Assembly: GCA_036001465.1 (NCBI GenBank)
Contig: DASYUH010000109.1
Span: forward strand, 1-64,000
Source: Candidatus Polarisedimenticolia bacterium
Lineage (GTDB): Bacteria > Acidobacteriota > Polarisedimenticolia > Gp22-AA2
Length of the DNA: 64,000 nt
Direction: 5' to 3'
Part shown: piece after piece, positions 1 through 64,000 of the stretch
Position numbering within the stretch: position 1 is the first letter of the stretch
How the letters are laid out: each line of letters starts with the position of its first letter
Program-made: the position numbers and the translations under genes
The notes under the pieces: model-generated
Told to the model about the DNA's origin: nothing
Seen by the model: only the letters and a program-made list of their open reading frames with translations
Databases searched by the model: none

Positions 1-161
1 GCACGGTGCGCGGCATTCTCGAGCAGTTCGGCTGGGAGACCGAAGACATGGGGAAGGCCGAAGCGGCGCGCGCCATCGAGCCGCTCTGCATCCTCTGGTG
101 CATCCCCGGCTTCCTGAGGAACGACTGGACGCACGCCTTCAGGCTGTTGCATCAGGGGTAG
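1..161 (+). CDS. C-terminal fragment of an NAD(P)-binding (F420-reductase-like) oxidoreductase
   Basis: Reading from base 3, the window opens inside a coding frame of 52 residues that ends at TAG 159-161. The visible piece runs through FGWETEDMG, ARAIEPLCILWCIPGF and a final HAFRLLHQG. These motifs are typical of the extreme C-terminus of short NAD(P)-binding proteins related to NADPH:F420 oxidoreductases, which bind dinucleotide through an N-terminal Rossmann fold that lies outside this window. The substrate cannot be inferred from the tail. The gene is on the opposite strand from the methyltransferase and NRPS genes and its link to them is unknown. The family call comes from recognising the C-terminal motifs only. 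Confidence 0.55.
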   Translation, partial: TVRGILEQFGWETEDMGKAEAARAIEPLCILWCIPGFLRNDWTHAFRLLHQG

Positions 162-217
162 GCGGTCCTCGGTCATCGGGAAGAGGCATGAGACTGTAGA
201 CCTGCGCGGCGGAGGCG

Positions 218-880
218 ATGCAACTCGCGCTCTTCATCGGGCTGGCCACTCTGTACGTCGGCCTCTCGCTGGCGCTCGGGGCGCTGTCTCCCTGGAAATA
301 CGAGTTCGGCATTCTGTATTGGTTTCTCGTCCCGACCGTGGGCTTGACTTGCGGCGCCATGGCGATTGCCCAGCTCGTCCAACGATTCGCACCGATCCCC
401 TGGATCGCCGAGCGGGGCTTCGGCTTCCCGCCGCGCCGCGTCCACCTTTCCTGGAGGGCCGCTGTCCGCGGCCCCTCCATTCTTCCGGTGCTGTTCTTCC
501 CGTGGTACCTGGTTTCGTTGACCTGGCAAGCTGGTGATGGCGGTGCCCGGTCCATTGCGGTCGGTATCGTGGCGCTCGCCCTTCTCGCAGTTGCTCTCTC
601 GATACGCAAACTCCGTCGTGAGATTCGGCTTCTCCGGGGTGGCGCCGTGGCCATGGCGCTCATCGAACATCGAACGAGCACGGGTGAGGATCCATGGGAG
701 GCGATCCGGTATCACTTCATGACGACCCATGGAGTGGCCGTCTCGGGCCGTGCCTACGACCGGGGGTACTGCGTGAGTGAGGGCTCGATCGTTCCTGTGT
801 TCTACAACCCGAATCGACCCAAGGATCACATTGCCGCCTGCGCGTGCTGGCTCGAGGCTGACCTAGCCCGGCTTGGGTGA
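218..880 (+). CDS. Membrane protein with four predicted TM segments and a DUF3592-like soluble tail
   Basis: The product has 220 residues. Four hydrophobic stretches are visible at about residues 2-24, 33-55, 88-105 and 112-130. A soluble C-terminal half follows, with EAIRYHFMTTHGVAV and VPVFYNPNRP. The pattern of a beta-rich tail ending in V-x-V-x-Y-x-P-x-x-P resembles DUF3592-type membrane proteins, whose function is unknown. The start is the ATG at 218, preceded by GGAGG at 211-215, which is closer than usual. An upstream ATG at 188 meets a stop after three codons. The gene lies 56 bp after the oxidoreductase tail and is convergent with the methyltransferase. No catalytic motif is visible. 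Confidence 0.6.
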   Translation: MQLALFIGLATLYVGLSLALGALSPWKYEFGILYWFLVPTVGLTCGAMAIAQLVQRFAPIPWIAERGFGFPPRRVHLSWRAAVRGPSILPVLFFPWYLVSLTWQAGDGGARSIAVGIVALALLAVALSIRKLRREIRLLRGGAVAMALIEHRTSTGEDPWEAIRYHFMTTHGVAVSGRAYDRGYCVSEGSIVPVFYNPNRPKDHIAACACWLEADLARLG

Positions 881-894
881 GACGCCCCGGACGC

Positions 895-1740
895 TCAATG
901 CCCTGGTGGTGAACATCGCGGGCGCAGCCGGGAAAGAATGACATGATCGGTCGAATGCGGCCCGAACGGCTCACGCTTGAAGGAGCCCCAGTAGCTGACG
1001 ATCTCGAAGCCCTGGCTTTCGAGAAGGGCCTCCAGCTCGGGACGTGAGTAGAGATGGAACACAAGGCGCGTGCGCCACTCGCCGACCGGCGTGCCGCGTG
1101 CGTCCTTGACCTGCCACTTGTACCTCACCTCGATCATCCCTGAATCGGTCCGTGGTCGGGTGCTGACGCTGCGAACCACGAGCCGGCCCGTGGACAGGGG
1201 TCGCACGATGACACCGGCCTCCTCGCAAGGGTGGGAGAGCAGATCGGGTCCGGGGTTGACGACATCGAAGCACAACCGTCCGGCGGGCTCAAGGTGCCGG
1301 GCCACGTTGCGCAGCCACGCCCGCCGGTCGCCGGGCCGGAGCAGGTGCTGGGCGACTCGAAACGGGGCCGTCACCAAGCCGTAACGCCCGCCGATGTGCG
1401 TGCTCCGGATGTCCCCCTGAGACACACGGGTCCTCCGCCTGACCCGGGGCGGCTCCAGACGCAGCTTCCCCCGAAGCACCCGCAGCATGGCGGGCGAGGC
1501 GTCTATGCCATGGATGGCGATCCCGAAGCGCGCGATCGGCAGAAGGTTCCGACCGCTTCCGCATCCCATCTCCAGGACCGGTTCGCCCAGTTCCTTCGCG
1601 ATGGACGAATAGAAGGCGATGTCGTCCACGGAGCCCGCAGCCTTGTAATCGGCGTCATAGAAGCGCGCCATCAGGGCGTACGGATCGAGACCGGCGGCCT
1701 GTGTATCGCGTTTGCCGCTCATGAGGGAGCCGGGTCGCAT
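895..1740 (-). CDS. Class I SAM-dependent methyltransferase
   Basis: The product has 281 residues. Motif I of the Rossmann-like SAM fold is clear (VLEMGCGSGRNLLPIARFG, about residues 55-73), followed by the acidic end of beta 2 (GIDASPAML) and GRLCFDVVNPG further on. An N-terminal YALMARFYDADY is typical of the Methyltransf_25/UbiE-like group that often methylates small molecules. The acceptor is unknown. The gene is transcribed in the same direction as the NRPS genes and divergently from mbtH (128 bp apart), so it could tailor the peptide, but this is inference from position. Two starts are possible, ATG at 1740 or ATG at 1722; neither has a good Shine-Dalgarno sequence. Confidence 0.8.
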   Translation of the reverse strand: MRPGSLMSGKRDTQAAGLDPYALMARFYDADYKAAGSVDDIAFYSSIAKELGEPVLEMGCGSGRNLLPIARFGIAIHGIDASPAMLRVLRGKLRLEPPRVRRRTRVSQGDIRSTHIGGRYGLVTAPFRVAQHLLRPGDRRAWLRNVARHLEPAGRLCFDVVNPGPDLLSHPCEEAGVIVRPLSTGRLVVRSVSTRPRTDSGMIEVRYKWQVKDARGTPVGEWRTRLVFHLYSRPELEALLESQGFEIVSYWGSFKREPFGPHSTDHVILSRLRPRCSPPGH

Positions 1741-1868
1741 CTAAAATACCGCGAACGCGCCCCCGGGCACAAGACGGGACCACGAGGAGGCCCGCGAGGC
1801 CACGGGACCATCACACTCTCGGCGACGGCGCGGCGCCGATCGGCTAATATTCCTGCCGGGAGGACGTC

Positions 1869-2090
1869 ATGGGCGCCGACGAGAAGGACGAGGACCTGTA
1901 CAGGGTGGTGGTGAACCACGAGGAGCAGTATTCGATCTGGCCGCTGGAGAAGGAGAACGCGCCGGGCTGGCGGGACGCCGGCAAGACCGGGACGAAACCG
2001 GAGTGCCTGGCGTACATCAAGGAAGTGTGGACGGACATGAGGCCGAAGAGTCTGCGCGAGAGGATGGAGCAGGGGAAGGGGCGGGCCTGA
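1869..2090 (+). CDS. mbtH: MbtH-like NRPS accessory protein
   Basis: The product has 73 residues, the normal size for the family. The family signature is visible as [13 protein letters not shown] (about residues 12-24), then APGWRDAG, and [11 protein letters not shown] at the end. MbtH-like proteins bind and stabilise NRPS adenylation domains and are often needed for their activity, so the likely partners are the six A domains encoded next door. The ATG at 1869 has GGGAGGA at 1858-1864. A TAATAT at 1845-1850 could be a -10 element. Unusually, the gene is on the strand opposite to the synthetases, and its last 74 bp are antisense to the end of the second NRPS gene. Confidence 0.93.
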
Positions 2091-5000
2091 TCGCGGCCGA
2101 AGCCGCGTCCTGCAACCTGGCCCGGAGCCTTTCGGCCAGAACCTGGACGTGCGGCTCGCGGACCATCGAATAATGGTCGCCGGGCACCTCGAGAACGTCC
2201 ACTCCTCCCAGGGCCAGCGCCCGCCAGCCGTACGCCGGGTCGGGGCCGGTCCGCTGCGCCTGCGCAGCGCGGAACAGGGTCGCCCGCCCTGGATAACTTC
2301 CGGGCAGGTAGCCGCGCAGCGCCCGCAGATTGGCCCGCAGGACCTCGACCAGCCGGCGGACTTCCTCCAGGCCGATCTCCGGCGGCAGGAGCCCCTGCGC
2401 CTTCGCCCGCTCGAGGATCCGATCGAGCCGGCCGTCGGACTCCGGCAGGCGGGAGTCGTCACCCGGTGCCGGACTCTCGAGGCCCCCCGAGACGCCTCCC
2501 AGCTCGCGCGCCAGCATGGCGACGAGGGTCGCGCCGTCCACCGGGCTGGCGGACGCCGGCAGCGATCCGGGAGCGTGGCTGTCGATGAGGGCGAGGAGGG
2601 CCACCGGCTCCCTCTGCGCGGCCAGCCGGCAGGCCATCTCGTATGCCACCACCCCGCCGAATGACCAGCCTCCGAGCGCGTAAGGCCCGCGCGGCCGCTG
2701 CTCGCGCAGGGCCGCCAGGTAGCGCTCCGCCAGCGCCTCGACGGTGGACTGCGGGTTCGTGTCGACCCGCAGCCCCGGTGCTTCGAGGGCGAAGAACGGA
2801 CGGTCGGCTCCCAGCCGCGCGGCCAGGGCGCCATAGCACAGCACCGTCCCTCCGATCGGGTGGACGCAGTAGAAGGGCAGCTTCGATCCGCCGGCCGCGA
2901 GCGCCACGAGGGGCGGCCGGGCGGCCGGCGCGGTCTCGCTCCTCAGGGCGTCGGCCAGGTTGGCGATCGTGCCGCCGCGGAACAGGATCGACAGCGGCAG
3001 GCTCCTGCCGAACTCGCTCTCGACGCGTGCCATGAGGCGCACGGTGAGCATCGAGTGCCCGCCGAGATCGAAGAACGATTCGTCGACGCCGACGGGACGG
3101 ACGCTCAGGACCTCCTCCCAGATCGCCGCGAGACGCCGCTCGACGTCGTCGCGCGGTGGCGCGGGCGCGGACGCGCGCCCCGCCGGGCGGGCGACAGCAG
3201 CCGGGGCCGTTGCCTCGACCCCGATCGGCCTCGCCTGGAGAGCGCGGCGATCGATCTTCCCATTGGCCGTCAGCGGCAGCGACTCAAGCGCCACGATCGC
3301 CGAGGGCACCATGTGCGGCGGCAGCTTCTGCTTCAGGAAGGACCGCAGGTCGCCCGCCAGCACGACCTCCCCCGGCTCCGGCACGACGAAGGCGACGAGC
3401 CGCCGGTCGCCCGGCACCGGCTCCTGGACGACGACCGCGCTCGTCTGCACGTACATGTGCTGCGCCAGGACCGCCTCGATCTCCCCCGGCTCGATGCGGT
3501 AGCCGCGCAACTTGACCTGGTCGTCGCTCCTTCCCAGGAACTCGAGATTCCCGTCCGGCAGGAAGCGCGCCGCATCACCCGTCCTGTACAGCCGCGCGCC
3601 CGGCTCGCCGCCGAACGGATCGGGAACGAAGACGGCGGCGCTCAGATCGGGGCGGCGCAGGTAGCCCGCGGCCACGCCCTCGCCGCCGATGTAAAGCTCC
3701 CCCGCCACCCCCGCCGGGACCGGGTCCAGGTTCCGGTCGAGGAGGTAGACGCGCGTCCCCGGGATCGGGCGGCCGATCGGCACGCGAGGCGGCGCGCTCC
3801 CCGCTCCCGTCAGGGACGCGCCGCACTCATGGACCGTGCTCCAGACCGTCCCCTCCGTGGGTCCGTACTCGTTGAAGAGCGCCGCGCCCGGCGCCAGCTC
3901 GCGATGCCTCTCGACGAGATCGGGCGGACAGGTCTCGCCCGCGACGATGACGGTCCGCAGCGGCGCCAGGTCCTCCGGCCGCGCCTGCGCCAGGACGTAG
4001 GCGTACAGCGACGGAACGCTCAGCCAGTGCGACGGTCGCTGTCGCGCGATCCATTCGAGGAGCAGCCGGGGATCCTCGTGGAAATCCTGAGGCGGCAGGA
4101 CGAGCGTCCCGCCGGAAGAGAGTGTCCAGAAGATCCCCGCCACCGAGCTATCGAAAGCGAATGATGGGAGCAGGATGAAGCCGGTCACCGGGTCCCGATA
4201 GAACCTCAGGCGCGCGGCCGTGGAGTGCTCCAGGTTGGCGTGCGTCACCAGGACCCCCTTCGGCCGCCCGGTCGATCCCGACGTGTAGATCACGTAGGCC
4301 GGATCGTGCGGGCCGGGGCGACGGCCCGCGGGCCCCGCGCCCGCATCGGCAGCCTCCGCGAACGGCGCGCCGGCCCGAACATCGTCCTCACCGGCGGTCC
4401 CTTCTCCCCCATCCAGGCAGACGACCCGCGGGGCGCGCAGGTGCAACGACGACTGCAGGCGTCCGTGCGTCAGCAGCAGCGGGGAGCCGATATCCTGAAG
4501 AGTGAAATCGAGCCACTCCCGCGGGTAGGACGGGTCCAGGGGAACGTAGGCGCCGCCGGCCTTCATGATCCCGAGGATCGCGACCAGGAAATCGGGCGAG
4601 CGCTCGAGGCAGACGGCGACCGGCGTCCCCGGTCCGATGCCGAGAGCCCGCAGATCGCGGGCCAGCCGGTCGGCGCGGCGATCGAGGTCCGCGTAGGTCA
4701 GCCGTGCGTCGCCCCGGACGACGGCCGGCGTCCCGGGCGAGCGGGCCGCTTGCGCCTCGAACCGGTCGAGGACCGTCCGCTCGCCGCGAGGAGACTCCTC
4801 GGCCGCCCCGCTCCAGTCCACCAGGATCGTGCGGCGCTCGGCGGGCGCGAGCAGCGGCAGGGCCGAGACGCGCCGCGCCGGGTCGTCCGCGGCCGCCCGC
4901 AGGAGCGTCTCGAGGTGCCTGGCCATTCTGGCGATCCGTTCCTCGTCGAACAGGTCGGTGCTGTACTCGAACGCGCCGGCGAGGCCGGCCACATCCTCGC

Positions 5001-8000
5001 TGAGCGACAGGGTGAGATCGAACTGCGACGTGCCCGGATCGACCTCCATGTACTGCATCGTCAGGCCGGGAAGATCGGGGACGTCCTCCGCCGGTGGCTG
5101 CAGGGCGAACATCACCTGGAACAGAGGCGCCCGGGTCAGGTCGCGGTCGGGCTGCACCGACTCGACCAGCTTCTCGAACGGCAGGTCCTGGTGCGCGTAG
5201 GCGCCGAGGGCGTCTTCCCGCGTGCGCGCCAGGAGCCGGGCGAACGACGGGTCGCCCGACAGGTCGCCGCGCAGCACGAGCGTGTTGACGAAGAAGCCGA
5301 TGAGCCCCTCGGTCTCGGCACGATCGCGCCCGGCGCTCGGCGACCCGATGAGCATCTGCTCCTGGCCGGTATAGCGGAACAGAAGCGCCTGGAAGCCCGC
5401 GAGAAGGGTCATGAACAGTGTCGTGCCCTGGCGGCGGCCGACGTCCCGGAGCGCGTCGCTCAGATCCTTCGGCAGCGCGAACGGGTGGCGCGCCCCGCGA
5501 TACGTCTGCGCCGGCGGGCGCGGCCGGTCGGCCGGCAGGTCGAGCACCGTCGGGGCGCCGGCGAGGCGCTTCTTCCAGTACTCGATCTGCCCGCGCAGGA
5601 CGTCTCCCCGCAGCCAGTCCCTCTGCCAGGCGGCGAAATCGGCGTACTGGATGTCCGGATCGGACAGAGGCGACGGGCGGCCGTCGCGGAACGCGCCGTA
5701 GATCTGCGCCAGCTCGCGTAGGAACACGTTCATCGACCAGCCGTCGCTGACGATGTGGTGCGTCGTCAGCAGAAGAACGTGGTCCTGGGCGGCCAGACGC
5801 AGGAGAGAGGCGCGCGCCAAGGGCCCCCGCTTCAGGTCGAACAGGGCGCGCGCCTCGATCGTCGCCCGCCGCCGCGCCTCCACCTCGCGCTCTGCGGCCG
5901 GCAGGCCTTCGAGCGACTCGACCGGCAGCTCCGGCTCGAGCGCCGGAACGATGACCTGCTCGGGCTCGCCCTGGACCGTCCTGAACGTCGTGCGCAGCGC
6001 CTCGTGGCGCCTGACGATCTCGTTCAGAGCGCGCCGCAGCGCGCCGATATCGAGCGGGCCGCGCAGACGCATCGCAGCCGGGAGGTTGTAGAAGGCGCAG
6101 CCGGGCTCCAGACGGTCGAGGAACCACAGACGCTGCTGGGCGAACGACAGGGGCAGGGCGCCGCCGCGCGGCCGCCGCCTCAGCGCCGGCGCCCTCCGCC
6201 CGCCGCCGGCGGAGCGGAGGCGCTCGATCGCCTGGACCATGCCCGCGACCGTGGGCGCCTCGAACAGGGCGCGCAGAGGCAGCTCGACACGGAACGCCGC
6301 GCGCAGGCGCGACACGAGCTGCGTCGCCAAGAGCGAATGACCGCCCGCCTCGAAGAAGTTGTCGTTGAGCCCGACGGCTTCGACCCCCAGGACGCGGGCC
6401 CACAGGCGCGCCAGCTTCTTCTCGTCCGGGGTGACCGGGGCGACGTAGGTCCCCTCCGCCCTCAGCCTCGACGGCCCCGGCGCCGGGAGCGCCTTGCGGT
6501 CCAGCTTGCCGTTCGGCGTCCTCGGCAGCGCCTCAAGCGGCACGAACGCCGCGGGCAGCATGTGCTCGGGCAGCTTTCCCGCCAGGTCGCGGCGGAGCTC
6601 CCGCAGCGAGAGCGACGCCGGCCCCACCTTCGGGACGACGTAGGCGACCAGCCGCCTGTCGCCGTCGGCCTCCTCCCGGACCTGGACGACCGCCTCCGCG
6701 ATCTTCGGATGGGCCGACAGGACGGCCTCGATCTCCCCCGGCTCGATCCGGAAGCCGCGGATCTTCACCTGCTGGTCGATGCGGCCCAGGAAGTATATCG
6801 TGCCGTCGGAGCGGAAGCGGCCGAGGTCGCCGGTGCGGTACATCCGCGCGCCGGGTTCGCCGGCGAACGGGTCCGGCACGAACCGCTCCGCCGTCAGGTC
6901 GGGCCGGTCGAGGTAGCCGCGGCCGGGCCCGACCCCGCCGACGACGATCTCTCCCGGCACCCAGGGCGGCACCGGGTTCCCGTCCTCGTCCAGGATGTAG
7001 ATGCGGGTGTTCGACACCGGCCGGCCGATCGGCGTCGCTCCCGTCTCCTCCCCGCGGCGGAGCCGCGCGATGGTCGAATAGACCGTCGCCTCGGACAGCC
7101 CGTAGAGATTGATCACCCGCTCGATCGTCGCCTGTTCGTGGATCCTCCGGACCAGGGCGCCCGGCAGCGCCTCGCCCGCCAGGCTCACCGTGCGCACCGA
7201 GTCCGGCACGCCGCCCAGCCGAAGAAGCTCGGCGAAGGCCGACGGCACCGTATTGACCAGCCGTACCTCGTCTCGGGCCGGGAGAGCCGGCAGGCTGAGG
7301 GCGTTCTCGGCCAGGATGAGCTTGCCGCCCCAGGACAGGGGTCCGAAGATCTCGAGGACCGACGAGTCGAAGCAGACTGAGCTGCTGGCCAGGACTCCCG
7401 ACCGATCCTCGTCGGTCAGCGTCTCGCGCGCCCAGTGCAGGAGAGAAACCGTGCTCTGGTGCTCGATCGCCGCGCCCTTGGGCCTCCCGGTCGAACCCGA
7501 GGTGTAGATGACGTAGGCGAGGTTGCCCGGCAACGCGCCGCCGGGCGGATTCTCCCCCGGCTCGCACTCGAGGGCCGCGCGGTCACGGTCCAGGCAGAGG
7601 ACGCGCGCGGCGTGCGGGGGGAAGGCCCCGAGCAGATCCTCCAGGGTGACCAGCACGGGAGCCCGCGTGTCCTCGAGCATGAACGCCAGGCGCTGCCGGG
7701 GGTAGGCGGGATCGAGAGGCACGTACGCGCCCCCCGCCTTCAGGATTCCGAGGAGGGCGACGATCAGGTCCTGCGTCCGGGGCAGGCAGACGGCCACCAG
7801 GGCCTCGGGAGCGATGCCGAGCCGTCTGAGGCGGTGCGCGACCTGATTGGCCCGGCGGTTCAGCTCGAGGTAGGTGAGGCGGACCGTCCCGTCCACGACG
7901 GCGATCGCCTCGGGAGTCCTTGCCACCTGCGCCTCGAACGGGTCGTGCACGCGTCGATCGAGCGGCCAGTCGCGGCGCGTGTCGTTCCATTCGACCAGCA

Positions 8001-11000
8001 CCCGCCGGCGCTCGTCTTCCGTCAGGGCGTCGAGTCTCTCGTGCCGGGCCGCCGGGTCCTGCGCCATCGCGGCCAGGACGCGGGCGTAGTGGTCGGCGAT
8101 CTCCTCCACCTGCTCGCGAGCGAGGTCGGCCGAGCGGTAGTCGAGAGCCACGCTCACGGTGGCGGAAGACTCGTCCAGGTTGAACTGGGCGGTCAGGGCG
8201 AAGTAGGTCTGCTCGAAGCCGTACCCGCCCCAGAGATCGACGGACCCCTGTCGATCCAGCCTCCTATAGATGTGGAAGTTCGTGTAGTTGAACGCCGCGT
8301 CGGACAGGAACTGCCCGCCGCTCAGACGCTGCAGCTCGACCATAGGGAAGCGCCGGTATGGCAGCATCTCGCGCTCGGCCTCGAACGCCCGGCGCGCCAG
8401 GTCGACCCAGGTCCCGCCCGGAAGGCGCAACCGGAACGGCAGGGTGTTGAGGAAGATCCCCAGGACCTTCTCCCCGTCCGGCTCCTCGGGACGCCCGTTG
8501 GCGATGAGACCGGTGACCACGTCCCTCCGTCCGCTGAGCAGGCTCACGACCTTCATGTGCGCCGCCAGGAGGACGCTCTTCAGCGGCACCCCTGCCGACC
8601 ACGCCAGGCGCTGCAGCGCCGCGGAGGTCTCCTGGGTCAGCGGCACGTCCACCCGGCAGACGGGGAGGGCCCCGGGGTCGCGCCGGGCCCCTTCGCGGCG
8701 CGGCAGGCGCGTGGCCGTGGCGTCGGCCACGATCCCGGCCCAGAACTCCCGCACCGCCGACGATCGCAGCGCCTCGCGCTCCAGCGCCACGAAGTCGCGG
8801 TACGAGGATCGGAGCGGTGGTCCGGGCGGCGGGGCCTGGACTTCGATGAGGGCGGAGTAGATCTCCAGGAGCTCGGTCAGGAAGGTGGCGACGCTCCAGC
8901 CGTCGAAGAACGGCTCGCTCAGGGTGAGCTGGAACCTCTCCTCGCCCAGGAGGTGCACGTGCAGGCGGACGAGCGGCGCGCGGCCCCAGTCGAACCTCCG
9001 GCGCATCTCCTCTTCGACCCAGGCGACGAGCGCCCGGTCCCGCTCCGAAGGCGACAGACGGCTCAGGTCCTCGAGGGCGATCGGGATCGCGGCCTCGCGG
9101 TGCACCAGCTGGAGCGGCTCGCTGAAGCCGGTCAGGTCGAACGACGTCCGGAGGATCGGGTGGCGGGCGACCATCCGTCGCACGGCGGTCGCCAGCCGAT
9201 CGCCCAGGAAGGGGGCCCGGATCTCGACACTGCTAACATAGATGATGTAGTCGGGGCTGTACTCGCTGTGGAAGACGAACCCTTCCTGGAGCTTCGACAG
9301 GGGGTAGGCGTCCTCCACGTCCGCGGGGAGACGCCGGCGATCCTCGGGAGGCACGAGCTCGAACGGCCCCGGGCGCCCCCCCGCCCGGGCCTCCGGAAGC
9401 GCCCGGGCCAGGTCGGACGCCAGACCGCGGATCGTCTGATGGTCGAAGATCTGCTGCAGGGAGAGATCGAGTCCCCTCTCCCCCGCCTTCACCCGCACCT
9501 GGATGCTGCGGATCGAATCGCCGCCGAGGGCGAAGAAGTTGTCGTCGATCCCGACCCTGTCCAGGCCGAGCACTTCGCACCAGACCTCGGCCAAGTGCTT
9601 TTCCTCAGGGGTGCGCGGCGCGACATAGCGATCCTCGAGATCGGGCCGGGCGCGCTCCGGCGCCGGCAGGGCGCGCCGGTCGATCTTGCCGCTCGGGGTG
9701 AGCGGCAGGGACTCCAGGTAGAGGAAGGTCCCGGGGATCATGTAGTCGGGAAGCCGTTCCATCAGGAAGACGCGCAGGGCGTCGAGACCGGGCGCCTCCG
9801 CCGCCGGCACCACGTAGGCCACGAGCCGCCTCTCGCCCGACGACTCCCGCCGGGCGACCACCACCGCCTGCCGGACGCCGGGGCAGCGGGACAGGGTCGC
9901 CTCGATCTCCCCCGGCTCGATCCGGAAGCCGCGGATCTTCACCTGGTCGTCCACCCGCCCGAGGTATTCGATCTCCCCATCCGCGCGCCGCCGCCCGAGG
10001 TCGCCGGTGAGATACAGTCGCGCGCCGGGGAGGGAGCGCGCGAGCGGCCCGCCGGCAAACGGATCGGGGACGAAGCGCTCGGCGGTCAGCTCAGGCCGAC
10101 CGAGATAGCCCCGCGCCAGCCCCTCTCCGCCGACGTAGATCTCCCCCGGCACGCCGTACGGCGCCGGCTCCATCCTCTGATCGAGCACGTGCAGGCTCAG
10201 ATCGGGAATCGGCCGGCCGATCGGGCTCGACGGACGCTCGAGGTCGGCGGCGGAGAGCGGCCGGCACGTGACGTGCACGGTCGTCTCGGTGATGCCGTAC
10301 ATGTTCACCAGGTGCGGCCGGCGATCGCCGTGTCGCTCGAACCAGGGCCGCAGGGCGGCCGGCTCGAGAGCCTCGCCGCCGAAGATGACGAGACGAAGCG
10401 CCAGGTCCGGGGCCGCCGGCGATGTCGATGCCGCCGCGTCGGCGTGCATCAGGAGGCGGAAGGCGGACGGCGTCTGGTTCAGGACGGTGACCCGCTCCTC
10501 CCGGAGCAGCCGGAGGAACGCCTCAGGCGAGCGGCTGACGAGGAACGGGACGACCACCAGCCTGCCGCCGTGCAGCAGAGCCCCCCACATCTCCCAGACG
10601 GAAAAATCGAAGGCGTACGAGTGGAACAGCGTCCAGACGTCCAGCGGCCCGAACTCGAACCAGGCGCGCGTCGCCTCGAACAGCCGGGCGACGTTCCGGT
10701 GCGTGACCACGACTCCCTTCGGCCGCCCGGTCGAGCCGGACGTGTAGATGACGTACGCCGGATGGTCCGGGAGCGCGCCTTTCGCGAGAGGCTCGGCGCT
10801 CTCCTCTTCGAGACCCGCGCCGGCCGCGTCCACGTCGATCGTCTCCACCTCGATCGTCGAGACACCCTGCCCCGCGCCCGGAGGCGGCAGCGCGTCCCGC
10901 AGGCGGCCACGCGTCAGGACGACGCGCGCCCGCGTGTCGTCCAGGATGAACGCCAGGCGATCCCGCGGGTAGGTCGGATCGAGCGGGACGTAGGCGCCGC

Positions 11001-14000
11001 CCGCCTTCAGCACCGCCAGGATCGCCACGACCATCTCCGGCGACCGGTCGAGACAGACGCCGACCATGGTCTCCGGCCCCACTCCGCGGGCGCGCAGGAG
11101 CCGTGCCAGCCGGTCGGCGCGCGCGTTCAGCCTGCCGTAATCCAGGCTCTCGCCCTCGAAGGTCAGGGCCGGGGCATCGGGAGCGAGCACCGCCCGCGCC
11201 TCGAACAGCTCGTGCAGGCAGCGCGTCCCGTCCGTCCCGGCCGCGGGTGAGGAGGCCACGTCTGCGGCGGCGAGCAGGTCCCGCCTCTCCTCGCCGGTCA
11301 GGAGTGGAAGGCTGGAGAGTCGCCGGTCGGGGTCGGCGGCCGCGCCCTCGAGCAGGCTGCCGAAGTGGCCGATCATCCGGTCGATGGTGGCGGCGTCGAA
11401 CAGGTCGGTGCTGTATTCGATCGACCCGGCGAGGCCGTCGTCAGTCTCAGCCACCTGGAGCGTGAGGTCGAACTTGGCCGTTCCGGTGTCGATGTCCAGG
11501 GGCTCCACCGACAGGCCCGGCAGGCGCAGGTCCGGGACCGGCATGTTCTGCATGACGAGGGCGACCTGGAAGAGCGGCTGGCGCGCCGGGTCGCGCGGCA
11601 GGGAGACCATCTCGACCAGCCTCTCGAACGGCAGGTCCTGGTGCGTCTGGGCGCCCAGCACGACCTCGCGCGCGCGGCCCACGAGCTCGCGAAAGGACGG
11701 ATCGCCCGACAGGTCGCCGCGCAGGACGAGGGTGTTGATGAAGTAGCCGATCAGCGGCTCGAGTTCGAGCCGGTTGCGGCCGGCGACCGGCGTGCCGACG
11801 CACAGATCGTCCTGTCCGCTGTAGCGGCACAGGAGAGCCTGGAAGGCCGCCAGCAGCACCGCGAACAGGGTCGTCCCTTCCCGCCGGGCCAGGGCGCCCA
11901 TCGCCTCGGTCAGCCCTCGCGCCACCCGGAGCGGGCGCCAGGCGCCGCGGAAGGTCGCCGCCCTGGGACGCGGCCGGTCGAACGGCAGGTCGAGCGTCGC
12001 GGGCGCGCCCGCCAGGCGGCGCCTCCAGTAGGCGACCTGGGCGTCGATCGCTTCGCCCTGCAGCCGGCGCCGCTCCCACGCGGCGTAGTCGGCGTACTGG
12101 ATCGGCAGGTCCGGCAGCAACACCGGGCGCCCCGCGACGAACCCTTCGTAGAGCGCCTGGAGCTCGCGCAGCAGGACACCGAGCGACCAGCCGTCGCTGA
12201 CGATGTGGTGCAGGGTCAGGAACAGGACGTGGTCCTCGTCGTTCAGGCGCAGGAGCCGGGCGCGGAACAACGGGCCGCGCGCCAGGTCGAAGGACGTGCG
12301 CCCCTCCTCCTCCGCCAGGCGGAGCGCCTCGGCCTCGCGCCGGACGGTCGCCCCCCCGGCCAGGTCAACACGCGACAACACCGACGGTCCCGCGGGCCGG
12401 ATCACCTGCACCGGCTCGCCGTCCACGAGGCGAAAGACGGTCCGCAGGGCCTCGTGCCGATCGACGATCGCCTCGAGGCTGCGCTCCAGGGCGTCCGCGT
12501 CCAGCCGCCCGCGCAGACGCAGCGCCAGAGGGACGTTGTACGCGGCGCTCCCGGGTCGGAGCTGATCGATGAACCACAGCCGCTTCTGGGCGAACGACAC
12601 GGGCAGCGGCGCGTCGCGCGCCGCGAGCTCGATCCGATCCCGGTCGAAGGGCTGCCCGCTTCGCCCCTCCGAGTCGATCCACTCCGCCAGAGCGCCGAGC
12701 GCCGGCGTCTCGAACACCCGAAGCGCCGGAACATCGATCCGAAGGGCCTCCCGCACCCGGGAGACCAGTTGCAGGACCAGCAGCGAGTGGCCGCCCGCCT
12801 CGAAGAAGTCGTCGTGGACTCCGACCCGGTCGCGTCCGAGGACCTCGGTCCAGATCCGCGCCAGCGCCCGCTCCGTGTCGGTGCGGGGCGGGAGGAACGG
12901 CGCCGGCCCGGCGGCGTCTTGGGCGCCGGGGGCCGGCGCCCCCAGGAGGCCGCGCGCCGCTGCCCGACCCGCGTCGCGTCGCGTCGCGTTCCGCGCGTCG
13001 CCGAGGCCGGAAAGAGGGACCTCGGAGAGGCGTCGCGCCGGATCGGCCGCCAGCGCCTCGAGCAAGGCCCTGAAATCGCCGGCCATCCGCTCCACCGTGG
13101 CGCGCTCGAAGATGTCGGTCGCGTATTCCAGGAGCGCCTCCATCCCCTCGCTGTCCTCGGAGACGACGACCGTCAGGTCGAACGGCGTCACTCCGGCCTC
13201 GAAATCGATCAGCTCCGACCTCAGGCCACAGAGGTTCGGCGCCGCCGCCTGGACGTCCTGCAGGACGAACATCGTCTGGAAGAGGGGGTGGAGGGAGGGA
13301 TCGCGCTTCGGCCGCAGCTCTTCGACCAGCTTCTCGAACGGCGCCTCCTGGTGGCCGAGCGCCTCCCCGACCGCGCCCCGGACGCGTCGCACCAGATCGA
13401 GGAGCGTCGGGTCGCCCGAGACATCGCCGCGCACGACGAGGGTGTTGACGAACAGGCCGATGAGCGACTCGGTCTCGAGACGCGTGCGGCCGGCGACCGG
13501 CGTCCCGACGCACAGGTCGTCCTGCCCGCTCCAGCGGTTCAGGAGCGCCAGGAACGCCGCCAGGAGGACCATGAAGGAGGTCGCTCCCTGGGCGCGGGCC
13601 AGGGCCTTCAGTTGCCCGACCAGGCCGGACGGTACGTCGAACGAGACGCGCGCGCCGCCGTAGGTCGGGGCCGGGGGGCGCTGGCGATCGAGGGGCAGGT
13701 CGAGAACGCCCGGCGCGCCCTCGAGGCGCCGCCGCCAGAAATCGACGAGCGCGCGCAACTCCTCGCCCTGGAACCGCCGCCGCTGCCAGTGCGCGAAGTC
13801 GCCGTACTGGATCGGCGGGTCCGGGAGAAGCGACGGTCGACCCTCCGCGAACGCTTCGTAGATCGCGGCCAGCTCCCGGTCGAAGACACCCGCCGACCAT
13901 CCGTCGCCGACGATGTGGTGCTGCGTCTGAATGAAGACGTGCTCGTCTTCGGCGAGTCGCAGGAGAAGGGTCCTCAAGAGGGGGCCGCGCCCCAGATCGA

Positions 14001-14475
14001 AGGGACGGCGGGCTTCCTCGGCGGTGCGGCGCGCGACCTCCGCCTCCCGGCGATCCGCGGGCAGCCCGTCCAGATCCACGACGGGCAGGCGCAGCACCAG
14101 GGACGGCGCGACGACCTGGACCGGACCCTCCGCGGCTTCGGCGAACGTCGTCCGCAGGATTTCGTGGCGTCTGACGATCTCGTTCAGGCTGCGCTCGAGA
14201 GCCTCGACGACGAGGCGGCCGCGCAGGCGCAGGGCGCGGGCCATGTGATAGACCGGCGCGCCCGGGCTCAGGCGATCGAGGAACCACTGGCGCTGTTGCG
14301 CGAAGGAGAGCGGCGCCGGCCGGTCCGCTGGCCGCCTGGGGATGGACGCGAGCGCCGTCCGGCGCGCGGACTTCTCCCGCAGCGTCCGCACCAGGGCCGC
14401 CCGTTGCTCGGCGGACAGATCCTTCAGGCGATCTTGCGGCTCAGGAGTTCTCGACATGCTCCGTCCATCGGGCAT
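2017..14475 (-). CDS. Second NRPS: C-T / C-A(Thr)-T / C*-A-T / C-A-T-TE
   Basis: The product has 4152 residues. Approximate domains: C 54-480 (HHIVGDG 186-192); a short linker and T 531-600 (Ser564) with no A domain; C 625-1055 (HHIVSDG 756); A 1085-1600; T (Ser1654); C* 1720-2140, where the catalytic motif reads SEPFFDG (1853-1859) instead of HHxxxDG; A 2175-2665; T (Ser2714); C 2775-3205 (HHIVSDG 2906); A 3235-3745; T (Ser3808); thioesterase 3865-4120 with GWSFG (Ser3938), Asp3965 and His4101. Residues lining the A-domain pockets read DFWNIGMVHK (the known Thr code), DSLNSALVYK (partly like Ala codes) and DSALIAEVWK (not assigned). The first 50 residues include a helical [16 protein letters not shown] that may dock to the partner protein. 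The gene overlaps the stop of the first NRPS; ATG 14457 is an equally good start. The last 25 residues are low-complexity and antisense to mbtH. Confidence 0.95.
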
Positions 14476-17400
14476 CGGGAGGTCCGGGCGTCGCCCGCGT
14501 CTCGCCCCGGGCCCCGTCCATCAACCCGAGCACGGCGTCCAGCTCGCTGGGACCGGCCGTACGCAGGTACGCCTCCTCGACCTTCCGGGCCAGGCCGCGG
14601 ATCGTCGGGTCGTCCAGGAAGTCTTTCAGCGACACTTCCGCTCCGAGGTGCGCGCGCACCCTCGATACGAGAAGCGTGGCGAGAAGCGACTGGCCACCGG
14701 CCTCGAAGAAGTTGTCCTCGACGCCCGGACTGTCCACGCCGAGCAGGCCGCCCCACAGGCGGGCCAGGTCCTGCTCAATTAGCGTGCGCGGCGGCACGCG
14801 GGCAGATTCGGAATCGGAGGCGGCGCTCTCGGGCGCCGGGAGCGCCCCGCGATCGACCTTGCCGTTGGGCGTGACCGGCAGCGCCTGAAGCGCCACGAAG
14901 ACCGACGGCACCATGTAGTCCGGGAGCGACGCCTTCAGGAAGGCGCGCAGCGCCGCCGGCGCCGCGTCCTCCGCGTTCCGCGGCACGACGTAGGCCACCA
15001 GCCGGCGCTGTTCCGGACCGTCCTGGCGCGCCACGACCACCGCCTCGCGCACCGTCGGGTGGGCCAGCAGCGCGGACTCGATCTCTCCCGGCTCGATCCG
15101 GAAGCCGCGGATCTTCACCTGGTCGTCCAGCCGCCCCAGGTAGTCCAGGTCGCCGTCCTCGCGCCAGCGCGCCAGATCGCCCGACCGGTACAGGCGACCG
15201 CCCGAGGTGCCGCCGAAGGGGTCGGGGACGAAGCGCTCCGCGGTAAGGTCGGGTCGCCCCAGGTAGCCGCGCGCCAGCCCGGCTCCGCCGATGCAGATCT
15301 CCCCGGGCACGCCGACCGGCACGGGCCGCATCGCGGCGTCGAGGAGGTGCACGCGCGCGCTCTCGATCGGCCGGCCGATCGGGCTGCGCGGGCGGCCCTG
15401 CATGTCCTCCGGGCGCAGCCGTCGCCAGGTGACGAACATGGTCGTCTCGGTGGGTCCGTAGAGGTTGAACAGCAGGGGGCGGTCCGGGTGGCGAGCGACC
15501 CACGGCTTCAGGTCATCCGGGTTCAGCGCCTCCCCGCCAAAATTCGCCAGGCGCAGGGAGAGGCCGCCCGCGCCCTCCTCCTCCACCCGCATCAGCGATC
15601 GGAAGCCCGACGGCGTCTGGTTCAGCACGGTGACCCGCTCGCGGCGCAGGAGGTCCAGGAACTCCTCGGGGGAACGGCTGACCAGGTACGGCACGATCAC
15701 GAGTCGCCCCCCGTGCGCGAGCGCGCCCCACATCTCCCACACCGACAGGTCGAAGGCCGAGGAGTGGAACAGTGTCCAGACGTCGCGCTCGTCGAGGCTC
15801 AGCCGCGCGGCCGCCGCCGCGAACAGGCTCGTGGCGTTCGCGTGCGTGACCACCACCCCCTTCGGGCGGCCGGTCGAGCCGCTGGTGTAGATGACGTAGG
15901 CCGGGCTGTCGGGGTCCGCCTCGGGTGGCGGGTTCGCGTCGTCGGCGCACGCGGGCGCCGCTCCGCTCCGGCCGGCCGGAGCCGCGGGGGGGGTAGCGCC
16001 CTCCGCCTCGAGCAGGACGACGCCGCCGGCATGCGCCGGCAGTCTGTCGAGGATTCCCTGCCGGGCGACCAGAGCCACCACGCCCGCGTCCTGAAGCATG
16101 AACGAGAGCCGGTCGTTCGGGTAGGCCGGGTCGAGCGGCACGTAGGCGGCCCCCGCCTTGAGAATCGCCAGGATGGCCTCGATCATCTCGATCGAGCGCT
16201 CCAGGCAGACGGCCACGCGCGTCTCGGCCCCGGCGCCGCGCTCCCGCAGGCGCCGCGCCAGGCGGTTCGCCGTCCGGTTCAGCTCGCCGTAGGTGACCGC
16301 CTCTCCGTCGCAGACGACGGCGATGGCCTCGGGACGGCGCGCCGCCTGGGCCTCGAACAGCTCGTGCAGGCAGCGGCCGGACGGCGCCGCGAGCCCCGGG
16401 TTGCGCTCCTTAAGCCAGGAGCGCTCGGAGGCGGCGAGCATCGGCACGTCGGCCAGTCGTCGCTGCGGGTCGGCCGCGATCCCCTCCAGGATCGTCCGGA
16501 GGTGCCCGAGCATGCGCCGGATCACCGGCGCCTGGAAGCGCCGGGCGTCGTAGTTGATCTGGATCGACAACTCGGGCCCCGGAGGGACGACGACGTTGAG
16601 CGGGTAATGCGTCCACTCGACGGCCCGCAGGTCGCGGACTTCCAGATCTCCAAAGCGCTCCAGAAGCTTCGCGTCGAGGGGGTAGTTCTCGAACGCGAAG
16701 ACGCTCTCGAACAGCGGCGTGCCGTGCGCCAGGCCGCTCCACTTCTGGGTCAGCGTCAGCGGCGTGTATTCGTACTGGCGCATCTCCACCTGTTCCTCCT
16801 GCAGTCCCTTCAGCCAGGAGACGACCGGCTCGCGCTCGCGGAGCCGCGCCCGGACGGGAAGCGTATTCAGCATCAGCCCGACCATCGTCTCCGCGCCCCG
16901 GAGGTCGGCCGGCCGGCCCGACACGACGCCGCCGAAGAGCACGTCGCTCTGGCCGCTGTATCGGCCCAGGAGAATGGCCCACGCCCCCTGCAGGACCGTG
17001 TTGAGCGTCAACTGCTGCCGGCGCGCCAGGCCTTGGAGCCGCGCGACGACGGCGCGCGGCAGGCGGATCCGCTCCAGCCGGTAGTCGTCCGGCTGGGCGG
17101 GCCCTCCGGCCGGGCGATCCACGACCAGAGGCGTCGGCGAGCCGAGCCCCGCGAGCGCCCGCTTCCAGTACGCCTCGGCGGCGGCGAGGTCCTGCCGCAG
17201 GAGCCACGCGACGTAGTCGCGGAACGGGACCGGCTCGTCGAGCGCGGGCGCCTCGCCGCGGCGGAACGCCTCGTAGAGCGAGGCCACCTCCTTCAGGAGG
17301 ACCGGCAGCGACCAGCCGTCCAGCAGGACATGGTGGTGGCTCCAGACGAACCGGTGGACGTCATCCGCGAGACGCATGATCGCCAGGCGCTGCTGGGGCG

Positions 17401-20400
17401 GGCGCGACAGGTCGTAGCCACGCCGCATGTCGTCGTCGAGGAACCCCTTTAGCTCGCGCTCCTGCTCCTCGGGTTCGAGGCCGCGCCAGTCGCGTCTCTC
17501 CCACGACAGGCGGAGGCTCCGCTGCACCACCTGCAGCGGCTTCTCGACGCCGCTCCAGACGAAGGCGGTGCGCAGGATCGGGTGGCGCTCGATGGCGCGC
17601 CGCCAGGCGCGCTCGAAAGCCTCCTCGTCGAGGGGACCGTGGAACCTCCAGGACAGGTGCTCGACGTAGACTCCCGAGCCCGGCGCGGACAGCGTGTGGT
17701 AGAGCATCCCCTCCTGCATCGGCGTGAGCGGATAGACGTCCTCGATGCGGGCATGGTCGCGGGCCAGCCGATCGAGGGTCGCCTGGTCGAGAGGGGCCAG
17801 GGGAAAGTCGGACGGCGTATAGGCCGCGGCCCCGGGCCGGCTGCCGAGGGCGATGAGCGAGCGCAGCGCCCTCTCGAACCGTCGCGCCAGAGCCTCGATC
17901 GTGGCGCGGGCATGCAGCGCCTCGCTGTACTTCCAGCTGAGCCGCAGTCGGCCGGAGGCCACGTAGCCGCCGATCTCCAGGAGGTGGGTGCGGCGGCCGC
18001 GCGGACTCACCACCGGCCCCGTGGACTCGGAAGCGAAGCGGAACGGCGCCGAGGCGGGCACCGTCGCGTCGAACTGGCCGAGATAGTTGAAGCTGATCTC
18101 GGCCTGCGGCAGAGCCGCGAGCCTGCGGGCGATCTCCCGATCCCCCCTCAGGTAGCGCAGCAGGCCGTACCCGATGCCGCGCGCCGGCATGGCCCGGAGC
18201 TGCTCCTTGATCGACTTGAGCGCCTCCTCCGGCCCGGGCACCTCCTCGAGGGTGAGCAGGACCGGCTTGATCGTCGTGAACCAGCCGACCGTGCGCGACA
18301 GATCGACGTCGTCGAGGACTTCCTCGCGGCCGTGCCCTTCCAGATCGATCAGCGCGGAGCGTTCCCCCGTCCATCCGGTCACCGCCTGGGCGAGCGCCGT
18401 GAGCAGGACGTCGTTGATCTCGGTGCGGCAGGCGGCCGGCACGTCCTGCAGGAGGGCGCGCGTTTCCTCTTCCGTGAAGACGCTCGTCGCCACGCGCGCC
18501 GTCTCCTCGAGATTCTCCTCCCCGGGGTGATCGACCGGGATCCGCCCGACCCGCCGCCGCGCCTCGGCCAGCCAGAAATCGATCTCGGGATCCGCGGGGG
18601 CCGTCCGCGCGTGCTCCGCCAGGCGCTCGGCCCAGAGGCGGTACGACGTCGTCTTGGCCGGCAGGTCGATCGTGTCGCCTCGCTCGAGCTGCCGGTAGAC
18701 GGTGTTCAGATCCTCGAGGAGGATGCGCCACGACACGCCGTCCACCACGAGGTGGTGGATGACGACCAGCAGGCGCGCCGGGAGGTCCGATCCGAGATCG
18801 AAGAGCGCCGCTCGCACGAGCGGGCCCTCGGCGAGGTCCAGGCTCCGCTGCAGCTCGGCGGCCTTCGCCTCCAGCGCCGCGATCCGCTCCCCGGCGGGCA
18901 GGGCCGAGAGATCGATGCGGCGGAACGGGACCGGCCCGCCCGGGGCGGCGCCGATCTGCCGCCACTCGGATCCGACCTCGCGGTAGCGCATGCGCAGCGC
19001 GTCGTGGTGCGCCAGGAGGACGCCTAAGGCCCGCTCGAGCTTCGCCTCGTCGAGAGCCTGTCGGGCTTCCAGCAGGACGGCCTGGTTGAAGTGATGCGGG
19101 TCGGCGAAGTCGTGCTCGAAGAACCAGCGCTGGATCGGTGTTGTGGGCGCCTCGCCCGTCACCGCGCCCTGCTCGGCCGAGGCCGCGACGCGCGCGTCGG
19201 CGACCGCCGCCAGCTCGGCCACCGTCTGGTGCTGGAAGATCTGCTTGCTCGTGAGACGCAGGCCGGCCTGGTTGGCGCGCGCCACGATCTGGATGCTGAG
19301 GATCGAGTCGCCGCCGAGATCGAAGAAGTTGTCGTGGATGCCGACGCTCTCGCGACCGAAGACCTGGGACCAGATCCGCGCCAGGGTGTGCTCCGCCGGT
19401 GTGCGTGGCTCCGCGCGCCCTCCTTCGAGATCGCGCCGGCCGGCGTCGGGCGCCGGGAGCGCCTTCCTGTCGATCTTTCCCGACGGTGTGCGCGGCAGCC
19501 GCTCGAGCGCCACGAACGCCGAGGGGAGCATGTGCTCCGGCAGGCGCTCCTTCAGGTAGGCGCGCAGATCGGGGGCGGACGGCGGCGGACCGGCGCCGGG
19601 CCTGCCGACGGTGTACGCGACGAGGCGCGTCTCGCCCGGGGCGTCCTCGCGCGCGGCGACGACCGACTCCTCGACCGCCGGGTGCCGTTCGAGGGCGCGC
19701 TCGATCTCGCCCGGCTCGATCCGGTAGCCGCGCACCTTCACCTGGTCGTCCAGCCGGCCGAGGAACTCCAGGTTGCCGTCGAGGAGCCAGCGGACGCGGT
19801 CGCCCGTCCGGTAGAGTCGCGCGCCGGGGGCGCCTGTGAACGGGTCGGGGACGAAGCGCTCCGCGGTGAGGTCGGGTCGGCCCACGTACCCGCGCGCCAC
19901 GCCTTCCCCGCCCACGTGCAGATCGCCGGGCACGCCGACCGGCACGGGGTTCAGGTGGCCGTCGAGGACGTAGACGCGGACGTTGGCGATCGGCCGCCCG
20001 ATCGGCACCAGCCGCGCCGCCCCGGAGGCGGGCCCGCCGGGCGCTTCGTACACGGTGGTCGTGACCGTCGCCTCCGTCGGGCCGTAGGCGTTGAACAGCG
20101 CCGGACGAACGTCCGTGATCTCGTTCCACGCCGCCAGTCGATCGGAGAACGTCTTCTCGCTGCCGATGACGACGCACCGGAGGCAGGCCGGAAGCGGCCG
20201 CTCGTCCCTCCCCAGCTCGGCGACCCAGGCGTGCCAGTAGGAGGATGGCAGGTTGACCACCGTGACGCCCTCGTTCTCCAGGAAGCGGTGGAACTCGGGG
20301 ACCGACACGAAGACCGGGTCCGGCCGCAGGACGAGCGTCGCGCCCCGCAGCAGCGTCGGGAAGATCTCCTCGGCGGCGACGTCGAAGTTGAGCGACGCGA

Positions 20401-23400
20401 ACTGCAGGACCCGGTCGTCCGGCCGCAGAGCGTAGCGGCGCGCCATCTCGACGCTGTGGTTGACGAGAGCGCGGTGCGGCACCAGGACGCCCTTCGGTGC
20501 GCCGGTCGAGCCGGAGGTGTAGATCACGTAGGCCAGGTTCTGCGGCGCGGCGGCGCGGACGTCGCCCGCCGCCTCCCCCGGGGCCGCGCCCTCGACCGAC
20601 GCCTCGTCGAGGCACACGACGCGCGTGCCGTCCGCCCGCAGGCGGGCGAGGAGCCGCCGCTGCGTCAGCACCACTCCCGCCCTGGTCTCCTCCAGGATGT
20701 GGGCACACCGGTCCGCCGGGTAGGCGGGGTCGAGGGGCACGTAAGCCCCGCCCGCCTTCAGGACCCCGAGCAGGCCGACGACCATTTCGATGGAGCGCTC
20801 GACGCACAGGACCACCGGCGATTCCGGCCCGACGCCCAGACGGCGCAGGCGCCGGGACAGGGTCGTGGCGCGACGGTCCAGGTCGGCGTAGGTCAGCCGG
20901 TCGGGTCCGAAGCAGACCGCGATCGCCTCCGGCGCGCGCGCCGCCTGGTCCTCGAAGAGCTCGTGGATGCAGCGCTCGTGTGGGAACTCGGCCCGCGGGC
21001 CGCTCCAGTCGACGAGCACCTGCCGGCGCTCCTCCTGCGGAAGAACCGGCAGTCGCGACAGCCGGCCGTCGGGATCGGCGACGACCCCTTCCAGGAGCGT
21101 CTCCAGATGCCGGAGCATCCGGCGCGCGGTCGCGGCGTCGAACAGGTCGGTGCTGTACTCCAGGGCGCACGCCAAGCCCGGACCGCCGTCATCCACCTCG
21201 AGCGTCAGGTCGAACTTGGAGATGCCGTCGTCGATATCCACGAACTCCGCGGTCAGCCCCTCGAGGTCGAGCCGCGACGCCGCGGCGTGCGCCACCATCA
21301 CCTGGAACAGCGCCGTGCGGCTGAGGTCGCGCGGCGGATGCAGATCCTCCACCAGCCTCTCGAACGGCAGGTCCTGGTGCGCGTACGCCGCCAGGGCGAC
21401 GCCACGCACGCGTCTCAGCGCCTCGCGGAAGGTCGGATCGCCCGACAGATCGGACCGCAGGACGAGCGTGTTGACGAAGAAGCCGATCAGGCCCTCGATC
21501 TCCAGGCGGTTGCGGTTGGCGATCGGCGTGCCGACCACGATGTCGTCCTGCCCCGTGTACCGCTGCAACAGGACCTTGAACGCCGCCAGGACCGTCATGA
21601 ACGGGGTGGCCGCCTCCGCGCGGCCCAGGGAGCGCAGCGCCTCCGACAGCCGGTGGGACAGCTCGACCATGTGCCGCGCGCCCCGGTGACTGCGGACGGA
21701 CGCCCGCGGCCGATCGGTCGGCAGATCGAGGGCGGCCGGAGCGCCCGCGAGCGCCCGCCTCCAGTAGGCGAGCTGCGTGTCGAGCGTCTCGCCGCGGAGC
21801 CAGTCGCGCTGCCAGGCCGCGAAATCGGCGTACTGGATCGGCAGGGGCGATAGGGGCGAGGGCCGCCCCTCCACGAACGCCGGGTACAGGGCCTCGAGCT
21901 CCCTGTAGGAGACGCCCTCCGACCAGCCGTCGGTGACGATGTGATGGAACGTGAGGAGAAGGACGTGGTCCCGCGCGTCGAGGCGGAGCAACCGGGCCCG
22001 CGCCAGCGGTCCCCGCGCCAGGTCGAACGGCGCCTGCGCCTCCTCCCGCGCCCTGCGAAGGGCCGCCGGCCAGCGCTCGGGGTCGGGCCGATCCGAGAGG
22101 TCCTCGACGGGCAGCGGCAAACGCAGATCGGGAGTCACGACGGCGAGCGGTTTGCCGTCCACGGCCGGAAACGCGGTCCGCAGCACCTCGTGGCGGCGGA
22201 CGATCTCGTTCAGGCTCTTCTCGAGCGCCCCGGCGTCGAGCGCTCCGCGCAGGCGCAGCGTGCAGGGGGTGTTGTAGAACGGCTTGCCGGGCTCGAGCTG
22301 ATCCAGAAACCACAGCCGCCGCTGAGCGAAGGAGAGCGGGCGCTCCCGATCCGGAGGGACGGACCGGGGGGCCGACTCCGGGCGTCTCCCTTCGCGGCGC
22401 GCCGCGGCGACACGCTCGGCCAGGCCCGCCACAGTCGGCGCCTCGAACAGGGCGCGCAGAGGCAGCTCGACCCCGAACAGGTCGCGCACCCGGGAGATCA
22501 CCTGGGTCGCCACGAGCGAATGTCCTCCCAGATCGAAGAAGCCGTCCTGGACGCCGACCCGATCCAGGCCGAGGAGCCGCGACCAGAGCTCGGCGAGTCG
22601 CCTCTCGTCCTCGCCGCGCGGGGCGACGAAGGGCACGGCCAGATCCGGCCTTCCCGCGCCAGGCGCCGGCAGTCGCCGCCGGTCGACCTTGCCGCTGGAT
22701 GTCCGCGGGAGTTCGTCGAGGAAGACGAACGCCGACGGCACCATGTGGTCGGGGAGCCACTCCTTCAGATGGTCGCGCAGGAGGCCGACGGGGAGAGGCG
22801 GCGTCTTGACGCCGTCCTCCTTCCGCAGCGTCATGTACGCCGCCAGGATGGCGTCTCCCCGCGAATCGGGACGCGCGACGACGACGCTCTCGCGGACCGC
22901 CGGATGCCGGTTCAGGAGCGTCTCGATCTCCCCCGGCTCGATCCGGTAGCCGCGCACCTTCACCTGCTCGTCCATTCGTCCGAGGAACTCCAGGCTCCCG
23001 TCTGGAAGCCACCGCGCCCGGTCGCCGGTCGCGTACAGGCGCGCGCCCGGCTCGCCGGAGAACGGATCCGGCAGGAAGCGGCCGGCCGTCAGGTCCGGGC
23101 GGCCCAGGTAGCCGTGCGCCAGCCCGGCGCCCGCGACGCACAGCTCGCCCGCGGCTCCGACCGGCAGCGGCTGCAGTCGCCGGTCCAGGACGTAGGCGCG
23201 GACGTTGTCGATCGGCCGCCCGATCGGGACCGTCCGGCCGCCACGCTCGCAGATCCAGAAAGTGCTGTCGATGCACGCCTCGGTCGGCCCGTACAGGTTG
23301 ACGAGCTCCGCGCCCAGACGTTCGAAGCAGCGCTCCACGAGATCGGGCCTCAGCGCCTCGCCGCCGCAGAAGACGCGGCGCAGGGAGCGGCATCCTTCGA

Positions 23401-24331
23401 GACCCGGCTGGTCGAGGAGCGCCCGCAGCCCCGACGGCACCATCTGCAGGACCGTGGCCTTCTCCCGGGCGATCAGCCGGACCAGAGAGGCCGGGTCCCG
23501 GTGGGCGCCCGGTCCCGCCAGGATCAGACGGGCTCCGGCGAGGAGCGGCGCGAAGAACTCCCAGACCGCCGCGTCGAAGGTGAACGGTGTCTTCTGTACG
23601 ACGCCGTCGGCCGCGTCCAGCGGAAAGCGTCGGCTCATCCAGAGCATGTGATTGCGGATCGCCGCGTGCGGGACGAGCACGCCCTTCGGCTTCCCCGTCG
23701 AGCCGGAGGTATAGATGGCGTAGGCGACGGCGGAGCGATCCACCGCGACGTCGAGGTTCGCGTCGCTCTGCCGTTCGGTATCGGCGTCGGGCCGATCCAC
23801 TGTAAGGACCTGCCCGTGGAAAGCGGGGAGCCTGTCGCGAAGGCGCTCCTGCGACAGAACCACACCAGCGCCTGCCTCACCGATCATGAAGGCGAGACGG
23901 TCCCTCGGCCACGCCGGATCGAGCGGCAGCCAGGCCGCGCCCGCCTTGAGCGCGCCCAGGATGGCGGTCACCAGCCCGGGCGCGCGATCCATGAAGATCG
24001 GCACGAGCCCGTCGGCCGGGACGCCCAGCCGTCGGAGCCGCCGCGCCAGCCGGTTGGCGCGCGCGTTCAGGTCGCCATAGGTCAGGCGCCGGTCCTCAAA
24101 GACCACCGCCACCGCGTCGGGGCAGCGCTCGACCCGCGCCTCGAAGAGCTCGTGCACGCACCCCGCAGCTCCGAACTCCGCGCCGGTGGTGTTCCATTCC
24201 ACGATCACCCGCCGGCGCTCGACTTCCGTCAGCGCCGGAACGCCGGCCGCGGGAGGCAGGTCAGGGACAGGAGGATCCCAGGAGGCTGCGGGGGGGCGAT
24301 GAGGCGAGGTGTCGGAAGAAGATGCCTTCAA
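14441..24331 (-). CDS. First NRPS: A(Gln-type)-T / C-A-T-E / C-A-T
   Basis: The product has 3296 residues and starts the assembly line. Approximate domains: A 60-555, T (Ser605), C 663-1090 (HHIVTDG 796-802), A 1120-1630, T (Ser1686, LGGDSI type), epimerisation 1725-2180 (HHLVVDG 1859-1865, VGWFTTIKP near 2015), C 2197-2620 with YPLTPMQEGMLYH and HHVLLDG (2333-2339) as expected after a D-residue, A 2655-3160, and T (Ser3215). Pocket residues read by alignment to GrsA give DAWQFGLIDK for A1, which I recall as a Gln code, DVENVGAVTK for A2 and DLWNNGLMFK for A3. The last two have no match I can recall. There is no starter C domain, yet residues 34-53 (LTEVERRRVIVEWNTTGAEF) match a C-to-A linker. 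The start is TTG with GGAGGG at 24341-24346. Residue 2 of the predicted peptide should be D. Confidence 0.95.
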   Translation of the reverse strand: MKASSSDTSPHRPPAASWDPPVPDLPPAAGVPALTEVERRRVIVEWNTTGAEFGAAGCVHELFEARVERCPDAVAVVFEDRRLTYGDLNARANRLARRLRRLGVPADGLVPIFMDRAPGLVTAILGALKAGAAWLPLDPAWPRDRLAFMIGEAGAGVVLSQERLRDRLPAFHGQVLTVDRPDADTERQSDANLDVAVDRSAVAYAIYTSGSTGKPKGVLVPHAAIRNHMLWMSRRFPLDAADGVVQKTPFTFDAAVWEFFAPLLAGARLILAGPGAHRDPASLVRLIAREKATVLQMVPSGLRALLDQPGLEGCRSLRRVFCGGEALRPDLVERCFERLGAELVNLYGPTEACIDSTFWICERGGRTVPIGRPIDNVRAYVLDRRLQPLPVGAAGELCVAGAGLAHGYLGRPDLTAGRFLPDPFSGEPGARLYATGDRARWLPDGSLEFLGRMDEQVKVRGYRIEPGEIETLLNRHPAVRESVVVARPDSRGDAILAAYMTLRKEDGVKTPPLPVGLLRDHLKEWLPDHMVPSAFVFLDELPRTSSGKVDRRRLPAPGAGRPDLAVPFVAPRGEDERRLAELWSRLLGLDRVGVQDGFFDLGGHSLVATQVISRVRDLFGVELPLRALFEAPTVAGLAERVAAARREGRRPESAPRSVPPDRERPLSFAQRRLWFLDQLEPGKPFYNTPCTLRLRGALDAGALEKSLNEIVRRHEVLRTAFPAVDGKPLAVVTPDLRLPLPVEDLSDRPDPERWPAALRRAREEAQAPFDLARGPLARARLLRLDARDHVLLLTFHHIVTDGWSEGVSYRELEALYPAFVEGRPSPLSPLPIQYADFAAWQRDWLRGETLDTQLAYWRRALAGAPAALDLPTDRPRASVRSHRGARHMVELSHRLSEALRSLGRAEAATPFMTVLAAFKVLLQRYTGQDDIVVGTPIANRNRLEIEGLIGFFVNTLVLRSDLSGDPTFREALRRVRGVALAAYAHQDLPFERLVEDLHPPRDLSRTALFQVMVAHAAASRLDLEGLTAEFVDIDDGISKFDLTLEVDDGGPGLACALEYSTDLFDAATARRMLRHLETLLEGVVADPDGRLSRLPVLPQEERRQVLVDWSGPRAEFPHERCIHELFEDQAARAPEAIAVCFGPDRLTYADLDRRATTLSRRLRRLGVGPESPVVLCVERSIEMVVGLLGVLKAGGAYVPLDPAYPADRCAHILEETRAGVVLTQRRLLARLRADGTRVVCLDEASVEGAAPGEAAGDVRAAAPQNLAYVIYTSGSTGAPKGVLVPHRALVNHSVEMARRYALRPDDRVLQFASLNFDVAAEEIFPTLLRGATLVLRPDPVFVSVPEFHRFLENEGVTVVNLPSSYWHAWVAELGRDERPLPACLRCVVIGSEKTFSDRLAAWNEITDVRPALFNAYGPTEATVTTTVYEAPGGPASGAARLVPIGRPIANVRVYVLDGHLNPVPVGVPGDLHVGGEGVARGYVGRPDLTAERFVPDPFTGAPGARLYRTGDRVRWLLDGNLEFLGRLDDQVKVRGYRIEPGEIERALERHPAVEESVVAAREDAPGETRLVAYTVGRPGAGPPPSAPDLRAYLKERLPEHMLPSAFVALERLPRTPSGKIDRKALPAPDAGRRDLEGGRAEPRTPAEHTLARIWSQVFGRESVGIHDNFFDLGGDSILSIQIVARANQAGLRLTSKQIFQHQTVAELAAVADARVAASAEQGAVTGEAPTTPIQRWFFEHDFADPHHFNQAVLLEARQALDEAKLERALGVLLAHHDALRMRYREVGSEWRQIGAAPGGPVPFRRIDLSALPAGERIAALEAKAAELQRSLDLAEGPLVRAALFDLGSDLPARLLVVIHHLVVDGVSWRILLEDLNTVYRQLERGDTIDLPAKTTSYRLWAERLAEHARTAPADPEIDFWLAEARRRVGRIPVDHPGEENLEETARVATSVFTEEETRALLQDVPAACRTEINDVLLTALAQAVTGWTGERSALIDLEGHGREEVLDDVDLSRTVGWFTTIKPVLLTLEEVPGPEEALKSIKEQLRAMPARGIGYGLLRYLRGDREIARRLAALPQAEISFNYLGQFDATVPASAPFRFASESTGPVVSPRGRRTHLLEIGGYVASGRLRLSWKYSEALHARATIEALARRFERALRSLIALGSRPGAAAYTPSDFPLAPLDQATLDRLARDHARIEDVYPLTPMQEGMLYHTLSAPGSGVYVEHLSWRFHGPLDEEAFERAWRRAIERHPILRTAFVWSGVEKPLQVVQRSLRLSWERRDWRGLEPEEQERELKGFLDDDMRRGYDLSRPPQQRLAIMRLADDVHRFVWSHHHVLLDGWSLPVLLKEVASLYEAFRRGEAPALDEPVPFRDYVAWLLRQDLAAAEAYWKRALAGLGSPTPLVVDRPAGGPAQPDDYRLERIRLPRAVVARLQGLARRQQLTLNTVLQGAWAILLGRYSGQSDVLFGGVVSGRPADLRGAETMVGLMLNTLPVRARLREREPVVSWLKGLQEEQVEMRQYEYTPLTLTQKWSGLAHGTPLFESVFAFENYPLDAKLLERFGDLEVRDLRAVEWTHYPLNVVVPPGPELSIQINYDARRFQAPVIRRMLGHLRTILEGIAADPQRRLADVPMLAASERSWLKERNPGLAAPSGRCLHELFEAQAARRPEAIAVVCDGEAVTYGELNRTANRLARRLRERGAGAETRVAVCLERSIEMIEAILAILKAGAAYVPLDPAYPNDRLSFMLQDAGVVALVARQGILDRLPAHAGGVVLLEAEGATPPAAPAGRSGAAPACADDANPPPEADPDSPAYVIYTSGSTGRPKGVVVTHANATSLFAAAAARLSLDERDVWTLFHSSAFDLSVWEMWGALAHGGRLVIVPYLVSRSPEEFLDLLRRERVTVLNQTPSGFRSLMRVEEEGAGGLSLRLANFGGEALNPDDLKPWVARHPDRPLLFNLYGPTETTMFVTWRRLRPEDMQGRPRSPIGRPIESARVHLLDAAMRPVPVGVPGEICIGGAGLARGYLGRPDLTAERFVPDPFGGTSGGRLYRSGDLARWREDGDLDYLGRLDDQVKIRGFRIEPGEIESALLAHPTVREAVVVARQDGPEQRRLVAYVVPRNAEDAAPAALRAFLKASLPDYMVPSVFVALQALPVTPNGKVDRGALPAPESAASDSESARVPPRTLIEQDLARLWGGLLGVDSPGVEDNFFEAGGQSLLATLLVSRVRAHLGAEVSLKDFLDDPTIRGLARKVEEAYLRTAGPSELDAVLGLMDGARGETRATPGPPDARWTEHVENS

Positions 24332-24460
24332 CGGGGACGACCCTCCGGCGATGAGTGTCGATCCTGCCGAAACGCCCTCTATTCCTTGATGGCCGCAAGA
24401 TACCCGACGTCTCAGCGAGAGTCAAACCAAGCTTCTCCATCCTCACTGCGGGGCGGGACT

Positions 24461-25660
24461 TCAAGTTCCCGTGGCGGCATCGAGGAGGGAGTCGATGTCG
24501 TCGCGGGTGTTGTAGATGTGCGGCGAGACGCGGATGAGGTTGTCCCGCAGGCTGACCAGCACGCCGCGGTCCCGCAGCCGGCGGTAGAGGGCACGCGTCT
24601 CCTCGGGGCACGGACCCTCCAGTGCCAGGATCCCCGACCGGCGCTCGGGGGTCAGGTCCGACGCGACCCGCAGCCGGGTCCTCTCGAGGTCCCGGATCAA
24701 AAGGTCTTGCAGACGCCTTGCGTGCACCTCCACGGCCCCGACACCGACGCGGGTCAGAAACGAGAGCGATGCGATGAAGCCGGCCAGGTTCAGGAACGAC
24801 GCCGCCTCGGGCACGTCGAAGCGGCGGGCCCCGTCGCGGAAGCGGAGCGGGTAGCCGTCGATCTCGTTGAGGTTGCTCGATCCTTCGACGTTCATCCAGT
24901 TCACGTCCGCGACCCTGAGCCGGTCGAGGATCGCGGGATTGACGTAGGTGAAGCCCGTCCCGAAAGGGGCGAGAAGCCACTTGTCACCGCTCGTCGCCAG
25001 GATGTCGATCGGCAGGTCCGACACCTTGAAGTCCACTGCGCCCACGGACTGGGCGCCGTCCACCACCAGGAAGATGCCGCGCTCGCGGCAGGTCTCGCCC
25101 AGTATCTTCAAATCGGCGCGGTATCCCGAGGAGAAGGCGACGTGACTGATGCTGACGACTCTCGTGTTCCGTCCGATGGCCGCGATCAGGTCCCGCTCCC
25201 CGACGAAGCGACCGGACGCCGGGCGGACCTCGCGAACGGCGATGCCGTCCAGCGCGCGATTGAGCCAGGGGTAGACGTTGGCGGGGAACTCTCCGTGCGC
25301 CAGGACCACCTCGTCGCCCTCCTTCAGGGGAAGGCAGCGGGCCGCGAGATTCAGACCGTGCGAGGCGCCCGTGGCCAGGGCGATGCTCTCCGGGTCGCAG
25401 CCGATGAGACGCGCCACCACCTCGCGCGCCCGCCCCGGCAGGGACTCATAGAGGGAGCCGGCGATCTCCTCCGGGTGCTCCTTCAGCCTCAGGGCGCCCC
25501 GCACCGCGGCCGCGGTCTCGGCCGGGAAGGGCCCCTGCGCGGCGCAGTCCAGGTAGACCTTGCCGCCGAAATCGGAGAAATGTCGCTTCCAGGGCGTCGC
25601 GTCGTCCGGCAACGTGATTCTTCCCGCGCGCGGTATTTCAGGAGAGCCGGAATCATACAT
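24461..25660 (-). CDS. PLP-dependent class V aminotransferase (isopenicillin-N-epimerase/SufS-like)
   Basis: The product has 399 residues from the ATG at 25660, the normal length for fold-type I class V enzymes. Key features are VYLDCAAQGPFP near the N-terminus, ALATGASHGLN, the cofactor-binding Asp in VVDGAQSVGA (about residue 201) and the Schiff-base lysine in SGDKWLLAPFGTGF (about Lys227). The C-terminal GVLVSLRDNLIRVSPHIYN is typical of the isopenicillin-N-epimerase/cysteine-desulfurase-like branch. The frame is open further upstream, but that extension overlaps the cupin gene, so the internal ATG was preferred. The gene lies 38 bp after the cupin gene and 129 bp before the first NRPS, suggesting it modifies or supplies an amino-acid precursor; the reaction cannot be read from sequence. 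Confidence 0.85.
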   Translation of the reverse strand: MYDSGSPEIPRAGRITLPDDATPWKRHFSDFGGKVYLDCAAQGPFPAETAAAVRGALRLKEHPEEIAGSLYESLPGRAREVVARLIGCDPESIALATGASHGLNLAARCLPLKEGDEVVLAHGEFPANVYPWLNRALDGIAVREVRPASGRFVGERDLIAAIGRNTRVVSISHVAFSSGYRADLKILGETCRERGIFLVVDGAQSVGAVDFKVSDLPIDILATSGDKWLLAPFGTGFTYVNPAILDRLRVADVNWMNVEGSSNLNEIDGYPLRFRDGARRFDVPEAASFLNLAGFIASLSFLTRVGVGAVEVHARRLQDLLIRDLERTRLRVASDLTPERRSGILALEGPCPEETRALYRRLRDRGVLVSLRDNLIRVSPHIYNTRDDIDSLLDAATGT

Positions 25661-25698
25661 CGTCCGGCCCGCGGCGCGAAGACGGCGCCACGCCGGCC

Positions 25699-26559
25699 TC
25701 AATGCCGAAGCGCCGGCACGAGACGGCGGATCCTCTCGCCCCATTCCAGGAGGAGATGCCGGGGCGGACCCCAGAGTGTGCCCGGGGTGTTCCACCAGAA
25801 GTTGAGGGAGATCGAGGGCTCGAGGGCGCGCAGGTAGTGCCACCATGCGGCCGGGATGAACAGGATCTCCCCCGGACGCACGACGAGCTCCCGGAGCGAG
25901 GCCCGCAGGAACCTTGGATGCCGGACGGGATCGGGCCGCTCCGCCTCGACCGGGCTGAAGTGCAGGTTCGGCCCGAACGCCGCACAGGGGTAGTACACGA
26001 GGTCGGACTCCTCCGGCGGCACCAGGAGCACCTTCTTCGTCCCGAAGATCTGCACGAACAGGTTGTGCGTCGAGTCGAAGTGGAGGGTCGTCACAGCGCC
26101 CGCCGGACCGATCCAGAGCGACGGCTCGAGCCTCATCCGCCGCGCCAGCGCCCGCGGAACATAGGCCGGCACGGCCATGTATTCGTCCGGCTCGCGGATG
26201 TCGTCGCGCAGGCGCGGGACGGCCCGCAAGAGCGGGTACTGCGCCAGATAGTGGCTGCGCGATTCCGGTCCGCCGGCCCGCACGAGTTCGAGGAAATCGC
26301 CGAGACGCATCGGCCTGCGCCGGACGCTCCGCAGGTAGTCGGCCGGATCGTTGCGCGTCTCCTCGCGCTCCCAGACCTCGACCCGGACCTCCGTGTCCGG
26401 CAGGATCGCCTTGAGATGGCCGGGGTCCCAGCGCGCGATCGCCGGCCAGACTTCGGCGACCCCGGTGAGGATCGCCGGCCGCCGGCGCGACACGAACTCC
26501 CGGAAGAAAGCTCGCGGCGCGGGCCGGTGGATCCGCGGAACGGCGCTTCCCTGGGGCAT
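25699..26559 (-). CDS. Cupin-8/JmjC-type Fe(II)/2-oxoglutarate oxygenase
   Basis: The product has 286 residues. The iron facial triad of the cupin_8/JmjC fold is visible as HFD (His160, Asp162, within TTLHFDSTHNLFVQ) and His241 (IPAAWWHYL). KKVLLVPP follows the first pair, and SISLNFWW closes the barrel. Family members hydroxylate proteins or amino acids using 2-oxoglutarate and oxygen, so beta-hydroxylation of a free or carrier-bound amino acid for the neighbouring NRPS is plausible but not shown. This is the first gene of the presumed biosynthetic operon. A TATAAT at 26569-26574 leaves only about 3 nt of leader before the ATG, so the message may be leaderless. Confidence 0.85.
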   Translation of the reverse strand: MPQGSAVPRIHRPAPRAFFREFVSRRRPAILTGVAEVWPAIARWDPGHLKAILPDTEVRVEVWEREETRNDPADYLRSVRRRPMRLGDFLELVRAGGPESRSHYLAQYPLLRAVPRLRDDIREPDEYMAVPAYVPRALARRMRLEPSLWIGPAGAVTTLHFDSTHNLFVQIFGTKKVLLVPPEESDLVYYPCAAFGPNLHFSPVEAERPDPVRHPRFLRASLRELVVRPGEILFIPAAWWHYLRALEPSISLNFWWNTPGTLWGPPRHLLLEWGERIRRLVPALRH

Positions 26560-26568
26560 GAAGCCGGG

Positions 26569-26574
26569 ATTATA
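26569..26574 (-). promoter_or_regulatory. -10 element (TATAAT) for the NRPS operon, possibly leaderless
   Basis: On the minus strand a perfect TATAAT sits 9 nt before the ATG of the cupin oxygenase at 26559, which would place transcription start at or just before the start codon. I see no convincing -35 hexamer 16-18 nt upstream and no Shine-Dalgarno sequence. A leaderless start is therefore likely but not proven. Confidence 0.45.
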
Positions 26575-26623
26575 AGCCCGCTGCCCTATCTCCCGTTCAT
26601 TTCCCCCACCCGACGTCGACTCC

Positions 26624-26762
26624 GGGGTTGGCGGTGTCGTGCCGCTCCCGGGAACGAGCAGTTTCTGTCACCCCGAGGAGAACGTCGCGGCTATCAACAT
26701 CGATCTGAGCGCGGCGGATCTCGAAGACATCGAGCGGGCATGGCCGCGGGGCGCGTCAGCAG
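26624..26762 (+). pseudogene. 3' remnant of an aldo/keto reductase
   Basis: The frame reads VVPLPGTSSFCHPEENVAA, then INIDLSAADLEDIERAWPRG and ASAEQDR. This is the typical end of an aldo/keto reductase: the VPxPGTxxxxxxEENV cofactor-binding segment followed by the last helix. Only about 45 residues remain. There is no start, the sequence before it does not look like the rest of the enzyme, and the frame runs on without a stop into the tmRNA-like fragment at 26774. I read it as a piece of a reductase gene cut by recombination. The fragment is short, so chance resemblance is not fully excluded. Confidence 0.5.
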
Positions 26763-26773
26763 AGCAGGATAGG

Positions 26774-26825
26774 TGGTGGAGGCGGCGGGGGTCGAACCCG
26801 CGTCTGAATCATCTCTGCTGGACTA
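26774..26825 (-). ncRNA. Isolated 3'-end fragment of tmRNA (ssrA), likely att-site scar
   Basis: The minus strand ends with a T-arm (stem GCGGG/CCCGC around loop TTCGACC), the acceptor strand CGCCTCC and an encoded A-CCA, preceded by GATGATTCAGAC. This is the standard 3' end of tmRNA. The antisense reading VEAAGVEPASE is a familiar artefact of tmRNA ends. A whole tmRNA of about 350 nt cannot be present, because the stop codon of the ABC-3/HEAT gene lies at 26826-26828 and coding sequence continues beyond it. The 3' end of ssrA is a common integration target, so this looks like the copy left by an integrated element. Where the similarity ends inside 26800-26825 cannot be judged by eye. Confidence 0.65.
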
Positions 26826-28328
26826 TCACTCTCCGTGCCGCTGGCGCTTCCCGTCGCCAGACAAGGTGCGATCGAGCTTCTGGAGGAACGCCTGCCCCTC
26901 GGGAGAGTCGGGGTCGGAGGTGGGCGGGTCGGTCATCTTCGCCAGCCGGGCAAGGGTGCCAATGGCCTCGAGGCGGGTCACCTTGGCGTCGGCCTGGCGC
27001 GCCAGGTCGAAGAGGACCGGGATGGCGCCGGCGTCCCCGAGGCCGGCGACCGCCTGCGCGATCCGCAGCCGCACCCACTCGTCCTCATCCTTGTTCCTCA
27101 AGCCCTGAAGCAGCGCCGGCAGCGCGGAGCGATTCCCGAGACGGCCCAGGGCGGATGCGGCCTGTTCGCGCACGGCGGGGGACTGATCGTGCAGCGCTTC
27201 GATCATGTCGGGAAGAATGCGCGGGTCGGCGCTCGAGGCGATCTGTCTCACGGCGGCGACCCGCACGTTCTCGTGGGTGTCCTTGAGCGCCCGGCGCAAG
27301 GCGTCCATGCTGCCGCCGACCTCGTGCTCGGGCGCTGTGGAGCCTCCCGGGCCGGGCGATTCGGCGCCCGGGTCGAGGGATCCGGCGCCCACCCCCGCAT
27401 CGGCGACCTCCTCGCCATGCGCCCCGGTGCCGGGCCGGAAGTGAACCAGGAGCCAGCCGGCTCCGATCGCCAGCGCCAGGCTGGCGGTGGCGACCGCGAG
27501 GGCGCGCGGGCGGCTGGGGGCGTGGCTGATCGCCCGGATCGTGCCTCCCAGCGCCAGGGCGATGGCGAAGCCGACCATGATCGTCGGCCCGGAGGGACGG
27601 TCGTACGAGAAGAACAGGCCGACGGCGCTGACGATCGTCGCCATGGTCCAGCCGGTGATCAGACGCGCCTTCAGGCCGTCGAAGAACATCACGGCGAAGA
27701 CGGCGGGGGCGACCAGGTAGCAGAACACCAGGAGGACGCCCGCGATCTGCACCGACGACGTGATCACCACGCCGAACGACAGATAGAAGAAGAAGTCCCA
27801 CAGACGCACCCGGATGCCGCGGGCGAAGGCCGCCTCGGGGTCCAGGGAGATCAGCAGGAATCTCTTGCGACACACCATGTGGAATAGGCCGATCAGGGAA
27901 TAGAGCACCGCCGTCTTGATGATCTGATGGGGCGTCACCCAGACGATGCTCCCGGCCAGGAGATCGTGCAGGTGCTCGGCGCCGTGCGGCGAGATGTCGG
28001 CCAGGAGAATGGCGGCCGCCGAGGCGGTGGCGTACGTCAGGCCGATCACCGCCTCCTGCGGGACCCGCTCGTGCCGGGCGCGGGTCAGGGCGAAGATGAT
28101 CGCCGCCAGGATCGCGAAGCCGAGCGAGATGTAGTACGCGCCCTCGGAGCGCGGGTCGTGGCCCAGAAGGAAGGCCACGGTCGCTCCGAGGGCGGCGATC
28201 TGCGCCAGGGCGATGTCCACGAAGATCACCTTGCGGCTGATCACGTGGATGCCGAGATAGACGTGGATCCCGGTCAGGATCAGGCAGGCCAGGAAAGGAA
28301 GGAACAGGACCTGGAGCTGCTGCGCCAC
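26826..28328 (-). CDS. ABC-3 (ZnuB/TroC-type) metal permease fused to HEAT repeats
   Basis: The product has 500 residues. About residues 1-290 form an ABC-3 family permease with eight or so membrane helices (LACLILTGIHVYLGIHVI, VFVDIALAQIAALGA, VLLVFCYLVAPAVFAVMFF). After a final helix and a Pro/Gly-rich linker, residues about 340-470 contain four HEAT-like repeats (for example DTHENVRVAAVRQIA, DQSPAVREQAASALGRLG). Ordinary ZnuB proteins are 260-300 residues, so the extra domain is unusual; it should lie on one face of the membrane and bind a protein partner. It starts 4 bp after the stop of the ZnuA-like gene. No ZnuC-type ATPase is adjacent. The transported ion is probably Zn or Mn, by family. 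Confidence 0.85.
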   Translation of the reverse strand: MAQQLQVLFLPFLACLILTGIHVYLGIHVISRKVIFVDIALAQIAALGATVAFLLGHDPRSEGAYYISLGFAILAAIIFALTRARHERVPQEAVIGLTYATASAAAILLADISPHGAEHLHDLLAGSIVWVTPHQIIKTAVLYSLIGLFHMVCRKRFLLISLDPEAAFARGIRVRLWDFFFYLSFGVVITSSVQIAGVLLVFCYLVAPAVFAVMFFDGLKARLITGWTMATIVSAVGLFFSYDRPSGPTIMVGFAIALALGGTIRAISHAPSRPRALAVATASLALAIGAGWLLVHFRPGTGAHGEEVADAGVGAGSLDPGAESPGPGGSTAPEHEVGGSMDALRRALKDTHENVRVAAVRQIASSADPRILPDMIEALHDQSPAVREQAASALGRLGNRSALPALLQGLRNKDEDEWVRLRIAQAVAGLGDAGAIPVLFDLARQADAKVTRLEAIGTLARLAKMTDPPTSDPDSPEGQAFLQKLDRTLSGDGKRQRHGE

Positions 28329-28332
28329 CGGT

Positions 28333-29406
28333 TTACCTCCCCGCGGCCGCCTGGCCGCCGCTCAGAGCCCGCACGATCTGATCGGTGGCGTAGTCGAACA
28401 GCCGGAAAAAGTCGGTCGCCTCGGGGGCGCCGCCGACCTCGATCGGCAGCGTGAGGATCTTGACCTTGGTCCTCTCCGCCAGATAGTCGGTGGAGCGGTG
28501 CTCGACGTACGGGCGCGTCAGGATCACCGAGACGTCCCCCTGCTTGAGACGCGTCAGGAGCTCCTCCAGGTGCTTGGCGGACGGGGAAATCCCCGGTTTC
28601 GGCTCGACGAAATCGATGACGCGGATGCCGAAGCGCTCGGCGAAGTACGAGTAATCCTTGTGGTAGGTCACGACCGCCTTCCCCTTCACCGCCTGCATCT
28701 TGCCCAGCCAGCCGCCCAGGTGCGCGCGCAGGGGGGAGCCCCCGACCGAGGTGCCGTCCAGGAAGACGTCGAGCGTCCCGGCGAACGCCTCGCGCGACAG
28801 CTTGGCGCCGCCGGCCAGGTCCACCAGGTCCTTGCCGAAGAGCGCCTCGTGGAGACGGCGGACGAAGGCGCGGCGCCCGTCCTCATAGGCCTGCGCCCCC
28901 GCGGGATCGAACCGCTTCAACGCCTCGGCGATAGTCCCGGCGACGATCTCGGCGTTGAGGGGATCGGTCAGGTAGTGCGGGTTGCCGTAAGGGTGCACGT
29001 CCCCCTCGGTGCGGCTGAGGCTCAGGGGAACCTCGACCACCCGGATGCCGGTGGAGCAGTCGATGTAGCCCGCCCCACCGGGCATGAGGCGCGCGGTGCG
29101 CGCTCCCTGGGTCAGGGGCGGGACCCAGCCGATCTCCAGGTCGAGGCCGTTCACCAGGAGCAGGTCGGCCTTGCGCAACTTGACGATGTAGGACGGCTTC
29201 GGATCGACGAAGTGGGCGTCCTGCGAGCCGCTGGCGATCACGGTCAGGTCGATTCTGTCGCCGGCGATGGCGGAGGCGATCGATCCGAAGTTCGGGAGCG
29301 CCGACACCACCTTGACGTGCCCTTCGGCGGCGCTCGCGGGGTCGGAAAGCAGCAGGGCTGGAACGGCCCAAAGCAGCGGCAGCACAGCGCGGGAATGGAG
29401 TCTCAT
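28333..29406 (-). CDS. Periplasmic metal-binding protein of ABC transporter (ZnuA/TroA family)
   Basis: From the ATG at 29406 the product has 357 residues with a signal peptide (RAVLPLLWAVPALLLSDPASA). Cluster A-I features are visible: a metal-ligand His in SQDAHFVDPKPS, a second in GNPHYLTDPLNA, and a third in VVTYHKDYSYFAERFG, followed by VEPKPGISPSAKHL. The His-rich loop of some ZnuA proteins is absent. The start was chosen because GAGGA lies 5-6 nt upstream, formed by the TGA stop of the porin gene. An earlier in-frame start would lie inside that gene. It should deliver Zn or Mn to the fused permease immediately downstream. Confidence 0.9.
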   Translation of the reverse strand: MRLHSRAVLPLLWAVPALLLSDPASAAEGHVKVVSALPNFGSIASAIAGDRIDLTVIASGSQDAHFVDPKPSYIVKLRKADLLLVNGLDLEIGWVPPLTQGARTARLMPGGAGYIDCSTGIRVVEVPLSLSRTEGDVHPYGNPHYLTDPLNAEIVAGTIAEALKRFDPAGAQAYEDGRRAFVRRLHEALFGKDLVDLAGGAKLSREAFAGTLDVFLDGTSVGGSPLRAHLGGWLGKMQAVKGKAVVTYHKDYSYFAERFGIRVIDFVEPKPGISPSAKHLEELLTRLKQGDVSVILTRPYVEHRSTDYLAERTKVKILTLPIEVGGAPEATDFFRLFDYATDQIVRALSGGQAAAGR

Positions 29407-29414
29407 GGCGTTCC

Positions 29415-30812
29415 TCAGTATTTGTGGGCGCCGTGAGCGCCGATGACCGGGATCCACTGGAAGAAGAGCTGGCTGTCGTCTCGTTCGCCGTCGAACCGCA
29501 GCGCCGCGTCGTCGTTGCGGCTCGTCCGCTTGTACTGCAGCCGGATCTCCTGGAACTCCGACGGCAGGAACCGGACGATCCCCGAGATCGCCCGCTCGCG
29601 CGCCCGGTCATCGTCGGGAAAGCCGGACCAGTCGTAGCGCGTCCCCACGCGCCAGCGCTTGGCGAACTGCCATTCGACATGGCTGTAACCTCCGGAGGCC
29701 TCGATCACCTGAGCGTCGAGGAAGGGGGTCGTGAGAGGGTCCATGAGGACGTCCAGGTGGCGGCGGCTCTCGAGCGCCTCCGTCTGCCACAGGAAGGATT
29801 TGTAGACGTTCATCCGGACCGGCTTCCATTTGTACGTCAGGTCGACGCCGTTGACCGCCGACTGGAGCTCGCCCCGCGGCCCGAGGCCGGCGCAGCCGCC
29901 GCCGCAGTCGTCGATCGCCTGAAGCAGCGCCTCGGACGCCCCGGCCCGGCCGCGCGCCGCCGTCAGGCCGAGCTCCAGCGTGCTGTTCGGTCCGGTGTTG
30001 AAGAACCACGCGAGGTGCTCGAGGAACGTCAGGTTGCGACGGTCGTTGTTGAAGGAGGTCCCTTCGAGTGCCGAGCCGACCTCGGTGAACAGGTCGATGT
30101 ACTGGTCCCACGGGTTCGGGATCAGGACGCTCAGGGAGAGCCCGTCGGTCGCGAGGCTCTCCTCTCCGAAGAAGTTGACCAGCGCGTTCGGCCGGTCGAC
30201 CGAGAAGAACGCGTGCGTGTGCAGGCCGTTCCATTTCCCGAAGGCGTTCTTGAAGCGGCCCCCCTTGAGCTGCAGCGGCCCCGGGAGGGCCAGCGTGCTG
30301 ATGAACCCCTCTTCGACCTCGGGGGTCTCGCCGGACGGGAAGGACAGGAAGAGGTCGACCCGCGTGAACGGATCGACGGCCGACTGGAGCGCGATCTCCG
30401 CCTCGCTCATGTCGAACCCGTTCGCGTCGCTCTCGCGCTTGAGTGACGTCGTCCCGGACGCGAGAAGAATGGCGCTCATCGCCGGGTTGAGCAGGCTCTG
30501 CACGCGCGTCGGCGCGTTGCCGCCGGCGCCGGGGAGGGCGGGGGTTGGCTGCGCCGGCGCGGGAGGCACCGGCTGCGCCTCTGCCGATGGCGCCAGGGCC
30601 GGCGGTACCGGGGCCGATGGCGCAGCAGCGGGCCCCTGATCCGGAAGGATCCCGGCCCGCAGCTGGTCGCGCAAGGTCTGGATCTGCCTCTTCAACTCAT
30701 CGATCTCACGCCTCAGCTCCGCCACGTCCTCGGCCGTGGGCGGGGCCGGCTCGGCATGAAGCGCCGGCCCGAGCAAGATCATCACCGCCAGAATGGACAC
30801 TCTGGATCTCAT
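29415..30812 (-). CDS. Outer-membrane beta-barrel porin with N-terminal coiled coil
   Basis: The product has 465 residues. A signal peptide (MRSRVSILAVMILLGPALHA) is followed by a heptad-like coiled coil (VAELRREIDELKRQIQTL), a long Pro/Ala linker (about residues 55-100), and then alternating barrel-type strands to the C-terminus, which ends in an aromatic residue. The order of coiled coil, linker and barrel resembles OprP/OprO-like and S-layer-tethered porins. It sits between a small secreted Cys protein and the metal-binding protein and probably carries the metal across the outer membrane. Specificity cannot be read from the sequence. Confidence 0.75.
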   Translation of the reverse strand: MRSRVSILAVMILLGPALHAEPAPPTAEDVAELRREIDELKRQIQTLRDQLRAGILPDQGPAAAPSAPVPPALAPSAEAQPVPPAPAQPTPALPGAGGNAPTRVQSLLNPAMSAILLASGTTSLKRESDANGFDMSEAEIALQSAVDPFTRVDLFLSFPSGETPEVEEGFISTLALPGPLQLKGGRFKNAFGKWNGLHTHAFFSVDRPNALVNFFGEESLATDGLSLSVLIPNPWDQYIDLFTEVGSALEGTSFNNDRRNLTFLEHLAWFFNTGPNSTLELGLTAARGRAGASEALLQAIDDCGGGCAGLGPRGELQSAVNGVDLTYKWKPVRMNVYKSFLWQTEALESRRHLDVLMDPLTTPFLDAQVIEASGGYSHVEWQFAKRWRVGTRYDWSGFPDDDRARERAISGIVRFLPSEFQEIRLQYKRTSRNDDAALRFDGERDDSQLFFQWIPVIGAHGAHKY

Positions 30813-30916
30813 GGATCCTCCGACAATTCAAGGTCACGGAACGCCCGTGCGGTCTGCCCATCCAGCCGGGGCCTGTGGTGCCGGATCAGGGAAGGGAAGA
30901 CCGCGCCGCCAGCGAA

Positions 30917-31204
30917 TCAGACACCTGGACTTCCCGGCGGGGCACGGAGCGGACGGAGATAGGGAGCGGAGCTTCGGAGCGATCCGGACGTTGACAGGAC
31001 GGCGATCCGGGAGGGCTCGATCACCGGGGACGTGAGGTCCCCGGACATCTGGGCCACCCCCGGGGAATTGAGGGCCTTGCAGGTGGAGCAGTCGCGCTGC
31101 GGCCCGCTGTGCGGGGCCGCGGCGTGCAGCATCGACAGGGCGAGGAGCGCCAGGAGGACTGCCGCGCACCACCGGGTCCAGCCGAGCCGCATCGTTGGCC
31201 GCAT
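30917..31204 (-). CDS. Small secreted protein with CxxC motif
   Basis: The product has 95 residues from the ATG at 31204 (the preceding codon, GTG 31207, is an alternative). A signal or anchor segment (CAAVLLALLALSMLHAAA) is followed by RDCSTCKALNSPG and a Ser/Pro-rich tail. AGGGAA lies 7-8 nt before the ATG. The arrangement of a secretion signal then a short segment with CxxC is seen in small proteins found with metal and copper transport genes, but I cannot assign a named family with confidence. It is the first gene behind the promoter at 31232-31260 and precedes the porin by 104 bp. A metal-binding role is inference. Confidence 0.55.
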   Translation of the reverse strand: MRPTMRLGWTRWCAAVLLALLALSMLHAAAPHSGPQRDCSTCKALNSPGVAQMSGDLTSPVIEPSRIAVLSTSGSLRSSAPYLRPLRAPPGSPGV

Positions 31205-31231
31205 CACGGTTCCCTATTCAGCGGGGTTGAA

Positions 31232-31260
31232 ATCGTACCCGACGCCGGGGCAGGTGTCAA
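31232..31260 (-). promoter_or_regulatory. Sigma-70-type promoter for the porin/znuA/permease operon
   Basis: The minus strand carries TTGACA (31255-31260), a 17-nt spacer and TACGAT (31232-31237), ending 28 nt before the ATG at 31204. This is a perfect -35 with a good -10 at ideal spacing. It lies after the stop of the FecE-like ATPase gene, so the metal-import genes can be transcribed separately. I do not see a clear Zur or Fur operator over it. Confidence 0.65.
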
Positions 31261-31300
31261 AGAGCCCGACGAGATCCTCACCCGCCTCCCGTCCACGGCC

Positions 31301-32116
31301 TCAGCCGAGCGGGGCGATCGGGACCACGTACGGCGCTCCCGTCGCGGCGTCGCGCTCGACCCGGGCGTCGGTCTCGTACACCTCGCGGATCCGCGCCGCG
31401 GTGAGGACCGAGGCCGGCGGGCCGTCCGCGGCCACCCGGCCCTTGTGCAAGAGGACCAGGCGCGAGCCGTGGCGCGCGGCCAGGTTGAGATCGTGGCTGG
31501 TCGCGACGACGGTCAGTCCCCGATCGCGATTCAGCCGGGTCAGGATGGCGTAGATCTGCAGGCGATGCTTCAGGTCGAGGAAGGCGGTCGGCTCGTCCAT
31601 CAGAACGATGCGCGGCTCCTGAGCCAGGGCGCGCGCGATCAGGGCCCTTTGCCTTTCTCCGCTGCTCAGCTCGTGGAGGTGCCGGTCCTCCTGGCCGGCG
31701 AGGTCCATCTCGGCAAGAGCGGCGCGGGCCGCGGCGAAGTCCTCCGGGCGCTCCATCCCGAAGCGCCCCAGGCGCGGGGCGCGCCCCATGAGCGCGATTT
31801 CGAGGACGCTGAAATTGAACAGGACGCGGGCCTCCTGGAAGACGACGGCGACCTGACGGGCGCGCTCGGAGGGGGCGATGGCCCTTATCGGCCGGCCGGC
31901 GAGCCGCACCTCGCCGCCGGCGGGCTCGACGACGCCCGCCAGAAGGTGCAGGAGCGTGGTCTTCCCCGAGCCATTCGGGCCGATCATCCCGAGGAATTCG
32001 CCCGGCGCCACGGCCAGCGACAGGTCCTCGAACAGCGCGGCCGCCGCGCCGTGATGGCGGAAGCGGACGCCGTGGACGGAGAGGATCGGGACGACCGTTC
32101 CCCGCGGGTCACTCAA
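31301..32116 (-). CDS. ABC transporter ATPase, FecE/BtuD/HmuV type
   Basis: The product has 271 residues. It contains Walker A GPNGSGKTT (about residues 46-54), the Q-loop VVFQEARVLF, the signature LSSGERQRALIARAL, Walker B RIVLMDEPTAFLDLK and the switch His in VATSHDLNLAARH. The LKHRLQIY stretch after Walker B is characteristic of ATPases that partner FecCD-type permeases for siderophores, haem or cobalamin. Its start overlaps the FecCD permease stop by 8 bp, so the two are coupled. No binding protein of the matching class is nearby. It might also energise the ABC-3 permease downstream, which lacks its own ATPase; this is speculative. Confidence 0.9.
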   Translation of the reverse strand: MSDPRGTVVPILSVHGVRFRHHGAAAALFEDLSLAVAPGEFLGMIGPNGSGKTTLLHLLAGVVEPAGGEVRLAGRPIRAIAPSERARQVAVVFQEARVLFNFSVLEIALMGRAPRLGRFGMERPEDFAAARAALAEMDLAGQEDRHLHELSSGERQRALIARALAQEPRIVLMDEPTAFLDLKHRLQIYAILTRLNRDRGLTVVATSHDLNLAARHGSRLVLLHKGRVAADGPPASVLTAARIREVYETDARVERDAATGAPYVVPIAPLG

Positions 32117-33125
32117 AGTAGCCCCCTCCGCCCTGGCGGCGATAGAGCCACAGGAAAAATGGCCCGCCGCACAGCGCCGTGATGACGCCGACCGGGATCT
32201 CGGTGGGGGCCATCACCGTGCGGGCCGCCGTGTCGGCCGCCATCAGGAAGATGGCGCCGGTCAGGGCGGAGGCCGGAACGAGCAGCCGGTGATCCGGCCC
32301 GAAGACCAGGCGGGCGGCGTGCGGCACCATCAGCCCGACGAAGCCGATCGGCCCGGCGACCGAGACGACCGCAGCGGTGACCAGCGACGCGAGGAGGACG
32401 GTCACGAGGCGCGTCCGCTCGACGGTCACGCCGAGCGACCGTGCGGCGTCCTCGCCGGCGGATAACAGGTTGAGATCGCGTCCGGTGAGCGACAGGCAGG
32501 CGATTCCCGCGACCATGAGGACCGACAGGCCGGCGATGAGTCCGTACCCCTCGATCGGGATGCTGCCGATCATCCACAGCCTGACCCCGTGCAGGCGGGT
32601 GAAATCGACCACCGTCTCGATGAGGAGAATGACCGCCAGGTAGACGGTGTTCATGATGACGCCAATCAAAAGCATCGGATAGGAGAGGAGCCGGCCTCCC
32701 GCGCTCGACAGAAGAAACAGGGACCCGACCGTGGCGGAGGCCCCGAGGAACGCCGCCGCCTCGCGCACCGGCAGGGCCGGCGCGAGCGCCTGCAGGCCGA
32801 CCGCGGTGGCCAGGAAGGCGCCGAGCGCCGCCCCCCCCGAGACCCCGAGGATGTACGGATCGGCGAGGGGATTGCGCAGGACCGCCTGGAACACGGCCCC
32901 CGAGGCGCCGAGCGCCGCGCCGGCGAGGGCCGCCATCAGGATGCGCGGCATCCGGATGCGCAGGATGGTCGCCGCCGCCGTGTCGATGTCGGGGGCCTGA
33001 CGGAAGAGCTCCAGCAGGGTGTGATGGCTGCTCCCGATGCTGGCGCAGACCGCCACGCAGACGGCGAAGCCGGCCGAGAGCAGGCCGATGGAGACCCAGA
33101 GACGCCGGGAAGTCAGCGGCGGCAT
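32109..33125 (-). CDS. FecCD-family ABC transporter permease
   Basis: The product has 338 residues, the usual length, with about ten membrane helices. FecCD/BtuC hallmarks are RMPRILMAALAGAALGASGAVFQAVLRNPLADPYILGVSGGAALGA in the first third (given here only as key blocks RMPR, GAALGASGAVFQ and NPLADP) and GPIGFVGLMVPHAARL with GPDHR near the end. Such permeases import ferric siderophores, haem or vitamin B12. It is followed directly by the ATPase. The upstream kinase gene stops 9 bp away on its other side, at 33135, and is read into this one, so all may share transcripts. Confidence 0.92.
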   Translation of the reverse strand: MPPLTSRRLWVSIGLLSAGFAVCVAVCASIGSSHHTLLELFRQAPDIDTAAATILRIRMPRILMAALAGAALGASGAVFQAVLRNPLADPYILGVSGGAALGAFLATAVGLQALAPALPVREAAAFLGASATVGSLFLLSSAGGRLLSYPMLLIGVIMNTVYLAVILLIETVVDFTRLHGVRLWMIGSIPIEGYGLIAGLSVLMVAGIACLSLTGRDLNLLSAGEDAARSLGVTVERTRLVTVLLASLVTAAVVSVAGPIGFVGLMVPHAARLVFGPDHRLLVPASALTGAIFLMAADTAARTVMAPTEIPVGVITALCGGPFFLWLYRRQGGGGYFE

Positions 33126-33134
33126 GGGGCCAGT

Positions 33135-34199
33135 TTAGCCTACCCGTTCGAACGACAGGACGTAGCGGTCGAGGGCCGGCATGAAGAGGTCGTAGCGCCG
33201 GCCGGCGAACAGCGTGCGCCTGATGAACCGGAGGGTGCGCGGCACGTAGTCGAGGTATTCGGGACGGCCGCGGACGGTGGCCATGTACCCGAAGGTGCCG
33301 AGGTCCTTGAGGTTCCGCTGCAGGGCCATCAGGTCGAAGTCGCGCCGGAACTCGTCGTCCGGTATGTCGAGTCTCATGCAGAGACGGTCGATCATCTCAT
33401 CGATGAGACGTTCCTCGAGATCGAGAGACGAATCGCGCAGGAGAGATGCCGCGTCGTAGGTGTACGGCCCCATCCGCGCGTCCTGAAAGTCGACGAGACC
33501 GAGACGGCCTCGCCGCACCAGGAGATTTCGCGACTGAAAGTCGCGGTGGCAGTAAACGCGCGGCAACTCGTCGCACCGAAGGGCCAGGTCGGAATAAAAG
33601 GCCCGCAGGACCGCCTCGTCCCCCTCCGGTGGGGCCAATTTCCTGAGCCCCTTGATGAAATGTCGGTGGAAGTGGTCGAGCTCGAACAGGAAGCGGTCGC
33701 AATCGAGGGCGGAGGAGGCGGCGAAGTCATCCGGACGGAGGGCTGCCTCCCCCTTCTTGTGAAAAAGAACAATCAGGTCGCATGCCTGCCTGTAGAGCGG
33801 CAAGGCCGGCCGCCAGCCACGCGCCCGCCCGACACCCGGCCCCGCGCCACTCTTGCGTCGCCCGCCCGGACGCTTGCCGAGCAGATGGGCTTGAAGGGTC
33901 GCGTCCCCGAGGTCCTCGACCAGGACGAGACCGGCTTCCGGATCGGACGCCAGGATGCGTGGGACAGGCGCCCCGATCGATTTCAGGACCCGGTGGTTGC
34001 TGAACAGGGGTGAGCCAGGGATGAGCGGTTCCGGATGAACCATCAGGACGGCCGTCTTTCGTCCGCGGGTGACGCGATAAAACCTTCTGGTCGAAGCGTC
34101 TCCGGCGATCTCCGCGATCCTGAAGCCGGATCCGACCGATCGCTCGAGGAGTGCCGTGACTGGGGGGGTGATCAGACTCCCCTTGGGGAGCCGGCTCAC
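33135..34199 (-). CDS. AmgK-like sugar kinase (aminoglycoside phosphotransferase fold)
   Basis: The product has 354 residues from a GTG that overlaps the TGA of the nucleotidyltransferase gene (GTGA), implying translational coupling. Kinase features are the Brenner motif CHRDFQSRNLLV with catalytic Asp and Asn, GLVDFQDARMGPYTYD with the metal-binding Asp, and an N-terminal GDASTRRFYRV that fits the AmgK glycine-rich region. Together with a MurU-like partner this matches the AmgK-MurU route, in which N-acetylmuramate and N-acetylglucosamine are phosphorylated at the anomeric carbon and converted to UDP-sugars. A basic linker KRPGGRRKSGAGPGVGRARG interrupts the N-lobe. Substrate assignment rests on family and pairing. 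Confidence 0.8.
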   Translation of the reverse strand: MSRLPKGSLITPPVTALLERSVGSGFRIAEIAGDASTRRFYRVTRGRKTAVLMVHPEPLIPGSPLFSNHRVLKSIGAPVPRILASDPEAGLVLVEDLGDATLQAHLLGKRPGGRRKSGAGPGVGRARGWRPALPLYRQACDLIVLFHKKGEAALRPDDFAASSALDCDRFLFELDHFHRHFIKGLRKLAPPEGDEAVLRAFYSDLALRCDELPRVYCHRDFQSRNLLVRRGRLGLVDFQDARMGPYTYDAASLLRDSSLDLEERLIDEMIDRLCMRLDIPDDEFRRDFDLMALQRNLKDLGTFGYMATVRGRPEYLDYVPRTLRFIRRTLFAGRRYDLFMPALDRYVLSFERVG

Positions 34200-35290
34200 A
34201 GATTGAGGGTCCAGCACTGGCCCAGGCGCTCGAGTTTCTGCCTGTTCTTGTGCCGGCCGTCGGCGCGCAGGAAGATCTTGCCCGTAAGGCTCACGCCGGG
34301 AGGGACGAAGACGCCGGAGGTGACGATGCACTCCGACAGGTTGGAGCCGTCTCCGATCCGGGCCCCGTCCCAGACGAGGGTCGAGCGCAGGGAGCATCCC
34401 TTGCCAAGTGTCGTCTGGCGGCCGAGGACGACCCCACCCTGGAGCGCGCACCGGGCGCCGATCGTCGATCCCCTGCCGATGAAGACCGGGGGCTCGAGCG
34501 CCAGGTCGGCCGGCACGGAGACGCGATCGAGGTAAATGCCGTCCAGCGCCCTGAGCGGCACGATGGAGGGGTCTCTCCCCGCCTTCAGGACGGCGAGGGC
34601 GCTCTCGAGGTACAGCCGCGGGTTCCCCAGCTCCTTCCAGAATCCCGTGTGGACGAATCCCCGGATCGCCTTGTCCGCGGCGAGGAGAGGGGGATAGACA
34701 TCCCGGTTGATGTCGCACTTCCCGGCCGGGATGGCGTCGAAGATGTCCGGCTCGAAGACATGAATGCCGGAAAAGAAATAGCGCCCCTCCCCGGGGGCCG
34801 CGGTACCGGGGGGCTTGCCGGCGATCCGGACGATCCGGTCCCGGTCGTCCATCTCGACGGCGCTGTATCCCGCCTTCGGATCGAATGGAGTCATGACCAT
34901 GGTCGCCAGGGCGCCGCATTCGCGGTGCTTCTTCAGGGCGGCGGTCAGGTCGCAGTCGCTGAGACTGTCGCTGTTGACCATGAAGAAGGTGCCCGACCCG
35001 CGCAGGAGCGGCTCGGCCTTCTTCAGGCCTCCGGCGGTGCCGAGAATGATCGGCTCTTCGGAGTAATGGACCCTGATCCCGAGCTTGCTGCCGTCACCGA
35101 CGATCCCCCTGATCGACTCGGGCTCGTAATGCAGGTTGATCACGGCCTCCTTCACCCCATGCCTGGCCAAGTGCTCGAGGGTGTGCGCGATGATCGGACG
35201 GTTGAGCAAGGGGAGGGAAGGCTTGGCGCGGTCCTCGGTCAGAGGCCACATCCTCTCGCCGAGCCCTGCAGCCAATACCATCGCTTTCAT
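34196..35290 (-). CDS. MurU-like sugar-1-phosphate nucleotidyltransferase with left-handed beta-helix tail
   Basis: The product has 364 residues. The N-terminal NTP-transferase domain shows AMVLAAGLGERMWPLT (nucleotide-binding loop), KPSLPLLNRP, ILGTAGGLKKA and VNSDSL with the metal-binding Asp. About residues 245-345 add hexapeptide-like repeats (PPVFIGRGSTIGARCALQGG, VVLGRQTTLGKGCSL), a left-handed beta-helix. Classical MurU is near 220 residues, so this resembles longer ManC/GlmU-like enzymes, and UTP, GTP or dTTP cannot be distinguished here. It lies directly before, and overlaps, the AmgK-like kinase. No Shine-Dalgarno sequence is visible before the ATG at 35290. Confidence 0.8.
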   Translation of the reverse strand: MKAMVLAAGLGERMWPLTEDRAKPSLPLLNRPIIAHTLEHLARHGVKEAVINLHYEPESIRGIVGDGSKLGIRVHYSEEPIILGTAGGLKKAEPLLRGSGTFFMVNSDSLSDCDLTAALKKHRECGALATMVMTPFDPKAGYSAVEMDDRDRIVRIAGKPPGTAAPGEGRYFFSGIHVFEPDIFDAIPAGKCDINRDVYPPLLAADKAIRGFVHTGFWKELGNPRLYLESALAVLKAGRDPSIVPLRALDGIYLDRVSVPADLALEPPVFIGRGSTIGARCALQGGVVLGRQTTLGKGCSLRSTLVWDGARIGDGSNLSECIVTSGVFVPPGVSLTGKIFLRADGRHKNRQKLERLGQCWTLNL

Positions 35291-35471
35291 TATGTGATTA
35301 AACCATAAGTCGGCGGCGCGACATCGGCTGAAGGCCGCGCCGGACAGGCCTGTGGAAAAAATGGACCGTGAGAATCGGGCTGATCAGGGGCGTTGTTTTC
35401 ATGTCGGTAAACCAAAAAATCCTTCGATCGGGATGGTCTATGGGGTCTGAACATATCTCTGATCGTCCTGA

Positions 35472-36029
35472 TCAAGGTGCATCGAAGAGCATGTCCTTCA
35501 AGGGAAGCCCGCGCAGCTTGAGGTGATCCTGGTACAGGGTCAGGTAGCTCTTGGCGATGTAATCGGTCGGCTTGTACCCTAGCCTGCCGGCGACCTCGTC
35601 GATCAGGGGCTTGGGCCCCTCGAGCTCGAGGTAGTTTCCGACCGGCGTCTCGTCCACCGTGATGATGAGATCCGAGTACTCGTACGCCGCGCGATATTTC
35701 TGATAGCGGAACAGGGGACGCATCCCGAGCTTCGCGAGAATGGCGACCATCGTCTCTCCCGAGGAGACCGTGACCTCCATCTCGTCCCTCACCTTCGCCC
35801 CCCCCTCGACACGCGGAGCTTCCTTGTAGGTGAGCAGCGACCCCCGGTCCTGGATCCGCACGCGCAGGAGCGTCTGGTTCATCTTCAGGGAGAAATCGGG
35901 GAAGTCGTAGAGCTGGTTGTCCTCGAACTCGCGGGGATGGACCAGGCGGGCGCCGATCTGCTGGAGACGGGCCGGCACCTTCTCCAGGTCCTCCACTTTC
36001 AGCTTGACCTCGACTTCGGTCTTCTTCAT
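35472..36029 (-). CDS. CYTH-domain protein (class IV adenylate cyclase / triphosphatase)
   Basis: The product has 185 residues, the whole length of a CYTH domain. The N-terminal EVEVKLK is the ExExK metal/triphosphate motif. Paired basic and acidic strands follow (LLRVRIQDRGSLLTYKEAP, DEMEVTV, FRYQKYRAAYEY, ITVDETPVGNYLELEG). Proteins of this compact type are annotated either as CyaB class IV adenylate cyclases or as thiamine-/inorganic triphosphatases, and the sequence alone does not settle which. It starts only 29 bp from a divergent small-protein gene. Confidence 0.85.
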   Translation of the reverse strand: MKKTEVEVKLKVEDLEKVPARLQQIGARLVHPREFEDNQLYDFPDFSLKMNQTLLRVRIQDRGSLLTYKEAPRVEGGAKVRDEMEVTVSSGETMVAILAKLGMRPLFRYQKYRAAYEYSDLIITVDETPVGNYLELEGPKPLIDEVAGRLGYKPTDYIAKSYLTLYQDHLKLRGLPLKDMLFDAP

Positions 36030-36043
36030 AAGCGCCGTTAACT

Positions 36044-36050
36044 TATCATA
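36044..36050. promoter_or_regulatory. Overlapping -10-like elements in the 29-bp divergent gap
   Basis: The gap between the divergent starts at 36029 and 36059 contains TATCATA. It reads TATCAT on the plus strand (36044-36049) and TATGAT on the minus strand (36045-36050), each 9-15 nt before a start codon. If real, both messages would have very short leaders. No -35 boxes are evident, so this is tentative. Confidence 0.25.
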
Positions 36051-36058
36051 GTGCCGTC

Positions 36059-36343
36059 ATGGGGAAGACGACGAAGGCGACCCTGGTGTTTCTCGTCCTG
36101 TTCATCGGGACGGTCGTCTACCTCAGCACCCGCATCGCCACCCTCGAATGCAAGGTCTGCGTCACCTACCGCGGCGAGACGATCTGCCGCACGGCCGCCT
36201 CGGGCACCGAGAAGGGGGCGATCGAGAGCGCCGTCACCAGCGCCTGCAACGGCCTCGCCTCCGGCATGACCGAGTCGATCCGGTGCGAGAACACCAAGCC
36301 GGACAGCGTCAGCTGCAAGGGAACCACCCACCGCGAACGATAG
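36059..36343 (+). CDS. Small membrane-anchored protein with four cysteines
   Basis: The product has 94 residues. One hydrophobic segment (ATLVFLVLFIGTVVYLS, about residues 7-23) should anchor it, leaving a soluble domain with ECKVCVTYRGETICRTA and CENTKPDSVSCKGTTH. The cysteines are spaced as in a compact disulphide-bonded or metal-binding domain. I do not recognise a named family. It is divergent from the CYTH gene and 185 bp upstream of the small LEER-motif peptide gene. Protein-like composition and position make it likely real. Confidence 0.6.
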   Translation: MGKTTKATLVFLVLFIGTVVYLSTRIATLECKVCVTYRGETICRTAASGTEKGAIESAVTSACNGLASGMTESIRCENTKPDSVSCKGTTHRER

Positions 36344-36528
36344 TCCCGGCTGAGCGACCGGTCCAGGCGACCCCATGAAGGTGCGGCGAATGCCTGGGTG
36401 TCCGTGCGGGCGTATGTCCCGGCGCAATTGAAGGAATTCCCCAATGGTTCCGAGGCGAATTGCGGCGCACACTTCCCGCGGTACCTGATCAGGTCACTGT
36501 GGACGATTCAACCTGGAGGATCCAGATC

Positions 36529-36711
36529 ATGGAAGATCTCAGGCTCGACATCGAGCAGCTGGAAGAGCGAATCGCCCCTGACATGGCACCCGGGCTTCTC
36601 GGTTACGAAGGCCAGCCCGGAAACCAGGGCGACGGTGGGTCGAACGGCAATCCGTCGGGCAGCGCGAACCCCGAAGTGCCCGCCGGCGCCACCCCCCAGC
36701 CCAATCCGTAA
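36529..36711 (+). CDS. 60-residue peptide with LEERIAP motif and Gly/Pro/Asn-rich tail
   Basis: From the ATG at 36529, with GGAGGA at 36515-36520 and 8-nt spacing, the product begins MEDLRLDIEQLEERIAPDM and continues into a low-complexity tail rich in Gly, Asn and Pro (GNQGDGGSNGNPSGSANP, then PAGATPQPNP). The leading helix ending in LEERIAP recalls the short LEPR/LEER N-terminal motif seen on some exported proteins of environmental bacteria, but here almost nothing follows it. The frame is open upstream to 36460, but the good ribosome-binding site favours 36529. Function is unknown; a small exported peptide or a modified-peptide precursor are possibilities. Confidence 0.5.
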   Translation: MEDLRLDIEQLEERIAPDMAPGLLGYEGQPGNQGDGGSNGNPSGSANPEVPAGATPQPNP

Positions 36712-37032
36712 TCCCGGGCCGGGCCCAGTCGCGTAAAAACCGCGGGGGGGCGCGCCGTCACGCCGCCTTGGACGCGCGCCCTCCCGCGGGGACTTCGAAT
36801 TCACCATGAGCGATGCTCACGCACGGCTGCGAAGAGATCTCGTATGGAGCAGGCAGCGATGCATCCTCCGCCTGCTCGAGACCACCGACGACCCGTAGGA
36901 AATCCGCGAGCACGTGGAAGGGAACCCTCGCGCCGCCGTTTCTCCCGAGATAGTGAGGCGTTTCATCGAGAAGGCCCGGTGGCTGGGCGGCCGGGCTAGG
37001 CGCCGCCAGGACTGGGTGTGGATCGGCCGAGG
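36712..37032. other. Intergenic stretch without a supported gene
   Basis: This 321-bp stretch separates the LEER-motif peptide from the convergently transcribed diguanylate cyclase. I see no start codon with a ribosome-binding site, no tRNA fold and no clear terminator. A compact GGGCC-G-GGCCC palindrome near 36716-36729 has too small a loop, though a short A-run follows it. Confidence 0.5.
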
Positions 37033-37998
37033 TCAGCGCGCGACGGCCAGTGAGTGCTGGTCGAGATGGGTGCGGTTGCGGCCGGAGCCCTTGGCGCGGT
37101 ACAGGGCGTCGTCGGCGGCCTTGACCAGGTCCTCGGGGCGCTGGATCCGGTCGTTGAGGGGATAGGTGGCCACACCGGCCGAGACGGTGACGCGGATGAC
37201 CGGGCCGGGGTCGTCCGATCCGCGGAAGCGGAAGCCTTCGGTGACGCGGCGGATGCGCTCGGCGAGGCGCTGGCCGTGCACGGCGGTGGTCTGGGGCAGG
37301 AGCGCCGCGAACTCCTCGCCGCCGTAACGGGCGATCAGGTCGGTCTCGCGCGCGGAGCGGACCATGATCTCGCCGAACTCCCGCAGCACCCGGTCGCCTG
37401 CCGGGTGGCCGTGGCGGTCGTTCACGGACTTGAAGTAGTCGATGTCGAACATGGCCAGCGTCAGACGGTTGCCATAGCGCCGGGCGCGCTTGAACTCCTC
37501 GTTCAGCCGCTCCATGAAGAACCGGAAGTTGTACAGCCCGGTCTTGTCGTCGAACTGGATGAGGCGGGACATCCGTTCGTTGGCCCGCAGCAGCTCCTTG
37601 TTGGCCATCTCCAGGGCGCGGAAGACCTCGCGCTTCTTGAGCATGGTGCGGACGCGGGTCTCGACCTCCTCGTACTGGAACGGCTTCATGATCAGATCGT
37701 CGGCGCCGCTGTCCTCGAAGATGGCGGCGCGGCGCGTGTCCTCGCGGCCGGTGAGGACGATGACCGGGACGGTGGGATCGTTCTTCTTCAGCTCGCGTGT
37801 GACGACCAGGCCGTCCACCTCGGGCATCACCTTGTCCACCATGACGAGATCGGGATGGTCGTTCCGGGCGATGGCGAGGGTCTCGCGGCCGTCCCGGGCG
37901 CAGCGCACGTAGTAGTCCTGCGACGACAGCCATTCGCGCAGGAGGCCCAAATTGTCCTCGCGATCGTCGGCGATCAGGATCTTGTAGTGATTGGGCAT
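37033..37998 (-). CDS. PleD-like response regulator diguanylate cyclase (REC-GGDEF)
   Basis: The product has 321 residues. REC domain, about residues 6-120: acidic pair Asp11/Asp12, phospho-acceptor Asp55 (LVMVDKVMP) and conserved Lys105 (MKPF). GGDEF domain, about 150-315: DKTGLYNFRFF at its start, the substrate-binding DIDYFKSVND, the active-site GGEEF at 226-230, and an intact product-inhibition site RxxD (Arg217-Asp220) five residues before it. It should make cyclic di-GMP when phosphorylated and be feedback inhibited. It lies 49 bp downstream of ftsZ on the same strand and could be co-transcribed with the end of the dcw cluster. No partner kinase is in the window. Confidence 0.92.
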   Translation of the reverse strand: MPNHYKILIADDREDNLGLLREWLSSQDYYVRCARDGRETLAIARNDHPDLVMVDKVMPEVDGLVVTRELKKNDPTVPVIVLTGREDTRRAAIFEDSGADDLIMKPFQYEEVETRVRTMLKKREVFRALEMANKELLRANERMSRLIQFDDKTGLYNFRFFMERLNEEFKRARRYGNRLTLAMFDIDYFKSVNDRHGHPAGDRVLREFGEIMVRSARETDLIARYGGEEFAALLPQTTAVHGQRLAERIRRVTEGFRFRGSDDPGPVIRVTVSAGVATYPLNDRIQRPEDLVKAADDALYRAKGSGRNRTHLDQHSLAVAR

Positions 37999-38047
37999 GC
38001 GCCCTCGGACATCCGGTCGTCAGGCCGGGTGCGCGGACAGCCTAATC

Positions 38048-39301
38048 CTACTGTTTCCTCAGGAACGTGGGAACGTCCAACTCGTCCTGCAGGGACGCGT
38101 ACCCCAGATTGACGTTGGCCTCGGCCTGGCGCGCGGTCGCCGTGCTCGCGGTCGGGGTCCCGGCCGGCATGGCGGAGGCGCGCCTCAGGAACGTCGGAGA
38201 ATCGAGATCGCGCACGACGCGTCCCTGCGGCGCGACGGCATCGACCGTGGCCGCCGGGCGGCCGTAGCCGCGCTGGACCGGCGTGGCCGCGACGGCCACC
38301 GCCTCATCGCGGTTGAAGCCGGTGGCGATGACGGTGATCTTGACCTCATCGGTCATCGCCTTGTCGATCACGGTGCCGAAGATGATGTTCGCCTCGGGAT
38401 CGGCGGTGCGCTGCACCAGGCTCGAGGCCTCGGCCACCTCGTGCAGGGTCATGTCGGTGCCGCCGGTGATGTTGATCAGGATGCCGCGGGCGCCGTCGAT
38501 CGTGGCGTCCTCGAGCAGGGGGGAGGTGATAGCGCGCTGCGCCGCCTCGATGGCGCGGTTCGGGCCGGAGGAGACGCCGGTCCCCATCAGGGCCATCCCC
38601 ATGCCGCTCATGATGGTCTTGACGTCGGCGAAGTCCAGGTTGATCTCGCCGGGGATGGTGATCAGGTCGGAGATCCCCTGCACCGCCTGGCGCAGGACGT
38701 CGTCGGCGAACAGGAAGGCGGCGCCGAGCGGCATCGCCTTGTCGACCGAGTTCAGGAGCTTCTCGTTCGGGATGCAGATGACGGTGTCGACCGCCTCCTG
38801 CAGCTCGGTGAGGCCGTTTTCGGCCTGCTCGCGGCGCTTCTTCCCTTCGAAGCCGAACGGCTTGGTGACGACGGCGACGACCAGGGCGCCGAGCTCGGAC
38901 GCCAGGCTGGCGATGATCGGCACGGCCCCCGTGCCGGTCCCGCCGCCCAGGCCGGAGGTGATGAACACCATGTCCGCCCCCTGCAGCGCCTCGATGATCT
39001 TCTCGGAGTCCTCGAGGGCCGCCTGCCGGCCGATGTCGGGGTTGCTGCCGGCCCCCAGCCCCTTGGTCAGCTTGGCGCCGATCTGGATCTTCAGAGGCGC
39101 GCGCGACCCCTTCAGCGCCTGGCAGTCGGTGTTGGCCACCATGAACTCCACCCCCTGCAGGTTGGTGGAGATCATGCGGTTGACGGCGTTGCTGCCGCCT
39201 CCGCCGACGCCGATCACCTTGATGTTGGCTCCGACCGCCTTGTTCTCGTCGAAGGAGAGCCGCAATGCGCCTCTCTGTTCCTTGTCGTCCATCAGGATCA
39301 T
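38048..39301 (-). CDS. ftsZ: Cell division GTPase FtsZ
   Basis: The product has 417 residues. It polymerises into the division ring with GTP. Visible are [12 protein letters not shown], the tubulin signature GGGTGTG (119-125), the GTPase domain through the T7 loop ([11 protein letters not shown]), and a C-terminal peptide DVPTFLRKQ that should bind FtsA. A similar SPTFLRR occurs about 55 residues earlier, so the tail may hold two binding peptides. The start at 39301 has GGGAGGG at 5-nt spacing, favouring it over the ATG at 39292. It lies 11 bp after ftsA and is the last gene of the dcw cluster. Confidence 0.98.
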
Positions 39302-39312
39302 GTGACCCTCCC

Positions 39313-40548
39313 TTAAAAGAGTTCGCTCAACCAGCCCTTCACCATGTCTCCCATCCGCGACAGGACGAACGGGTGCGGCATCTTCATCGGCGCCTTCAGG
39401 CGCTGGCGCGCCCCGTACATCGCCAGGCCGACCACCGTGCTGTGCTGCGGCGTCGCGACCGCCTCGGCGAGGCCCCCCAGGCCCACCGGGGCGCCGCGGC
39501 GCACCGGCATGTTCAGCGTGCGCTCGGCGACTTCCTGGATCCCCTCGAGCATCGAGCCGCCGCCCGTGAGGACGATGCCCGCGTGCAGCGACCGGTCGAA
39601 GGCGCTGCGCGCGAACTCCTCGGCGATGAGCGCGAAGATCTCCTCCACCCGCGGCTGGATGATCTCGCAGAGAAGCGTGCGCGACAGGACGCGGGGCTTG
39701 CGCCCGCCCACGGTCGGCACCTCCACCGTGTCCTCCTCGCCCACCAGGGACGCCAGGGCGCAGCCGTGCTTCTTCTTGATGCGCTCGGCCTCCGGGATCG
39801 GCGTGCGCAGGCCGACGGCGATGTCGTTGGTGACGTGCTCGCCGCCGGTCGGCAGGGCGGCGATGTGGCGGATGGCGCCGCGCTCGAAGATCACGAGGTC
39901 GGTTGTGCCGGCGCCGATGTCGATGAGCGCCACGCCCATCTCCTTCTCGTCGGGGGTCAGGACGGCGTCGGCGGCGGCGAGCTGCTCCAGGACGATCTCC
40001 TCCACCTCCACGCCGGCGCGGTTGACGCTGTTGACCAGGTTCTGCGCCGCCGCGACCGAGGCCGTGACGATGTGCACGTTGGCCTGCAGCTTGGTGCCGG
40101 TCATGCCGGCCGGATCGTGGATGCCATCCTGGTCGTCGACCATGAACTCCTGCGGCAGGACGTGGAAGATCTCGCGCTCCGGCGGGATGTTCACGGCGCG
40201 GGCCGAGGCCAGGACGCGGTCGACGTCGTCGCGCGTCACCTCGCGATCGCGCCCCGGAATCGAGATGACGCCGCGGCTGTTCAGGCCGCGCACGTGCGCG
40301 CCGGCGACGCCGACGAAGGCGCGATCGGCGGTGCAGCCGGCCACCAGCTCGGCCTCCTCGACCGCCTGCTTGATCGAGCCGACGCAGGAATCCAGGTTGA
40401 CCACGACCCCCTTGCGCATGCCTCGGGAGGGGGCGGACCCGAGCCCGATGATGTCGATCGCCCCACCCTCCCGGGGCTCGGCGATCAGGACGCTTACCTT
40501 GGTGGTGCCGATGTCCAGTCCCACGATGTGGGTGCCGGGTCGTGCCAT
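39313..40548 (-). CDS. ftsA: Cell division actin-like protein FtsA
   Basis: The product has 411 residues. It tethers FtsZ to the membrane. Actin-fold ATP-binding loops are visible as [13 protein letters not shown] (about residues 10-22) and [14 protein letters not shown], with LTGGGSML for the adenosine motif. The 1C domain ([16 protein letters not shown]) is present. The C-terminus [12 protein letters not shown] is an amphipathic membrane-targeting helix. It starts 1 bp after the ftsQ stop and precedes ftsZ by 11 bp. Confidence 0.97.
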
Positions 40549-40549
40549 G

Positions 40550-41422
40550 TCAGTCTCCCCTGTTGCTGTTCGAGGCCACGAGAGGGCGGAACACGATGCG
40601 GTCCTTGAACCTCAGGTCGACGTAGGCGCCGTCGCCGAAATCGGTGGCGAGATAGTCGCGCAGCGTCAGGTATCGATCGAGGTTTTCCCCGAAATCCACC
40701 GGGTCCAGCCGGACCGCCGCCCCCCCCTTGTTCATGCGCAGATCCATCCGGTCGTCGCGCGTCAGGTCCACCTCCGAAACCTCCTTCGCCAGGGACGGAT
40801 ACGATGCCTGAAGGTATTCGACCAGCGCCACGCCCCGCGCCATCTGCCGGCGCATGCGGTCGGGGTTCCGCTCGTCGATCCCGATGAAGATCGGCAGCGA
40901 GTAGTCCTGCGTCTGGCCGCCGTAGGGATCGATCGGCACCCCCTCTCCGTCCACCAGCCAGACCCGGTCGCGCAGGGCCGCCAGGCCGCGTGGGACGCGC
41001 TCCTCGATGGCGCAGAACAGGCCGTCGGGGAGGACGCGCTTGACGACGGCGCGCTTCACCCAGCGGCGCTCCTCCAGATCGCGGCCGAGGCGGGCCGGAT
41101 CGAGGCGGAAGATGTTCCGCCCGAGGTGGCGCTGCAGCACGCGCCGCAGCTCGCCGGCGGAGGCGTAGCGCGTCTCGGAGAAGTCGATGCGCCGCAGCAG
41201 GAACCGCGGAGAATGCCTCACGTACCGGCGGGCGCCCCAGGCCGCGCCGCCGAGGACGGCCAGCGCGCACAGGGGAACCGCCAGCAGGAGACCGCTCCTG
41301 AATCGCCGGCGCCGCAGGACCTGCCCGCCGCGCCCCCGCCTGAGAATGCGGAGCGGCTCGGCGCCGGCGGAGCGCGCCGCCTCCCGGGTGTTCGTTGCGA
41401 TGCGCCGGCGCTTCAGGTCCAT
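40550..41422 (-). CDS. ftsQ: Cell division protein FtsQ
   Basis: The product has 290 residues from the ATG at 41422. A basic cytoplasmic N-terminus is followed by one membrane helix (GLLLAVPLCALAVLGGAAW, about residues 45-63), a POTRA domain (FLLRRIDFSETRYASAGEL through VVKRVLPDGLFCAIEERVP) and the FtsQ beta domain (VWLVDGEGVPIDPYG, YVDLRFKDRIVFRPL). The frame is open well upstream, but that part is antisense-like coding inside murB. GAGGTGG just before 41422 and the 10-bp overlap with the murB stop fix the start. There is no ddl gene between murB and ftsQ, unlike in many proteobacteria. Confidence 0.92.
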   Translation of the reverse strand: MDLKRRRIATNTREAARSAGAEPLRILRRGRGGQVLRRRRFRSGLLLAVPLCALAVLGGAAWGARRYVRHSPRFLLRRIDFSETRYASAGELRRVLQRHLGRNIFRLDPARLGRDLEERRWVKRAVVKRVLPDGLFCAIEERVPRGLAALRDRVWLVDGEGVPIDPYGGQTQDYSLPIFIGIDERNPDRMRRQMARGVALVEYLQASYPSLAKEVSEVDLTRDDRMDLRMNKGGAAVRLDPVDFGENLDRYLTLRDYLATDFGDGAYVDLRFKDRIVFRPLVASNSNRGD

Positions 41423-42336
41423 ACCACCACCTCGGTCTCGAGCGTGATGCCGGTCTTCCTGCTCACCTCGTCCCGGATCCGGTCGATCAGGGCCGCGACG
41501 TCCGCGTGGGTCGCGCCGCCCCGGTTGACGATGAAGTTGGCGTGGACCTCCGACACCGCCGCCTGCCCGACGGCGACGCCCTTGAGCCCGCAGGAGTCGA
41601 TCAATTTCCCGGCGTGATCGTCCGGCGGATTCCTGAACATGCAGCCGGCGTTCCTGGCGGCGGTCGGCTGCGTCGCCACGCGCCGATCGTGGAACGACTT
41701 CATCCTCTCCTTGACCCGCGCCGGATCGTCCGGCGTCAGGCTCAGGGTCGCCGCCGCCACGAAGCGGTCGCCGACGCCCGGGCTCTGCCGGTACGCGAAG
41801 GTCCCCGGCCCGGTGAACAGGTCCTCGATCTCGCCGCGCCGCGACACGGCCAGGAACGACGAGACGGCGTCGCCGAACATCCCCTCGTGCCAGCCGGCGT
41901 TCATGCGCACGCACCCGCCGACGCTCCCCGGGATCCCCTCGGCGAACTCGATGCCCGAGAGGCCGGCGGCGGCCACCCGCTTCGCCAGCTTCGGCACCGA
42001 ATAGCCGGCGCCGACGCGCACCGTCTCCCGGACGATCTCGGGCGCCGTGTCGAGGCCCTCGGACGAGATGACGACGAAGGACGGCCCCGCGTCGGCGACC
42101 AGGAGGTTCGAGCCGGCCCCCAGGTAGTCGAACGGCACGTCCGCCTCGGCGAAGCGCTCCAGGACGTCGGCGAGGTCCTCGGCCCGGGCGGGGACCAGGA
42201 AGAGGCGCGCCGGCCCGCCGACGCCGAGCGACGTGCGCGTCCTGAGCGCCACGTTGCGCAGGACATGCACCTTGGATTCGGCCAGGATCGACTCGGCCTC
42301 CGCCACCCAGTCTTTCGCCGCCATCGTCAGCACCAC
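41413..42336 (-). CDS. murB: UDP-N-acetylenolpyruvoylglucosamine reductase MurB
   Basis: The product has 307 residues. This flavoenzyme reduces enolpyruvyl-UDP-GlcNAc to UDP-MurNAc. FAD-binding features are LGVGGPARLFLVP, YLGAGSNLLVAD, GIPGSVGGCVRMNAGWHEG and AYRQSPG. The catalytic proton-donor position lies in NAGCMFRNP, where Cys replaces the more familiar Ser; this variant occurs in type II MurB proteins. The start is GTG 42336, with ATG 42324 as an alternative. It lies 4 bp after murC and overlaps ftsQ by 10 bp. Confidence 0.96.
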   Translation of the reverse strand: MVLTMAAKDWVAEAESILAESKVHVLRNVALRTRTSLGVGGPARLFLVPARAEDLADVLERFAEADVPFDYLGAGSNLLVADAGPSFVVISSEGLDTAPEIVRETVRVGAGYSVPKLAKRVAAAGLSGIEFAEGIPGSVGGCVRMNAGWHEGMFGDAVSSFLAVSRRGEIEDLFTGPGTFAYRQSPGVGDRFVAAATLSLTPDDPARVKERMKSFHDRRVATQPTAARNAGCMFRNPPDDHAGKLIDSCGLKGVAVGQAAVSEVHANFIVNRGGATHADVAALIDRIRDEVSRKTGITLETEVVVWT

Positions 42337-42340
42337 CCGC

Positions 42341-43723
42341 TCATGTCTTCCCCGGCAGGCGTTTCAGGAACTCGTCGCCGGCCTTGTAGACGCTGCCGGC
42401 CCCCATCGTGATCACCATGTCTCCCTCGCGCGCCCGCTCCAGGAGCCAGGCCGGGACGTCCTTGATGTCCCGCACCAGCGTCACGTCCTTGTGGCCGTGC
42501 TCCTCGATGGCCCGCGCCACGCCCTCGGCCGTGACTCCCGCGATCGGCGTCTCGCCGGCCGGATAGATGTCACACACGGCGAGGACGTCGGCGTCGTAGA
42601 AGCAGCGCCCGAACTCGCCGAGGAGGGCCTGGACGCGCGAGTACCGGTGCGGCTGGAACACCACCACGGTCCGGCGGCCGAAGCCCTTCTTGGCGGCGGA
42701 GAGAGTGGCCAGGATCTCCGAGGGGTGGTGGCCGTAGTCGTCGATGACCATGATCCCGGACGCCTCCCCCTTGAGCTGGAAGCGCCGATCGGCGCCGCTG
42801 AAGCGGGCCATCTCGGCGAGGATCGTCTCGAACGGCATCTCGAGATCGAGCCCCACGGCGATCGCCGCCAGGGAGTTCTGGATGCTGTGGCGCCCCGGCA
42901 CGCGCAGGCTCACGCGCCCGAGCTTCTTCCCCTGCAGCCGGACCGCGTAGGCCGACTTGAACCCCTCCAGCTCGACGTCGGTGGCCGACAGGTCGGCCTG
43001 GGCCGAGAAGCCGTAGGTCACGACGCGGCGCGACAGGCGCGGCAGGATCTCCTGCACGCCCGGGTCGTCCAGGCAGACGATGCCGACGCCGTAGAACGGG
43101 ACCTTGTTGAGGAAATCGACGAACGAGTCCTGCAGCCGGGACAGGGCGCCGTAGTGATCGAGGTGCTCGGCGTCGATGTTGGTCACCACGGCGATGGTCG
43201 GCGTCAGGCGCAGGAAGGAGCCGTCGCTCTCGTCGGCCTCGGCCACCAGCAGGTCGCCCTTGCCCAGCTTGGCGTTGCTGCCGATCACCCCGAGCCGGCC
43301 GCCGATGATGATGGTCGGATCGAGCCCCGCGCCCGACAGGACCTGGGCGACCATCGAGGTGGTCGTCGTCTTGCCGTGCGATCCGGCGATGGCGATGCCG
43401 TACTTGATGCGCATGAGCTCGGCCAGCATCTCGGCGCGCGGGATGACCGGGACCTGGCGCCTTCGGGCCTCCAGCACCTCGGGGTTGTCGGGGCGCACGG
43501 CGGACGACACGACGACCACGTCGGCGTCCCCGATGTGCTCCGCCCGGTGGCCGCGGGCGATGGTGCCGCCGAGCCCGCGCAGGCGCTGCACAATCGCCCC
43601 CTCCTCGAGATCGGAGCCGGTCACCTGGTACCCCAGGTTGATCAGGACCTCGGCGATGCCGCTCATGCCGCTGCCGCCGATCCCCACGAAGTGGATGCGG
43701 CGCGTCTTCCGGAGCATCACCAT
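42341..43723 (-). CDS. murC: UDP-N-acetylmuramate-L-alanine ligase MurC
   Basis: The product has 460 residues. It adds the first residue of the stem peptide with ATP. The N-terminal UDP-binding motif is [15 protein letters not shown], the ATP P-loop is [13 protein letters not shown], and the Mur-ligase central signature appears as [22 protein letters not shown] marks the C-terminal domain and is typical of MurC. It lies between murG and murB on the same strand. Confidence 0.97.
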
Positions 43724-43751
43724 GGCCGCCTCCCGCCGGGCGCGCGCCCGC

Positions 43752-44828
43752 TCATGCGAGCATCTCCTCGATCATGTCCACGATGCGCGCCGCGGCGTCG
43801 GGGCGGGCCAGGGTCGCGACGGAGCGCTCCATGGCCATGACGCGCGTCGGATCGCCGCGCAGGGCCAGGATCTCGCGGGCGAGCGACTCGCCGGTCAGGG
43901 CGGACTCGTCCATCAGGATCGCGGCGCCCGTGTCGGACAGCTTGCGGGCGTTGAAGCGCTGGTGGTCGTGCGCCGAGGTGGGCAGGGGGACCAGGATCGA
44001 CGCCTTGCCGCAGGCCGCGATCTCCGACACGCTGCTGGCGCCGGCCCGGGAGATCACCAGGTCGGCCCACTCGTACGCCTCGCGGATCGCCGTGATGTAG
44101 GGGACGACGGCGGCCTCGAATCCCAGGGCTTGGTACGCGGCCGAGACGCGCTCGAAGTCGGCCTGTCCGGTCCCGTGGGTGAAGCGCAGCCCGAGGCGGC
44201 TCGCGACGAGAAGGGGCAGGGCGTCGATGACCGCCCCGTTCAGGGCCTTCGCCCCCTGGCTGCCGCCGAAGATCAGCACGTTGAACGTATCCCCCCGGGT
44301 CTTGCGCTTCGCCCCGCGGAACCCGGCGCGGATCGGATTGCCCGACAGCTCGCCGCGGCCGCCGAACGAGTGCTTCGTCTCCTCGAACGACACCGCCACC
44401 TTGCGCACCACGGGGGCCAGGATCTTGTTGGTCAGGCCCGGGCGGTAGTTCTGCTCGTGGATCAGGCTGGGCAGGCGGAGCGTCACCGCGGCCATCACCA
44501 TCGGGCCGGAGGCGTACCCTCCGACCCCGATCACCGCCTTCGGCTTCATCTTCATGAGCTCCCGGATCGCTTCGAGATACCCGGCCACCGCCCGTCCGAT
44601 CCCGCGCACCCTTCCGGCCCACGACTTCCCGACCACGCCCCCGCTCGACACCGCGATCAGGCGGTACCCGTGCGCGGCCAGGATGCGGCGCTCCAGCTCG
44701 GTCCCCGCGCCGGCGAAGACGATCTCGACCCCGCGGCGCCGCGACGCCAGCTCCTCGGCGATGGCGATGCCGGGATACAGGTGCCCTCCCGTCCCGCCGC
44801 CGGCGATGACGAACGTCTCGGCCGCCAT
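43752..44828 (-). CDS. murG: N-acetylglucosaminyltransferase MurG
   Basis: The product has 358 residues. It transfers GlcNAc onto lipid I to form lipid II at the inner face of the membrane. Diagnostic segments are the N-terminal glycine loop [30 protein letters not shown], the second glycine loop [11 protein letters not shown], and the donor-binding [17 protein letters not shown]. It lies between ftsW (43 bp) and murC (28 bp). Confidence 0.97.
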
Positions 44829-44871
44829 CTCTCCCCTGGGAGCCGGCCCGAATCCCGGGCCGGATCCCGCC

Positions 44872-45963
44872 CTACGAGGAGTGCTGCGAGATGTTCAGCA
44901 GCACACCGAGGGCGCACAGGCTGACGACCAGGCTCGATCCGCCGTACGACAGGAACGGCAGAGGGATCCCCTTGGTCGGCATCAATCCGAGCGTCACCGC
45001 CATGTTCATCATCGCCTGCGCGACCAGCCAGGTCGTGATCCCCATGCCGAGGTAATACCCGCCGCGGTCGGGGGCTCCGATCGCCGCCATGACGCCGCGC
45101 CAGAACAGGACGCCGAAGGCGGCGATCACCGCCGCCGCGCCGAGGAGCCCCAGTTCCTCGGAGATCACCGAGAAGATGAAATCGGTGTGCGGCTCCGGCA
45201 GGAAGAACAGCTTCTGGCGGCTCTCGCCCACCCCCTGCCCGTGCAGGCCGCCGCTCGCCACGGCCAGGATCGACTGGCGCACCTGAAAGCCGGCCCCGAG
45301 CGGATCGTCCTCCGGGTTCATGAACGACAGGATGCGGCGCACGCGGTACGGCGCCTGCAGGATCATCAGCCCGAGGGCCAGGAGACAGCCGCCCCCCGAG
45401 ACGACGAGATACCGCCAGCGCAGCCCGGCGAGGAACAGGATGACGATCGCCACGAGCACGTAGATCGCCGCGGTCCCGAGATCGGGCTGCAGGTAGACCA
45501 GGAGCGCGAGCTGGCCGACGACGACGGCGCACGGGATGATGGTCCCCACGACGTCGTTCACCTGCGCCTCCTTGCGCGCCATCAGGTAGGCGAGGAACAG
45601 GACCAGCGCCAGCTTGGCGATCTCGGACGGCTGGATCTGCACCGGGCCGAGGACGATCCAGCGGTGCACCTGGTGCGTCCGATCGGCGACCAGGGCGCCG
45701 ATCAGGAGAAGCGTGCTGACCAGGAGGGCGAAGTAGACCAGCGGCCGCTTCAGGAGCCGCCGGTAGTCCACGTGCATCGCCGCCACCATGCATCCGAGCC
45801 CGGCGACCGCGGCGGCCGACTGCTTCAGGAGGAAGTGGTGCGCCCCTCCGAAGCGCTCCATGGCGATGACCGCCGAGGCGCTGTAAATCATCAGGAGGCC
45901 GAACAGCGTGAGACCGACCCCCACCCCGAACAGCGTCTTGTCGAACGCCAGCTTGCGCGCCAT
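44872..45963 (-). CDS. ftsW: Lipid II polymerase FtsW
   Basis: The product has 363 residues with about ten membrane helices. The SEDS-family glycosyltransferase polymerises lipid II at the septum. Signature stretches are RWIVLGPVQIQPSEIAKLA, YLQPDLGTA with the catalytic-site Asp, EPHTDFIFSVISEELG, and PLPFLSYGGSSLVVSL near the end. The start ATG shares one base with the murD stop (TGATG), which supports 45963 over a much longer upstream reading. Position in a dcw cluster supports FtsW rather than RodA. Confidence 0.95.
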   Translation of the reverse strand: MARKLAFDKTLFGVGVGLTLFGLLMIYSASAVIAMERFGGAHHFLLKQSAAAVAGLGCMVAAMHVDYRRLLKRPLVYFALLVSTLLLIGALVADRTHQVHRWIVLGPVQIQPSEIAKLALVLFLAYLMARKEAQVNDVVGTIIPCAVVVGQLALLVYLQPDLGTAAIYVLVAIVILFLAGLRWRYLVVSGGGCLLALGLMILQAPYRVRRILSFMNPEDDPLGAGFQVRQSILAVASGGLHGQGVGESRQKLFFLPEPHTDFIFSVISEELGLLGAAAVIAAFGVLFWRGVMAAIGAPDRGGYYLGMGITTWLVAQAMMNMAVTLGLMPTKGIPLPFLSYGGSSLVVSLCALGVLLNISQHSS

Positions 45964-47351
45964 CAGCCCCCCGCCTCGAGCGCCAGGACGAGCCGGCGGA
46001 AGTCCTCGCCGCGCGCCTCGAACCCCGTGTACTGGTCGTACGAGGCGCACGCCGGCGCCAGCAGGACCACGCCCGCCGCGGGGGCCACGGATCGGGCCGC
46101 CTCGACCGCCTCGGCCATCGTGACCACCTTCGTCGTCGGGACGGCGGCGCCGATCTGGGAGGCGATCGCGTCGCGCGCCTGGCCCATCAGGACCAGGTGC
46201 TCCACCCGGCCGCGGATGAGGGGTAGGAGCTCCGTGAAGTCCCCCCCCTTGTCCTTGCCGCCCAGGATCAGCACGACATTCCGCGGGAAGCTCTCGAGCG
46301 ATTTCATCGTGGCGGCGACGTTGGTCGCCTTGGAGTCGTTGAAGTAGGCGACCCCGCCGACCTGGCGCACCTTCTCCAGGCGGTGCGGCAGTCCCCGGAA
46401 GGAGGCCAGGCCGCGCTCGGCCCTGGGCAGGGGGACCCCGCACAGGTCGGCGATGAGGAGGGCCGTCATGACGTTCTCGATGTTGTGCGCGCCGAACAGC
46501 GTCACCTTCTCCAGGGGAATCGACCGGATCTCGCGCCCGCCGCTGCGCACGACGATGGAGGCGTCCCTGAGAAAGGCTCCGTCCTCGACCTCGAGGGCGC
46601 GGCTGAAGGGATGCAGGCGCGACTTCAGCGTCCCGGCCATCCCCCACACCTCGGGATCGTCCCGGTTCAGGATGGCGTTGTCGGCCGGCCCCTGGTTCTT
46701 GAAGATGCGCGTCTTGGCGTGGTAGTACGACAGAGGGCTGTCGTAGCGGTCCAGGTGGTCCGGAGCCAGGTTCAAGAGCGCGGCGATCCAGGGACGGAAG
46801 GTGTCGATCGCCTCGAGCTGGAACGACGACAGCTCGACCACATAGTAGTGGTCCGGCGCGTCGCGCGGGATCAGGTCGGTCAGAGGCAGGCCGATGTTGC
46901 CGCAGGCGGTCGCCTTGAGCCCGGCGCCGGAGAGGAGATGGGCGGTCAGGGCGGTCGTGGTGCTCTTGCCGTTCGTGCCGGTGATGCCGATCAGGATCCC
47001 CTGCAGGAACCAGGAGGCGAGCTCGATCTCCCCGACCACGCGCACGCCTCGGCGGCGCGCCTCGGCGATCGGCGCGATGGACAGCGGCACCCCGGGGCTG
47101 ACCGCGACGAGATCGGCGGCCGCGAAGGTGTCGGAGGAGTGCATTCCGAGCTCGAGCTTCGCGCCGTCTCTGGCCAGCTCGGCCACGGCGGGACCGAGCT
47201 CCTCCCAGCCGCGCACGTCCGTGAGGACGACCCGGGCCTGCCGGGACAGCAGGAAGCGGGCCATGGCCAGGCCGCTGGCCTGGGCGCCTACGACGACGAC
47301 CCTGCTGCCGCCGAGCTTCGGCGGGGACGGGTGCTCCTTGATCGCGTGCAT
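45963..47351 (-). CDS. murD: UDP-N-acetylmuramoylalanine-D-glutamate ligase MurD
   Basis: The product has 462 residues from the ATG at 47351. It adds D-Glu to UDP-MurNAc-L-Ala. The N-terminal Rossmann-like motif is VVVVGAQASGLAMARFL, the ATP loop is GITGTNGKSTTTAL, and NDSKATNVAATMKSLESF with ILGGKDKGGDFTEL is characteristic of MurD. A longer in-frame extension upstream is antisense-like sequence inside mraY and was discarded. It starts 5 bp after the mraY stop. Confidence 0.96.
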   Translation of the reverse strand: MHAIKEHPSPPKLGGSRVVVVGAQASGLAMARFLLSRQARVVLTDVRGWEELGPAVAELARDGAKLELGMHSSDTFAAADLVAVSPGVPLSIAPIAEARRRGVRVVGEIELASWFLQGILIGITGTNGKSTTTALTAHLLSGAGLKATACGNIGLPLTDLIPRDAPDHYYVVELSSFQLEAIDTFRPWIAALLNLAPDHLDRYDSPLSYYHAKTRIFKNQGPADNAILNRDDPEVWGMAGTLKSRLHPFSRALEVEDGAFLRDASIVVRSGGREIRSIPLEKVTLFGAHNIENVMTALLIADLCGVPLPRAERGLASFRGLPHRLEKVRQVGGVAYFNDSKATNVAATMKSLESFPRNVVLILGGKDKGGDFTELLPLIRGRVEHLVLMGQARDAIASQIGAAVPTTKVVTMAEAVEAARSVAPAAGVVLLAPACASYDQYTGFEARGEDFRRLVLALEAGG

Positions 47352-47356
47352 GGCTC

Positions 47357-48442
47357 TCACCGCAGTTTGAGCGTCGACAGGCTCAAAAGCGAGAAAATGA
47401 TGGCGACAATCCAGAAACGGATGACGACCTTCTGCTCGGGCCAGCCGCTCAGCTCGAAGTGATGGTGGATGGGCGCCATCCGGAAAATCCGCTTGCCGCG
47501 CATCTTGAACGATCCCACCTGCAGGATGACCGACAGCGCCTCGATGACGAACAGCCCGCCCACGAACACCAGGAGGACCTCCTGCTTGATCGCCACGGCC
47601 ACGGTGCCGAGCGACGCGCCGATCGCCATCGATCCGACGTCGCCCATGAACACCTGGGCCGGGTTGCAGTTGAACCAGAGAAAGCCGAGCGAGGCGCCGA
47701 CCAAAGCACCGAAGATGATCGCCAGCTCCCCCGCTCCCTTGACGTTCGGAACGTCGAGATAGCCGGCCACCTTCGCGTGGCCGGCGATGTACGCGAGGAT
47801 GGCGTACGTGCCGGAGGCGATGAGCGACGAGCCGATCGCCAGGCCGTCCAGGCCGTCGGTCAGGTTGACGGCGTTGGCCGCGCCGACGATCACGATCATC
47901 GCCCAGGGCACGTACCACATCCCGAGATCGGGCGTCCAGTTCTTGAAGAACGGCAGGCTGAACTGCGTCGTGTAGCGCCCCTGATCGGCCAGCCACAGGA
48001 GCCACATTCCGAGCAGGAGAGCCACCGTCCACTGCGCGATCATCTTCTGCTTCACGGTCAGCCCGAGGGACCTCTTGCGTGTGATTTTGAGGTAGTCATC
48101 CGCGAATCCGATGACCCCGTAGAGGAGCATGGACACGAGAACCATCCACACGAAGGGGTTGGTGAGATCCGCCCACAAGAGCGACGGAAGAACCACGGCG
48201 GTGATGATGAGGAGCCCTCCCATGGTGGGAGTGCCTTTCTTGGTTTGGTGGGAAAGAGGCCCCTCGGGTCTGATTTGCTGCCCTATCTGAAACTCCCGCA
48301 ACCGGTTGATCAGCCTGGGTCCCAGGAGCAGGCTGATGAGAAGCGCGGTCAAAGTCGCCAGAGCCGCCCGGAAGGTGATGTACCGGACGACGTTCATGAT
48401 CTTGATCGACGGATAGAGAGCGAACAGGAGGTGGTAGAGCAT
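47357..48442 (-). CDS. mraY: Phospho-N-acetylmuramoyl-pentapeptide transferase MraY
   Basis: The product has 361 residues with about ten membrane helices. It couples UDP-MurNAc-pentapeptide to undecaprenyl phosphate to give lipid I. Clear motifs are KKGTPTMGGLLI, FADDYLKITRKRSLGLTVKQ with the catalytic Asp pair, NAVNLTDGLDGLAIG, and IHHHFELSGWPEQKVV. The start overlaps the murF stop by one base (TGATG). Confidence 0.98.
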   Translation of the reverse strand: MLYHLLFALYPSIKIMNVVRYITFRAALATLTALLISLLLGPRLINRLREFQIGQQIRPEGPLSHQTKKGTPTMGGLLIITAVVLPSLLWADLTNPFVWMVLVSMLLYGVIGFADDYLKITRKRSLGLTVKQKMIAQWTVALLLGMWLLWLADQGRYTTQFSLPFFKNWTPDLGMWYVPWAMIVIVGAANAVNLTDGLDGLAIGSSLIASGTYAILAYIAGHAKVAGYLDVPNVKGAGELAIIFGALVGASLGFLWFNCNPAQVFMGDVGSMAIGASLGTVAVAIKQEVLLVFVGGLFVIEALSVILQVGSFKMRGKRIFRMAPIHHHFELSGWPEQKVVIRFWIVAIIFSLLSLSTLKLR

Positions 48443-49881
48443 CAGTGCACCCCTCCCGGGCCGCCCGCGGGCGCGCCGCCTGCGGCGCCGAGGAGCGCCT
48501 GCACCACGCGCTCCATCTTCATGCCGCGCGATCCCTTGACCAGGACGAGGTCTCCAGGCCGCATGGCGGAGGCGACGAAGGCCGCGGCCGCCTCCGAGTC
48601 CTCGAAATGCCGCACCTCCGCCGCCCCCGACGAGGCGGCGGCGCCGGCGGCCTTCCGGTGCAGCGGCCCGACGGCGACGAAGAGGTCGATGCCCGCCTCG
48701 GCCACGCGCCTGCCGAGCCGGGCGTGCGCCGGCCCTTCGTAGCTCCCCAGCTCCAGCATGTCGCCCGAGACCAGGACGCGCCGCCCGCGAGGCGACGCGG
48801 CCGCCAGCGCCTCGAGGGCCTTCTCCATCGCCGCCGGGTTGCTGTTGTAGGAATCGTCCAGGACCTCGACTCCGTTCGCGAGGCGGTGCAGGACGCCCCG
48901 CATGCTGGCCGGGCGGACGGTCTCGAGGCCGCGGCGGATCTCGTCGCCGCTCAGGCCGAAGGCGCGTCCGATCGCCGCCGCGGCCAGGGCGTTGTAGACG
49001 TTGTGCTTCCCCGGCAGGGCCAGGCTCACCGGCACGCTCCCGCCGTCGTGGCGCAGGACGAACCGCGAGCCGCGGAGCCCGTCCACCTCGATCGCCTCGG
49101 CTCTCATCTGCGCCTTCTTCGTCCTGAGGCCGTACGCGATGGACGGCCCCGGGAAGGCGCGGCCGAGGCGCGCCACCAGGCGGTCGTCCGCGTTGTAGAC
49201 GGCGATGGCGTCGGGCCGCATCCCGGCGAACAGCTCCCCCTTGGCCGCGGCGATCTTCTCGATCGTCCCGAAATGCTCGAGATGGACCTTGAGGACGTTC
49301 AGGATGGCCCCGACGTCCGGGTCGGCGATCTCGACCAGCCTGGCGATTTCGCCCTTGTAGCTCATTCCCATCTCCAGGACCGCCGCCTCCTGCCCCTGGC
49401 GCAGCCGCAAGAGCATCAGCGGCAGCCCGTAGGTGTTGTTCAGGTTCCCTTCCGACTTCAAGACCGCGAAGCGCTGCGCCAGGACGGCCGCCGTCATCTC
49501 CTTGGCCGTCGTCTTGCCGGCGCTGCCGGTGATGCCCGCGACCCGCAGCGGCCGCGCCCGCCTCACGTGCGCCCCGAGATCCTGGAGCGCCCGCGTCGTG
49601 TCCTTCACCCTCACGATCGCCGGGGCGTCCGGGAACCGCGCCGGGCCGCCCCGCTGCACCACAACCGCGATCGCACCGGCGGCGATCGCCTGCCCCACGT
49701 ACTCGTGACCGTCGACCCGCGGGCCGACGATCGCGAAGAACAGCTCCCCCGGCTTCACGGTGCGCGAGTCGATGCTGTACCCGTCGACCTCGCGCCCCGC
49801 GCCCCCCTCGGGCGGCCGGGCCCCCAGGGCCACCTCGCCGCCCACGGCCCGCGCGATGGCCTGAAGACTCATCCTGGGCAT
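48442..49881 (-). CDS. murF: UDP-MurNAc-tripeptide D-alanyl-D-alanine ligase MurF
   Basis: The product has 479 residues. It adds D-Ala-D-Ala to the stem peptide. Visible are the N-terminal substrate domain (YSIDSRTVKPGELFFAI), the ATP loop GSAGKTTAKEM, LEMGMSYKGEIARL, DDSYNSNPAAMEKAL and VSGDMLELGSY in the C-terminal domain, all typical of MurF. It sits 13 bp after murE and overlaps mraY by one base. Confidence 0.96.
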   Translation of the reverse strand: MPRMSLQAIARAVGGEVALGARPPEGGAGREVDGYSIDSRTVKPGELFFAIVGPRVDGHEYVGQAIAAGAIAVVVQRGGPARFPDAPAIVRVKDTTRALQDLGAHVRRARPLRVAGITGSAGKTTAKEMTAAVLAQRFAVLKSEGNLNNTYGLPLMLLRLRQGQEAAVLEMGMSYKGEIARLVEIADPDVGAILNVLKVHLEHFGTIEKIAAAKGELFAGMRPDAIAVYNADDRLVARLGRAFPGPSIAYGLRTKKAQMRAEAIEVDGLRGSRFVLRHDGGSVPVSLALPGKHNVYNALAAAAIGRAFGLSGDEIRRGLETVRPASMRGVLHRLANGVEVLDDSYNSNPAAMEKALEALAAASPRGRRVLVSGDMLELGSYEGPAHARLGRRVAEAGIDLFVAVGPLHRKAAGAAASSGAAEVRHFEDSEAAAAFVASAMRPGDLVLVKGSRGMKMERVVQALLGAAGGAPAGGPGGVH

Positions 49882-49894
49882 GTCCCGCCGGCCT

Positions 49895-51421
49895 TCAGCA
49901 GGCCGCCTGGCCGCGCGCCGATCCGCCGGCCGGCGAGCGCAGGGCCTCGCGCGCCACCTCGCGGTCGTCGAACGGGATGGTCCGGTCGCCCAGGATCTGG
50001 TACGTCTCGTGCCCCTTGCCGGCGACCACGACGCAGTCCCCCTCCCCGGCGAGCGACAGGGCGCGGCGGATCGCCTCCTTGCGATCCGGGATCACCAGGC
50101 AGCGCTCCTGGCCGGCCGCGTCCCCGCCGAGCGCCCGCCGCACGCCCGGCAGGATGTCCTGGATGATCGCCATCGGGTCCTCGCTCCGCGGGTTGTCGGA
50201 GGTGACCACCACGACGTCGCTTCCGGCCGCCGCGGCGAACCCCATCAGCGGGCGCTTGCCCCGATCGCGGTCGCCCCCGCAGCCGAACACGGCGATCACC
50301 CGCCGGGGGCGCAGGTCGCGCACCGCCAGGAGGAGAGTGCGCAGGGCGTCGTCGGTGTGGGCGTAGTCCACCAGCACGGTGAACCGCTGCCCCTCGTCGA
50401 CGCGCTCGAAACGGCCCGGCACGCCGCGCACGGACAGGAGGCCCTGCTCGACCGCCTCGGGCGGCACGTCCAGGGCCAGGGCGGTCGCGGCCGCCGCCGC
50501 CAGGTTGAAGGCGTTCGGCCGGCCGAGAAGCGGCGCGTGCACGCGGAGCCGTCCCGGGCCGGGGAGGCCCGGCGCGACGGCCAGGGCGATCTCGGTGCCG
50601 GAAGCGGAGGCGCGGATCTCCTCGAGGCGCACGTCCGCCCCCTCGCGCTGTCCAAACGTGAGCACGCGACCCCGCGTGAGCCCGCGGAGGCGCCCGGCGT
50701 GAGGGTCGTCGGCGTTGAGGATCGCGACCGCCTTGGGGTCGAGCCCGCGGAACAGGGCCGCCTTGGCCTCGAAGTACCGCTCCATCGTGCCGTGAAAGTC
50801 GAGATGGTCCTGCGTCAGGTTGGTGAACACCGCGGCGGCGAAGCGGAGGCCGGCGACACGGTCGAGGACCAGCGAGTGGGACGACACCTCCATGGCGCAG
50901 GAGCGCGCCCCGGCGGTGGCGTAGCGGTCGAGGAGCCGATAGAGGTCGAGGGACTCGGGGGTCGTGCGCCCCGCCTTCGTCTCGTCGCGGTTGTAGCGGT
51001 ACAGGACCGTGCCCAGGATGCACGGCTTCAGCCCGGCTTCGGCGAGGATCGACTCGAGCAGGAACGAGACCGTCGTCTTCCCGTTGGTGCCCGTGACGCC
51101 CACCAGGGTCATCTGCTCGTCGGGGCGGCCGTAGTAGTTGCGCGCCATGAGCGCCAGGCCACGGCGCTCGTTGTCCACCTGCACCCAGGCCACCTCGCCC
51201 GTGGGACGGCCGGGCTCGCGGTGCGACAGGACGGCCACGGCCCCCTTCTCCATCGCGGAGTCGACGAACTCGTTGCCGTCGCTCTTCTGGCCGCGCAGGG
51301 CGGCGAACAGGTATCCCGGCTCCACCGACCGCGAGTCGTACGCGAGGCCCCGGATCGGGGTGGACGGGCTGCCGGCCAGCTTCGCGTCCGCCAGGCCTTC
51401 GAGTAGCTGCCAGAGCTGCAC
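49895..51421 (-). CDS. murE: UDP-MurNAc-dipeptide ligase MurE (meso-diaminopimelate type)
   Basis: The product has 508 residues from a GTG at 51421. The ATP loop is GVTGTNGKTTVSFLLE, with MEVSSHSLVLDRVAG and LTQDHLDFHG in the central domain. The C-terminal TSDNPRSEDPMAI contains the DNPR signature that marks enzymes adding meso-diaminopimelate rather than lysine, in line with a Gram-negative wall. The open frame continues far upstream into the ftsI gene; the GTG with GAGGAGG about 11 nt upstream is the first start outside ftsI. The C-terminal tail ends RGQAAC. Confidence 0.95.
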   Translation of the reverse strand: MQLWQLLEGLADAKLAGSPSTPIRGLAYDSRSVEPGYLFAALRGQKSDGNEFVDSAMEKGAVAVLSHREPGRPTGEVAWVQVDNERRGLALMARNYYGRPDEQMTLVGVTGTNGKTTVSFLLESILAEAGLKPCILGTVLYRYNRDETKAGRTTPESLDLYRLLDRYATAGARSCAMEVSSHSLVLDRVAGLRFAAAVFTNLTQDHLDFHGTMERYFEAKAALFRGLDPKAVAILNADDPHAGRLRGLTRGRVLTFGQREGADVRLEEIRASASGTEIALAVAPGLPGPGRLRVHAPLLGRPNAFNLAAAAATALALDVPPEAVEQGLLSVRGVPGRFERVDEGQRFTVLVDYAHTDDALRTLLLAVRDLRPRRVIAVFGCGGDRDRGKRPLMGFAAAAGSDVVVVTSDNPRSEDPMAIIQDILPGVRRALGGDAAGQERCLVIPDRKEAIRRALSLAGEGDCVVVAGKGHETYQILGDRTIPFDDREVAREALRSPAGGSARGQAAC

Positions 51422-51447
51422 CTGGGTCCCTGCCTCCTCGGATCGAT

Positions 51448-53724
51448 CTAGTAGGTCACCGCGCACGGGGTCGCGGGCGTGACCTGCGTTCCCGGCTCGG
51501 GGTCCTGCCGGACGACGCTCGGGCCGTTCCGGTCGTGGAGGCACGAGAGGCCGGCGGCCGCCAGGGCCTCGGTGGCCTGGCGCAGGCTGAGCCCGACGAT
51601 GTCGGGCATCGCCGTGGCCGTCCGGGCCGGCAGCGTCCGCAACGTCACGGGGAGCAGTCCTTCGAGCGAGGCGCGCACCGCGCCGCCGGTCCGCCGGAGG
51701 GCCGGAACGGCGCCGGCGGCCACCGCGTCCCGACGCGCCCGGCTCACTCCGTCCCGCGAACGCGCGCGGTCCGGCCGGTCGCGGTCCTGCAGGTCGCCGT
51801 CGTCGGGCGCGGCCGAAGCCAGAAGCGATCGATCGAAGACCAGGGGCTCCTCGTGATCGGGCGGCACCTTGAGGTACATGAGCGTCGAGGAGGCGATGCG
51901 CGAGAAGACGGGGGCGGCCACGTCCCCGCCGTGGAACTTCGCGCCCTTCGGCTCGTCCACCATGACCACGATCGCCAGGGCCGGCGTGCCGGCCGGCACG
52001 AACCCGGCGAACCACGAGACGTACTTGCCGCGAGCGTAGCGGCCGCTCGAGTCGATCTTCTGCGCCGTGCCGGTCTTGCCGGAGACGCTGTAGCCGGAGA
52101 CCGACGCCGCCTTGCCCGTCCCGTCGGTCGTCACCATCTGAAGGATCGAGCGCAGCGTGCGGGCGGTGCGTGCCTCGATCACGCGGCGCTCGTCGGGGAC
52201 GGCGGGGGCGCCCGGGGCGGGGACCGCAACCGGGAGGCCGGCATCGCCCGCGGAGGCCTGCGAGGGGAACACGCCCCCGGGGAGCCCGGCGCGACCGTTC
52301 GGGGCCGGGATGAGCGCCTGCACGATGTGCGGCCGCTTCCAGACGCCGTCGTTGGCGATGGCTCCCATCATCGCCGCGAGCTGGAGCGTGGTCACGCCGA
52401 TCTCCTGGCCCATGGCGAGGGACGCCTGCGACAGCCCGGACCAGGCGGACACGTCGCGCAGGATCCCGGGGCTCTCGCCCGGCAGGTCGACGCCGGTCTT
52501 GCGGCCGAAACCGAAGTCCCGGATGTAACCGATGAACTCGTCGGCCTTGAGACGCTGGGCCACCTTGATGGCCCCGACGTTGCTGGACTTGGCCAGCACT
52601 TCGGAGAACGTCAGGTTGCCGTAGGGCAGGCGGTCCTCCTTGAACCGGTGCTTCGCCACCACGATCGATCCGTTCTCGCACCAGATCACCTCCTTCGGGT
52701 GTACGCGCCCGGTGTCGAGGGCCGCGGCGGCGGTGACCACCTTGAAGGTGGAGCCCGGCTCGTAGTAGTCGGTCGTGGCGCGATTGCGCCGCGCGGTGTC
52801 GCGCGCCTCCGAGTAAGCGTTCGGGTCGAAGACCGGCCGGCTGGCCAGGGCGAGGACCTCGCCCGTCCGAGGCCGCAGCACCACGACGGTGGCCCCCTCG
52901 GCCCGGGTCTCCCGCATCGACTCGTCGAGCGCCCGCTCGACGTCGTATTGAATGACCTCGTCCACGGTGAGGCGCAGCCCGAACCCGGGCGCCGGCTCCT
53001 TCTTCTCGCGGTCGAGGACGCGCCCGCCGCGGCCGTCGCGCAGGGCGACCATCTGGCCCGGCGTGCCGCGGATGGCGCCGTCGTACATGAACTCGAGCCC
53101 GTCCAGCCCCTGGTTGTCCAGGCCGCAGGCGCCCACGACGTGCGCGGCCAGGGCGCGCTTCGGGTAATAGCGCCGGCTCTCGCGCACGAACCCGACGCCG
53201 GCGATCTTCAGGGCCTCGATCCGCCGGCGCAGATCCGGCGTGATCTTTCTCTTGACCCAGACGAAGTGGCGGTCGCTCGCGAGGCGCTCGCGCAGATCGG
53301 ACGCCGGCAGGCCGACGACCGGGGCGAGGCGGCGGGCCGCCGCGGCCGGGTCGTCCACGGCCCCCGGCTCGGCGAACGCCGAGTCGACGTCCACGCTCAC
53401 AGCCAGCTCCTTGCCGTTCCGGTCCAGGATCGGGCCGCGCAGCGGATCGAGGGTGATGGTCCGCTCCTGCTGCGAGCGGGCCTGGTCCAGGAGCTCGGGG
53501 GCGCGAATCACCTGAAGATGGGCGCAGCGCCCGAAGATCCCGAGCAGGCCGGCGGCCACGCCGACCACCAGCAGGATCAGCCGGGCCCGCTGGCCCCGCG
53601 GGGCGCGCTCGTCGCGCGGCGCGCGCGCCTGCCCGCCCGCGAAGGAGCGCGGGCGCCCCGCCCTGGTGCGTCCCCGCGATCGTCGCCAGCCGCCGTCGAT
53701 GATTCCGGCAAGTCCTCGCCTCAT
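51448..53724 (-). CDS. ftsI: Division transpeptidase FtsI/PBP3 with C-terminal PASTA domain
   Basis: The product has 758 residues from the ATG at 53724. A basic cytoplasmic tail is followed by one membrane helix (ARLILLVVGVAAGLLGIFG), the dimerisation domain with DPLRGPILDRNGKELA, and a transpeptidase domain with active-site STFK (YEPGSTFKVV), SSN (AKSSNVGAIK) and KTGT (SGKTGTAQ). After an Asp/Arg-rich linker the last 55 or so residues form one PASTA domain (MPDIVGLSLRQATEALAAAG through VTPATPCAVTY). It crosslinks septal peptidoglycan. PASTA tails are best known from Gram-positive PBPs, so this is less usual in a diderm. It follows ftsL by 22 bp. Confidence 0.95.
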   Translation of the reverse strand: MRRGLAGIIDGGWRRSRGRTRAGRPRSFAGGQARAPRDERAPRGQRARLILLVVGVAAGLLGIFGRCAHLQVIRAPELLDQARSQQERTITLDPLRGPILDRNGKELAVSVDVDSAFAEPGAVDDPAAAARRLAPVVGLPASDLRERLASDRHFVWVKRKITPDLRRRIEALKIAGVGFVRESRRYYPKRALAAHVVGACGLDNQGLDGLEFMYDGAIRGTPGQMVALRDGRGGRVLDREKKEPAPGFGLRLTVDEVIQYDVERALDESMRETRAEGATVVVLRPRTGEVLALASRPVFDPNAYSEARDTARRNRATTDYYEPGSTFKVVTAAAALDTGRVHPKEVIWCENGSIVVAKHRFKEDRLPYGNLTFSEVLAKSSNVGAIKVAQRLKADEFIGYIRDFGFGRKTGVDLPGESPGILRDVSAWSGLSQASLAMGQEIGVTTLQLAAMMGAIANDGVWKRPHIVQALIPAPNGRAGLPGGVFPSQASAGDAGLPVAVPAPGAPAVPDERRVIEARTARTLRSILQMVTTDGTGKAASVSGYSVSGKTGTAQKIDSSGRYARGKYVSWFAGFVPAGTPALAIVVMVDEPKGAKFHGGDVAAPVFSRIASSTLMYLKVPPDHEEPLVFDRSLLASAAPDDGDLQDRDRPDRARSRDGVSRARRDAVAAGAVPALRRTGGAVRASLEGLLPVTLRTLPARTATAMPDIVGLSLRQATEALAAAGLSCLHDRNGPSVVRQDPEPGTQVTPATPCAVTY

Positions 53725-53746
53725 CGTCGTCCCCCCGCCGCCCCCC

Positions 53747-54274
53747 TCAGGGCGCATTCGTCCTGTCCGGCCGTGCCTTCCTGACCGTCCCCACCGCTGG
53801 AATGATTCCCAGGCCCGCTTCAAGGACGCCGGTCCCGTCCCCGGCCCCGCCGTCCGCGGGGGCCGCGCCGGCGCCGCCCCGGCTCCCGCCGCGCGGGGAC
53901 CCGGCCCGGGCCTGCACCTGGTTGATGCGGCCGTCGATCACCGACACCCTGCGCACGTCGGTCGGCGACGGATCGACGAGGCCGAGCTCCTTGCGCGCCA
54001 TGCGCTCGATGCGGTCCGGCGACATGAGAAAGGAGCGCTCGACCGCGAGGTGCTTGTTCTGCTCCTGCAGCTCCTGGCGCTCCTTCTTGAGCGCCTCGAC
54101 CTGGTAGGAGATCCGGAGGAAGTCGACGCGCTGCCAGACGTACGCCAGGAGCGGCACGAGGATCGCGGCGCCGTAGACGAGGAGACGGCGCAGCTCGCGG
54201 GCGCGGGCGCGGTCCTTCTCCTTGACCATGCGCGCGTTGATCAGGAGGCGCGGGGCCTCGGCGCGATGGCTCAT
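53747..54274 (-). CDS. ftsL: Cell division protein FtsL
   Basis: The product has 175 residues. It shows the expected plan: a short basic N-terminus, one membrane helix (LLVYGAAILVPLLAYVW, about residues 30-46), and a leucine-zipper-like coiled coil (VEALKKERQELQEQNKHLAVERSFL). A typical ARKELGLVDPSP follows. The C-terminal 50 residues are an atypical Gly/Ala/Arg-rich tail. The start ATG at 54274 overlaps the rsmH stop (ATGA). FtsL should form the FtsQLB complex; no separate FtsB is in the window. Confidence 0.88.
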   Translation of the reverse strand: MSHRAEAPRLLINARMVKEKDRARARELRRLLVYGAAILVPLLAYVWQRVDFLRISYQVEALKKERQELQEQNKHLAVERSFLMSPDRIERMARKELGLVDPSPTDVRRVSVIDGRINQVQARAGSPRGGSRGGAGAAPADGGAGDGTGVLEAGLGIIPAVGTVRKARPDRTNAP

Positions 54275-55218
54275 GCGGCCGGCTCCAGCCGTTCGAAGGC
54301 GCGCAGCCGCGCGCTGCGGCTGCGCGGGTTGTCCTCGATCTCGGCGGTCGCCGGGCGCACCGCCCTCGGTGTCACGGGCTTCAGGATTCCCGGGCGGCCG
54401 CAGGCGCACACCGGAAGATCGCGCGGGCAGAGGCAGCGACGGGTCAGGCCGCGCAGCGAGCCCTTGACGATCCGGTCCTCGAGGGAATGGAACGCGATGA
54501 CGACGATCCGGCCGCCCGGAAGGAGCCGTCGGGCGGCGTCCTCGAGCAGGCGGTCGAGCCCGTCCAGCTCGGCGTTCACGGCGATCCGCAGCGCCTGGAA
54601 GGCGCGGGTCGCCGGGTGGATCCGCCCGCCGCGGCGCGCCGGGATCGCGTCCGACACGATGTCCGCGAGCGCCCGCGTGGTTGTGATCGGGGCGCGGGCC
54701 CGGGCGCGCGCGATGGCCCGCGCGATCCGCCGCGCCTGCGGCTCCTCACCGAACGTCTCGAGAATCGAGGCGAGCCGATCCGCAGGAGCGGAGTTTACCA
54801 GGTCGGCCGCCGTGGCCGGCTGCGTCCGATCCATCCTCATATCGAGGGGCCCGTCCTCGCGGAACGAGAAGCCGCGCTCCGGATCGTCGAGCTGCAGGGA
54901 CGAGACGCCGAGGTCGAGGAGGATCCCGGACACGGCATCGAGGCCGAGCTCGTCCAGAAGGGCGGGCAGCCGCCGATAGTCGGCGTGCCGGAGAAGGACG
55001 CGCTCGCCGCACGGCGCCAGCCTCTTCGAGGTGGCCGCGAGGGCGTCCGGGTCGCGGTCGCAGCCGAGAAGGCGCCCGTCAGGCGCCGTGGCCCGCAGAA
55101 TGGCCTCGGCATGGCCGCCGGCCCCGACCGTGCCGTCCACCCAGAAGCCGCCCGGCCGGCAGCGCAAAGCCTCCAGCGTCTCCCTGAGGAGGACCGGCCG
55201 GTGCGTCGTGCCGTCCAT
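54271..55218 (-). CDS. rsmH: 16S rRNA (cytosine(1402)-N(4))-methyltransferase RsmH
   Basis: The product has 315 residues. It opens HRPVLLRETLEAL, followed by the SAM motif DGTVGAGGHAEAIL and the internal LDLGVSSLQLDDPERGFSF that is diagnostic of RsmH (MraW). VIAFHSLEDRIVK and the closing NPRSRSARLRAFE complete the family pattern. It methylates C1402 of 16S rRNA and is the usual second gene of dcw clusters. It starts 24 bp after mraZ. Confidence 0.98.
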   Translation of the reverse strand: MDGTTHRPVLLRETLEALRCRPGGFWVDGTVGAGGHAEAILRATAPDGRLLGCDRDPDALAATSKRLAPCGERVLLRHADYRRLPALLDELGLDAVSGILLDLGVSSLQLDDPERGFSFREDGPLDMRMDRTQPATAADLVNSAPADRLASILETFGEEPQARRIARAIARARARAPITTTRALADIVSDAIPARRGGRIHPATRAFQALRIAVNAELDGLDRLLEDAARRLLPGGRIVVIAFHSLEDRIVKGSLRGLTRRCLCPRDLPVCACGRPGILKPVTPRAVRPATAEIEDNPRSRSARLRAFERLEPAA

Positions 55219-55242
55219 GTCGTTCCGCGTTGCACGCTCTCC

Positions 55243-55683
55243 TCAAAGGCCGAGGGAGGAAAGGGCTTTGTAGTCCTCGTCGGTCAGGGGCCCCGCGTCG
55301 AGCTTCGCCTGGAATTTCTCGCGGTTCCAGATGTCCAGGTAGGACAGGTTGCCCAGAACGGCGACCTCGCCGTCGATGCCGCTCTTCTGGCGCAGGAGCG
55401 GATGGATCAGGATGCGCCCCTGGTCGTCCATGGCGGCCGATTGCCCGTAGTAGTTCACGAAGTCCCGGAAACGGGCCACCGGCGGGCTCATGGACGAGTG
55501 GGCGGCGATCTTCTTTTCGATCTCCAGCCAGACCGGCATCGGGTAGACCCGCACGAAATGGCCGGTGAGGGAGGTCACGAAACACTCGCGGCCGTAGGTC
55601 TCTTCGAGATGTTTTCGGAAGAGGCTGGGGATCTTGAGGCGCCCCTTGTCGTCCAACTTCGCCGGGGTGTTTCCCCTCAGCAT
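55243..55683 (-). CDS. mraZ: Transcriptional regulator MraZ
   Basis: The product has 146 residues with two SpoVT/AbrB-like DNA-binding halves, KLDDKGRLKIPSLFR and MDDQGRILIHPLLRQ, each carrying the family D-x-x-G-R motif. MraZ forms rings that bind direct repeats in front of its own gene and usually represses the dcw operon. Here such repeats are visible at 55791-55814, about 110 bp upstream of the ATG. The start has AGGA 4 nt before it. Confidence 0.97.
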   Translation of the reverse strand: MLRGNTPAKLDDKGRLKIPSLFRKHLEETYGRECFVTSLTGHFVRVYPMPVWLEIEKKIAAHSSMSPPVARFRDFVNYYGQSAAMDDQGRILIHPLLRQKSGIDGEVAVLGNLSYLDIWNREKFQAKLDAGPLTDEDYKALSSLGL

Positions 55684-55790
55684 CCGATCCTCGTCGGTGG
55701 TTCCGGCCGTGCTGCACCGGCGGGGGAATACGCTGACTCAGCCCCCCCTGAGCTGTCTGCACCGGTCAATTTTTTTCTAGGGTCAAATGG

Positions 55791-55814
55791 CCACTTTAGA
55801 CCACTTCACTCCAC
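55791..55814 (-). promoter_or_regulatory. MraZ operator: three GTGG boxes at 10-bp spacing
   Basis: On the minus strand GTGG occurs at 55814-55811, 55804-55801 and 55794-55791, exactly 10 bp apart, giving GTGGAGTGAA-GTGGTCTAAA-GTGG. MraZ is known to bind 10-bp-spaced repeats of TGGG or AAAGTGG type upstream of mraZ. The boxes begin at about the expected transcription start, so binding would block early transcription. Confidence 0.75.
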
Positions 55815-55820
55815 CGCGCG

Positions 55821-55849
55821 AATATAGAGAGTCGCCCCATTGTTGTCAA
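55821..55849 (-). promoter_or_regulatory. Promoter of the dcw cluster (TTGACA-17-TATATT)
   Basis: The minus strand has a perfect -35 TTGACA (55844-55849), a 17-nt spacer and -10 TATATT (55821-55826). Transcription would begin near 55814, leaving a leader of about 130 nt before mraZ. It is the best promoter match in the window and lies directly before the MraZ boxes. Confidence 0.8.
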
Positions 55850-55938
55850 GCACAAACTTAAACACCTCCAAGCAGATAGCTGACGTTTCGATCTGTGGAC
55901 CCAGACAGCTCAATATGTATGAACGCGTTTCATTATAG

Positions 55939-55952
55939 ACACTAGATAGTGT
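55939..55952. promoter_or_regulatory. Perfect 6-bp inverted repeat ACACTA-GA-TAGTGT
   Basis: A perfect palindrome with a 2-nt centre lies 44 bp upstream of the outer-membrane protein gene, next to an AT-rich CATTATAGAC that could be its -10 region. This is the size and symmetry of a dimeric repressor site. The regulator is unknown. Confidence 0.35.
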
Positions 55953-55996
55953 GGAAAATTGCGAAACCAGGAATCGACCTGTGATAGCATCCGGCC

Positions 55997-56551
55997 ATGA
56001 AGCAGGCTGCGGCCGTCGCGCCGTTCGTCATCCTGCTTGCGACATGTTCAATTCCCGGGACCGTCCTGGCGGCAAGCCAGCCCGGCGATTTCTCGTTCTT
56101 CGCGGGGATCGGCGAGTCCGGCACCAAGAGCGACAACTCGTACCGAGCCGACCAGACGCTCAGTTTCGCCCTGCAGTACCAGAAGAGCGGCTACGCCGCC
56201 TATCGCGCCGCGACCGGGTTCTTCGCGCTGAGCGGGCGGGAGACCATCAGCCCCAGCATCGGCACCCGCGACGCCAGCGCCTTCTTTCTCACGGGGGACG
56301 TCCTTTTCACGCCCCGTTTCCGCATGGTGAACCCCTACGTGGCCGGAGGGGTCGGCTTCTACGACGTCCGCCTGACCGATGACCGGGACACCCACAACGG
56401 CGTCGAAATCGGGATCAACTGGGGAATCGGGCTGAACGTCGAGCTCCTGAGGTGGTTCGCCATACACGGCGAGCTCGCCTACCACTACATGACCGGGGAC
56501 CTCTCGAACCCGGTGCAGCTGATCACCGTGGGCGGCCGCTTCGACTTCTAG
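55997..56551 (+). CDS. Small outer-membrane beta-barrel protein (OmpW/OMP_b-brl-like)
   Basis: The product has 184 residues. A signal peptide (PFVILLATCSIPGTVLAAS) precedes about eight amphipathic strands (QTLSFALQYQKSGYAAYRA, NPYVAGGVGFYDVRL, WGIGLNVELLRWFAIHGELAY). The chain ends in Phe (ITVGGRFDF), as needed for outer-membrane insertion. Length and strand number fit eight-stranded barrels. No function beyond membrane location can be assigned. It is divergent from the dcw promoter and lies 50 bp before the subtilase gene. Confidence 0.75.
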   Translation: MKQAAAVAPFVILLATCSIPGTVLAASQPGDFSFFAGIGESGTKSDNSYRADQTLSFALQYQKSGYAAYRAATGFFALSGRETISPSIGTRDASAFFLTGDVLFTPRFRMVNPYVAGGVGFYDVRLTDDRDTHNGVEIGINWGIGLNVELLRWFAIHGELAYHYMTGDLSNPVQLITVGGRFDF

Positions 56552-56601
56552 ACACTCCTGTCGTTGCCCGGGCCCGGATCCCACCGTACACTTAGCGCCG
56601 C

Positions 56602-58980
56602 ATGAGAATTTCCCGCTACGCCCGGGGGGTCTGCTGCACCGCTCCGGTCCTCATTCTGCTGGCCCTGTCCGCTTCCGCCGCAGGCCCCGCGCCGCGGAAC
56701 GGAGCCCAGGCCTCGGAATCGGCCTGGGAGCGCAAGCTCGATCCGTTCCTGCGGCGGCTGGCCCTGGGGACGGTGAAGGCCGAGGGGCGGTTCAGGGAGG
56801 CGGTGCCCGGGCGATCGGAGCGGCTCGCCAGGTCGCTGCCGGCATTCCTGCAGGTCGAACGGCGGGCCGAGCCGCTGGTGCACGTCAAGGCCGGCCTCGC
56901 CGCGAACGAGCCGGACGGGGCCCGCGCCTGGAGGTCCCTCTCGCCCGATCTTCCAGGCCTCGGGGTCATGGTGAAGGGGCGCGTCGCCACGGTCGCATCC
57001 CTCCGGGTCCCGGCCGCCGCCCTGGAAGCTCTGGCCAGGAGGCCCGAGATCGCCTGGCTGAAGGCGGCCCACGGCTACAACCTGCTCAACGAGGTCAGCA
57101 CCTCTGCGGCGCACCTGGGATCGGACGAGGCGAACGGCATCTTCACGCGCGGCGCCGGAGCGATCGTCGCCGTGGTGGACACCGGCATCGCCTGGGCCGA
57201 CCGGGACTTCAGGAAGGGGGACGGGACCACGCGCATCCTCGGCATCTGGGACATGACCCTGACCGATCCGGCCCATCCGCCGCCCGCCGGGTTCTCGTTC
57301 GGCGCCTGGTATCCGCAGAGCGTCATCCAGACGGCGATCGCCACGAGTGGAACGCTCCTGACCGGAGACGGCCACGGCCACGGCACGCACGTCGCAGGCA
57401 CCGCCGCCGGCAACGGCCTGCGGACGGGGAACGGCGTGCCGGCCGGGACGTTCGCGGGCGTGGCCCCCGAGGCCGACCTGCTGATCGTCCGGGTGTTCGA
57501 CAACAGCGGGACCTTCTGCGGCGACTGCGACCTGACGGCGGCCGTGCAGTTCATCAGCCAGACGGCGGCGGCCGCCGGGAAACCGTGGGTCGGCAACATG
57601 AGCCTCGGCACCGACATCGGGGCGCACGACGGGACCGATCCGGACGAGCGCTCGATCGATGCGCTGGTCGGCCCTGGCCGGCGCGGCGCCCAGCTGGCGA
57701 TCGCCGCCGGAAACTCCGGCGGGCATGATTCGAGCGTGCATCGCCATCACTGGGAGGCCGCGCTGCCGGCGGTCGGCGCCTCGGCCATCAACACCTTCAC
57801 ACTGTCGTACTCGCCGAACGGCGGCGCGGACAACGACTTCATCTGGCTGGATCTCTGGTACAAGGGGGCCGACCGGGCCACGGTGAGCCTGGTCACGCCC
57901 ACCGGGATCACCGTGAGCGCGGCGCGCGGCGCCGATTCGGGGGTCGTCTGCACCGCCGACGGGGCGGTGCAGATCGACGCCACGAACGGGCCGGACCCGA
58001 TCAACGGCGACAACGAAGTCTTCATGCAGATCTGGGACAGCAGCACCTGCGCCACGCCCTTCCCGCCGAAAACCGGCAGCTGGACCGTCCGGGTCACGAC
58101 CGACGCCATCGCTTCCGCCTCGCCGACCTTCGATCTGTGGGACGAAGCGGACGCGGGGGGCCTGGGGTTCGTCAGCCTGGCCGTCTCGAGCACCGCCAAG
58201 AGCGTCTCCCTCCCGGGCACCGCGAGGCACGCCATCACCGCCGGCTCGTATGTCAGCAAGGATCGCTGGATCACCGCGGTGAACCAGCAGTTCATCGCTT
58301 CCCTGAGCACCTCTGGAGGTGTCGGGAGCCTGTCCGGCTTCTCGGGCCTCGGCCCGACGCGCGACGGTCGGATCAAGCCGGACATCGCGGCCCCGGGCGA
58401 ATACATCGGCTCGACTCTCGCCGGGTCGATCCAGGCGTTGTGCAACAACAACTGCAAAGAGCGCGATGGTGAGCACGGCAACATCCGCGGCACCAGCATG
58501 GCGACGCCGCACGTCGCCGGGACCGCCGCGCTCCTCTTGGCAATCAATCCGAACCTGGAGGGGCCGGAGGTGAAGGCGGCGATCACCGCCTCGGCGCGAT
58601 CCGACTCATTCGCGGTCGCCCCCGGCCCGCTGCCCAACACCTGGTTCGGGAGCGGCAAGCTGCGCGCCCTGGAGGCGGGATACGTCGCGGCGTCGCTGGT
58701 CACCGATTTCGCCGACACCGCGACCGGCTTCACGGGCACCGACAGCCCGTTCGTGGACACGTACAACGTGTATCGCGGCACGATCCCCGGCATTTCGCCG
58801 AGCGCCTATGGCGCCTGCCTCCTGATGGGGCAGCCCTCTCCCACGTTCAGCGACCCTGCGAACCCGCCCGCCGGGCAGGTGTATTTCTACCTGGTCACCG
58901 GCGTGCACGCCGGCGTCGAGGGGATCCTCGGCACCGACAGCACGGGCCGCATCCGCCCCAACACCAGTCCCTGCCTCTGA
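56602..58980 (+). CDS. Secreted subtilisin-family (S8) serine peptidase
   Basis: The product has 792 residues with a signal peptide (CTAPVLILLALSASAAG) and a prodomain-like region to about residue 180. The catalytic triad is Asp193 (AVVDTGIAW), His260 (GHGHGTHVAG) and Ser632 (GTSMATPHVAG). About 370 residues separate His from Ser, so an extra beta-rich domain is inserted (roughly 370-560). The last 80 residues (DTYNVYRGTIPGIS, YFYLVTGVHAGVEG) look like a fibronectin-type or similar appended domain. It probably degrades extracellular protein. The downstream amino-acid permease and M28 peptidase fit a peptide-utilisation theme. Confidence 0.92.
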   Translation: MRISRYARGVCCTAPVLILLALSASAAGPAPRNGAQASESAWERKLDPFLRRLALGTVKAEGRFREAVPGRSERLARSLPAFLQVERRAEPLVHVKAGLAANEPDGARAWRSLSPDLPGLGVMVKGRVATVASLRVPAAALEALARRPEIAWLKAAHGYNLLNEVSTSAAHLGSDEANGIFTRGAGAIVAVVDTGIAWADRDFRKGDGTTRILGIWDMTLTDPAHPPPAGFSFGAWYPQSVIQTAIATSGTLLTGDGHGHGTHVAGTAAGNGLRTGNGVPAGTFAGVAPEADLLIVRVFDNSGTFCGDCDLTAAVQFISQTAAAAGKPWVGNMSLGTDIGAHDGTDPDERSIDALVGPGRRGAQLAIAAGNSGGHDSSVHRHHWEAALPAVGASAINTFTLSYSPNGGADNDFIWLDLWYKGADRATVSLVTPTGITVSAARGADSGVVCTADGAVQIDATNGPDPINGDNEVFMQIWDSSTCATPFPPKTGSWTVRVTTDAIASASPTFDLWDEADAGGLGFVSLAVSSTAKSVSLPGTARHAITAGSYVSKDRWITAVNQQFIASLSTSGGVGSLSGFSGLGPTRDGRIKPDIAAPGEYIGSTLAGSIQALCNNNCKERDGEHGNIRGTSMATPHVAGTAALLLAINPNLEGPEVKAAITASARSDSFAVAPGPLPNTWFGSGKLRALEAGYVAASLVTDFADTATGFTGTDSPFVDTYNVYRGTIPGISPSAYGACLLMGQPSPTFSDPANPPAGQVYFYLVTGVHAGVEGILGTDSTGRIRPNTSPCL

Positions 58981-58986
58981 TACCAT

Positions 58987-59006
58987 GCGCCCTCCGGCGC
59001 GGGCGC
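58987..59006 (+). terminator. GC-rich hairpin after the subtilase gene
   Basis: GCGCCC (58987-58992) pairs with GGGCGC (59001-59006) around an 8-nt loop, 7 bp after the stop codon. There is no T-run after it, so it may be only a weak or Rho-assisted terminator. Confidence 0.25.
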
Positions 59007-59027
59007 TTCCCGACCGGGAGGATTCGC

Positions 59028-59075
59028 ATGGCGAAACATCCGCGCGTCGCGGACTACTGGGACGGGGAGCTGTAG
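59028..59075 (+). CDS. 15-codon mini-ORF ahead of the permease gene
   Basis: ATG 59028 has a strong GGGAGGA (59016-59022) at 5-nt spacing and encodes MAKHPRVADYWDGEL before TAG at 59073-59075. The permease ATG follows 7 nt later and lacks its own close ribosome-binding site (GGGGAG is about 14 nt away). The peptide could be a leader that couples translation to the permease. It may equally be chance; no homologue is recognised. Confidence 0.3.
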   Translation: MAKHPRVADYWDGEL

Positions 59076-59082
59076 ACGCCCG

Positions 59083-60522
59083 ATGAGCGACCCGCGCGAG
59101 GGAGAAGCCGGGCTCGTCCGGGCGCTCGGGCTCCTCGACTCGACCCTTCTGGTCATCGGGCTGGTGATCGGGTCGGCGGTGTTCCTGGTCACCGGAGGGG
59201 CGAACGGCGTGGCGCGCCTCCTGCCGTCCCCCGGGCTCCTCATCCTAGGCTGGGTCGCGGGCGGCATCCTGTCGTTCGCCGGGGCGCTCGTCTACGCGGA
59301 GCTAGGCGCCGCCATGCCGCGCGCCGGCGGGCAGTACGTCTTCCTGCGCGAGGCGTACGGCGACCTGACGGGGTTTCTCTACGGCTGGACCCTGTTCACG
59401 GTCATCCACACCGGCTCCCTCGCGGCGCTCGCCGTAGGATACGCGCGCTACTTCGGCGTCTTCGTCCCGGCCCTCGGCACCGATCGGGTCGTGGCCGCGC
59501 TCCCGCTTCTCGGCCACACGCTGTCGATCTCGGCGGGACAGCTCAACGCCGTCGCGGTCATCGTCCTCCTGTCGATCGTCAACTACTTCGGCGTCAAGGA
59601 GGGGAGCCTGTTCCAGGGGATCGTCACCATGGTGAAGGTCGCCTCCTTCGCAGGGTTCATGGTCCTGGGGATCGCCGTCGGCAAGGGCTCGTGGTCGCAC
59701 CTGACGCCGCTGTTCGCCGCCGGGGCCGGAGACGCGGCGGCACCGGGCGTGGCCGTCGCCGGCGCCGCCGGCGGGTTCGGAATCGGCCCCTTCATCCTGT
59801 CGCTGGTGGCGATGCTGTGGGCCTACGAGGGATGGAACAACATCACCTTCACGGCCGGGGAGATCAAGGACCCCCAGAGAAACCTCCCGCGGTCGCTCAT
59901 CCTGGGGATGAGCGCCATCACGTTGATCTACGTCGGGATGAACCTCGTCTACCTCTACGCCATGCCGATCGGCGACATGGTGTCGACGGACACCATCGGC
60001 GAGGCGGCCGCCGGCCGGCTCTTCGGCCCGATCGGCTCGACCCTCATGTCGGTGTGCGTGCTCGTCTCGGTGTTCGGCTGCATCTCGGCGACCGTGATCT
60101 CCGGCCCGCGGGTCTTCTACGCCATGGCGAAGGACGGCCTGTTCTTCCGGCGCATCGCCTCGGTGCACCCGCGCCACCGGACGCCGGCGCAGGCCATCCT
60201 CTGGCAGTGCGTCTGGTCGAGCGCCCTCTGCCTGTCGGGGACCTACGATCAGCTCTACACCTTCGTGATCTTCGCCGCCGTCCTGTTCTACGCCCTGGCC
60301 GGCGCCTCGGTCATCGTCCTGCGCCGCCGCCACCCGGAGTGGCCGCGTCCCTACCGCACCTGGGGCTATCCCGCCACGCCGATCCTGTACGTCGGCGTAT
60401 GCGTCGTCGTCCTCGGGAACACGCTCATCAACCAGCCGGTCGAATCGGGCTGGGGCCTCGCCATCCTCGGCTGCGGCCTGCCGGCCTATCTCTATTGGCG
60501 GCGGAGGCGCACCGCCGCATGA
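59083..60522 (+). CDS. APC-superfamily amino-acid permease
   Basis: The product has 479 residues with about twelve membrane helices. The first helix contains the unwound substrate-binding loop IGLVIGSAVFLVTGG, and GGILSFAGALVYAELGAAMPRAGGQYVFLREAYG is reduced here to the hallmark blocks YAELGAAMPRAGGQYVF and EAYG. The central WAYEGWNNITFTAGEIKDP and the RVFYAMAKDGLFF loop are typical of the LAT/amino-acid transporter branch. It overlaps the M28 peptidase start (ATGA), so the two are co-translated, suggesting uptake of amino acids released by that enzyme. Confidence 0.93.
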   Translation: MSDPREGEAGLVRALGLLDSTLLVIGLVIGSAVFLVTGGANGVARLLPSPGLLILGWVAGGILSFAGALVYAELGAAMPRAGGQYVFLREAYGDLTGFLYGWTLFTVIHTGSLAALAVGYARYFGVFVPALGTDRVVAALPLLGHTLSISAGQLNAVAVIVLLSIVNYFGVKEGSLFQGIVTMVKVASFAGFMVLGIAVGKGSWSHLTPLFAAGAGDAAAPGVAVAGAAGGFGIGPFILSLVAMLWAYEGWNNITFTAGEIKDPQRNLPRSLILGMSAITLIYVGMNLVYLYAMPIGDMVSTDTIGEAAAGRLFGPIGSTLMSVCVLVSVFGCISATVISGPRVFYAMAKDGLFFRRIASVHPRHRTPAQAILWQCVWSSALCLSGTYDQLYTFVIFAAVLFYALAGASVIVLRRRHPEWPRPYRTWGYPATPILYVGVCVVVLGNTLINQPVESGWGLAILGCGLPAYLYWRRRRTAA

Positions 60523-62798
60523 ACGGCCGGGTGCTCCTGACCGCGGCCGCGGCCCCCGCCCTCGCCGCCCTCCTGCTCGCGGCCCCCCGCCCGCCCGACC
60601 GGCGGGCCAGCGGGCCGCCGGGGGCGCCGAAGTCCGCCGCAGGCTCCCCGGCCGCTCCGGGCTCTCCCGTTCCTCCGGCAACCGGCATCTTCGGGTTCCT
60701 GCGCGCCTCGCTGCCGCGCCAGCGGGAGATCGAGGCGCTCCTCCTGAGCCTGCCGGACACGGCGCGGGTCGAGGAGCACGCGCGCGTTCTCACCGGGGAG
60801 CCGCACATCGCCGGCACTCCGGGGAACGCGCGGGTACAGCGCTACATCGCCGACCGCTTCAAAGAGGCGGGGCTCGACGTCGAGATGAAGAGCTACGACG
60901 TCTACATGGGATACGTGAACCGGGCGCTCCTGGAGCAGGTCGCCCCCGAGCCGAGGCTCCTGACCCGTCCGGAGGAAGGGGTGCCGGAGGACAGGGACGC
61001 GTCCGACCCCCGGGCGTCTCTGAACTGGAACGCCTATTCGCCGTCGTGCGACCTGACCCGCGAGGTCGTGTACGTGAACCACGCGCGGCCGGAGGACTTC
61101 GCGGCGCTCGACAGGCTGGGCGTGTCGGTGAAGGACCGGCTGGTCCTGGCGCGCTACTACCGCGGCTACCGCGGCGGCAAGGCGCAGGAGGCGCAGAAGC
61201 GGGGGGCGGCCGGGATCATCTTCTACAGCGATCCGATGGAGGACGGCTATTACCGGGGGGACGTCTACCCGCACGGGCCCTGGGGGCCCGAGAGCCACTT
61301 CCAGCGCGGCGCGACGGCGTTCGACTACATCGTCCCGGGGGATCCGCTGACCCCCGGCTGGGCGTCGCTCCCGGGCGCGCGCCGCATCGACCCGCGTCAA
61401 GCGGAGAATCTGCCGCGCATCCCGTCGGTCCCGATCTCGTGGCGCGATGCCCTGGTCGTCTTCCGCAACCTCGCCGGCCCCGCCGTTCCGCGCGGATGGC
61501 AAGGCGGCCTGCCTTTGACCTACCACGTCGGCCCGGGTCCGGCGCGCCTGCACCTCCGGATCGAGGCGTCCTTCGAGAGGCGCGCCATCACCAACGTCAT
61601 CGGCGTCCTGCGCGGCTCGGCCGAGCCGGAGAAGATCGTGCTGCTCGGCAACCACCATGACGCCTGGGTCTACGGCGCCGTCGATCCGGCGAGCGGCACG
61701 GCGGCGATGCTCGAGCTGGCGCGCGTCGCCGGCGAGCTCAAGCGCCGCGGCTTCCCGCCGCGCCGGACCCTGGTGTTCGGCAACTGGGACGCCGAGGAGT
61801 GGACCCTGACCGGCTCGACCGAGTGGGGGGAGGAGCGCGAGGACGACCTGGCCAGAAACGGCGTCGCCTGCCTGAACATCGACTCGGCGGCCGCCGGCCC
61901 GAACTTCCAGGCCACCGCCGTGCCGACGATGCGGCGGCTGATCTCCGAAGCGCTGCGCGACGTCCGCGATCCGAGAAGCGGCGAGGACCTGTTCGCCGTC
62001 ACCCTGCGCGACGACGAGGAGGGGGCCTTCACGCCGATCTACAACGCCCCCGCGGTCGAGCACCGGGCCCACCGGATCAACTACGACATCCTCGGCAGCG
62101 GCTCGGACTACACCGTGTTCTTCAACCACATCGGCATGCCGTCGCTCGACGCCGGCTTCGACGGCCCGTACGGCGTCTATCACTCCGTCCTCGACAATTA
62201 CTTCTGGATGAGCCGGTTCGGCGATCCCGGGTTTCTCTACCACACGACGATGGTGCGCGTCTGGGCGCTCCTGGCCTACCGCACGGCCAACGCCGACATC
62301 CTGCCCTTCGAGGAATCCCCCTACCCGGCCGACGTGGGAACGTACCTGGACGACCTGGAGAAGAGCGCGGGCGCGGCGCGGCTTCCCGACCTGGCGGATC
62401 TGCGCGCCGCCATCGCGGAATGGGAGAAGGCGGCCGCCGAGTTCGACGCGAGGGTGGCCGCGATCCTTGAAGCCGAAGCCCCGGGGCCGCCGCGCCAGAG
62501 AGGCGCCGCGTCCCGCGGCCCCCGTCCCTCGCCGAAGGCGCTTGCCGGGGTCAACGCGTCCCTGATGCGGGCCGAGCGCGATCTGCTCAGCGCGGCCGGG
62601 ATCCCGAAGCGCCCCTGGTTCCGCCACTTGATCTACGCGCCCCTCCCGACCTACCAGGCGGAGACCCTCCCGGGACTGCGCGAGGCGATCGGAGACGGGG
62701 ACGCGCCGCGGGCCGCCGCCCAGGCGCGCACGCTCGCCGCCGCCGTGCGGGCGCGGACCGCTACCGTCCGGAAGGGGGCGGAAGCGCTGTGGCGATAG
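60519..62798 (+). CDS. M28 metallopeptidase of the glutamate carboxypeptidase II (PSMA)/transferrin-receptor family
   Basis: The product has 759 residues. An N-terminal signal or anchor (LLTAAAAPALAALLLAA) precedes a PA domain (about residues 180-300, GAAGIIFYSDPMEDGYY). The peptidase domain has zinc ligands in LGNHHDAWVYGAVDPASGT and GNWDAEEWTLTGSTEW, then NIDSAAAGP and YHSVLDNYFWM. A C-terminal TFR-like dimerisation domain follows (about 640-750). The order and spacing match human GCPII, which removes C-terminal glutamate from peptides. It should act in the periplasm or on the surface. Its last 38 bp overlap the convergent transglutaminase-like gene. Confidence 0.92.
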   Translation: MNGRVLLTAAAAPALAALLLAAPRPPDRRASGPPGAPKSAAGSPAAPGSPVPPATGIFGFLRASLPRQREIEALLLSLPDTARVEEHARVLTGEPHIAGTPGNARVQRYIADRFKEAGLDVEMKSYDVYMGYVNRALLEQVAPEPRLLTRPEEGVPEDRDASDPRASLNWNAYSPSCDLTREVVYVNHARPEDFAALDRLGVSVKDRLVLARYYRGYRGGKAQEAQKRGAAGIIFYSDPMEDGYYRGDVYPHGPWGPESHFQRGATAFDYIVPGDPLTPGWASLPGARRIDPRQAENLPRIPSVPISWRDALVVFRNLAGPAVPRGWQGGLPLTYHVGPGPARLHLRIEASFERRAITNVIGVLRGSAEPEKIVLLGNHHDAWVYGAVDPASGTAAMLELARVAGELKRRGFPPRRTLVFGNWDAEEWTLTGSTEWGEEREDDLARNGVACLNIDSAAAGPNFQATAVPTMRRLISEALRDVRDPRSGEDLFAVTLRDDEEGAFTPIYNAPAVEHRAHRINYDILGSGSDYTVFFNHIGMPSLDAGFDGPYGVYHSVLDNYFWMSRFGDPGFLYHTTMVRVWALLAYRTANADILPFEESPYPADVGTYLDDLEKSAGAARLPDLADLRAAIAEWEKAAAEFDARVAAILEAEAPGPPRQRGAASRGPRPSPKALAGVNASLMRAERDLLSAAGIPKRPWFRHLIYAPLPTYQAETLPGLREAIGDGDAPRAAAQARTLAAAVRARTATVRKGAEALWR

Positions 62799-64000
62799 CG
62801 TCCGATTCCATGGTGAGGGCGTTCGCCTCCTCCTCCGCCAGGGACGAGACGAACGAACGCAGGGCGGGATAGTCCTCGACCGGGATCTCGCGACGGGACA
62901 CGGTGACCGATCTCCGGACGACCAGGACCTGGTGGTCCTGCTCCCGCTCCATCGCGAACTGCGTGCTCGCGGACAGCCCCGGGCCGCTCAGGCTCCTGTC
63001 CGAGGGGACCCTCTTGAAGGTGCGTCCGGGCGGAAGGTGGAGGCGAATCTCGGTCGTGTCGCTGCGCAGATTCGAGAACAGGACAGGATGGCGCCGCTTC
63101 GGGTAGGAGGCGACGTCGGTCAGGGCCTTGAAGCGCACGAGGAAGGGGGAGATGATCTCCCGGGTTCCGGCGCGAATCAAGAAGCGGGGGACGGTGAACC
63201 GGAGCGTGGCCGTGTCCGGGCCCTTCGGATCGGGCGCGATCTTCACATCCTGGCCCTGCAGCACCGCCCCCGGGCAGAGAAGGCTCATGATGTCGGCCAG
63301 CGCATCCTCCCGTTCGCTCGGCTTGGCGGCCTGAAGCTCGTTCAGCAACTCGCGCCGCACTCCCCACGCCTGGATCTCGTAGGTTCCCTCGAGGTCGCCG
63401 GTCGGCTTGAGATGCGCCACGGCCCGGATGTGCCTGCGGTTCTTCTCGGGCGGGAAGAGGGGCGTCGTCACGAGCTCGCCGCGCCCGTCTTCCTTGACCA
63501 CGAGGGCGGGAACCCCCTGGTCCTCCCACGGGAGATCGCCGAAGGGGGTGTGGTCCGGCGTGGGGTCGAGGAACAGGTAGGCGTCGTCCAGCGGCACGGC
63601 CACGATCTGGTGATTGAAGGAGGGGGCGGGTGAATCGCGATCGATCAGCCTGAAGTTGCGGGTCATGATGAGGACGGGGTAGCCGCGCACGCCGACCGAC
63701 TGGAGCAGGGCAATCAGGAGGGTCGCCTTGTCCTTGCAGTCGCCGTACCGGTGACGCAGGACGTCTTCGCTCGCGTGCGGCTGCCAGCCTCCGATCCCCA
63801 GGTAGATCTGGACGTAATCGATCTTCTTCTGCACGAATTCATAGAGGGGCCTGATCTTCGCGTCGGGGTCCTGCAGGCCTGCGGTCAGCTCGCGGGCCGT
63901 CCGTTCGACCTCGGGGGTCGGCTTGATCCGATCGCGAACCAGCTGCCAGTCCCAGCCGGCGATTCCGTCCCAGGTGGACGCGTCGATGCGATGCTCTCCG
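62761..64000 (-). CDS. DUF3857/transglutaminase-like protein, 5' end beyond the window
   Basis: At least 412 residues are visible and the frame runs off the right edge. A transglutaminase-like core contains the catalytic Cys in HRYGDCKDKATLL, His in FNHQIVAV and Asp in FLDPTPDHTPFGDLP. The preceding LYEFVQKKIDYVQIYLGIGGW is typical of the DUF3857-transglutaminase family. The C-terminal 200 residues are a beta-rich domain of unknown role. Such proteins are usually secreted or membrane-anchored, but that part lies outside. It is convergent with the M28 peptidase. Confidence 0.85.
   Translation of the reverse strand, partial: GEHRIDASTWDGIAGWDWQLVRDRIKPTPEVERTARELTAGLQDPDAKIRPLYEFVQKKIDYVQIYLGIGGWQPHASEDVLRHRYGDCKDKATLLIALLQSVGVRGYPVLIMTRNFRLIDRDSPAPSFNHQIVAVPLDDAYLFLDPTPDHTPFGDLPWEDQGVPALVVKEDGRGELVTTPLFPPEKNRRHIRAVAHLKPTGDLEGTYEIQAWGVRRELLNELQAAKPSEREDALADIMSLLCPGAVLQGQDVKIAPDPKGPDTATLRFTVPRFLIRAGTREIISPFLVRFKALTDVASYPKRRHPVLFSNLRSDTTEIRLHLPPGRTFKRVPSDRSLSGPGLSASTQFAMEREQDHQVLVVRRSVTVSRREIPVEDYPALRSFVSSLAEEEANALTMESDAIATALPPPSGR

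Follow-up and report, generated by a model that had tools for sequence, protein, structure and literature searches.

We read positions 26774-26811 (minus strand) of the window, the 64,000-nt stretch of a Candidatus Polarisedimenticolia bacterium genome analysed here, as probably an attachment-site relic of integrative elements for which, in this lineage, the 3' end of ssrA, the tmRNA gene, is the target. It sits in the joint between a metal-transport operon and an unrelated, relocated block of peptide-antibiotic-type (NRPS) genes. Two synteny breaks, this ssrA scar and the stub of a reductase gene all fall within 283 bp (26545 to 26829), such that the transporter block to the right of 26829 is common to four relatives (G002, G006, G009 and G018) and the NRPS block to the left of 26545 is common to two congeners (G001 and G004), where it lies elsewhere. 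Because the two blocks share synteny with different relatives at different loci, the joint is, by these comparisons, a meeting of two separately inherited blocks with the scar and the stub between them. The recombination border put forward in the original prediction is thus borne out: synteny with four relatives breaks off there from the right, and synteny with the two congeners from the left.

The end of the tmRNA gene is a common landing site of mobile DNA islands, and scars of this kind are well known. The copy in the window, recovered by own-genome BLAST and by Rfam, comprises the T-arm, the acceptor strand and CCA. Its strong core (26774-26804, minus strand) matches the 3' end of the genome's own intact ssrA at 30 of 31 bases, CCA included, with weaker likeness up to 26811 (92% over the 38 bp of 26774-26811, E 4e-9 in own-genome BLAST), and a 28-nt core, GCGGGTTCGA..CCA, differs from the own ssrA by a single mismatch (27/28). 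Read on the minus strand from 26811 to 26774, the scar terminates in GACGCGGGTTCGACCCCCGCCGCCTCCACCA, and the intact ssrA terminates in GACGCGGGTTCGACTCCCGCCGCCTCCACCA; this intact gene (C32:246777-247123, 347 nt, tag ANSPLALAA) lies on a different contig from the scar's, which is C109. The Rfam tmRNA model also matches the scar (26.2 bits, E ~2e-8); the score stays under the gathering threshold of 47, as is expected of a fragment lacking most of the gene. An extension of this match to 26858 was discarded as overreach, as the bases from 26826 upward are the conserved C-terminus and stop codon of the neighboring permease (conserved in G002). ARAGORN detected no functional tmRNA gene in the window, which holds only the last 31-38 nt of one, without a complete tRNA-like domain or tag-coding part, and the permease stop codon at 26826-26828 leaves no space for the ~310 nt that are missing. 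Both the comparison with the intact ssrA and the covariance model therefore agree with what had been claimed from the letters alone, namely a minus-strand tmRNA T-arm, acceptor strand and CCA from 26774 upward with no space for the remainder.

Copies of the ssrA 3' end recur across this genome, with 11 in total including that of the window, by our own count from the listed matches and depending on the cut-off for decayed copies. Four of them lie downstream of ssrA in tandem and in the same orientation (C32:217107, 211032, 206026 and 205962), and the others are found at C48:7924, 14746 and 27262, at C84:50828, and at C114:20717 and 17147. Five copies (C32:211032 and 206026; C48:14746 and 27262; C114:17147) share a flank of 70-180 bp just upstream of the core, also present in relatives (e.g., G006 and G001), as would be expected of an arm of one element family. 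A Phage_integrase gene (PF00589, a tyrosine recombinase) at C32:217261 directly adjoins the copy at C32:217107, and C32 has the layout of a tandem ssrA island array, with copies below ssrA (246777) in the same orientation and an integrase at an element end. Relatives carry similar arrays of ssrA 3' copies beside ssrA, and tandem accretion of islands at ssrA is a feature of this genome. The weaker Rfam tmRNA matches that were checked proved to be ordinary tRNA genes, and we rejected the idea of dispersed repeats with an independent function, as the ssrA end is all that the other copies have in common, apart from the element flank in five.

Several side observations accompany these copies. The scar at C48:27262 directly abuts a second NRPS gene of the genome (C48:27235-30899; L073 7235-10899), with an AMP-binding/FkbM-type methyltransferase/PCP/thioesterase arrangement, followed by an acyl-CoA dehydrogenase gene. 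At ~180 bases downstream of the C32:217107 scar, Rfam gave a weak group II intron match on the other strand (44.3 bits against a gathering score of 49; L006 1126-1323). Reading frames also run antisense through the scar of the window (26639-27286 and 26773-27108, plus strand), and likewise in L074, L073 and L230; tails read from ssrA 3' copies in this way include WWRRRGSNPR, VEAAGVEPAS and RRRRESNPRL, as well as GVEPAS and RRGSNPR, and such short frames are probably antisense tDNA fragments that are easily misannotated as protein.

Tandem accretion of islands at ssrA has been described for the ssrA genomic islands of Dehalococcoides (PMC3146451, PMC2764846), where every repeat is found within 100 kb on the downstream side of ssrA and a serine recombinase serves as integrase, whereas here some copies, that of the window included, are on other contigs and the scar-adjoining integrase is a tyrosine recombinase (PF00589). 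Islander documents island accretion at tRNA and tmRNA genes in general, and reportedly has the tmRNA gene as the most enriched target (PMC4383910). An island end in Islander, as in the window, is recognised by a displaced 3' piece of the target gene (PMC4383910), and the window shows two marks of a tDNA (ssrA) island boundary, a displaced 3' fragment of the genome's own ssrA and a synteny break at that fragment. Unlike those islands, the window has one fragment, without target gene or integrase on the readable stretch, such that a complete island is not callable.

The scar of the window differs from the other copies in carrying its own base change, CCCCC for CTCCC, and in sharing no flank with any of them. 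Misassembly of the draft genome at the repeated core would suit a draft of 114 contigs with many near-identical cores, but we regard it as highly improbable, a chimeric assembly being unlikely given this private base change, the lack of a flank common to other copies and a shared core of only ~30 bases. Improbable too is a second full ssrA gene that once stood here and decayed to its last bases. It would account for the few weakly ssrA-like bases beyond the core on the transporter side, and decayed ends of ~90-100 bp do exist at C48:7924 and in G001 and G007, but just ~14 bases separate the ssrA likeness from the permease stop codon and the bases past the core match weakly. The scar consists of the core without the shared element arm, plus those few ssrA-like bases on the transporter side. 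We take it for a probable attachment-site relic and not for the border of an element of the common family that integrated recently.

On the right of the joint, the transporter block (26829..34117, minus strand; blastn and Pfam) is conserved with relatives. It begins with an intact metal ABC transporter permease with HEAT repeats (26826..28328; PF00950, PF13646), whose conserved end lies at the joint, and includes a ZnuA-like protein (28333-29457), an ABC ATPase (31301-32116) and a FecCD permease (32109-33125), all on the minus strand and assigned with Pfam. The permease has 69-88% protein identity in relatives (88% in G002; 69-73% in G006, G009 and G018), and the operon matches G002 at 88% DNA identity and also matches G006, G018 and G009. 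These DNA matches start at 26829 in G002, 26870 in G006, 26894 in G018 and 26953 in G009 (blastn), and the DNA past the permease differs in each of the four, none of which has an ssrA scar beside it. The junction of the window is thereby absent from relatives in which the permease occurs but the NRPS block does not. The original prediction had named this comparison and the covariance-model search as able to refute it, and it withstands both. Separately, the C-terminal HEAT-repeat extension of the permease, an unusual domain fusion, is conserved in all four.

On the left, the NRPS block (935..26545, minus strand) has 75-76% DNA identity to G001 (C28:83886-110038) and G004 (C329), with matches ending at 26545 and 26501, respectively. 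Pfam places here, all on the minus strand, a methyltransferase (895-1740), two NRPS genes (2017-14475 and 14441-24331), a class V aminotransferase (24461-25846) and, as the first gene of the NRPS operon, a cupin-like protein (25699-26559). This gene starts at 26559, 215 bp from the scar, close to the ~200 bp originally stated. Sequence comparison identified a TATAAT box just upstream of it (26569..26574, minus strand), and G001 and G004 have it too, which suggests that the block has retained its likely promoter. The box lies roughly 9-13 bases ahead of the cupin ATG in the three species, a spacing that would suit a leaderless NRPS-operon transcript. Strong matches to the first gene of the block occur in two of 40 other genomes of the class, both congeners, a count to be read with the relatives being draft genomes, some of them incomplete (G002 75%), in which gene absence is weak evidence. 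No integrase is present in the window; the contig starts at window base 1, with the far end of the NRPS side off it, and the only integrase on contig C109 lies at 102497, 76 kb away on the other side of the scar. Likewise, there is no second ssrA 3' copy on this contig, which starts in or just past the NRPS block.

Between the blocks, directly against the scar, lies an aldo/keto reductase remnant (26621..26772, plus strand) whose frame encodes SGVGGVVPLPGTSSFCHPEENVAAINIDLSAADLEDIERAWPRGASAEQD.. and continues into the scar. Its likeness is confined to the C-terminus of AKR13B2/PRK10376-type aldo/keto reductases (PDB 8hnq, AKR13B2, E 6e-4; NF007695 positions 254-284 of 290, E 0.0035), such that the C-terminal ~50 codons are retained and ~250 residues are absent ahead of them, in keeping with the truncated 3' end originally described. 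No second copy of the stub was found elsewhere in the genome, and the best matches to it in the phylum are ~50% identical. The reductase was rejected as a native neighbor of ssrA, as no likeness to the stub was found within 1.5 kb of ssrA in those ssrA loci of relatives that were fetched. G003, G004 and G006 have a different reductase, 46-51% identical to the stub across 35 residues, at a distance of ~2-3 kb from ssrA scars, so that a link between reductase cargo and ssrA islands is no more than suggestive. A reductase gene sits in a block of 1.0-1.4 kb with ~90% identity and varied surroundings in G003, G004, G005 and G006 (L231 5556-6986, L232 5312-6749, L238 346-1776 and L230 9171-10177), and three of these four genomes have an ssrA scar no more than ~2-3 kb away from it. 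A reductase-like end at window positions 1-160 led nowhere, and neither did a 27-bp stretch at the left edge of the window that matches C48.

Comparing the NRPS cluster between congeners revealed that G001 and G004 share with each other a flank unlike that of the window. The outer parts of the G001 locus have their syntenic counterparts on contig C10 of the genome analysed here; beside the same tRNA-Leu(CAA) gene, ~33 kb of different DNA stands there instead of the NRPS block (C10:29353-62894; L209-L211); the G002 flank has no clear counterpart in this genome. In G004, a 53-bp stretch resembling the 3' half of tRNA-Leu(CAA) (L187 18301-18353, minus strand; 77%, E 3e-5, by BLAST alone) lies directly upstream of the cupin gene, the same place as the ssrA scar in the window, and in the direction expected of a displaced fragment, with no Rfam match at this decayed piece. 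G001 has an intact tRNA-Leu past the other end of the cluster, and no ssrA-type scar lies beside the NRPS block in G001 or G004. Tentatively, the NRPS cluster could be cargo moving between tDNA attachment sites in one acidobacterial genus, with an ssrA-type scar here and the tRNA-Leu(CAA) locus in two congeners. Rather unlikely, in our estimate, is that the scar is an old passenger, left by an earlier, unrelated ssrA-type island, and that illegitimate or homologous recombination at a variable spot added the NRPS block afterwards. The abundance of scars in the genome (11 counted) and the different DNA just past the permease in every relative looked at would fit such a history, with the reductase stub reflecting further trimming between scar and NRPS block, but it would take two events at one place to put the scar, the stub and both synteny breaks in 283 bp, and the scar is there in none of the four relatives.

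For the reading that we prefer, an attachment-site relic at the joint, a site-specific recombinase would cross over near the ssrA T-arm, and each integration would leave an ssrA 3'-end copy at the island edge. The NRPS block would have reached the side of the transporter operon along with such an island or part of an island array, and subsequent loss would have spared only the scar and the reductase stub. That the NRPS block took this island route, instead of arriving through a separate rearrangement there, is our inference. Delivery by an island is plausible because matches to the first gene are confined to those two congeners among the 40 genomes, because the block sits elsewhere in both, because the tRNA-Leu fragment of G004 adjoins the cupin gene, and because the scar at C48:27262 abuts the second NRPS gene. 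In favor of the relic reading we counted the match to the own ssrA, the ten further copies, the integrase at C32:217107, the arrays in relatives, the two synteny breaks in 283 bp, the scar-free permease flank in four relatives, the different locus of the NRPS block in G001 and G004 and the second NRPS gene abutting the C48:27262 scar; against it we counted the window without an integrase and the contig without a second ssrA copy, the scar without a shared arm, the ssrA on another contig, and the G001 and G004 NRPS blocks without an ssrA-type scar. Of the original proposal that the biosynthetic locus, or an older island, arrived or was trimmed here, the border and the ssrA attachment-type scar are supported. 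Delivery of the NRPS block by an ssrA-specific element is no more than plausible, as no second copy or integrase is visible up to window base 1, where the contig begins, and the scar, of a kind common in this genome, could be an older passenger.

The mechanism is of a known kind, and the change of place of the cluster is more interesting than the scar itself. To our knowledge, the mobility of large NRPS clusters in uncultured Acidobacteriota is little documented, and a cluster that occupies different places in different congeners, its edge marked by tDNA fragments, offers a concrete, testable route of spread.
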